From an uncultured Porphyromonadaceae bacterium (GTDB taxonomy: Bacteria; Bacteroidota; Bacteroidia; Bacteroidales; Muribaculaceae): DNA of 33,638 nucleotides. The position numbers and the translations under genes are program-made. The notes below the pieces were generated by a model. It searched no databases, was not told the DNA's origin, and saw only the letters and a list, made by a program, of their open reading frames with translations. Where the stretch lies: assembly GCA_947176605.1 (NCBI GenBank), contig CAMWRH010000027.1, positions 1-33,638 of the forward strand. The letters run 5' to 3'. This document shows, one piece after another, positions 1-33,638 of this stretch; the stretch's first letter is position 1; each line of letters begins with the position of its first letter.

Positions 1-213
1 AGTATAGGTGTAAAGCCTTCTCTGCTTAATGAGATAATCAAAGGGAAGAGAGGGGTTAATACAGAAATGGCATTACTTATAGAAGCGGCATTAAGTATAC
101 CGGCTGATTTATTACTCAATCTGCAAAGTGATTATAATATGCAGATTGCAAAGTCAAACGTATCGTTTATGCAGCGCCTTTCTACTATCCGTAACATAGC
201 GGCAATGTTATAA
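1..213 (+). CDS. HigA-like antitoxin, XRE-family HTH (5' end outside window)
   Basis: The only plausible plus-strand gene in the window. It is open from base 1 and stops at TAA 211-213, giving 70 visible residues. The visible start GVKPSLLNEIIKGKRGV and the following ALSIPADLLLNLQSDYNMQIA match the recognition helix and C-terminal part of HigA/VapI-type XRE regulators, which usually read SLLNEIIKGKR and then FWLNLQ.DY. Such proteins neutralise a RelE/HigB-type toxin and repress their own operon. The toxin, if there is one, lies to the left of the window. The gene converges on the capsule locus and marks the boundary of it. The family is fairly sure. Partnership with a toxin is inferred. Confidence 0.75.
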   Translation, partial: SIGVKPSLLNEIIKGKRGVNTEMALLIEAALSIPADLLLNLQSDYNMQIAKSNVSFMQRLSTIRNIAAML

Positions 214-321
214 AGTGCCGATTTTACGAATAGTTACTATATTCCCGTTCCGCCAGTTGTATTTTATATTTACAGTCAATGCCTTGACGGATAGTGTTGT
301 CGCTCCGCGACAATAAAAGCA

Positions 322-346
322 AAATCCTCCCGCAGGGGGAGGATTT
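322..346 (-). terminator. Terminator at the end of the capsule locus
   Basis: A perfect 10-bp stem (aaatcctccc at 322-331, gggaggattt at 337-346) with a 5-nt loop. On the minus strand it follows the stop of the sugar transferase gene by about 45 nt and is followed by a U-rich tract (TTTGCTTTTATTG). It probably ends the capsule transcript, and it may also act on the converging HigA-like gene, since the plus-strand side is followed by ctcttt. Confidence 0.7.
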
Positions 347-390
347 CTCTTTCAATTCGGGCCGGTTACGTCGGCGGTAAGTGTCCGGTG

Positions 391-1005
391 TCAGTTGGTG
401 CCGTCGAAGGGGTGCATGGTGGCTTCACCCTCGGCGGAGATGTCTTCGCGGCGTATCACCTTGCGGAGGGTGGTGAGCACCACTTCAATATCGGTGCGGA
501 ACGACAGATGGTCGACATACCACACGTCCAGTTCAAACTTCTTGTGCCACGGAATCGAATTCCTGCCATGACACTGTGCCCAACCCGTGATACCGGGTCT
601 CACCTCATGTCGCCGCGCCTGTTCGGGTGAATATAGCGGCAGATACTTCGGCAGCAGCGGGCGCGGACCGATGAGCGACATATCCCCCTTCAGCACATTC
701 CAGAGCTGCGGCAGTTCATCGATGGATGTGGAGCGCACGAGCCGGCCCACCTTCGTAAGACGCTGCGCGTCAGGGAGCAGTTTGCCGTCGGCATCGCGCT
801 CGTCGGTCATAGTCTTAAACTTCACCACACGGAAAATCTTCCCGTCCTTCCCCGGACGCTCCTGCCGGAAGAAAGCTCCGGCTCCCTTGTTGGCGAAATG
901 CAGCCACACAGTGACCGCTGCCAGCGGCACCGACAGCACCAGCAGCACGCCGCCCGAGGCCACCACATCGATGGCCCGCTTAAAGAATTTACGATACAGT
1001 TGCAT
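391..1005 (-). CDS. Initiating undecaprenyl-phosphate sugar-1-phosphate transferase (Bac_transf/PglC type)
   Basis: A 204-residue membrane enzyme that would start repeat-unit synthesis by moving a sugar-1-phosphate from a UDP-sugar onto undecaprenyl phosphate. There is one hydrophobic segment near the N-terminus (about residues 13-34), followed by the family signatures FFRQERPGKDG, KFKTM, DELPQLWNVLKGDMSLIGPRP and RPGITGWAQ. The size fits the short monotopic PglC class rather than WbaP/WcaJ with extra membrane segments. I take the ATG at 1003-1005 as the start: it gives MQLYRKFFKRAIDV, the usual beginning of the family, while the upstream extension has no family resemblance. It is the last gene of the locus, cut off from the other capsule genes by the three-gene cassette 1119-3278. 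The sugar it transfers cannot be read from the sequence. Confidence 0.92.
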   Translation of the reverse strand: MQLYRKFFKRAIDVVASGGVLLVLSVPLAAVTVWLHFANKGAGAFFRQERPGKDGKIFRVVKFKTMTDERDADGKLLPDAQRLTKVGRLVRSTSIDELPQLWNVLKGDMSLIGPRPLLPKYLPLYSPEQARRHEVRPGITGWAQCHGRNSIPWHKKFELDVWYVDHLSFRTDIEVVLTTLRKVIRREDISAEGEATMHPFDGTN

Positions 1006-1118
1006 ATAAAAAATAGAAGATACGCGCAAGCATATCTTCAATATGATTAAGTATTATTGATTTTCAGAAGGTTAGTGTCGCCAATTGGTATCGCCTTACT
1101 TCGGATCTGGGTGCTTAC

Positions 1119-1946
1119 CTAAGAAGTCCAGTTTCCGGTCAGTGCGATTTCGTTCCAATTATCGATTTTGGGGATTTCTGCATTGGCATTGCAGAGAATG
1201 AAAGAAGTGCGAAGCTCATCGGCTATCCTGCGTAATTTCTTTTTGTAGGATTTCTTATTAACGTCTTCCTTAACTAATTCAGTCTCCGGTTTATCTATTG
1301 GAAATATGTCCACTGTGAGATGCCAATAGTTAAGATTTGTAGGCCGATGAATTATTTTTACAAAGGTCGGCACCTCAAGTTGGGATGGGAATTTGTCGTT
1401 CTCCGTCTTCGAAATTTTTTTGAATTCTTCCAAATATTTGGAGATTTCAGCATTATCGTGATTCAGAGGAAGCGACTCTTGCCAAGAAACAAACGCTTCA
1501 TAAGATTCATGTGTCCTGTTGTAATTGAACGGCACCATAAATCCTTCTAAATTAAGAATTGGCCATCCCACTACGCAGTATGCCGATGTATAATAGTAGT
1601 AGTCTGTTCCTTCCTTGAAGTTGGCTAAATCAATATCAAGTCCGGTATCCCAATCGTGAGCTCCATCTTCTTTAGAAACATAAGCGAAATCGTCAATTAA
1701 GTATGCAGCCCCGAGCAGACTCGTAGATAAATTTATGATGTCACCGGATTGGAGATATTCCGCTTCAATTGAAAGGTCTCCGTTAATAGGATTGCTAACG
1801 ATACAATCTTCCAGTTTGCCGTTAAGTCTGCGACCTATAATAGCATTTCGTTTGTGTTGCGAAAAATTCTTACCGTGAAAGTGTTTACCCCAACCGGATT
1901 GGGGTAAAATTCTTGTTGGGTAAGGAGGTGGAGTTGTATTACACAT
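1119..1946 (-). CDS. Unknown protein, third gene of the three-gene cassette
   Basis: A 275-residue soluble-looking protein that I do not recognise. It has no signal peptide or membrane segment. It begins with a proline-rich stretch (TPPPYPTRILPQSGWGKHF), has an aromatic middle (DYYYYTSAYCVVGWPILNLEGF), then a basic lysine-rich segment near residues 228-243, and ends DNWNEIALTGNWTS. The ATG at 1944-1946 overlaps the stop of the preceding gene by 8 bp, which suggests translational coupling. A perfect 10-bp hairpin lies inside its first codons (1884-1908). With the two upstream genes it makes a unit that has nothing obvious to do with sugar metabolism. No function is proposed. That it is a real gene is well supported by length and coupling. 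Confidence 0.75.
   Translation of the reverse strand: MCNTTPPPYPTRILPQSGWGKHFHGKNFSQHKRNAIIGRRLNGKLEDCIVSNPINGDLSIEAEYLQSGDIINLSTSLLGAAYLIDDFAYVSKEDGAHDWDTGLDIDLANFKEGTDYYYYTSAYCVVGWPILNLEGFMVPFNYNRTHESYEAFVSWQESLPLNHDNAEISKYLEEFKKISKTENDKFPSQLEVPTFVKIIHRPTNLNYWHLTVDIFPIDKPETELVKEDVNKKSYKKKLRRIADELRTSFILCNANAEIPKIDNWNEIALTGNWTS
1884..1908 (-). repeat. Hairpin inside the first codons of the 1119-1946 gene
   Basis: A perfect inverted repeat: tttaccccaa (1884-1893), 5-nt loop ccgga, ttggggtaaa (1899-1908). A further 6-bp outer pairing is possible (cttacc at 1869-1874 with ggtaag at 1919-1924). It lies roughly 40-65 nt after the start codon and could slow or time translation. It could also simply be a coding coincidence. 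Confidence 0.45.
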
Positions 1947-2529
1947 TACTGTATTGCACGGATATAAGCATCTTGTGTATAGCGTTGAGGTCTGCTTCGT
2001 CCGACGCCATAATTGTGTTCTTATGATATATATTCACCACCGCCTCCGGGTCATCCTCTTCGACATTGAGAGAAATCAGCACATCTCCCGGCATATATAG
2101 GCGGATATTGAGATATTCCTCCTCTACGCTACCGGTAACTACAACACTCTCCACACGCACATCGCTAAGCAGATCGGCCATTTTGTCGGCAATGGGTTTC
2201 AGAGCATTCACAGATTCACCTCTCCTGGCTGCGCGAGCGCAAAAATCACGGAATGCTGAATTGATGGCTTCTGATGCATCAAAGTTATATTGACCAGCCT
2301 TCGGAGTTGTGGTTTCAAGTGTCGGGAGATTTGTTGTTACTGACTCAAAAATGATGTCGTTGTTATTATTAATCTCAACGACATTCTCAATCTGCTCGCA
2401 CTGGCAGAATGTCTTATCTGCATTTGGAGTCAATGTGGCATCTGCTGAGAGAGGTGAGAAAATAATCCCCAAAGCGGTTACGATAGTAGCCACTTTTGAT
2501 TTAAGAGTATTTCTAAAGTTCTTATTCAT
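1939..2529 (-). CDS. Unknown exported protein, second gene of the cassette
   Basis: A 196-residue protein. I use the ATG at 2527-2529 because it lies 5 nt after the stop of the preceding gene and yields a convincing signal peptide: a basic MNKNFRNTLKSK, a hydrophobic VATIVTALGIIF, and an SPLSADA cleavage motif. A longer reading from further upstream would hide this. The mature part starts with a CQC pair, continues with an acidic, asparagine-rich linker, then a folded-looking domain in the second half (from about FDASEAINSAFRDFCARAARRGE to the end). I do not recognise the family. Its stop overlaps the next start by 8 bp. Export is inferred from the N-terminus only. Confidence 0.72.
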   Translation of the reverse strand: MNKNFRNTLKSKVATIVTALGIIFSPLSADATLTPNADKTFCQCEQIENVVEINNNNDIIFESVTTNLPTLETTTPKAGQYNFDASEAINSAFRDFCARAARRGESVNALKPIADKMADLLSDVRVESVVVTGSVEEEYLNIRLYMPGDVLISLNVEEDDPEAVVNIYHKNTIMASDEADLNAIHKMLISVQYSNV

Positions 2530-2534
2530 ACTTC

Positions 2535-3278
2535 TTATTCCAGTAGTTTGGAGAAAATTTCCTGTCTTATTGACCAATGAAATGCTTGAAAGGCAATCGT
2601 ATTCAGTTTCTTAAGCTCATCGTGCAGATTTACTAAAGGCATATCCTTGCATTTGTAGCTTACGGAAGGTTTGAGAATCAGTGCGCCTCTATTGGGTGTT
2701 TCCGGATTTATTGCAAATCCGCAGACAATAAAAACCTCTAAGTTATGATTTTCATCATCTGAGAAGTCTAATTTTTTCTCCCATCGTGACAGATTCTTGA
2801 AATCATCGTCCGACATATCAAATATATCGTCGTCTTTCAAGAGTTCATCATTAAAGAGATCTTTCATAGCGTCTTTTGCAGAGAGTCGCTCATTGGGGAG
2901 GGTATAATTAATCTCATTATACTTGACCACAGCTATCTCCGTGACGCAATCAGCCTTTCTTAAAGAAAGGAATTCCAAGGCAAGAGGTAAAAATTTGAGT
3001 ATGTCGTCAAATCTCTTATAATTAGGGAATCTCAGCCTGATCTTTACCTCATTTTCCAAAAAAGAGAACTTAACCAGATTGTCGGACGACATAACCACCT
3101 CTTCCTGACCTTGCCAATCCTTGAAGATATCAAGGTTAAATCTATCGTTGGCAAATTTTGTCAATTCATCCGACTGGCAGACATCACATACCGAATCATA
3201 GCGCACAACGATAGTGACATCCTTTAAGAATGTCTGCTTTAATGCGTGAGGCTCCGGATTTCCGAATGGTAATGGCAT
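2535..3278 (-). CDS. TIGR04255-like protein, first gene of the cassette
   Basis: A 247-residue protein resembling the sporadically distributed TIGR04255 family, whose function is unknown. It has the early MPLPFGN start, a middle segment LRFPNYKRFDDILKFLPLALEF followed by an AVVKYNEINYTLP strand, and an end of the type LHDELKKLNTIAFQAFHWSI, where family members have a helix leading to the C-terminus. The frame stays open upstream to a TTG at 3318-3320, but that codon falls inside a terminator hairpin, so I choose the ATG at 3276-3278. It heads a tight cassette (gaps of 5 nt, then an 8-nt overlap) placed between two capsule genes. The family call is from memory of the pattern and needs a profile search. 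Confidence 0.6.
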   Translation of the reverse strand: MPLPFGNPEPHALKQTFLKDVTIVVRYDSVCDVCQSDELTKFANDRFNLDIFKDWQGQEEVVMSSDNLVKFSFLENEVKIRLRFPNYKRFDDILKFLPLALEFLSLRKADCVTEIAVVKYNEINYTLPNERLSAKDAMKDLFNDELLKDDDIFDMSDDDFKNLSRWEKKLDFSDDENHNLEVFIVCGFAINPETPNRGALILKPSVSYKCKDMPLVNLHDELKKLNTIAFQAFHWSIRQEIFSKLLE

Positions 3279-3306
3279 AGAGGCGGAATTAGGGTTAAAC
3301 TGCAAA

Positions 3307-3330
3307 AGAAGAGTCCGCAAAGACTCTTCT
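3307..3330 (-). terminator. Terminator after the acyl-tailoring operon
   Basis: A perfect 9-bp inverted repeat, agaagagtc (3307-3315) and gactcttct (3322-3330), with a 6-nt loop. On the minus strand it reads as a hairpin with loop TTTGCG followed by TTTTGC, a rho-independent terminator shape. It lies 140 nt after the stop of the SDR gene (3470) and just before the cassette 1119-3278, separating the two. If the candidate promoter at 3337-3344 is used, the same hairpin would lie at the very 5' end of the cassette mRNA. Confidence 0.6.
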
Positions 3331-3360
3331 GAATCACAAATTTACTAAAGATTGTGATTC
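3331..3360 (-). promoter_or_regulatory. Inverted repeat with an embedded -7 box, candidate operator/promoter of the cassette
   Basis: A perfect 9-bp inverted repeat, gaatcacaa (3331-3339) and ttgtgattc (3352-3360), with a 12-nt spacer. On the minus strand the spacer and the second arm contain TAAATTTG (3344 down to 3337), an exact Bacteroidetes TAnnTTTG -7 box. No TTG/TTTG is found at the usual 19-21 nt upstream (the nearest is 27 nt away), so the promoter call is tentative. A dyad overlapping a -7 box is a typical repressor-site layout. Confidence 0.4.
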
Positions 3361-3469
3361 TATAAAATTATCAATTGATGAAATTGACTTATCGGGCGGG
3401 AATCTTACAGAAGTTTAAGGATTTGGAGTCGTATATCGCCGGTATCCGGTGATTAAAATTCATAAATCC

Positions 3470-4237
3470 TTACTGCGCCGTATATCCTCCGTCAATCACA
3501 AGATTATGGCCTGTAATCCATCTCGATGCATCGCTTAACAGGAAAATAACACCATTTGAGATATCCGAGGGTTCTCCTAATCCCAGCAGGTGTTTTTCAG
3601 TCAGTCGGGCGCGGGCTTCTTCATCGGCCATATATGGGAGTTTAGCATTGATCGGAGTAAGAATAGCACCCGGACTGATACAGTTAACGCGGATCTTACG
3701 GTCAGCAAACTCACATGCCAGAGCCTTGCTTGCAGAGATAAGGGCACCCTTCGTCATACTGTACAAAGATTTCCCCTTCTCACCTACAATACCCATTACA
3801 GATGATAGAAAAATCACACTTCCGCCGTTTTGACTGAAATGCTTCTTCTTAAGGCATTCGCGGGTCAAGCATATACCGGATACTAAATTTGTGCGGAGAA
3901 ACTGAGAGATTCGTTCGTCCGACATCAGTTTCAATGGGAATACACCTGAGATGCCGGCGCAATTTACCACACCGTCAATACGCCCCATCTCGCCGACCAT
4001 TGCCGTTACAGTCTCTGCTACCTTCTTGTCGTCGGTAAGATCGATTGAGTAGTATTTGTGTCCGTCGCCAGATAACTCGCTAAGTGTCTCTTCAAGGCGT
4101 GCGATATCTCTACCGAAAAGAGCGATCTTTGCACCCATGCGGCTGCAGTCGATAGCACATTGTCTGCCTATGCCGGAAGATGCCCCGGTGACAAGTATTA
4201 CTTTACCCGCAAGGGTAAAAGGATTGAAAGTGTTCAT
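3470..4237 (-). CDS. SDR oxidoreductase, FabG-like 3-oxoacyl reductase candidate
   Basis: 255 residues, full length for a classical short-chain dehydrogenase. The cofactor motif TGASSGIG is at 18-25, NCAG (for NNAG) at 92-95, and the catalytic Ser145/146-Tyr159-Lys163 (YSMTKG) is complete. FGRD after the second strand suggests NADP(H). The ATG at 4235-4237 lies 3 nt after the KAS III-like stop, so the two genes are surely co-expressed, and this pairing suggests reduction of the 3-oxoacyl product made by that enzyme. A sugar dehydrogenase role is possible but less likely, because sugar-nucleotide SDRs of the extended class are longer. Confidence 0.85.
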   Translation of the reverse strand: MNTFNPFTLAGKVILVTGASSGIGRQCAIDCSRMGAKIALFGRDIARLEETLSELSGDGHKYYSIDLTDDKKVAETVTAMVGEMGRIDGVVNCAGISGVFPLKLMSDERISQFLRTNLVSGICLTRECLKKKHFSQNGGSVIFLSSVMGIVGEKGKSLYSMTKGALISASKALACEFADRKIRVNCISPGAILTPINAKLPYMADEEARARLTEKHLLGLGEPSDISNGVIFLLSDASRWITGHNLVIDGGYTAQ

Positions 4238-4240
4238 AGT

Positions 4241-5302
4241 TCAGAGAGTCAGTAATGGGGGACATATGATGTTGTCGGTAGTGAATCTTACACTTCCAAG
4301 AGAGAGTCCTACACCGAATCCGGATGCGATAAACGACAGACGCTCGGACTGCAGACGTTGATTCAATTCCGTCACCATCAACAGAGGTATAGTGGCACCG
4401 CTCGTATTGCCGAAGCGGTCGATATTGTAAGGTGTTTTATCCTCGGGGAATTTCAGACGCTTCCTAATTTTCTCGCATAGAAATTTATTGGCTTGATGTA
4501 GCAGCAGGTAATCAATATCTTCCTGAGAGATAGAGAATTGTTCCATAAGACCGTTAATTGATTTGGGAACATTCTTTGAAGCGAACTGGAATACTTCCAG
4601 GCCGTCCATCTTCTCATACAGAGGAGTACGCACCACCCCGGCCTCATCGGTATACTCTTCAAGCGATTGTGCGTTGAAAGGATTTCTGCAACCTCCGTCG
4701 GGAATAATCAGAGCATCCTTGCCGGCTCCATTGGTGTAGAGGTCGAACTCCATGGAGGGAGCTTCCGGGTTAAATTCAAGGGCAATCGCTGTGCCTGCAT
4801 CTGCAAAGAGCAGAGCTGTACCCTGATCTTTGGGAGCGGCATAGAATGACTGGGTATTTCCTACGAGAAGCAATCCCTTCTTGATGCAGCCGGATTGCAT
4901 TATGCTTGCAGCCATTGCCAGACCATATACAAAGCCTGAGCATCCGAGGGGTGAATCAAAAGCCATAGTGGCCGTTGAGAGGCCCAGACGGTCTTGTAGA
5001 ATACATGCTGTCGAAGGAAGTTTATAATCAGCTGTATGTGATACAAACACAAGAAGTTGAATCTCTTCCGGATTCCATTTCAGCTCATCAATAAGTTGCT
5101 TTGCCGATGCATAGCAGAGGTCGGAGGTGCAGATTGAGCCATCAGGGATAGCGCAATGACGCTCCTCCACACCTATAGTGGATATATATTTATTGATTTC
5201 CTCCTCCGAAAGATAGGGGTAATCAATATTGCGCACGACACGTTCAGGGACGCAGGCACTCAGACCTTTGATTGCAACGTTGTCGATTTTCAGATATGCC
5301 AT
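4241..5302 (-). CDS. KAS III (FabH)-like beta-ketoacyl-ACP synthase
   Basis: 353 residues with the thiolase-fold FabH architecture. The nucleophile is Cys121 in DSPLGCSGFVYGLAM, His269 is in LLLHQANK, and Asn299 is in FGNTSGATIP, so the triad is intact and the enzyme should be active. Family members condense an acyl-CoA or acyl-ACP with malonyl-ACP, or transfer acyl groups. The position between a small ACP gene (5457-5690) and a FabG-like reductase (3 nt downstream) argues for a dedicated synthase that makes a short 3-oxo or 3-hydroxyacyl group for the polysaccharide rather than the housekeeping FabH. A strong hairpin (5358-5394) lies in its leader. The enzyme class is sure; the product is inferred. 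Confidence 0.9.
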   Translation of the reverse strand: MAYLKIDNVAIKGLSACVPERVVRNIDYPYLSEEEINKYISTIGVEERHCAIPDGSICTSDLCYASAKQLIDELKWNPEEIQLLVFVSHTADYKLPSTACILQDRLGLSTATMAFDSPLGCSGFVYGLAMAASIMQSGCIKKGLLLVGNTQSFYAAPKDQGTALLFADAGTAIALEFNPEAPSMEFDLYTNGAGKDALIIPDGGCRNPFNAQSLEEYTDEAGVVRTPLYEKMDGLEVFQFASKNVPKSINGLMEQFSISQEDIDYLLLHQANKFLCEKIRKRLKFPEDKTPYNIDRFGNTSGATIPLLMVTELNQRLQSERLSFIASGFGVGLSLGSVRFTTDNIICPPLLTL

Positions 5303-5357
5303 ATTGTTCTAAGAGATATGTGGTATGCTTGAAAGCAAATGCGTCAAGAAAAGATTT

Positions 5358-5394
5358 AATCTGAATCCGGATTGTCGACATCCGGATTCAGATT
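5358..5394 (-). terminator. Perfect 15-bp hairpin between ACP and KAS III genes
   Basis: aatctgaatccggat (5358-5372) and its exact reverse complement (5380-5394) around a 7-nt loop tgtcgac. On the minus strand the stem is followed by AAATCTTTTCTT, a weak U-rich tract. It sits about 60 nt after the ACP stop and about 55 nt before the KAS III start, so it is an intra-operon terminator, an attenuator or an mRNA-stabilising hairpin. No TAnnTTTG box is seen between it and the start codon at 5302. Confidence 0.6.
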
Positions 5395-5456
5395 TGAATT
5401 ACAGGATTTATAGTACTGCCTGCATTCATGCCGGACAGGATATAAATTCCTCTGCT

Positions 5457-5690
5457 TTACTGAGCAAGATTGTAGAGGTCTTCGATAGTCTGGGCCTTTT
5501 TGAAATCGGCCACTGCAAGATCCTTGTCGAGTTCTTCCTCAAACATTGAGATTACCGAGAGGGCAGCCAGAGAGTTCCACTCTTCGAGTTCGCGGAATTT
5601 AGTGGCTCCGTCAATGCCGGCCACCTCTTCTATCTCAGCTGCTTCAGCAAACTTGTCGATAAATTCTTGAATAGTCATGATTGCATTCAT
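5457..5690 (-). CDS. Acyl carrier protein (capsule-associated), ACP-1
   Basis: 77 residues, acidic and helical, the size of a stand-alone carrier protein. The phosphopantetheine attachment serine is Ser40 in EEWNSLAALSVI, the W-(D/N)-S-L variant common in carriers of non-ribosomal-peptide and polysaccharide loci rather than the DSL of housekeeping AcpP. The start may be the ATG at 5688-5690 or the internal one at 5676-5678 (MTIQEFIDKF), and neither has a clear ribosome site. The gene lies 17 nt after the GNAT-like gene. It would carry the growing acyl chain for the KAS III-like and SDR enzymes downstream. A second, different carrier is at 8345-8584. Confidence 0.85.
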   Translation of the reverse strand: MNAIMTIQEFIDKFAEAAEIEEVAGIDGATKFRELEEWNSLAALSVISMFEEELDKDLAVADFKKAQTIEDLYNLAQ

Positions 5691-5707
5691 TTATGATTAA
5701 AAATCAG

Positions 5708-6697
5708 TTACCGCACATCGAAATTGATCAACCCGAAGTCGATGTTTTTCAAATCAGTGCAGGCTTCCTTAATTTCATTGTTTTTCTTGTCCAAAATGGT
5801 TACGCACAGCGGTAATTGCTGAGGGACATAACGAGCCGGAACCTTCGTAAGAAGAGTCTGACGAAGATTCATGGTGCCAATATACATTATGGCATCGACC
5901 TTTTCATTGCGTAGAATTTCATTGACCACAAACGTCAGAGACTTACTGCTTCTGCGGAAATTCTCACCAAAAAAGGTAATATAGGCTGTTTTTATTCCGT
6001 GTTCATCGTAAATGCGGTAGACCCCTTGCATATTCCCTTTACGGACACGCTGATAATTATTCCAGTCATATCTGATATCCAGATACTTATCAGATACATT
6101 CAAACGCAGCGGCTTGAGAGTTTCCCGACTGTTCCAGATACTTGTCGTAATCCGATTGATTCCGGCCACTGCCGATGCATACAGAGAGGAAATCGTATTT
6201 ATGGCTCGACTGTCTTTTTTAATGATTTTAGCCGCATTTACAGGGAGCATATAGTAAGAGAGATCGCCTATATGCTTCTGCTTGTTGATCTTGACGGCAT
6301 ACTTAAAAGAGTTTTCATTCGGTACTCCTAACAGCGCAACCCATCCAAGTCGGGCGGCTTCTTTGTCGAGAGCCTTCACCATCTCATTGAATATGAAAAT
6401 ATCCTGACGGTATTGAGGCATGACAAAAGTGCCACCGCTCAGCGCGCAAATCACCTCCTTGCCGTTCAGCAGATACGGGCGTGGTTGATAATAATTATGC
6501 CCCATCAGATTGCCGGACTCATCAAATTTCATTGCATGAAGAGTATCTCCCGTAATGCTGCTTTTTGAAAAAGAGTCCTTAAGTTGTTGCGGAGTTCGGA
6601 TTATATCGAAGCATACTTCATAACCCTTACTTATCTGTTGCCATACGTCATCACTTATTTCGTGAGTCCGCATTACAATTACTTTATCTGTAGCCAT
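5708..6697 (-). CDS. GNAT-fold acyltransferase-like protein
   Basis: 329 residues. The first half has the marks of a GNAT domain: FDESGNLMGHNYYQPRPYLLNGKEVICALSGGTFVMPQYRQDIFIF, where the V-x-P-x-x-R segment takes the place of the acyl-CoA-binding Q/R-x-x-G/A loop, followed by ALDKEAARLGWVALLGVPNENSF. The second half (about residues 190-329) looks like another alpha/beta domain, so a double-GNAT arrangement of the FemAB or Eis kind is possible. The flanking ACP suggests it takes an acyl group from a carrier and puts it on an amino sugar or hydroxyl. The substrate is not readable from the sequence. It starts at the ATG at 6695-6697. Confidence 0.6.
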   Translation of the reverse strand: MATDKVIVMRTHEISDDVWQQISKGYEVCFDIIRTPQQLKDSFSKSSITGDTLHAMKFDESGNLMGHNYYQPRPYLLNGKEVICALSGGTFVMPQYRQDIFIFNEMVKALDKEAARLGWVALLGVPNENSFKYAVKINKQKHIGDLSYYMLPVNAAKIIKKDSRAINTISSLYASAVAGINRITTSIWNSRETLKPLRLNVSDKYLDIRYDWNNYQRVRKGNMQGVYRIYDEHGIKTAYITFFGENFRRSSKSLTFVVNEILRNEKVDAIMYIGTMNLRQTLLTKVPARYVPQQLPLCVTILDKKNNEIKEACTDLKNIDFGLINFDVR

Positions 6698-6764
6698 GTC
6701 CTTGTAAGTTGGTCGGTTAAGGAAATATCGGTGTCCTTAGCTGATTTGAAAAATGCGAAGGCGC

Positions 6765-7196
6765 TTAATTGTTTAGAATTCTGCCGGATTTCCCACAGCG
6801 TACTCCGCTGCGTATAACCTTCGCCGGATTTCCTGCTGCAATACAATTGTCGGGAATATCTTTTGTCACCACACTGCCTGCTCCAATTACAACTTCATTG
6901 CCAATACGCACGCCTGGCATTATGATAGAATGAATTCCTATAAAGCAATTATCTCCAATTACCGTGTCAGCCTTGAGTTTCCTCGCATCATCATGTGCCA
7001 GAACCACGCACCCTCCTGTAATAAAGCTATCCTTCCCGATATGAATTCCTTTGGGATTAATCCCCCTGTCAAGTCGGGCGCGACGTGAGATTATCGTACC
7101 CTCTCCAATTTCCATATGATAGAACTTCCTCAAAATAAAAGGATATATCTTTATGGAAATATTGTAGAGAGAGCGTCTTATTTTAGATAATAACAT
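6765..7196 (-). CDS. Hexapeptide-repeat (left-handed beta-helix) acyltransferase
   Basis: 143 residues. The helical N-terminus ([19 protein letters not shown]) leads into hexapeptide coils: [85 protein letters not shown]. The last block is the standard C-terminal signature of sugar O-acetyltransferases of the CysE/LacA/WcaF kind, and His in VLAHDD is a candidate catalytic base. It is short but complete. It probably O-acetylates a sugar of the repeat unit with acetyl-CoA, although other acyl donors are possible given the neighbours. A TATATTTG -7-like box lies 42 nt upstream of its ATG (7194-7196). Confidence 0.85.
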
Positions 7197-7227
7197 AATG
7201 TTGGAATTGAATAATTAGAGGATAGAT

Positions 7228-7247
7228 TTCTACCTTTCAAATATAAT
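7228..7247. repeat. Left copy of a 20-bp inverted repeat flanking the deacetylase gene
   Basis: The plus strand begins TTCTACCTTTCA and continues AATATAAT. It matches the reverse strand of 8167-8186 at 19 of 20 positions (only A versus C at the thirteenth base). Both copies lie in the spacers on either side of the deacetylase gene and point inward, with TTCTACC at the outer ends. Read on the minus strand, this copy also contains TATATTTG (7245 to 7238), a possible -7 box for the acyltransferase gene, though without a -33 box at normal distance. Confidence 0.65.
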
Positions 7248-7263
7248 GTTGACCGTAATTCTA

Positions 7264-8145
7264 TTAGAGTACAATCTCTTTAAATGCGCCGGCTGATTGA
7301 GCTGCTTTCTCGATATTGATGAAATCAAAATCATGCATCAGAGTGGTCAGACCCTTGAAAGCTCTTTTTCTGCGTATATTTGATTTGCAGTATCTTATCA
7401 GTCTGTTCTTCAGCGAACCCGTTGCCTCAAAATACTTCTCATATTCCTCACGAGTCATGAATTTTGATTTAATCTCCAGGATATCAAGAATATGGAAGTA
7501 ACACATCGTGTAGTCGGATTTGCGGATCTGATTCTTCACAAAACTTAGCGGCAGCAGTCGGAAATATCCACCTCCCGAATACGCAATCGGTCGGCCTACT
7601 ATCGGCAAATTCCCCAGACTTATCGGAAATTCATTGATTGTAATCCCATTGTAGGTAATCCGGCATGGGTTACTTCCACCTGTAAATGAAGGAAATCCTC
7701 CGAAATCACGAGCGCCCGGGAAGATCGAGGCATCATTCTCGATACCGAATTCATGCAATATCTCGAATGCCCATTTATTGACTTCACCGATTGAGAAAGC
7801 CGGGGCGCGGAAGCTGCGCACCTTCATACCAGTACAATCCTCCAGCGCCTTGACAGCCCCCTCCGTATCCTTGCGGAATTCCTCCGGAGTCATCTTGTTA
7901 ATCCATCGGTGATGATTCGAATGCGAACCGATTTCATGTCCGGCGGCGGCAATTTTCTTCACCACATGAGGGAAATATTCGGCAAGTCCGCCAAGGCAGA
8001 AAAAAGTGGCTTTAATTCCATTTTCATCGAGAGCCTCAAGGATTTTGTCAAGTTGAGCATCGTATGCTTTATACTTGAAATCCTCATCCTCCTTATAGAA
8101 CTTCTCGATATACCATTCCTCGATGTCAAACGTAAGGATATTCAT
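7264..8145 (-). CDS. Polysaccharide deacetylase (NodB-homology, PF01522; DUF3473-like C-terminus)
   Basis: 293 residues. Metal and catalytic motifs are in order: TFDIEEW (Asp7, Glu9), HEIGSHSNHH with the metal pair His75 and His79, and RAPAFS with Arg113. The C-terminal part (GGGYFRLLPLSF, YFHILDIL) is that of the DUF3473-type deacetylases seen in exopolysaccharide loci. No signal peptide is seen, so it likely works in the cytoplasm on a lipid-linked or nucleotide sugar, removing N-acetyl groups. A free amine so made is the natural acceptor for the acyl group built by the neighbouring ACP enzymes (inference). A 20-bp inverted repeat brackets the gene (7228-7247 and 8167-8186), so its presence or orientation may vary. 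Confidence 0.92.
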   Translation of the reverse strand: MNILTFDIEEWYIEKFYKEDEDFKYKAYDAQLDKILEALDENGIKATFFCLGGLAEYFPHVVKKIAAAGHEIGSHSNHHRWINKMTPEEFRKDTEGAVKALEDCTGMKVRSFRAPAFSIGEVNKWAFEILHEFGIENDASIFPGARDFGGFPSFTGGSNPCRITYNGITINEFPISLGNLPIVGRPIAYSGGGYFRLLPLSFVKNQIRKSDYTMCYFHILDILEIKSKFMTREEYEKYFEATGSLKNRLIRYCKSNIRRKRAFKGLTTLMHDFDFINIEKAAQSAGAFKEIVL

Positions 8146-8166
8146 TTCTGATGTGACTGCGTGATA

Positions 8167-8186
8167 ATTATATGTGAAAGGTAGAA
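8167..8186. repeat. Right copy of the inverted repeat flanking the deacetylase gene
   Basis: The reverse strand reads TTCTACCTTTCA then CATATAAT from 8186 down to 8167 and matches 7228-7247 at 19 of 20 positions. Its outer end coincides with the first base of the hairpin stem at 8186-8198. Confidence 0.65.
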
Positions 8187-8252
8187 TTCGGACGGAGGCC
8201 CGCGGATAGGGTCAGATGGAATGTGATTGAAAACACAGACCTCCGCCCGAAT
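8186..8252 (-). repeat. Long-loop hairpin upstream of the deacetylase gene
   Basis: 13-nt arms attcggacggagg (8186-8198) and cctccgcccgaat (8240-8252) pair with one G-U in the minus-strand RNA around a 41-nt loop. No U-run follows, so it is not a standard terminator. A second short GC-rich hairpin (tcgggc caaa gcccga, 8292-8307) lies upstream, just after the ACP-2 stop. Apart from these and the repeat copy, the 199-bp spacer 8146-8344 shows no gene. Confidence 0.5.
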
Positions 8253-8344
8253 GGATATTTCGTCAGATATACTGCAACGGGGGGATTACCATCGGGCCAA
8301 AGCCCGACATCAGCAGATGCCGCGGCGATATGGTGAGTTTCGGA

Positions 8345-8584
8345 TTAAAGTTCCACCTCCTGGCGGCGCAGGATCTCCTTACCGGCCTCATATGACGTAA
8401 AGGCCAGGATATCCTCCGGGTCGAGCATCACATCGAAAGTCTCTTCGGCGAGAGTCACGAGGTTGAGCTGGTGCACGGAATCCCATGCTTCCACATTCTC
8501 CTTGCAGAAATCAGCGTTAAGCTCCTCCGGCTTCACACCGAACACCTCCACAAAGATATCATTGTATTTATTCAGATTTTCCAT
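8345..8584 (-). CDS. Acyl carrier protein (capsule-associated), ACP-2
   Basis: 79 residues, acidic. Ser36 in EAWDSVHQLNLV is the phosphopantetheine site in the W-D-S form. It is different in sequence from ACP-1 at 5457-5690. The gene lies 24 nt after the AMP-forming ligase, whose product would be loaded onto this carrier, so the two look like a substrate-loading pair, as in stand-alone A/PCP pairs of D-alanylation (DltA/DltC). It starts at the ATG at 8582-8584. Confidence 0.85.
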   Translation of the reverse strand: MENLNKYNDIFVEVFGVKPEELNADFCKENVEAWDSVHQLNLVTLAEETFDVMLDPEDILAFTSYEAGKEILRRQEVEL

Positions 8585-8608
8585 ATCTATTGATTTTCCG
8601 TTTATGTG

Positions 8609-10009
8609 TCATTCATTACCGAGACGGGCATACAGTATCTTTCCCGCCTCATTCTTTGGCAGCTCCTCATGCACGCGCACCGCAATCGCGGTGGCCGGCA
8701 CATGAATGGCATTCATAAGGGTTTCCTTCGCAGTGTCGGCCTGGGCGGCATCCGTAAGGTGTATCACAAGACGCTCATCGGTGCCGGTGCAGGCGCATTC
8801 GCAGGTCACTGCTCCGCGCAGTATCTGCTCCGACTCGTCGAGCCCTACGCGGTTGCCATACAGTTTGAGGAATCTCCCCATGCGCCCCTTGATGAAATAG
8901 AACCCGTCGGCATCGCGGTAGGCGATGTCGCCCGTAGGGAGAAAACCGTGGCGTTCATCACCGAGAGCCAGATCGGCGCGGCATCGCGCATATCCCATCG
9001 TCACATTACGCCCTTCGTAGCACATCTCACCCGTAGCCGGCGACTCCTGAATCTCATTGCCGTCGGCATCACGCAGCGACAGTCTGCCGTTGGGCACCGC
9101 AATACCGATACTCCCCATCTTCGAAATGGCATATTCCGGCGGGAGCCACGCCATGCGGGCAGTACCTTCCGACTGGCCGTAGGTGGCGATCCAGCGCTTC
9201 CCGTTGTCGCGGCAATACTCGGCGAATTTCAGGTTAAGCGCCTCCGGCATACGTCCGCCACCCTGCGTGAGCAGCGTGAGGCGGGGGAGCTTCATGCGGT
9301 AGAACCGCATCTTATCCAGCACATCGAAACTGAAAGGGACACCAGTAAAACTCGTGGCCTCCTGCTCCTTGATGAACTTCCAGAATACCGGGTCGGTCAT
9401 CTTGGCATCCGTAATCAGCAGCGTAGCGCCCACCTTAAGATGGCTGAACACCATCGACAGCCCCATAGTGTAATGCAGCGGGAGCACCATCAGCGGACGC
9501 TCGGTTTCATCCAGACCGAAGAAAGTCGAGATATTCAGCGCCGCAGCCTCGATGTTGGAGTACATGTGGCGCACCAGTTTCGGACTCCCCGTAGAGCCCG
9601 ACGTCGGGAGCAGATGACTGAGATCGGGGTGCATCTCCGGAGCCGGAGCACCGGTGGCACGCAGCCGGTAGCCGAACTCCTCGGCCACTACCGGCTCCAC
9701 CGTCACCCCCGCCATATCTGCCGGAGCACAGATAAACTGCGGCAGATATGTCCCGGTGAGGGTAGCGAGCAGCGACTCCTCCGTATTCGCATTAAGAATC
9801 AGGGGCACATTCCCCGAAAGCAGAGAGGCCAGCACCCAGGCCACCCCTCCCGTGTTGTTGCGCGTCAGCAGAAAAAGCAGCGAACGCGCCGGCAGCGCCG
9901 ACCGCATCATATCGGCCAGCGCCAGCACCTCTCCGAGCTTCAGCACGCGCCCGTCGGAATCGATGGCCACGGTAAGCTCCGGAGAGAATCTTTCTAAATC
10001 CAGCAGCAT
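8609..10009 (-). CDS. AMP-forming acyl/amino-acid adenylating ligase (ANL superfamily)
   Basis: 466 residues. Adenylation motifs are in order: PTSGSTGSPK at 135-144 (phosphate loop), YGQSEGTARM near 268 (the A5 region), PTGDIAYRDADGFYFIKGR with GRFLKLYGNRVG (A7-A8), and Lys457 in LPKNEAGKIL (the A10 catalytic lysine). It is shorter than a fatty-acyl-CoA ligase and close to DltA-like or stand-alone adenylating enzymes. It would activate a carboxylic or amino acid as its adenylate and load ACP-2, encoded 24 nt downstream. The specificity is not readable. The block is visibly GC-richer than the glycosyltransferase genes beyond 10.8 kb, which suggests a separate origin. Confidence 0.9.
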   Translation of the reverse strand: MLLDLERFSPELTVAIDSDGRVLKLGEVLALADMMRSALPARSLLFLLTRNNTGGVAWVLASLLSGNVPLILNANTEESLLATLTGTYLPQFICAPADMAGVTVEPVVAEEFGYRLRATGAPAPEMHPDLSHLLPTSGSTGSPKLVRHMYSNIEAAALNISTFFGLDETERPLMVLPLHYTMGLSMVFSHLKVGATLLITDAKMTDPVFWKFIKEQEATSFTGVPFSFDVLDKMRFYRMKLPRLTLLTQGGGRMPEALNLKFAEYCRDNGKRWIATYGQSEGTARMAWLPPEYAISKMGSIGIAVPNGRLSLRDADGNEIQESPATGEMCYEGRNVTMGYARCRADLALGDERHGFLPTGDIAYRDADGFYFIKGRMGRFLKLYGNRVGLDESEQILRGAVTCECACTGTDERLVIHLTDAAQADTAKETLMNAIHVPATAIAVRVHEELPKNEAGKILYARLGNE

Positions 10010-10053
10010 GAAGCAAACAGTGTGATTGATTAGTATTCAGCCAAGGTGGGGAA

Positions 10054-10791
10054 TCAGATTGAGGCGCATCCGTCGACACCGAGTATCTGTCCCGAAATAT
10101 AGGAAGCCTGGTCCGATGCAAGGAAAGCCACCGCCTTCGCCACATCCTCCGGCTCGCCGAGCCGTCCGAGCGCGATGCGCCCGATACGGGTGTCGATCTT
10201 GTCGCCCGAAGCCTCATACAGTTCTTCGAAACGCTCGGTATGCACTATGCCCGGAGCCACGGCATTGACGCGCACACCCTGCGGCGCCAGTTCCTTGGCC
10301 GCCGACTTGGTGAACGCGATGATGGCCCCCTTCGTAGCAGAATAAGCCGACTGCCCCGCAGAACCGAGCACCGCAGTGACCGAAGCGATATTCACTATGG
10401 AGCCGCCACCGGTGCGTGCCATGATGCGCGAAACGAGCTGAATCAGTTCGATAACGGCAATCACATTCACGCGGAACATCAGTTCGGTTTCCTCCCTGAC
10501 GATCATGCCGATTTTCTTATTGAAAACGACACCCGCGTTATTCACCAGCACATCGATTCGCCCGGCTTCCTTCTTCACGGCCATCATGGCCGACTTGGCA
10601 CCCTGCGCATCGGTCACATCGAAATAGAGCGCATGGAAATCCGGATTAGCCGCCTCCAGCTCAGCCATCGAGCCCTCGGCGCGGTCGCAGCCATACACAA
10701 TGGCACCTTCCGCAAGCATATGCAGCGCGATAGCCTTACCGATACCCTGGGCGGCACCGGTGACAACGCAAACCTTATCTGTTAGAATCAT
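10054..10791 (-). CDS. SDR oxidoreductase, second FabG-like enzyme of the acyl block
   Basis: 245 residues from the ATG at 10789-10791, which lies 8 nt after the stop of the preceding gene and gives the normal MILTDKVCVVTGAAQGIG beginning. An upstream in-frame extension runs back into that gene and is discarded. Motifs are TGAAQGIG (11-18), NNAG (84-87) and catalytic Ser137-Tyr150-Lys154 (YSATKG), with the GQILGVDGC ending typical of FabG-like SDRs. It precedes the ligase by 44 nt. It may reduce the 3-oxoacyl thioester or make the acid activated by the ligase. It shares the high GC content of the ligase gene. Confidence 0.85.
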   Translation of the reverse strand: MILTDKVCVVTGAAQGIGKAIALHMLAEGAIVYGCDRAEGSMAELEAANPDFHALYFDVTDAQGAKSAMMAVKKEAGRIDVLVNNAGVVFNKKIGMIVREETELMFRVNVIAVIELIQLVSRIMARTGGGSIVNIASVTAVLGSAGQSAYSATKGAIIAFTKSAAKELAPQGVRVNAVAPGIVHTERFEELYEASGDKIDTRIGRIALGRLGEPEDVAKAVAFLASDQASYISGQILGVDGCASI

Positions 10792-10799
10792 AAGAAGTT

Positions 10800-11429
10800 T
10801 TATTTTAGACGTCGAGCCGGCGATGTGAAGAGAGTAGTGCCCGATTCCACATCCATTGTCACAAACGAACAAGCACCAATCACGCAGTCACTGCCAATAT
10901 GTACATTATGATTGATCATTGCGCCGGTATGGATCATATTGTTGTCGCCAATAGTTGTTGCCCCGACCATCATGACTTGCGAATCAATTCTGTTCCATGA
11001 TCCGATTTTGCAGTCGTGACCGATAATCGTCATTGACTGGATAAAGTTATAGTCGCCCAGTTCGGCATCAGCGGCAATGGTGGTATATGTACCTACGAGA
11101 GTCCCTTTGCCGAGTTTTGCGTTTGTTCCGATTCGTGCGGTATTATGTATAAGGGTAATAAAGTTACCACCCTTCTCCAAAATAGATTCGATACACGCTT
11201 TTCTTGATTTCCCGCCGATAGAACATACGAATACCTCCTCAGCAGAAGGCATATAATCCTTGATAGTGCCTAATACAGGAGGATAATTCTCAAATCCGTC
11301 GAGCGAATGGATATTATCATCAATAAAACCCTTTATTGAGAATTCATCTCCAAAACCACGACTTTCGCGAGCCAGATCATACATGGTGCGTCCCATTCCT
11401 CCGGCTCCTATGATTATCAGTTGCTTCAT
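10800..11429 (-). CDS. PglD/NeuD-family sugar acyltransferase
   Basis: 209 residues. The N-terminal Rossmann-like part (MKQLIIIGAGGMGRTMYDL, then FIDDN) and the C-terminal left-handed beta-helix (repeats such as IGTNAKLGKGTLVGTYTTI, MTIIGHDCKIGSWNRID, TTIGDNNMIHTGAMINHNVHIG) give the two-domain plan of PglD and NeuD. These enzymes N-acetylate amino sugar nucleotides or O-acetylate sialic acid. His in IIGHDCKIG is the likely catalytic base. The gene follows a glycosyltransferase after a single nucleotide. With ACP genes nearby, an acyl group other than acetyl is conceivable (inference). Confidence 0.88.
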   Translation of the reverse strand: MKQLIIIGAGGMGRTMYDLARESRGFGDEFSIKGFIDDNIHSLDGFENYPPVLGTIKDYMPSAEEVFVCSIGGKSRKACIESILEKGGNFITLIHNTARIGTNAKLGKGTLVGTYTTIAADAELGDYNFIQSMTIIGHDCKIGSWNRIDSQVMMVGATTIGDNNMIHTGAMINHNVHIGSDCVIGACSFVTMDVESGTTLFTSPARRLK

Positions 11430-11430
11430 A

Positions 11431-12582
11431 TTATTTCTCGTTTATCGCCTCCAGAAGTACCTTTTCGATTTTCCGACCGATTACGTCCGGAGAATATTTT
11501 TCTCTGCATTCACGTGCAATGATTTCTTTGTCGTAATCATGATATGTATCAATCATACGGTCAATAGCCTCAGCAAGCTGACCAACATTCCCTTTTTCTA
11601 CAAGAATACCATTGGAGTCGTTGATAATCTCTTCCGGTCCACCGCAGACTGTGCCAATTACGGGTAGTCCCGTGGCTGTGGCTTCAATAAATACCACCCC
11701 AAAAGTTTCGCAATTTGATGCCAACACAAATGCATCTCCCTTAGCGAGATACTCATGTACTTCAGCTTTGTTCTTACTTCCTGCTAAAGTAATATTGTCA
11801 TGCAGGTGTAGGGAGTCGATAAGTTGTTGAAGGTTTGCTTTTTCAGGTCCGGAACCTATGATATTAAGATGCCACTCTTTCTTTGATTTAATTTTTGAAA
11901 AAGCTTTAATCAGTATATCATGCCCCTTACGTGGCAGTAAAGCTCCTACGCTGACAAATTCAATGGTCGACCTTTCAGGCGTCGGGCTTACGTCAGAGGA
12001 TAGTAGGAAATCCGCACTGACAAGATTATTGATTGTAATTGCATCGAATCCAAAATTAGACTTTATGCTATTTCGCAATGAATCGGAAACAGCAATAATT
12101 CTGGAGCAATAAGGATATGTGTTCATGGCCAAAGATCTAACATATGGCTTAATCGGTTTGGCATTCAATTCAGACCAATGTTCAATACCTACCAGTGGGA
12201 TAGAGTTTTCCTTACAAAGCCTTGACACCAGTGCCATGTTAGTTAGATAATGCGCATATATAATATCGGGAAGCCCCTTTTGTTTGACCGCATAATTATA
12301 TACCATCTTCCCCATACTCTCACGTGCTCTATTTGCTAAAGCTTTAGATATACATGATATTAGAGCAAGCGGCATAAGAAAAAGTGAATAGCATGGGATA
12401 TTATCGATGGTTTGAGATGTAATGCCTATCTTTCTTTTTTTTAATCTGAGTCTGCGGTGTACGCATAATATCGTGACATCGTGTCCAAGCTTTTGTAATT
12501 CTTTAGCTTGGTCAAGCTCAAAATTACCCCAAGTAGGATTATCAGAAGTTGGAATCCCACGTGAAATCAGAAATATATTCAT
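11431..12582 (-). CDS. Glycosyltransferase family 4 (GT-B)
   Basis: 383 residues. The N-terminal domain starts MNIFLISRGIPTSDNPTWGNFELDQA and has AHYLTNMALVSRL. The C-terminal GT-B domain has VGALLPRKGHDILIKAF and the E-x7-E motif in SNCETFGVVFIEATATGLPVIGT, which binds the nucleotide-sugar phosphates and marks a retaining GT4 enzyme. It would add one sugar of the repeat unit on the cytoplasmic side of the membrane. Neighbours are tightly packed (1 nt to the PglD-like gene). Donor and acceptor are unknown. Confidence 0.9.
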   Translation of the reverse strand: MNIFLISRGIPTSDNPTWGNFELDQAKELQKLGHDVTILCVHRRLRLKKRKIGITSQTIDNIPCYSLFLMPLALISCISKALANRARESMGKMVYNYAVKQKGLPDIIYAHYLTNMALVSRLCKENSIPLVGIEHWSELNAKPIKPYVRSLAMNTYPYCSRIIAVSDSLRNSIKSNFGFDAITINNLVSADFLLSSDVSPTPERSTIEFVSVGALLPRKGHDILIKAFSKIKSKKEWHLNIIGSGPEKANLQQLIDSLHLHDNITLAGSKNKAEVHEYLAKGDAFVLASNCETFGVVFIEATATGLPVIGTVCGGPEEIINDSNGILVEKGNVGQLAEAIDRMIDTYHDYDKEIIARECREKYSPDVIGRKIEKVLLEAINEK

Positions 12583-12596
12583 ACCGAGAATGGAAA

Positions 12597-13877
12597 TTAA
12601 ATGCTTAAAATAGCATCTTTAAAGTTTCTGCTTACAATATCAGCATTGAAATATTGGTTGGCAATTGCACTTGCCCTTTTTAATGATTCCTCATTATTTC
12701 CATGTAGGGCTTGGTTGAGAGCGAGAATAAGATTCTCCTTTCCGCGCTTTGTTACGACTTGTGCACAATCCTTCCCTTTTAAAAACTCTGTCATCGCAAT
12801 TCCATCCGGACCGTAATAAATCATCGGTGTTCCCGAAGCAAGATATTCTCCCATTTTGGTAGACATAGAATATCGCGTGAACTTTGCAGTCTGGATGTCT
12901 ATAGATATCGGCAAGTATACGACATGCGCTGAAGCCAAAATATCGGGTATTTCAGTATTAGGGACAGGCGGGTGAATACGAGTACAAGGGGGAAGACTAC
13001 CGAGAAAGTTTTCAATCTGCTCAGCCGGCGTGTCGGTGAATATATCGAAATAGAGTTGCTCTACGTTTGAATTGATTTCTTCCACAGCTGCCATCATATC
13101 TCGCAAGGCAATATGGTTATGCCAACCGATTTTGCCGGTAAATACAATATTGGGCGTAGGTTGGAGTGTGCAATCAGAGGCGGTTATTCTTGCCGGATTT
13201 GTAAAGCAGGTGAATTTGTAGCCATATCTGTCGTTATACTCCTTTGCCATCATTTCGGTCGAGGAGAAGTAACCTGATGCAATTCCCAAAACTTCCTTGA
13301 GCAGCGCTTCGGCGTGTTGCCTATGATTAGACTCCCGTATAATCCTATATGAAGGCGAAAGCCAATCGTCAAATCCGTGAATGATGATTTTGATATCGGG
13401 AAATTTCTTATTTACCTCCAATATAAACTTGGCCATCGCGATGTCGCCGACGGATGTGTAAATCACATCCGGCTTAATTTCCTTAATCCACGCCTCAAAT
13501 TCACTACTGATTGAAAGTGCGAATCGTGTTTCATATAGATCCAATCGTTGCATCACGGGCCGAATGAATTTTTCATAACATACAGTTTTGAAAGATTTTT
13601 TCCGATTCGACTTCTCTTTTCTATCCTGTCTTACACCGCGGTGAGACACAGACGGATGAGATATATGATTAAACGGGAATGAATATGAAACCTCTTTATC
13701 TCCTAAAAAATAGAAATCGGCTACCTCTTTCGCGTATTCCGATTCTGTCAGAGATGCGCAAAACAGGTTCTCTTTAGGCCATTGTGAGAATAAATTGAGT
13801 GTCGTTATTGCATCACCGGCTTTAAATCCTCGCGAGAGAATAAGAATGCTAAAATCATTAGAATTTTTTATATCCAT
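12597..13877 (-). CDS. Glycosyltransferase, GT-B fold
   Basis: 426 residues. The N-terminal half is divergent, with a lysine/arginine-rich stretch around VRQDRKEKSNRKKS. The C-terminal half shows IVFTGKIGWHNHIALRDMMAA, LASAHVVYLPISID and STKMGEYLASGTPMIYYGPDG, the usual donor-binding half of GT4-like enzymes with a shifted acidic motif. Its start overlaps the stop of the wzy gene by 10 bp. It likely adds a sugar to the lipid-linked repeat unit. Assignment to family GT4 is less certain than for the neighbours. Confidence 0.78.
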   Translation of the reverse strand: MDIKNSNDFSILILSRGFKAGDAITTLNLFSQWPKENLFCASLTESEYAKEVADFYFLGDKEVSYSFPFNHISHPSVSHRGVRQDRKEKSNRKKSFKTVCYEKFIRPVMQRLDLYETRFALSISSEFEAWIKEIKPDVIYTSVGDIAMAKFILEVNKKFPDIKIIIHGFDDWLSPSYRIIRESNHRQHAEALLKEVLGIASGYFSSTEMMAKEYNDRYGYKFTCFTNPARITASDCTLQPTPNIVFTGKIGWHNHIALRDMMAAVEEINSNVEQLYFDIFTDTPAEQIENFLGSLPPCTRIHPPVPNTEIPDILASAHVVYLPISIDIQTAKFTRYSMSTKMGEYLASGTPMIYYGPDGIAMTEFLKGKDCAQVVTKRGKENLILALNQALHGNNEESLKRASAIANQYFNADIVSRNFKDAILSI

Positions 13878-14923
13878 GTTGGAGCAGATAATATAGTTTG
13901 GAAGGTGTCATAAAATTCCCCATAGGTTTCCCCTGTCATACCTGTCATGCTTCGTCTTATCATCAGTAAAGAATATATAGAAAGAATTCCATAACGGATT
14001 GTCTTATCTTTAATCTGATAGAGCATATTGGGGAAAGAGAAGATAAAGTATATGCTGAAATAGAGCATTAATCTAAGAAGAATCACGACAACGAATGTGA
14101 ATGGCAACAGAATGTATGAGAGGATTGAAATTATGCACACTATGGATTGGGCTTTCTTAATAGGACATGTACGCATTAAAAGAATAAGCCATAATATATC
14201 AAAAATGATGGTGAATGAATAACTGCCCTCATCACCCATTAGATAGCGATTGAATTTTTCGTCATCGAATATCACTGCCGCAATTTGAAAATACTCTATA
14301 TATTTTATTGATATAATAATAAGTACGCAAAAGGCAGCAACGCAAGAATAGACCCATATCCAACTGCGTATATTAGGTCGCCAATATCCAAATATAATTA
14401 TAGGAAGAAATATTATAGCAGTTTTGTGTATCGAACATGCGATTAGTATTACAATTAAGAACTTAATAATATTTTTCTGTGTAATATACTTAATTGAGTA
14501 GAACAAAATTGTCATTGCAAAGAATTGCCGCATCATTGAACATCCTAACAACTGAAAATTAAAAGTGAATGTAAAAATGAACACTGCAATCCACCAGTAT
14601 TTTTGAGGAACGTATATTTTTATATGCTTATATACGATATAATATTCTACGGCGGTTAAAAGAAATATCATACCCATAAACCCAATCGGTTGACATGCCA
14701 CATTAATTAGGACCCAACCAGGTTCACCGATTTCAGGGTCAAAGCCCCCGGAGCATTCCAAAAATGCTAAATAATAATTCCAATAATCATTACCATAATC
14801 ATAACGAATCCCGTAACATATTGACAATAAGATTTGGGAATACGTCATGAATTTTCTATTATTTTTGCTTGCAAGAAAAGCTAATATAACGGCACAGAAA
14901 TTTATAAAAAGAGCTGTGATCAT
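13868..14923 (-). CDS. wzy: EpsG-like polysaccharide polymerase (Wzy)
   Basis: 351 residues, nearly all hydrophobic, with about ten membrane segments. The signature GIRYDYGNDYWNYYLAF near the N-terminus is the R-Y-D-x-G-x-D-Y-x-x-Y motif of the EpsG family, which polymerises repeat units at the periplasmic side. I choose the ATG at 14921-14923 because it makes the common 4-bp ATGA overlap with the stop of the upstream glycosyltransferase. The frame is open slightly further. It is among the most AT-rich genes here, as is usual for Wzy. Confidence 0.9.
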   Translation of the reverse strand: MITALFINFCAVILAFLASKNNRKFMTYSQILLSICYGIRYDYGNDYWNYYLAFLECSGGFDPEIGEPGWVLINVACQPIGFMGMIFLLTAVEYYIVYKHIKIYVPQKYWWIAVFIFTFTFNFQLLGCSMMRQFFAMTILFYSIKYITQKNIIKFLIVILIACSIHKTAIIFLPIIIFGYWRPNIRSWIWVYSCVAAFCVLIIISIKYIEYFQIAAVIFDDEKFNRYLMGDEGSYSFTIIFDILWLILLMRTCPIKKAQSIVCIISILSYILLPFTFVVVILLRLMLYFSIYFIFSFPNMLYQIKDKTIRYGILSIYSLLMIRRSMTGMTGETYGEFYDTFQTILSAPTWI

Positions 14924-16131
14924 TCGTAAATGCAAAAATAATAGTTCAGATAACTCTTATACATATTTTCGGCATCATATTTCATGCTGGCTTCATGAGA
15001 TATAGATATTTTATCAAGGTGTTGGTTAAGCATCTCAACAACGCTTGAATTTAGCTTATAAATATCCCCATAGTCAACGAAACGTGAGTACTTGGGGATC
15101 GCGATTGTTTCCGGTGCTCCGGCTTTAAATCCGACAACCGGCGTGCCACAGCAAAGACTCTCGGCTGTAACCATAGAGAATGATTCTCTATACGAAGTCA
15201 ATAACGTTACGTTGGCTAAAGAGTAAAATTGTGCCAGTTCGGTCTTCGATTGAGTATGCTCAATCGGAATGACATTAGTAGGGAGATTCCGCATTTCGTG
15301 TCGCTTTATGCCTACGATTATAAATCGAACCTCCGGCATACGCTTTGCAAGTTCAATTACGTATCGACCACCCTTGATTGGTGCCGAAAAATTGGGTGTC
15401 ACATGCAATGCTATTTTCTCTCCATCCTCGATCTTTAGCCGCTTCTTTAGGTCCTCAGAATCGCTGTATGTAAAAGCCGAAGTGTCCAACCCATTGAGTA
15501 TAGTCCGCACCTCCCGGTCCTGAAAAAAGGGAGATGCTGTTACCCGGTCTGCCATCCAGTCCGAGACGCCGGAAGCGAATAGATGCCGTACTTTCGCAAA
15601 TGCATTCCTCATCTGCACCCAGGATAAATGGGTGGCATCAATCAGGAAAGAGCGTTTTTCCGACTTATTGGTAGCGCAACTTCCGCATCCGGTTTTCCAT
15701 TTCTGACATTCAAATGCATAATCGCAATTCGCAGTAATGGTCACATCGGCGTGATGCGTCACCAATACTTTATAATTTCTCTTGCCCAGATGCTTCAGCA
15801 ACATATATGGATTGATGTAAGCACAATTAAGGCAATGGAGATGCACTACATCTGGATTGATACTATCGATGTACTTCAGAAATCTTCGTGTCTCACAATA
15901 TGCGGCGTTGTATCGCAATCCGGTGATACGCGATATTTTACGATAAATTTCGCTGCGATTCCCCGGAGTTAGGCGATAGTAATGCTCCGGATCTTCTTTC
16001 TGCCAATCGCCCCCACGCCCGAAAGCCACAATGCTTTTATGGCCATCGCGCAACAAACGACGGTGAATGTCATCGACAATTTTACCCGTCGAGCCCTCTT
16101 TTGCGTAGATATTTATTTGTAAGACTGTCAT
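14920..16131 (-). CDS. Glycosyltransferase family 4 (GT-B)
   Basis: 403 residues from the ATG at 16129-16131, giving MTVLQINIYAKEGSTGKIVDDIHRRL. An in-frame TTG two codons upstream is less likely. The N-terminus matches the WcaC/PssD-like group (QIN...GSTGKI). The C-terminal domain has HVTPNFSAPIKGGRYVIELAKRMPE and the E-x7-E motif in SYRESFSMVTAESLCCGTPVVGF. A cysteine cluster, ANCDYAFECQKWKTGCGSCATN, may bind a metal and is typical of this subgroup. It overlaps the polymerase gene by 4 bp. It would add a sugar to the repeat unit. The specificity is unknown. Confidence 0.9.
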   Translation of the reverse strand: MTVLQINIYAKEGSTGKIVDDIHRRLLRDGHKSIVAFGRGGDWQKEDPEHYYRLTPGNRSEIYRKISRITGLRYNAAYCETRRFLKYIDSINPDVVHLHCLNCAYINPYMLLKHLGKRNYKVLVTHHADVTITANCDYAFECQKWKTGCGSCATNKSEKRSFLIDATHLSWVQMRNAFAKVRHLFASGVSDWMADRVTASPFFQDREVRTILNGLDTSAFTYSDSEDLKKRLKIEDGEKIALHVTPNFSAPIKGGRYVIELAKRMPEVRFIIVGIKRHEMRNLPTNVIPIEHTQSKTELAQFYSLANVTLLTSYRESFSMVTAESLCCGTPVVGFKAGAPETIAIPKYSRFVDYGDIYKLNSSVVEMLNQHLDKISISHEASMKYDAENMYKSYLNYYFCIYE

Positions 16132-16189
16132 TCGCAATTGGAGTCGGTAAATTCATAGATACGTTATGCAAACAAAAAGATATTGGTAA

Positions 16190-17368
16190 TCACTCTTTAC
16201 GCCATACCATTTTGTTGACCACTGTGACGTACGATTGAATAATCTTGACTACGATAGTCGATACATTTTCGCCAACGTAGAGATCTACCGGTGTCCCGTC
16301 GTCGTGGTTACGGTTCATGGCTATCGCAGTCTCTACAGCCTGGAGAAGTGATTTCTCATCGATACCGGCAAGTATGAATCCGGCATTGTCGAGCGATTCG
16401 GGTCGTTCGGTCGATGTGCGGATGCATATCGCAGGGAAGGGGTGGCCGATGGAGGTAAAGAAGCTTGATTCTTCGGGGAGAGTGCCGGAGTCAGAGATTA
16501 CGGCTGCAGCATGCATTTGCAGACAGTTGTAGTCATGAAATCCGAGAGGCTCATGCTGAATCACACGGGAATCAAGTTTGAATCCGGATTGTTCCAGACG
16601 TTTACGGCTACGCGGATGGCAGCTGTAGAGGATGGGCATATCGTATTTCTCAGCAATAGCGTTGATTGCATTAAATAGACTCCGGAAATTTTTCTCGGTG
16701 TCGATGTTTTCCTCGCGATGTGCCGAAAGGAGCATGTATTTCCCTTTTTCGAGTCCAAGACGCTGATGGATATCGCTTGCTTCGATATCTTTGAGATTTG
16801 CGTGGAGTACTTCGGCCATCGGCGAACCTGTGACGTATGTACGTTCCTTAGGCAGACCATTGTCGGCGAGATAACGGCGTGCGTGCTCGGAATAACAGAG
16901 GTTGACATCAGAGATTATATCGACTATACGGCGGTTGGTCTCTTCGGGCAGGCATTCATCTTTACAGCGGTTGCCGGCCTCCATATGGAAGATTGGTATA
17001 TGCAGACGTTTGGCCGAAATCGCCGACAGACAAGAGTTTGTGTCTCCGAGAATTAGAAGCGCATCGGGTTTTGTGGCTGCCATCAGTTTGTAGGAACAGT
17101 TGATGATGTTGCCGACGGTGGCTCCAAGATCGTCGCCGACGGCATCCATATATACTTCCGGCTCAGCGAGCTTTAGATCTTTGAAGAATACTCCGTTGAG
17201 GTTATAGTCGTAGTTCTGGCCGGTATGAGCAAGAATTACGTCGAAGTATTTGCGGCATTTATTGATTGTCGCGGCGAGTCGTATAATCTCGGGACGTGTG
17301 CCGACAATTATAAGCAGCTTAAGTCTGCTGTTTTCCGCGAACTTGATGTCAGTGTAATCTGTTTTCAT
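16190..17368 (-). CDS. capG: UDP-N-acetylglucosamine 2-epimerase-family enzyme, last step to UDP-L-FucNAc
   Basis: 392 residues, a GT-B-like epimerase fold: LLIIVGTRPEIIRLAA, HTGQNYDYNLNGVFF, LILGDTNSCLSAISAKR, FHMEAGNRCKDECLPEETNRRIVD. WecB itself uses UDP-GlcNAc. Here the two upstream genes are CapE- and CapF-like, so this is the third enzyme (CapG/FnlC) that epimerises C2 of the 6-deoxytalose intermediate to give UDP-N-acetyl-L-fucosamine. The 4-bp ATGA overlap with CapF supports this. Full length. Confidence 0.92.
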   Translation of the reverse strand: MKTDYTDIKFAENSRLKLLIIVGTRPEIIRLAATINKCRKYFDVILAHTGQNYDYNLNGVFFKDLKLAEPEVYMDAVGDDLGATVGNIINCSYKLMAATKPDALLILGDTNSCLSAISAKRLHIPIFHMEAGNRCKDECLPEETNRRIVDIISDVNLCYSEHARRYLADNGLPKERTYVTGSPMAEVLHANLKDIEASDIHQRLGLEKGKYMLLSAHREENIDTEKNFRSLFNAINAIAEKYDMPILYSCHPRSRKRLEQSGFKLDSRVIQHEPLGFHDYNCLQMHAAAVISDSGTLPEESSFFTSIGHPFPAICIRTSTERPESLDNAGFILAGIDEKSLLQAVETAIAMNRNHDDGTPVDLYVGENVSTIVVKIIQSYVTVVNKMVWRKE

Positions 17369-18570
17369 TTCTTTTCAACGGGGTCGAAAAATGTGTCAGG
17401 ATGATTTGGGTCGAAGGTTTCGTTGCAGTACATCACGGTGACGAGGTCTTCCGTATCGGATAGGTTGATGATATTGTGGGTATATCCGGGAAGCATGATT
17501 ACTGATTGAATTTTGTCGCCGCTTACTTCATATTCCAATACTTCATCTGATCCTTCTTTACGCATCTGTATCAGTCCGTGACCTTTTACTACGATAAACT
17601 GTTCCCACTTCGAGTTGTGCCAATGTTGACCCTTTGTGATTCCGGGCTTGGATATATTGATGCTTACCTGTCCGCACTTGTGAGTATGTACTAGTTCGGT
17701 AAACGAGCCACGGTCGTCGCAATTCATTTTCAGATTGAAAATAGCCTTCTCTTTAGGGAGGTAGGAGAGATAAGTGGAGAAGAGACGCTTTGCGAAACTA
17801 TCCGGTGCAATCTCGGGTATCATCAGTGTGGAGGAGATTGCGGCAAACTGATGCAGGAGGTCGACAATCTCACCCAGAGTGACGTGGAAAGTTGTAGGCA
17901 CCGCACAATAACGGCCATCGGCGTTGAGTACCGTTTCGACGCCATCGAATTCGCAGTGGTGTTCGCGCCCCTGCAGTGCGAGAATCATCTCATCTACGAG
18001 ATCGTCGATATAGAGTAATTCAAGTTCTACCGACGGATCGTTTACCTGAATCGGAAGGTCGTGGGCGATATTGTTGCAGAAAGTGGCTACAGCGGAATTA
18101 TAGTTTGGACGGCACCATTTCCCGAACAGGTTGGGGAAGCGGTAGATGAGAACCTTAGAGCCTACTTCGTCGGCATACTCAAAGAATAATTCCTCGCCGG
18201 CCTTTTTGCTTTCGCCGTAAGGATGTCCGGCATAACGGCCAATAAGAGTGGCCTGTATCGAACTTGACAACATCACGGGGCAACAATTGCCATGCTTCTT
18301 CAGAGTATCAAGCAGTGTTGATGCGAAGCCGAAATTCCCTTTTTTGAAATCTTCGGGATTCTCGGGACGGTTGACCCCGGCGAGATTGAATACGAAATCT
18401 GCCTCTTTGCAGTAGCGGTCAAGTTCGTCGGGAGTCGAGCCGATGTCGTATTCGAATACCTCATCGACCTTGACAGGATAATTCCTGGCCTTCCCCTCTT
18501 TTATGTTGTTGAGTTGAGCACAGAGATTCTTGCCTACAAATCCCTTGGCTCCTGTAACGAGAATTTTCAT
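17365..18570 (-). CDS. capF: CapF-like bifunctional epimerase-reductase (UDP-L-FucNAc pathway)
   Basis: 401 residues. An N-terminal extended SDR (VTGAKGFVGKNL, then YGESKKAGEEL with catalytic Tyr/Lys) reduces C4. A C-terminal cupin from about residue 305 (VSINISKPGITKGQHWHNSKWEQFIVVKGHGLIQMR) holds the metal-binding His motif that epimerises C3. This SDR-plus-cupin layout is specific to CapF/FnlB. It overlaps capG by 4 bp and follows capE by 55 nt, in the pathway order E, F, G. Confidence 0.94.
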   Translation of the reverse strand: MKILVTGAKGFVGKNLCAQLNNIKEGKARNYPVKVDEVFEYDIGSTPDELDRYCKEADFVFNLAGVNRPENPEDFKKGNFGFASTLLDTLKKHGNCCPVMLSSSIQATLIGRYAGHPYGESKKAGEELFFEYADEVGSKVLIYRFPNLFGKWCRPNYNSAVATFCNNIAHDLPIQVNDPSVELELLYIDDLVDEMILALQGREHHCEFDGVETVLNADGRYCAVPTTFHVTLGEIVDLLHQFAAISSTLMIPEIAPDSFAKRLFSTYLSYLPKEKAIFNLKMNCDDRGSFTELVHTHKCGQVSINISKPGITKGQHWHNSKWEQFIVVKGHGLIQMRKEGSDEVLEYEVSGDKIQSVIMLPGYTHNIINLSDTEDLVTVMYCNETFDPNHPDTFFDPVEKK

Positions 18571-18625
18571 TTTTAAAAGAATCGCTTCTTGAGACAGAGG
18601 CTCTTAGGCTCCATCATTGTGTAGC

Positions 18626-19699
18626 TTATTCAGAACGGATCTCTCTCTTGGTGTCCGCTTCAATCATTCCGAGGTCGGCCTGGATAAAGCGCAGACGCAT
18701 GAGTTGTTCTTTCATCCCCTCTACATCAAGACGTGTAGTGTTGTGGCTATGGTAATCATCGATTTTTGCAACTTCCTCATTACCCTCTATGAAGAATTTA
18801 TCGTAGTTAAGATCGCGGGTGTCGCAAGGGATTCGATAGTAATTGCCCATATCGATAGCCTTAGCCATCTCTTCGCGTGTGACGAGGGTCTCGTAAAGTT
18901 TCTCGCCGTGGCGTGTGCCGATTATCTTGACTTCGGTTTCTCCATATTTCGGGTCCACTTTAGAGTAAATCTGCTTCAAGGCCTCTGCGAGTGTAGCAAG
19001 TGTAGCTGCCGGAGCCTTCTGCACAAACAAGTCGCCATTATGACCGTGTGTAAAGGCATAGATTACCAGATCTACGGCATCATCGAGTGTCATCATGAAG
19101 CGAGTCATCTCCGGGTCTGTGATTGTGATAGGTTGCCCATCCATCATCTGCTCCACCCAAAGAGGTATCACAGAGCCGCGAGATGCCATTACGTTACCGT
19201 AGCGAGTGCAGCAGATAGTTGTAGTAGCATTCTCACCGAGTTCGCGTCCTTTCGAGATAGCCACCTTCTCCATAAGAGCCTTGGAGATACCCATGGCATT
19301 GATGGGATAAGCAGCCTTGTCGGTAGAAAGCACAACTACATTTTTTACCCCATGCTCGATTGCAGAGAGCAACACATTGTTGGTGCCTTCGACATTGGTT
19401 CGAGTGGCTTCCATCGGGAAGAATTCGCAACTCGGCACCTGTTTCAATGCGGCTGCGGAGAATACATAGTCGACGCCACGCATGGCAATATCGACAGATT
19501 CCTTGTTGCGCACATCTCCGATGAAATACTTTACCTTCGGATTCTGAAGACGATGACGCATATCATCCTGCTTCTTCTCATCGCGGCTGAAAATTCGGAT
19601 CTCTTTGATATCGGAATCAATAAAGCGTCGAAGAACGGCGTTGCCGAACGAGCCGGTACCTCCTGTAATCAGGAGTGTTTTATCTTTAAAAATCGACAT
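18626..19699 (-). CDS. capE: CapE-like UDP-GlcNAc 4,6-dehydratase / 5-epimerase
   Basis: 357 residues, extended SDR. The cofactor loop is ITGGTGSFGNAV, and AAALKQVPSCEFFPMEA and STDKAAYPINAMGISKALMEK are diagnostic of the FlaA1/CapE family. The usual catalytic Tyr-x3-Lys reads Met-x3-Lys (MGISK), as in CapE and related inverting dehydratases. It makes the 4-keto-6-deoxy intermediate for UDP-L-FucNAc with capF and capG downstream. PseB-type activity (pseudaminic acid) is ruled out by the neighbours. Confidence 0.94.
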   Translation of the reverse strand: MSIFKDKTLLITGGTGSFGNAVLRRFIDSDIKEIRIFSRDEKKQDDMRHRLQNPKVKYFIGDVRNKESVDIAMRGVDYVFSAAALKQVPSCEFFPMEATRTNVEGTNNVLLSAIEHGVKNVVVLSTDKAAYPINAMGISKALMEKVAISKGRELGENATTTICCTRYGNVMASRGSVIPLWVEQMMDGQPITITDPEMTRFMMTLDDAVDLVIYAFTHGHNGDLFVQKAPAATLATLAEALKQIYSKVDPKYGETEVKIIGTRHGEKLYETLVTREEMAKAIDMGNYYRIPCDTRDLNYDKFFIEGNEEVAKIDDYHSHNTTRLDVEGMKEQLMRLRFIQADLGMIEADTKREIRSE

Positions 19700-19717
19700 T
19701 ATCTCAGTATTAATTTA

Positions 19718-21013
19718 TTAATTTATTAGTTCCAAAAATTCGTCCATCATGTTCTGTCCAACACTCTTTTCCCCGGGGGGCAATAAGTTCTCTTTTACGA
19801 ATGCTAATCTGGCCTCTTTCATGGGATCTTCGCCGGCTAATATCACATTCGTCAGGAAGGAGATAATATCTTCCTTACACGTGCCTTTGTAATAGTTACG
19901 GAAGCAGGCGCTGCCGAAGTTGTTGTTTATCCCTGGAGGAACGAGATCGGTTTTAACAGTGTATAAGCCTGGATTTCCGGTCAGAAGGTATTCACATACG
20001 AAAGACGCACTATCATGTATGATGCCGTCAGAGTGTGCGAATAAATCGGCATATTCCCCATCGCAGATAAATGTATTTGACATTTCAGCCCACTTATTAT
20101 AGTAGTTGTCAGCAGTTTCTCTGCCCCATTTATCAATCAGTCTCTGTTTAAGCAAAGGATGAGGTTTAAAGGCGAATTCTATTTCATTTTCAAACTGCTT
20201 GGCAATCTCTATCATGGAATCACAAATCAGTTCGAAACATGAATTTTCAAAAGAAAACTTATTGTCAATAGAATGATGAGGTGCCCAGATTATCTTTTTC
20301 TTATTTTTTGATCGCCATGGATTGGTTTTAGGCGTTTTTAGCCTGTCATAAGAGACAAATCCCGTGACCACCTGATTATCTTTTCCTACTGATTGGCAGT
20401 TTTTAAAAATATCCTTCTCGAGTTCTGAACCGACAAATATTTTCCAAGCAATGTTTGTAAGATATGTATTATAGAAATACTCTCCGCCGGAAACAGAGAT
20501 GCCATACGGTGTATATATGAAGAGAGAGTGTTGCTTAAACGCATCAATTAGCCATGGTCCATAACCGATATTGTATGGCTGTGTATAGATTACAATATCG
20601 TGGTCGGCAGGATTCAGATTATAGTAGCTATCGTTGTCAAAGTCGTATCCGGCAATAAAAGGTATGCGGTTGTTGTCGCAATAACGGCGGATATCCTCTT
20701 GCTGCCTGGAAGATGTGGCTTTATCAAACCCCGGTATAATGAAAGAGACCACCAGAATTTTAAATCTTGGATTCTCCAGAAGAAGCTTGATGAGATCATC
20801 ATACTTCCACATGCTTAGATTTGTTACAAAGAAGAGAACGTTAATAACCTCTTTAGCTTTGACATTTTGTAGTATGGCATCCCGATATGTCAGATATTCT
20901 TTGGCCTTCCGTAAGTCGGCTTCTCTGTTTTTTTGATTTCGGTAGTTTTTATACCTCACAAATCCCTTTTCTCCAATAATGGTCCGGAATATATTGAACA
21001 GTAATTTCTTCAT
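19718..21013 (-). CDS. TagF/CDP-glycerol-phosphotransferase-like protein
   Basis: 431 residues. The C-terminal half fits the Glyphos_transf (PF04464) pattern: KKIIWAPHHSIDNKFSFENSCF, EIEFAFKPHPLLKQRLIDKW, then GEYADLFAHSDGIIHDSASFVCEYLLTGNPGLY. The AP-H, KPHP and D-x-S-S/A-F blocks of the family are visible. Such enzymes transfer an alditol-phosphate from a CDP-activated donor onto a polysaccharide. This locus makes CDP-choline and has no LicD, so transfer of phosphocholine is an attractive alternative, but that is inference. It could also use CDP-glycerol or act as an ordinary glycosyltransferase-like protein. The gene lies 3 nt after wzx. Confidence 0.72.
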   Translation of the reverse strand: MKKLLFNIFRTIIGEKGFVRYKNYRNQKNREADLRKAKEYLTYRDAILQNVKAKEVINVLFFVTNLSMWKYDDLIKLLLENPRFKILVVSFIIPGFDKATSSRQQEDIRRYCDNNRIPFIAGYDFDNDSYYNLNPADHDIVIYTQPYNIGYGPWLIDAFKQHSLFIYTPYGISVSGGEYFYNTYLTNIAWKIFVGSELEKDIFKNCQSVGKDNQVVTGFVSYDRLKTPKTNPWRSKNKKKIIWAPHHSIDNKFSFENSCFELICDSMIEIAKQFENEIEFAFKPHPLLKQRLIDKWGRETADNYYNKWAEMSNTFICDGEYADLFAHSDGIIHDSASFVCEYLLTGNPGLYTVKTDLVPPGINNNFGSACFRNYYKGTCKEDIISFLTNVILAGEDPMKEARLAFVKENLLPPGEKSVGQNMMDEFLELIN

Positions 21014-21016
21014 ATA

Positions 21017-22453
21017 TCAGCGTCGTATAATCAATATTTTAGCCTCTTTAAAGGAGTCCTTATCAACGATATACACAATCAAGGGATAAGAGATGATTCC
21101 TATGCATATTGCTATGATAGTATGTATCAGAATCTCCATGTGTAAGAAATAGCTTACGGCAAAGACAATCAACCCCATGATACTCGCACACAACAAGGGC
21201 TTCAGAATATCCTTGATCTGTTGCCATAGCGTGATGGATATAAGTTTAGATGTATAAAATGAATTCATGTATACAGCGAGTAAGCCATAAACAACTCGAC
21301 CGACGCAGACACCGATTATCCCCCAGTAAAGGCTTATGAAAAATATAATAATCGCCAGAGTTTTCTTGATAATCTCAAGCTTGAGGGCTAAATCTGACCG
21401 TCCTTTTACATACAATACATTGAGATTGATCGATGAAAGATGGTCAGTCATCCAGTCTATACAGAGGATTTGCAACATCGGCACCATCATAAGCCATTTA
21501 TTGGTGAGAACCAGAATGGTAAGTGGTTTTGCCAGCACAATCATCCCAATCATTATAGGGAAGATGATAAGTGATGAGAAAACTATATACTTTGAATAGG
21601 CTGATCTTAACCGGCTGTTATCGTCCTGTATGCGACTAAATATCGGGAAGGCTACTCTTGATATGACCTGACCAATTATTTGAGGTGGATACATAGCCAA
21701 TGTATCGGCACGGTTAAAATAGCCTAAGTCTGTCGCTGAGAATTTTTTCCCGATTACTACCGGATATATATTGCGATATAGTAAATGGATTAATGATGCA
21801 CCAAGTAGTTTGGAACTATATACAAACAGACTCTTAAACGCCTTTCGTGAAAATATAAAGGAGGGATGCCATTTGATTGTGGCATAGAAGAGTATTGTCT
21901 GCATCGAAATATTGGTCAGCGTCAATAAGACTAAAGCCCAGACCCCTATACCTCGATATGCAAAATATATAGATATCATTGCCGCACAGACAGATGACAC
22001 TAATGTGATTATAGACTGGCGCTTGAATTGCAGTTCTACAGTAAGTCGGGTACGATGTACCGAAACCAGAGCTCCAATTACAAAATTCAATCCTACTACA
22101 CGGGTTAATGATGTCAGCTGGGCATTATCAAAGAATCGTGCAATCAGTGGAGAACAGAAAAACAGTATAGTATAGAGTCCGATTGAAATTGCGAGATTAA
22201 AGAAGAAGACGGTACTATAATCGGTCTGATTGCGGTCTTTTTTCTGTATAAGAGCGTTGCTGAACCCGCTGTCGATAAATGTCTGTGCAATCTGAACGAA
22301 TATTGAGATTACAGCCAGCAAGCCGAAGTCCTTGGGTGAAAGAAGTCTGGCCAAGATTATATTGGCCAAGAATATCACGCCGCCGGTAGAGAATCTCTCT
22401 ACCGCGCTCCACGCCACACCCTTAACAGTCTCTTTCTTAAGATTTTCACCCAA
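21017..22453 (-). CDS. wzx: Wzx flippase (WzxC-like, MATE/MOP superfamily)
   Basis: 478 residues with about 12-14 membrane segments. The start KKETVKGVAWSAVERFSTGGVIF and LARLLSPKDFGLLAVISIF, then DSGFSNALIQKKDRNQTDYSTVFFF, are typical of WzxC-type exporters, which flip lipid-linked repeat units across the inner membrane. The start codon is TTG at 22451-22453. No in-frame ATG exists nearby, and the family start matches this point. An overlapping TAATTTTG resembles a -7 box but covers the start codon, so I do not count it as a promoter. It is paired with the EpsG-like Wzy at 13868. Confidence 0.93.
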   Translation of the reverse strand: MGENLKKETVKGVAWSAVERFSTGGVIFLANIILARLLSPKDFGLLAVISIFVQIAQTFIDSGFSNALIQKKDRNQTDYSTVFFFNLAISIGLYTILFFCSPLIARFFDNAQLTSLTRVVGLNFVIGALVSVHRTRLTVELQFKRQSIITLVSSVCAAMISIYFAYRGIGVWALVLLTLTNISMQTILFYATIKWHPSFIFSRKAFKSLFVYSSKLLGASLIHLLYRNIYPVVIGKKFSATDLGYFNRADTLAMYPPQIIGQVISRVAFPIFSRIQDDNSRLRSAYSKYIVFSSLIIFPIMIGMIVLAKPLTILVLTNKWLMMVPMLQILCIDWMTDHLSSINLNVLYVKGRSDLALKLEIIKKTLAIIIFFISLYWGIIGVCVGRVVYGLLAVYMNSFYTSKLISITLWQQIKDILKPLLCASIMGLIVFAVSYFLHMEILIHTIIAICIGIISYPLIVYIVDKDSFKEAKILIIRR

Positions 22454-22542
22454 AATTATAAAAGATTTGAGGATTCCCGAAAATTTGAGATCTCTTGCTG
22501 ATTATTACCGAATCTAAATACCTGCTCCAGTCGCAGATGATT

Positions 22543-24063
22543 TTATACCTTGTGACTCTCATTCAGCCATCTTTTGAAATCCTTGAAAAAGCTAATCACT
22601 ATTAAGATTATAAGGATTCCAACAGGGAATGCTGCAATTATGGTAACGCCTTGCAGACTATACAGTGAGTTCTGTGCGAAGAGAAGGGCTATCGGCAGCA
22701 GAATAAGCATTATACTCCAAAAGCCTCGAATACCTCTGGAGGGCTCTTCGTCAGGCAGTATGCGTTTGTAACTGTAGGATGAGGTTACGTAGGTTATTCC
22801 ATCTAAGGTTGTGCTGTAAAAAGCTATCATTGTCACTACTAAGAGAATCAACGCCAGCCAGGGTAATGGCAGAGTATCGAAAATCATCAATATAGCTTCG
22901 TACATCTCTCCGCCGTTGCCAATATAGCCGATTGCATCGACCCCATGCTTCATTTGCTGTGCCAGACCGTAGTTGCCAAGGATAATGAACGACATATAGG
23001 TCCCGGCAAGTCCCCATCCAAATGAGCCGAATACGACGTTGCGGATAGTACGTCCTTTGGAAATAAGGGCAATAAAGAATGGTGTGGCCACACACCAGAC
23101 TAACCAATATGCCCAGTAATATACGGTCCAGTTCTGTGCAAATCCGTTCTCTCTCAAAGGATCCATATACGTTGACAGACCGATAAAGTTCTGAATGAGA
23201 TTGCCCATAGATTGGAAGCCTGTCTCTATTATGTATTGAGTCTCACCACCCAGGAAAAGGAAATATAGGAGAATGGCAAAGAAGAGATAGGCGCATATAC
23301 CTGCCAGTTTGCTAATTCCGGTTATTCCGAATAGGACTGTTACCGTATAGATTGTACATATAAGAAGAAGTACGAGAATCGTGACAGATGTAGTCGCTTC
23401 AAACCCAAATACCGAGCCCATTGCATTCGTCAGCAGGGGTGTCGCCAATGAGAAGGTAGTAGCAGTGGCACAGACGATTGCAAAGATGGCTGTCACGTCA
23501 ATCACTTTACCCCATATTCCATCTACCGCGTTTCCAAGAAGCGGTCGGCAAGCTTCAGAAAAACGTTGTCTCTGGCGTTTGCGGACATGAATCATAAAGG
23601 CAAAACATACAGCCAGTATAACATAAAATCCCCATGCAAGAGGTCCCCAATGGAAGAGGGTGAATGTGGGTGCCCACATTTGAGTTCCTCCAAGTTCCTC
23701 GATATGTGATTCGCCTCCATATAACGCCCACTCTATAAGAGAATAGAACATGATATCAGCAGCCATTGTGGATGTGAATATCATACTGCCCCATTTGAAA
23801 TTGGAATACTCAGGCTTTTCAATATTACCTAATTTTACGTTGGCATATTTAGGGGTTAATGCGAAATATAAAGTTATCAATACACAACCAATCGCTAAGA
23901 TGGGATAGTAGACACCGATTGTGTCACCAAAAAATCCACGTAGTGTATCAACTACATTCTTTGATTGTTCCGGCTCAATCATAAACACCGCCATCATAGC
24001 AACTACAATGGCAAAAGGTATGAGCATGGTAGCCCAGTCAATCTTTTTCGACTCAGTTGTCAT
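22543..24063 (-). CDS. BCCT-family choline/betaine transporter
   Basis: 506 residues, about 12 membrane segments. Signatures are IEWALYGG, FHWGPLAWGFY (the aromatic substrate box region) and YYWAYWLVWCVATPFFIALISKGRTIRN, the BCCT hallmark. It imports a quaternary amine using a sodium or proton gradient. Position within the lic genes, 2 nt after the choline kinase fusion, makes choline the likely substrate, taking the role that LicB plays in Haemophilus. In the classical lic operon the transporter is of another family, so this is a different solution to the same need. Confidence 0.92.
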   Translation of the reverse strand: MTTESKKIDWATMLIPFAIVVAMMAVFMIEPEQSKNVVDTLRGFFGDTIGVYYPILAIGCVLITLYFALTPKYANVKLGNIEKPEYSNFKWGSMIFTSTMAADIMFYSLIEWALYGGESHIEELGGTQMWAPTFTLFHWGPLAWGFYVILAVCFAFMIHVRKRQRQRFSEACRPLLGNAVDGIWGKVIDVTAIFAIVCATATTFSLATPLLTNAMGSVFGFEATTSVTILVLLLICTIYTVTVLFGITGISKLAGICAYLFFAILLYFLFLGGETQYIIETGFQSMGNLIQNFIGLSTYMDPLRENGFAQNWTVYYWAYWLVWCVATPFFIALISKGRTIRNVVFGSFGWGLAGTYMSFIILGNYGLAQQMKHGVDAIGYIGNGGEMYEAILMIFDTLPLPWLALILLVVTMIAFYSTTLDGITYVTSSYSYKRILPDEEPSRGIRGFWSIMLILLPIALLFAQNSLYSLQGVTIIAAFPVGILIILIVISFFKDFKRWLNESHKV

Positions 24064-24065
24064 TC

Positions 24066-25649
24066 TTAATTGATTTTTAATCTTTCTAAGTTGGTTATAA
24101 CTCGGTTAAATCTATCTTGTCCATAAGATCCGAAATCATCTCCTTTTGCCTCTTTGATGACTGTCCATTGCGACCAAAGATAATCCCATAAAATCTGATA
24201 ACAAAGGATCTTTATGTGTGCATTGGCAGGAACTGCACCGTCAAAATATTTATCAAGTATGTAGTCTTCATTCGCTTTCTCAAATCCGGCTTCGATAAAT
24301 AGAGCAGCAAAGTCGGCCATAGGGTCGTTCATGCCGGAGTATTCCCAATCAATTAGATAGATTGTCCCATCTTCTGATTTAATAAAATTCTCATATAGAG
24401 CATCATTATGGCAAGGTTTGAGATCGACTCCTAAAGAATTCAGATAACCTTCCAGAGCCATAACCCGCGGACGTATTTCCTCCCAGCCTTCATACATGGT
24501 AGCTCCGGCTTTCGCAATTAATGCGTCGTATTTCTCAATCTCTATGAAAAGATTAAACTCATTCTTTAACCTTATTTTCGAGTTATGAATCTTTTGATAT
24601 ATAGCCGCAATTTTACGCATGTTGTCATGGCGTTGAATAGTTGCGGCATTCAATGTCTCTGCATTTTCTATGAAGTCGGCGAGCTTGATTCCGTTTTCCG
24701 GATTGAAATACCTTATCGGCGGATTTATCCCTAACTTGCAGGCCTCGATTGCATTAAATTCTTCGTTAGTTCTTTCCACCATCCCGTCGGAGCCATTACC
24801 GGGAACGCGGAGCACATACTGTTTACCTTCAAGTGTAACTTTGAAGTTCTTGTTGCTCATGCCACCAATCTTCTCGATCCGAACTTTAGAGACATCAGCA
24901 TCTTTGAAAATTATCTTTATATGATTTCTCAGATTCTCCTCATCAAATGGATTCTCTTTTCGGCACAGACTACGATAAATGCTGTTCTGAAGTTTTTTAA
25001 AATCTTCCTTGCAGTCGACATCTCCCCAGATTACATTTTTAAACCGGATATACGGACGATCCAGTGGGTCGGTGACATCAATAAAAAGATATTCATAATT
25101 GAGATATGGATTGGATGAATTCTCCCAGGCATCAATCAACTTGGCGAAAGTATCTTTTGAGAATCTTGAGATGCCCATTAATTCCCCCTCAAAGTTGCAT
25201 ACTCTATGGCGATCTTTGGTTATTTTTGTGACAAACCCATGTTTTGTCTCAACGAAGCATTCATCTCCAGAGCCACTCTCTTCAGTCATTGATAAACAAT
25301 TACCTTCTGCTACTGCCGACAGTTGCTCAATTACTCTTTTTTCAAAGAAGGTGTCTCCCTCAACAAGTAGGAAGTCCTCTTTGATGTAATCTTTGCAAAG
25401 AGCCAGTGAACCCATTGAAGCTGTAAACTCATACTCTTTGTTGAAGATTAAAACTGTATCATTCGCCTTAAAACGTAGAAATTCCTCATATTTATACCCT
25501 GCAACAATGATTATATTTCTATAACCGCAATCTCTAAGGATAGAGAGGTTTCTATCCATAAGGCATATATCTTCTGCAAATGGCTTAACAGGATATGGAA
25601 TCTCGCAATCTTTTTCTTTGCGAGCAGCAAGAATGACCGCAGTTGTCAT
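24066..25649 (-). CDS. Fusion: nucleotidyltransferase-like domain + LicA choline kinase
   Basis: 527 residues. Residues 1 to about 230 form an NTP-transferase domain: VILAARKEKDCEIPYPVKPF takes the place of the usual LAAG-x-GTR loop, while the metal-binding aspartates survive in VEGDTFFE (Asp99) and WGDVD (Asp210). Residues about 243-527 are a choline/aminoglycoside kinase: GGMSNKNFKV, YVLRVPG, CHNDALYENF (His414, Asn415, Asp416, Asn421) and LIDWEYSGMNDPMADFA (Asp434), all intact. The kinase makes phosphocholine from ATP. The N-terminal domain may add a second nucleotidyl activity or be structural, because a separate LicC lies upstream. Stop and start overlap by 4 bp (ATGA) with licC. Confidence 0.9.
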   Translation of the reverse strand: MTTAVILAARKEKDCEIPYPVKPFAEDICLMDRNLSILRDCGYRNIIIVAGYKYEEFLRFKANDTVLIFNKEYEFTASMGSLALCKDYIKEDFLLVEGDTFFEKRVIEQLSAVAEGNCLSMTEESGSGDECFVETKHGFVTKITKDRHRVCNFEGELMGISRFSKDTFAKLIDAWENSSNPYLNYEYLFIDVTDPLDRPYIRFKNVIWGDVDCKEDFKKLQNSIYRSLCRKENPFDEENLRNHIKIIFKDADVSKVRIEKIGGMSNKNFKVTLEGKQYVLRVPGNGSDGMVERTNEEFNAIEACKLGINPPIRYFNPENGIKLADFIENAETLNAATIQRHDNMRKIAAIYQKIHNSKIRLKNEFNLFIEIEKYDALIAKAGATMYEGWEEIRPRVMALEGYLNSLGVDLKPCHNDALYENFIKSEDGTIYLIDWEYSGMNDPMADFAALFIEAGFEKANEDYILDKYFDGAVPANAHIKILCYQILWDYLWSQWTVIKEAKGDDFGSYGQDRFNRVITNLERLKIN

Positions 25650-26518
25650 ACTCTCTTTATTGAATTATCAGATTCTTGGTACTGAAAAACTTCATTGTCT
25701 TTCAGGAATGAGAATAAAAGATAATTTCCATCGTGAGGAATTTTTTTGAATCCTGACAATTCGTCTTCAGTACAATTCATTTTTAAAGCAATCTCCCGAA
25801 TAATAGATGATCTTGTATTTTTGATATATGAATTGTCGAAATGTCTTAGTTCATCAATAGAGTCAAACTCCTCGATATCAGTGTCATTATATTTCTTTAT
25901 GGATATGGGAGGTAGACTGGTGATATGGTTGATGTAGACATCTTCCCAATATCCCTGTCGTACATTCTCCTTTTTATATTCCTCAATAAGAATGCTTTTG
26001 AATGCATCGCTAAAATCGCGTGAGAAATACACGTGTCCCACCATATACCAGGAATCTTCTCCTCCGACCGTCACTCCAATTATATTATCTTCTGAATCTG
26101 AAGTGATGCAATATTCTGTAGTAGGACCCTCGGCGTACTTAGCGCTATAATAACTCTTGACGGGATTGTCGTTAAATACATTCTCTGGGAAGTAATTATC
26201 TGAAGAGCAGATATATGTATTGCCGAGACGATCTAAAACCCGAATTACAGAGGATGTATTATTATATCTGTCGTAATCTTCATTTATCACGAGTTCTACG
26301 CCAAATTTTTCTCTAAGGTATTCAAACTTCGCCGCTTGGTAGCCCACGACTATTGTTATGTCGAAAATTCCGGCTTCCTGCAGCTGTCGTATCTGTCGCT
26401 CGATAAGTATTTCTCCTTTGACATCCAAAAGCCCTTTCGGAATTTCGGATGATAATGGTACAAATCGCGACGAAGTCCCTGCTGCCAGTATTATCGCATT
26501 TCGCTTCAGATCAGTCAT
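25646..26518 (-). CDS. licC: LicC-like CTP:phosphocholine cytidylyltransferase
   Basis: 290 residues from the ATG at 26516-26518. An in-frame TTG at 26525-26527 overlaps the upstream stop and would add three residues. The NTP-transferase motif is intact: AIILAAGTSSRFVPLSSEIPKGLL. The metal-binding aspartates are likely Asp107 (ICSSDNYF) and Asp219 (IEEFDSIDEL). It would make CDP-choline from the phosphocholine produced by the adjacent kinase. It has a C-terminal tail of about 60 residues beyond the catalytic fold (SSIIREIALKMNCTEDELSGF onward). The choline role rests on the LicA neighbour. Confidence 0.88.
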   Translation of the reverse strand: MTDLKRNAIILAAGTSSRFVPLSSEIPKGLLDVKGEILIERQIRQLQEAGIFDITIVVGYQAAKFEYLREKFGVELVINEDYDRYNNTSSVIRVLDRLGNTYICSSDNYFPENVFNDNPVKSYYSAKYAEGPTTEYCITSDSEDNIIGVTVGGEDSWYMVGHVYFSRDFSDAFKSILIEEYKKENVRQGYWEDVYINHITSLPPISIKKYNDTDIEEFDSIDELRHFDNSYIKNTRSSIIREIALKMNCTEDELSGFKKIPHDGNYLLFSFLKDNEVFQYQESDNSIKRV

Positions 26519-26523
26519 CCTTT

Positions 26524-27309
26524 TCAAAAAGCGAGATTTACAGTGAAATTGATAAATGATTTATTAAATACAGGGTTATAGATGTATGCAACATTCAGAG
26601 GTATACCCCAACCATTTTTGAATGCGACATTATAAGTGTATTTAAGTTCAAGATTGCAGACTGAGAAATCGTGCTCGTATGCGTTATAGCATGACCGGTT
26701 GAGGGCGGTTCCTACAGTAAGTGATATCTTATTGTTCTCTAAGAAGTCATAGTATGTTCCTAACTCCAGATATGTAGAGTAGGCTTGCTTTTCCTTTCCA
26801 TTAGAGTCGATATATTTATCAGCTCCATAAAAGAAGTTGCTGATTGTGACCCATAAGGGAATTCGTGATGGTGCATATGTAACTACTCCTTCAAGCCAAT
26901 GGCCGGTGTGTTTGCCGCCTTTAAGGTATTTATCCTCATTACTATCGATTGTAGGATAGTAATAGTCATTCAATCCTATATTGAAATCCTTGATTGTGTA
27001 GTTGATTCCTAAATCAACCTCCGCATATTTGCCATTGACGGCATATCCTCCCATCGCATAGATATTCAGACCTTTGTAAGTATAGCTCATTGAAGGGAAA
27101 AGGACAGGTGCTGAATTCTCTGTCATCATCTCCATTCCACGCCAGACGTATTTTGTCTGAATATCCAGGCCAAGGCCGAACGGTGATTTAATCAGTTTCC
27201 CACCCCAGTTGTTCTTTTCTACTGAATCTGTAGTAATTTCTTCTGCAAATGTGGTTGAATTGCCTAAGATAAGGCTCAGTACGATTAGTAATACTGCTTT
27301 TGCATTCAT
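26524..27309 (-). CDS. Outer-membrane beta-barrel protein (porin-like) leading the choline module
   Basis: 261 residues. A signal peptide (MNAKAVLLIVLSLILGNSTTFAEE) is followed by alternating aromatic strands such as GLGLDIQTKYVWRGM, YAMGGYAVNGKYAEVDLGINYTI and LELGTYYDFLENNKISLTVGTALNR. It ends in an aromatic residue (FINFTVNLAF), the outer-membrane insertion mark. It resembles the TorF-type putative porins (YVWRG near the N-terminus). It is the first gene of the lic module and ends within 10 nt of licC, so a specific outer-membrane entry route for choline is a reasonable guess. Its start codon lies in the arm of an inverted repeat (27305-27318). Confidence 0.82.
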   Translation of the reverse strand: MNAKAVLLIVLSLILGNSTTFAEEITTDSVEKNNWGGKLIKSPFGLGLDIQTKYVWRGMEMMTENSAPVLFPSMSYTYKGLNIYAMGGYAVNGKYAEVDLGINYTIKDFNIGLNDYYYPTIDSNEDKYLKGGKHTGHWLEGVVTYAPSRIPLWVTISNFFYGADKYIDSNGKEKQAYSTYLELGTYYDFLENNKISLTVGTALNRSCYNAYEHDFSVCNLELKYTYNVAFKNGWGIPLNVAYIYNPVFNKSFINFTVNLAF

Positions 27310-27371
27310 TCTTTTAATTCAAATGTTGATTTTTGTAGATCGGATGTGTATAGAACTATTAAAAGAATGAA
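27305..27371 (-). promoter_or_regulatory. 14-bp inverted repeat that buries the start codon of the porin-like gene
   Basis: 27358-27371 (attaaaagaatgaa) is the exact reverse complement of 27305-27318 (ttcattcttttaat), separated by 39 nt. In the minus-strand RNA the downstream arm includes the purine-rich AAAAGA and the AUG (27309-27307) of the next gene, so pairing would hide the translation start. The upstream arm overlaps the 3' arm and U-run of the hairpin 27364-27430, so the two structures exclude each other. Confidence 0.6.
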
Positions 27372-27430
27372 CCGGGGAGATAGTCAGATGTAAGATTGTT
27401 GTGTAAAATATAATCTTCCCGATTCATTCT
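27364..27430 (-). terminator. Terminator-like long-loop hairpin in the capsule leader
   Basis: 17-nt arms agaatgaaccggggaga (27364-27380) and tcttcccgattcattct (27414-27430) match at 15 positions. In the minus-strand RNA one of the others is a G-U pair and one an A-C mismatch, and the loop is 33 nt. The 3' arm runs into CUUUUAAUAG. It lies between the regulator gene and the first capsule gene, where an attenuator would be expected. Another imperfect stem (27484-27497 with 27504-27518, loop tgcagg, one bulge and one mismatch) lies further upstream, just after the regulator's stop. No good TAnnTTTG promoter was found between 27310 and 27550. Confidence 0.5.
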
Positions 27431-27550
27431 AAAACTTTGTATTGTTGATTGTTGCAAGTAAAAGTCCGAATTTGGCGTATCGGGTATTGGAAGGCGCTGC
27501 AGGGCGTCTTCTCAATACTGTCGAAGTATGATATAGGGGTTGACACGTAG

Positions 27551-29242
27551 TCAGTTGGCGGGGGCCACGAGGCGCGGGTCGAGGTCGGCCTCCCATTCTA
27601 TGCCGTTGTCGGCGGGGAGGATGAGGCGGTAGAGGATGGGGAGGGAGGCGGGGAGAGTAGGCTGTGTATCGGTGGTGTCGGGTGTGTCGGGGGCGCTGAC
27701 GGTACCGGGAGCCGATGGAGTCACTGAAGCGAGGTAGCGGCCGGTGCGTCCGGCAAACGGACCTCCGATCACCACTACCTGTTGCCCCGGACGGGGCGGT
27801 ATGGTGCCAAGAGGGCGCACATCGGTCTCGGGCGTGAATATGCCGATGGCCAGCTGAAAGGCCTGCATCTCGCAATCGGGGATGCGGGCGTAGCCGCGTC
27901 CCGAAGGGTGGCGGTAGCACCAGGCCAGATCGGCGATGCGTGCCAGCAGCGGCTGCAGCCGGCTGACGCGTATGCGGATAAAGAGCACATCGGGTATCAG
28001 GGCCTCCTCGCCGTGGCGTATGCCATGCGCGGTGCGGTGGGCCACAGGGCGCATCGGATAGAACGTATCGGCCGGGGAGAGCGCTCCGGAATCCCTGTCG
28101 GAAGCGATGCGGTCAATGCGCTGGCGGAGTCCGGCGATGTCGGTGCCGCGCCGCAGGCGCAGGGCGTACCAGCGCAGCGGGTCGGCTGCCACAGCCTCGG
28201 CCACGAGCCGGCGCAACCGGTCGGGCGCCTCCGAATCGGGCGCCTCGGCGGGCGCGGCTGCATCGAGCAGGGTGAATATATCCGCCTCCGTGGTGTGGCG
28301 CATCGGATTGCGCCCCGAAGTGAGCAGCGCCTCCGAGGGGGTGGCTCCGCAGCGCAGGGCCGTCAGAAACCATTCCATTGCCGGAGCCGGAGTCTGGCGG
28401 AGTGCGGCATCACCGCAATTCTCAACCGATCGGGCGATGCGCCGGGCCATCCGGCGCGGCGTGTAGGCGCTCTGACGGAGCGGGAAGAGGTAGCGGCGGC
28501 GCGGGTCGGCGTATGCGGCGGCAATATCCGCCAGTTCGGCGGGATAAGCCGGGAGATCATCGCGGCGCAGGCGTGCTGCCGCCTCCAGACTGATCCCTCC
28601 GGCTATTACGGCGGCCTTGTGCAGGTCGCGCAGCAGCGGAGCCGGAATCATCTCATCGGCGGGTATCGTGTCGTCGGCCGGACGCAGGGGAGATGCGTGA
28701 CGGCGCGCGTCCGTGGAGGCAGAGTCGCACTTGCGTGCGGCCTCGATGTCGGCCAGACGGGCGCGGAGCGCCGGATAGTCGGGGAGTGCCGACGGCGCGG
28801 CGCCCTCGGCGACAGCACTGCGGTGCAGGCTGCTGATGCCATTGAGGTAAAGACGCAGGGTGGAGAGGGTGTGGCCGGAGAGGCTGAGGGAAATCAGCCA
28901 GTCGGCTATGGTGCGGGTGGAGAGGGGTTCGTAAATAAGCTGGAATGTAGCAAGGAAGGTGCGCAGCGATGTGAGGGCCTTGGCATAGGAGCGGGCGGCT
29001 GCGGAGTCGCCGAGCCGGGCAAGCTGCAGTGTGAATGCCGGAAGTAGCGCTTCGGGTGTGGATTCGAAAAAACAATCCTGTGTGCCGATAGCAATATCCT
29101 GGCAGTCAGGGGGATATGAGGTGAAGGGATGTTTAACCTCCGGGGCTTCCCCATCTAAACACTCTTTCCCCTCGGCGGCACTTGAATGTCGGGGAGGGGT
29201 GGAGGTGGTGCCTCGGGAGGCGTTGCGTTGTAAAGTAGTCAT
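27551..29242 (-). CDS. Recombinase-like / NusG (UpxY-like) fusion, candidate capsule antiterminator
   Basis: 563 residues from the ATG at 29240-29242, chosen because a perfect promoter lies 64 nt upstream; the longer open frame would run through it. Residues about 60-145 look like the SAM-like core-binding domain of tyrosine recombinases (ARSYAKALTSLRTFLATF, TLRLYLNGISSLH). About 195-325 resembles their catalytic domain, but the expected Arg, HxxR and Tyr are not recognisable. Residues 357-470 read as an NGN domain (RWYALRLRRGTD, DVLFIRIRV, GYARIPDCEMQAFQLAIG), and 484-505 is a KOW motif (RPGQQVVVIGGPFAGRTGRY). UpxY proteins of Bacteroides (about 170 residues) head capsule operons and prevent early termination. 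This gene has the same position with an added DNA-binding half. The gene is very GC-rich. The NGN-KOW call is fairly sure; the recombinase-like call is moderate. Confidence 0.78.
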   Translation of the reverse strand: MTTLQRNASRGTTSTPPRHSSAAEGKECLDGEAPEVKHPFTSYPPDCQDIAIGTQDCFFESTPEALLPAFTLQLARLGDSAAARSYAKALTSLRTFLATFQLIYEPLSTRTIADWLISLSLSGHTLSTLRLYLNGISSLHRSAVAEGAAPSALPDYPALRARLADIEAARKCDSASTDARRHASPLRPADDTIPADEMIPAPLLRDLHKAAVIAGGISLEAAARLRRDDLPAYPAELADIAAAYADPRRRYLFPLRQSAYTPRRMARRIARSVENCGDAALRQTPAPAMEWFLTALRCGATPSEALLTSGRNPMRHTTEADIFTLLDAAAPAEAPDSEAPDRLRRLVAEAVAADPLRWYALRLRRGTDIAGLRQRIDRIASDRDSGALSPADTFYPMRPVAHRTAHGIRHGEEALIPDVLFIRIRVSRLQPLLARIADLAWCYRHPSGRGYARIPDCEMQAFQLAIGIFTPETDVRPLGTIPPRPGQQVVVIGGPFAGRTGRYLASVTPSAPGTVSAPDTPDTTDTQPTLPASLPILYRLILPADNGIEWEADLDPRLVAPAN

Positions 29243-29305
29243 CACTTTGCGGCGGTGGTGACCGGCGGCTGCGGCAAGGATGATGCTGCCGCCTGATTCA
29301 AGATG

Positions 29306-29337
29306 CAAAGTTAGTAAATTCGGCGCATATGTGCAAA
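29306..29337 (-). promoter_or_regulatory. Bacteroidetes promoter of the regulator and capsule locus
   Basis: On the minus strand, TTTG (29337-29334), a 20-nt spacer, then TAACTTTG (29313-29306) match the Bacteroidetes -33/-7 consensus with normal spacing. Transcription would start near 29300, about 58 nt before the ATG of the regulator. It is the only strong promoter seen ahead of the capsule genes. Confidence 0.8.
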
Positions 29338-29658
29338 TCTTTCTGCAGGGGCGCGGCACGTAAAAAGCAGGCTTCCCGCGCGCCTCCGGCAGGCTTCCCG
29401 CGCACCTCCGGCAGGCAGGAAGCGGCATCATGCAACGGAGGGGGCGCAGGCGCTTACGCTGCCTGTCGCCCCCTCGCCTACTTAGAAATGTCGGTTGGAG
29501 TGTGCCGGGAATCTTATGTATCCGGTCGGTAAAGCGGTCTTGTCAGTTACGGAGTCCTGATGGTGTCGGGGCCGGATACCCGTAGTGCTTTATTACCCGG
29601 TGGCCGGATAGCCTGAATTCTTACATATATCTATATTTGGAAAAACGTCGGTAGGGGT
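29338..29658. other. Gene-free spacer between phosphatase and regulator genes
   Basis: No gene is seen in these 321 bases. They hold a 22-bp tandem duplication at 29371-29414 (gcttcccgcgcgcctccggc and its near-copy, one mismatch). A nine-base GGCCGGATA occurs twice (29570-29578 and 29602-29610). No clear rho-independent terminator follows the phosphatase stop; the minus strand has only a TTTTT about 15 nt beyond it without a stem. Confidence 0.6.
29371..29414. repeat. 22-bp tandem duplication
   Basis: Two head-to-tail copies, 29371-29392 and 29393-29414, differing at one base (g versus a). It is GC-rich and lies upstream of the capsule promoter. A slippage product is the simplest explanation. 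Confidence 0.7.
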
Positions 29659-31632
29659 TCAGAGCACCACCTTGCGGCAGCTTACCGTGCCGTCGCTCCA
29701 TACGCTGCGCTGCAGGTAGAGGCCGTGTCCGGGATTCTCCACGCGGATACCCTGGAGGTCGTAGTATTCCTCGCTGAGGGGTGTGGCGGGATAGGAGTCG
29801 ATACCGGTGATGACTGATGAACCGGGATTCAGCTTAAGGCGCAGGGCGGAGATGTCGTTCTGCGTGAGTATACCCTTGTTGAGGAAGTAGTCCTGGATCC
29901 CTTTTGCCACGTCGTCGACCTCCGCGATGTCGTCGACCCCGAGCAGCAGCTGGAAGGCGTACTGCAGCAGGTGATAGTCGCGGAACTCCTGGATGCCCAT
30001 GCGGTTGGATTTCTGGTAGTCGGCCGAAATCTCGTCCCATCCGGCGCCGCAGAGGGCGGCCAGTGTGCCGCAGAACATGCCGGTGCGGTCAGTGCCCAGA
30101 CGGCAGTGGATCAGATAGGGAGCCTTCGTATCGTCGGAATTGATGAAATCCACAATCTCCTTCACCCATGTGCCGAACTTGGTGCCGGTCGGATTATAGT
30201 ACACTTCATTGTACGACGGGGTGGATTTATTGACAGTGCCGGTATAGAGCACGCGCCCCTCGTCGATGATGGTGCGGTAGTAGGGGGCGATGGTCTCCTG
30301 GAATGACTTGCCGGCGATCGAGAAGCTCTGGAGATTGTTCTCTTCGTTTTCCGACAGGCAGATGTCGGAGTTGATACCCTCTTCCTCGGCCAGACGGGTG
30401 AGATACTCCATGCGGAGCGGTTCGGTGGCGTTGGTGTTTTTGGTGATCTTATAGGGGTGATAGGAGCGGAAGAGCGCCTTGGTGCCCGGCACGCAGCGGA
30501 AGTTGGAGATTTCCTCCTGTCCTTCGCGGGTGTCGAGTGCGAAGTCGGATGCGCTCTTCAGTTTGTTGGCCTGGGCGCTGTTGGCTTTGATGAGGTCGAA
30601 ATCGTCGGAGTTGAATACCACGATATTATTGTTGTCGCCGTTGCGGAACACGTAGCCGTCGGGTATAAACGATTTCGAACCGCCGTCCTGGTATGACGAA
30701 CCGTTGGTGACAAACTTAAACTCAGGCTGGCCGCTGTTGCCGGGGATCTTCACTTCCGGATATGAGAGGGTAAGGAACCAGAGTTTCTGGTCGGCGTCAT
30801 ACTCCATCATATGCTTGCCGGAGGCCCAGCCGTTGAAGGATCCGCGCACTTCGACACGTGCCGGAGAACCGCAGTTCCAGAGCGAGGGTGAGAAGACGAA
30901 TGTCACACTGTGGTCGGCTTCATTGTCGATGAAGCAGCGGGCGCAGTCGTCGGCGCTTGCTTTCGGGAAGGGTACCACCGGAGCGGGATCCTGTCCGTCG
31001 TCGCCACTGCCGGAGGTGCCCCAGGCGGTCTCGGTGACGCTGACGGTGTTGGTCAGGAAGTCGTAGTCGAGATCGGCCTTGGTGCATGTGGCCGATACGC
31101 TGATAGAGGGGGTGACGGCTCCCATGTCGCTTTCGGAGTTGACCGAACCGTAATGAATCGTAAACGACTTGTCAGAGCCGAACGACAGCGAAGCCACCGC
31201 ATGATGCGAGGCGGCGGGAGTCATGGTGACCGTCTCCTTGTCGCTGACACTGCGGAATCCGATCGAAGAGGCGGCGGTGCTCTCTACCGAGCCATTCGGG
31301 AGCACGGCCACGCGGAGCCATGAAGTGGCCGTCTTCTTGCTGCTGAAGCCTACATTGGAGTTGGACGACATGAGGAACTCGGACGTGGCATCGTCCATCA
31401 CGTTCCAGTAGCATGTGGATGTGAAGTCGGCGGAGATTTCCTTGATCAGCAGCATCGCGTCGGTCGTGGTGCCGTTTTTGGCCACATACCCGGTATGCTG
31501 TTCGAAACTTACCGAATTGTCGAGGGTCGGTGTAGAGCCGGATTCGGTATAATAGAAGAGATACCCGGCGTGGGCTGCCGGAGCACATAGCATAAGCATC
31601 CCGGCGAGAAGATTTGCAGTCTTTTTCATCAT
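29659..31632 (-). CDS. Secreted tyrosine/dual-specificity phosphatase with CBM48-like domain
   Basis: 657 residues. A signal peptide (MMKKTANLLAGMLMLCAPAAHA) is followed by a beta-rich region to about 200. Residues 255-340 resemble a CBM48/glycogen-binding fold (VEVRGSFNGWASGKHMMEYD, LWFLTL, EFKFVTNG). Residues 375-600 form a Y_phosphatase3-type domain with the active loop HCRLGTDRTG (Cys510, Arg516). The tail YYDLQGIRVENPGHGLYL is common at the C-terminus of Bacteroidales exported proteins. It probably acts outside the inner membrane on phosphotyrosine, phosphoinositide or sugar-phosphate substrates. It has its own promoter and is not part of the capsule operon. Joining a carbohydrate-binding module to such a phosphatase is unusual. 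Confidence 0.85.
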   Translation of the reverse strand: MMKKTANLLAGMLMLCAPAAHAGYLFYYTESGSTPTLDNSVSFEQHTGYVAKNGTTTDAMLLIKEISADFTSTCYWNVMDDATSEFLMSSNSNVGFSSKKTATSWLRVAVLPNGSVESTAASSIGFRSVSDKETVTMTPAASHHAVASLSFGSDKSFTIHYGSVNSESDMGAVTPSISVSATCTKADLDYDFLTNTVSVTETAWGTSGSGDDGQDPAPVVPFPKASADDCARCFIDNEADHSVTFVFSPSLWNCGSPARVEVRGSFNGWASGKHMMEYDADQKLWFLTLSYPEVKIPGNSGQPEFKFVTNGSSYQDGGSKSFIPDGYVFRNGDNNNIVVFNSDDFDLIKANSAQANKLKSASDFALDTREGQEEISNFRCVPGTKALFRSYHPYKITKNTNATEPLRMEYLTRLAEEEGINSDICLSENEENNLQSFSIAGKSFQETIAPYYRTIIDEGRVLYTGTVNKSTPSYNEVYYNPTGTKFGTWVKEIVDFINSDDTKAPYLIHCRLGTDRTGMFCGTLAALCGAGWDEISADYQKSNRMGIQEFRDYHLLQYAFQLLLGVDDIAEVDDVAKGIQDYFLNKGILTQNDISALRLKLNPGSSVITGIDSYPATPLSEEYYDLQGIRVENPGHGLYLQRSVWSDGTVSCRKVVL

Positions 31633-31691
31633 GTTGCGGTATGGATTTTAAGTGAGCCGCGGGGCAGATGTAGCCGCCGTGGCCGATACCG

Positions 31692-31723
31692 CAAATTTAG
31701 GGGTGCGCGGGGGAGTAATGCAA
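31692..31723 (-). promoter_or_regulatory. Bacteroidetes promoter of the phosphatase gene
   Basis: On the minus strand, TTG (31723-31721), a 21-nt spacer and TAAATTTG (31699-31692) fit the -33/-7 consensus. Transcription would start about 50 nt before the ATG at 31632. Confidence 0.7.
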
Positions 31724-31840
31724 GAGCGGTTATGGGTGTGAGTAGGAGTGAGTAAAATCCAAATGACAGATAATCAGTGCTCTCCGATATCATATTACAC
31801 CCCAGTGAGTAGACTCCGGATAGGAGAGAAATTCTTCTGC

Positions 31841-31900
31841 TTGCCCGGGATTGCCCGGAAGAATCGGGATTAATTGGGATTAATCGGGAGAATGGCGGGT
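31841..31900. repeat. Degenerate 10-bp-periodic repeat array
   Basis: Six consecutive decamers with a common G/C core and AT edge: ttgcccggga, ttgcccggaa, gaatcgggat, taattgggat, taatcgggag, aatggcgggt. The period equals one helical turn. It lies between the stop of the DUF6377 gene (31915) and the phosphatase promoter. The rest of the 282-bp spacer shows nothing else besides that promoter. Confidence 0.55.
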
Positions 31901-31914
31901 AATCGGAGAGGGGC

Positions 31915-33579
31915 TCACCCGTCATCTTCGTCGGGTGCGGCTGCCGATATGCAGGCATCGGGGATCGGTGCCGATATCCAGGCATCCCATACCTCACGGT
32001 CGGCGGTCAGTGCGCCTTTCAGGCGGGCGCGGTAGTTGTAGATGGTCTGAGTATTGTAATGCAGCATTTCGGCCAGACGGCGCGTGGAGGTGACGCCGAG
32101 TTTCATAAGGGCCAGCATACGCAGCGGCGCTGTCAGTGAGCGCGAGGCCGGATCGAGACGGTCGGAGGGACCCACCATGGTATTATAGACTTCGATAAAA
32201 TCCGGACAGATGTTAAGAAATACCGTATCGAAACGGGCATACATATCCTGCAACGCGCTTGATTCAATCTGCTCGTCCTTCAGGATTTCGGCCGCCTCAC
32301 CGTATTTGCGCACAGTCAGCAGCCTCGACAGCGTGCGGCGGAATGCGGCGATGCGCTCTATATAGTCGCTGTGGGCGCTGAAGATATCGTAGATGTAGGC
32401 GGTGCGCTCCTGATTGGCGGATGCCAGGGCGCGGTTGACGCGGGCAAGCCTGCGGTTATTCTCTTCAAGAGTGGCGCTCAGGCGGCGGTTGGCCGCAAGC
32501 CGGCGGTGCGCCACACGCAGCGCCACCCCTAATACCAGCGCGAGGAGCAATATTATTCCCGAAAGGATGGAAATATAGAGAGTGCGGCGCCGCTCGGCCT
32601 CATGGTGGGCCTGCTCGATGATGGGCATCGCCTCCAGCACGTCCGAGGATGCCGCATTCGCCTCGCTGAACCGCACGTCGGCCAGCGCGCGGGTGATATA
32701 ACGGTAGGCGCGTTCCACATCCCCCATCTCATTCAGAGTGATGGCCAGGCGCGTAAGATACTCCGAGTCCTTGTGGCCGGCACGGAGGTCGGTAGCGGCG
32801 GCCCTGGCCAGGTATTCCACCTCTGTGCCGCGGCGGTTGAGGTGGCGGCAGATGTCGGCCTTTATGGCGAGATGGGCGGGAGTGTCGTCGGCCCCGAAGC
32901 GCTCCTCCATCCTGTCGAGCGTAGCCATTGCCTTATCCCACTTCCCGGCATCCGTCAGTTGCGATGCGCGGATATAGAAGTAATCGGGCATTGTGTCGGC
33001 GAGCAGCTGCAGGGTAGAGTCGCGGTAGGCAGCCGCCTTGGCGGCATAGGCCAGTTTGTGGTCGCCGATTGCATCGCGGTCGGCCAGCCGGCGGAAGGTG
33101 CGCCCGTAGATGTCGTAGAGATATTGCAGGTGATAGTCGGCCAGACCGTTGCGGGGGATAGTGTCGAGTATCTCGAGAGCCTCGTGGTAGTTGCCCATCT
33201 CGGAGTAACTCTCGGCCAGATTGAGAGAGGCGGATATGAGCGGTTGTCCCCCCAGTGTGCGGGCGGTGCGCAGACGTGTCTCGGCTGTGAGCATGGCCGA
33301 ATCGCAGCGGTAGCGGCGGTATTGGCCGTAGAGTCCGCGGTAGATATTGTAGCGGTCGGCCGGTGCGTCGACGTGGCGAAGCCGCTCCGACAGGTATGTG
33401 ATGCGGTAGCGCCGGCTTTGGGTGAAGGTGTCGGGGGATTCGAGGAGCCGGTCGAGATCGCGCAGTGCGGCAGAGCGACCGTCGGCCCGGTCGGCCCGTT
33501 GGCAACCGCCGCCGGGCAGCATGCATAGCGTCGCGGCACATATCACCGCGATATGGAGGTATCGTAATTTTGTCAGCAT
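31915..33579 (-). CDS. DUF6377-type membrane regulator with TPR sensor region
   Basis: 554 residues. The N-terminal signal or lipoprotein-like sequence ends at Cys26 (MLPGGGC, an imperfect lipobox). A helical TPR-like region covers about 60-310 (GNYHEALEILDTI, GKWDKAMATLDRM, GDVERAYRYITRAL). One membrane segment lies at 333-357, a coiled coil at about 359-392, and a C-terminal helix-turn-helix at 490-522 (LMKLGVTSTRRLAEMLHYNT, then QTIYNYRARL), the hallmark of the DUF6377 family. These Bacteroidales proteins look like one-piece membrane sensor-regulators: a periplasmic TPR part joined to a cytoplasmic DNA-binding part. The target genes are unknown. The neighbouring phosphatase and the decamer array next door are candidates. 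Confidence 0.85.
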   Translation of the reverse strand: MLTKLRYLHIAVICAATLCMLPGGGCQRADRADGRSAALRDLDRLLESPDTFTQSRRYRITYLSERLRHVDAPADRYNIYRGLYGQYRRYRCDSAMLTAETRLRTARTLGGQPLISASLNLAESYSEMGNYHEALEILDTIPRNGLADYHLQYLYDIYGRTFRRLADRDAIGDHKLAYAAKAAAYRDSTLQLLADTMPDYFYIRASQLTDAGKWDKAMATLDRMEERFGADDTPAHLAIKADICRHLNRRGTEVEYLARAAATDLRAGHKDSEYLTRLAITLNEMGDVERAYRYITRALADVRFSEANAASSDVLEAMPIIEQAHHEAERRRTLYISILSGIILLLALVLGVALRVAHRRLAANRRLSATLEENNRRLARVNRALASANQERTAYIYDIFSAHSDYIERIAAFRRTLSRLLTVRKYGEAAEILKDEQIESSALQDMYARFDTVFLNICPDFIEVYNTMVGPSDRLDPASRSLTAPLRMLALMKLGVTSTRRLAEMLHYNTQTIYNYRARLKGALTADREVWDAWISAPIPDACISAAAPDEDDG

Positions 33580-33638
33580 GTAGATGTCATGGATGTCAGG
33601 AGGCCTTGTGATGCGGGTGGATAGGGGGAGGGTGGCGG

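Follow-up and report, generated by a model that had tools for sequence, protein, structure and literature searches.

Two accounts of capsule choice in Bacteroidales describe control at two levels: recombinases invert promoters, and UpxY proteins act in antitermination (PMC12632263, PMC12118408). One of them gives the order of elements at these loci as an integrase or invertase, an invertible promoter, and then UpxY or NusG (PMC12118408). UpxY-like proteins of Parabacteroides distasonis are small, with tabulated lengths of 179 to 192 aa (PMC9409006). Recruitment of recombinase parts is known from plants, where ALOG domains are described as derived from a recombinase DNA-binding part, with a zinc ribbon (PMC3537659). 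No description of a NusG or UpxY protein with a recombinase part was found in the open-licence literature.

The window analyzed here, a stretch of 33,638 nucleotides from an uncultured Muribaculaceae bacterium, carries a gene that combines these two kinds of protein. Domain matches and the alignment of catalytic residues confirmed that residues ~65 to 330 of the predicted product derive from a tyrosine recombinase and that residues ~355 to 563 form a UpxY/NusG module; the original prediction, a single protein that joins a UpxY-type NGN-KOW module to a dead recombinase, was thereby borne out. We consider that the protein is probably a UpxY/NusG-type antiterminator of its capsule operon, in which a domesticated, dead recombinase makes up the N-terminal half and serves as the recruitment or specificity part. 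Like UpxY (NF033644), the fusion has the NGN-KOW module and occupies the first-gene place in a capsule locus. Unlike UpxY, it carries about 270 recombinase-derived residues ahead of that module; with 46.9 bits, the window protein also falls short of the curated cut-off of 100 bits. With the integrases and invertases of the tyrosine-recombinase type in Bacteroidales it shares core-binding and catalytic regions that are homologous over 251 columns, as well as the Trp of the RHSWA motif. It differs from them in that the window protein has none of the catalytic residues, the Lys hairpin is deleted in 45 of 46 fusions, and the fusion profile contains nothing equivalent to the N-terminal part of the integrases (~110 residues). 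RfaH and LoaP are likewise specialised NusG paralogues, but these are single NGN-KOW proteins without a recombinase part. In ALOG domains, the N-terminal DNA-binding part of a tyrosine recombinase is likewise described as recruited for regulation, whereas the fusion retains the catalytic region too, joined to a NusG-type factor (PMC3537659).

The reading frame of the fusion was open over its entire length in the ORF check, and the sequence flanking its ATG is conserved in an alignment with the two nearest relatives. A frameshift artefact as the origin of the fusion was ruled out, because the full-length frame is conserved across many genomes. Among fusions, mean pairwise identity was highest in the NGN domain (0.39), followed by KOW (0.30), the catalytic region (0.27), and the core-binding domain (0.24). 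The KOW domain carries a variable low-complexity insert at residues ~506 to 530. A structure model of the fusion protein, built from a two-sequence alignment of the window protein and its relative L031, reached a mean pLDDT of 37.9.

Table 1. Positions of the features discussed, numbered along the whole window
Feature	Positions	Strand	Basis
Promoter-like TTTG-N20-TAACTTTG, ending ~64 bases before start codon	29306..29337	-	Pattern
Fusion CDS, 563 aa	27551..29242	-	Open frame; family of full-length relatives
Core-binding (SAM-like) recombinase domain, residues ~65-147	28802..29050	-	Integrase HMM match to residues 60-160; Pfam SAM models in relatives; hhalign
Degenerate recombinase catalytic region, residues ~200-320	28283..28645	-	Joint alignment with 12 intact integrases; hhalign; catalytic-region profile
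NGN domain, residues ~355-470	27833..28180	-	UpxY model at 391-504; NusG of 8syi; conservation
KOW domain, residues ~484-563	27554..27793	-	Pfam KOW; alignment
Stem-loop between fusion gene and capsule genes	27364..27430	-	Repeats; RNA fold
Capsule locus downstream of fusion, ~27 kb	391..27309	-	ORFs, Pfam

The C-terminal half of the window protein was matched by the NCBIfam UpxY model at residues 391 to 504 (E 2.8e-12) and by Pfam KOW at residues 485 to 501 (E 0.0015, under the curated cut-off), in agreement with the NGN and KOW domains that had been proposed for this end of the protein. A NusG from a solved complex (8syi) aligned to residues 348 to 508 in a phmmer search (E 0.0036). All 20 members of alignment A1, the window protein included, matched the UpxY model at E ≤ 1; the RfaH model matched 7 of them and the LoaP model 11, in each case weakly. 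Across the window's genome, the UpxY model matched only the fusion and one protein of 189 aa, which we took for the housekeeping NusG.

Matches of the N-terminal half to Pfam were weaker for the window protein alone (Phage_int_SAM_1, E 0.065). Among the 20 A1 members, Phage_int_SAM_5 was found in six (best E value, 1.1e-11), Phage_int_SAM_1 also in six (best, 1.7e-7), and an NCBIfam tyrosine-recombinase model in three (best, 0.0011). A profile of 12 intact integrases matched residues 60 to 160 of the window protein with an E value of 1.4e-9 in a search of this one sequence, and none of 200 shuffled versions was among the matches listed. Residues 190 to 345 on their own gave none among the matches listed, so the assignment of the catalytic region rests on the family alignment. 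When 16 fusion N-terminal parts were compared with the 12 integrases in hhalign, the two families were related with a probability of 99.5% (E 2.7e-22). Separate profiles of the core-binding and catalytic regions of the fusions each retrieved 12/12 integrases and 0/335 control proteins (E ≤ 1). In the family genomes, the fusion profile also retrieved ordinary integrases of ~400 aa over profile positions ~15 to 270, with E values down to ~1e-21, and an integrase-only profile matched 47 of 76 fusion frames (loci counted with duplicates). Against the PDB, the N-terminal profile gave a RaiA-labelled chain first (E 0.0001); XerD followed with an E value of 0.0012, and Cre with values from 0.015.

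To score catalysis, six positions were considered in a joint alignment: Arg, Lys, the two of H/Y-x-x-R, His/Trp, and the nucleophilic Tyr. All six were intact in each of the 12 integrases, and the window protein retained none. Arg, HxxR, and Tyr had been predicted to be missing; Lys is absent as well, and an intact pentad was not seen. Across 46 distinct fusions, the window's included, 25 retained no catalytic position, 17 retained one, and 4 retained two. The Lys hairpin is among the gaps of the window protein, and the Trp of the RHSWA motif (W291) was kept there and in every other fusion (46/46). Judged by its sequence, the recombinase part is catalytically dead.

Capsule-type genes follow the fusion in the window and in its relatives. 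The fusion is the first gene of a capsule locus and lies on the same strand (ORFs, Pfam), as the proposed place at the head of a capsule operon implied. The genes behind it encode a nucleotidyl transferase, a choline kinase, a BCCT transporter, a flippase, epimerases, glycosyltransferases, EpsG, and acyl-chain-type proteins; the terminal gene encodes an initiating sugar transferase, and some genes match no family. For 19 of 20 fetched fusion relatives, six same-strand downstream genes were obtained, counting genes of at least 150 aa on the same strand and not requiring contiguity. At L091 (G193:C63), genes on the opposite strand follow the fusion and there were zero genes to tally; at L076, the end of the fusion was placed by hand on account of an N run ahead of it. 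The 114 downstream proteins of the 19 relatives included 11 Glycos_transf_2, 10 Polysacc_synt, 8 Polysacc_synt_3, and 5 LicD matches, compared to at most one of each in a control set of 120 proteins taken from 20 arbitrary stretches; the same controls contained two Glycos_transf_1 and two Epimerase matches.

Several other elements of the window were observed around the fusion. Close to where the capsule locus begins, at 22543 to 26527 on the minus strand, lie the genes for the choline kinase, the nucleotidyl transferase, and the choline-type BCCT transporter, which suggests that the polysaccharide may be decorated with phosphocholine. Upstream of the fusion, at 29659 to 31632 (minus strand), a 657-aa protein with a C-terminal tyrosine-phosphatase domain is encoded (Y_phosphatase3, E 1.2e-12). 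The stem-loop between the fusion and the capsule genes has 18-base arms that are 89% complementary and is followed by a U-rich stretch; the RNA fold of 27310 to 27550 gave a z score of -3.77. It was considered as an antitermination target and rejected: although it folds well, it was not seen in an alignment with the two nearest relatives. It was also not listed by a terminator scan confined to short loops. In the same gap, positions 27338 to 27360 resemble, inexactly, what we take to be sequencing-adapter sequence, possibly an assembly blemish.

Upstream of the fusion lies a fixed sequence that we read as promoter-like by the Bacteroidales consensus (Table 1), and its TAACTTTG element is conserved in the two nearest relatives. 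An invertible promoter was searched for at the window locus and not found: no inverted-repeat pair of at least 12 bases with a long spacer flanks the promoter-like sequence upstream of the fusion, and the two nearest relatives also have no such pair. Upstream inverted repeats were present in 17 of 48 fusion loci and the window locus is among the 31 without a pair. This count comprised loci, the window included, for which 350 or more upstream bases were available, after removal of duplicates by sequence; L018, L011, and L053 had less than 350 bases and were left out, and an N run in L014 was not scored as a repeat. At the 17 loci, exact inverted repeats of at least 13 bases had starts 164 to 251 bases apart, with the nearer copy 91 to 193 bases before the conserved domain. 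Of 400 control windows, each 960 bases long, 2 contained a repeat of at least 13 bases; the spacing limits were 100 to 450 for controls and 80 to 500 for fusions, and related loci are not independent. Two palindromes, CTCTTnnnAAGAG, were present in 11 of the 48 loci, and L042 and L046, which are among the 31 loci without a pair, retain a single one. The window's genome contained no exact TCTCTTnnnAAGAGA, and the other seven genomes of that search had 1 to 11 sites each.

The segment between the repeats could be compared for orientation in the only pair of loci that was similar enough, L059 (G214) and L061 (G210), which come from two related genomes and not from one strain. It aligned in inverted orientation with a score of 187 versus 34. 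Both segments contain the same promoter-like sequence, which is directed at the fusion in one locus and in the opposite direction in the other. Capsule switches upstream of some fusion relatives appear to flip. Four of five intact integrases examined adjoin the same palindrome. In G152, two of them adjoin a pair of it; the fifth, at L145 (G021), had no palindrome nearby. In G121 and G161, the order is an integrase with catalytic motifs, repeats, and then the fusion, with the GH motif unmatched by the pattern in G121. Separate intact recombinases and invertible promoters, of the kind mentioned in the original prediction, were encountered beside some relatives.

The surface of the recombinase part has changed. 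On average, fusions kept ~19% of the basic residues that are conserved in intact integrases, and those of the interdomain linker were also mostly lost. Mean net charge fell from +6.9 in integrases to +1.7 in fusions for the core-binding part plus linker and from +6.6 to +1.5 for the catalytic region; for the core-binding part alone it was little altered (+0.8 and +1.0, respectively). Likely core positions W115, W291, and A295 were retained. Fusions with repeats had a mean charge of +4.1 (n = 15) and those without had +1.9 (n = 29; P = 0.035, uncorrected for kinship and other tests, and with the single-palindrome loci L042 and L046 left out); this difference was set aside as evidence.

We propose that the NGN-KOW part would load on RNA polymerase where capsule transcription begins, so that the long operon is read, and that the recombinase part, with its fold retained and catalysis gone, would serve for recruitment or specificity. 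DNA close to the promoter, or an invertase bound to it, may still be recognised by the recombinase part. We favor recruitment near the promoter because the recombinase fold appears to be retained and its place is kept, and the "DNA-tethered" antiterminator of the original prediction is plausible. The low proportion of basic residues kept and the lack of an exact palindrome copy in the window's genome count against simple retention of DNA binding. Since basic residues were lost and 31 of 48 loci, the window's included, have no repeat pair, site recognition is unlikely to be unchanged at such loci; the recombinase part may bind DNA in an altered way or bind the invertase itself. A more specific version is that the dead domain recognises the palindrome flipped by its active cousins and delivers the antiterminator solely at promoters that face the operon, which would couple switch state and read-through in one protein. 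At loci of the window type, the promoter would then be fixed and another mode of recognition adopted. We regard this version as possible but rather doubtful.

The retention of likely core positions while conserved basic residues were lost, together with the greater divergence of the recombinase part (identity of 0.24 to 0.27) than of NGN (0.39), would also fit a fold that is off DNA and acts as a lid or docking part, keeping NGN-KOW from other operons. In Bacteroides, there are separate UpxZ inhibitors, which such a part would replace. We consider this unlikely, as the UpxY model finds only the fusion and the presumed housekeeping NusG in the window's genome, so that there is no rival UpxY to be kept from. 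Alternatively, the dead part could pair with an active invertase or occupy its sites and thereby alter switching of the capsule promoter, with the UpxY part reading the operon; if the protein is made only in the ON state of the promoter, it would feed back on the switch. The membership of fusions in one family with intact integrases that adjoin repeats, the repeats directly before the fusion in 17 loci, and their opposite orientation in two genomes speak for such a role. However, the 31 loci without a repeat pair, the lack of an exact palindrome in the window's genome, and the loss of most conserved basic residues make it quite unlikely.

The fusion family physically joins parts of both capsule-control layers in Muribaculaceae, which are gut commensals by inference, and, because the capsule switches ahead of some relatives appear to flip, one protein may link both layers. 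How a NusG paralogue locates its own operon could be tested with this family, which also illustrates the conversion of a recombinase into a regulator.

A census of the fusion, which had been suggested along with the original prediction, showed that it recurs: related fusions were found in 48 of 225 family genomes and 8 of 26 genera (E ≤ 1e-60), and capsule-type genes lie downstream of the fetched relatives. Several of these genomes have between two and four copies; the matches include partial ones, and an in-frame stop interrupts three copies. Among 392 genomes of the order, the sole match at 1e-30 was the window's own genome; this sample held at least six other family members without the fusion and at most four candidates were scored per genome, so copies in other parts of the order, if rare or diverged, were possibly missed. 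A scan of viral contigs found no fusion relatives, and a scan of genome contigs returned a single one (L031); this is identical in contig and position to L002 of G038, a genome of the window's genus.

In the NGN-KOW tree, 49 of 51 fusions fell in a single starred clade, which also took in three "solo" rows: L010, with its frame cut by the contig end; L076, which follows an N run; and L074, a split gene. Because L082 and L129 fall outside the clade, the fusion may have had a second origin. The recombinase-part tree places L077 and L082 on long branches among the integrases, and two changes of the fusion label are required on it. The N-terminal half would stem from that family of Bacteroidales integrases to which the promoter invertases also seem to belong, most likely from a neighboring integrase gene, since the order of integrase, invertible promoter, and UpxY is described in Bacteroidales. 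The simplest history would be that two regulators fused and catalysis was lost. That the fusion is a mere fossil, a read-through product of adjoining integrase and upxY genes with a recombinase half now unused, would suit the variable sequence and lost catalysis of this half, the G165 relative without the entire catalytic region, and the three copies with internal stops, but it is very unlikely given that full-length open copies persist in several genera and that W291 is invariant and other positions conserved.

Other arrangements of the same parts were observed among the relatives. In G151, the recombinase and UpxY parts are encoded by separate genes, with the stop codon of one overlapping the start codon of the other. 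In G165, a shorter relative (L077, 2463 to 3422) has the core-binding part joined straight to UpxY, without the catalytic region, and is preceded by a 28-base inverted repeat of different sequence. A 355-aa recombinase part in G221 is directly followed by a flippase-like reading. A UpxY variant of 384 to 393 aa, with an N-terminal NGN-KOW and a long C-terminal extension, is encoded at L145 (2692 to 3870) and L144 (1489 to 2640). Divergent pairs of UpxY-type genes occur at L144 (1489 to 3602) and L147 (2448 to 3891). At L144 (G228), the palindrome pair lies in and beside the gap between the divergent genes, where one flipping promoter might serve two operons.
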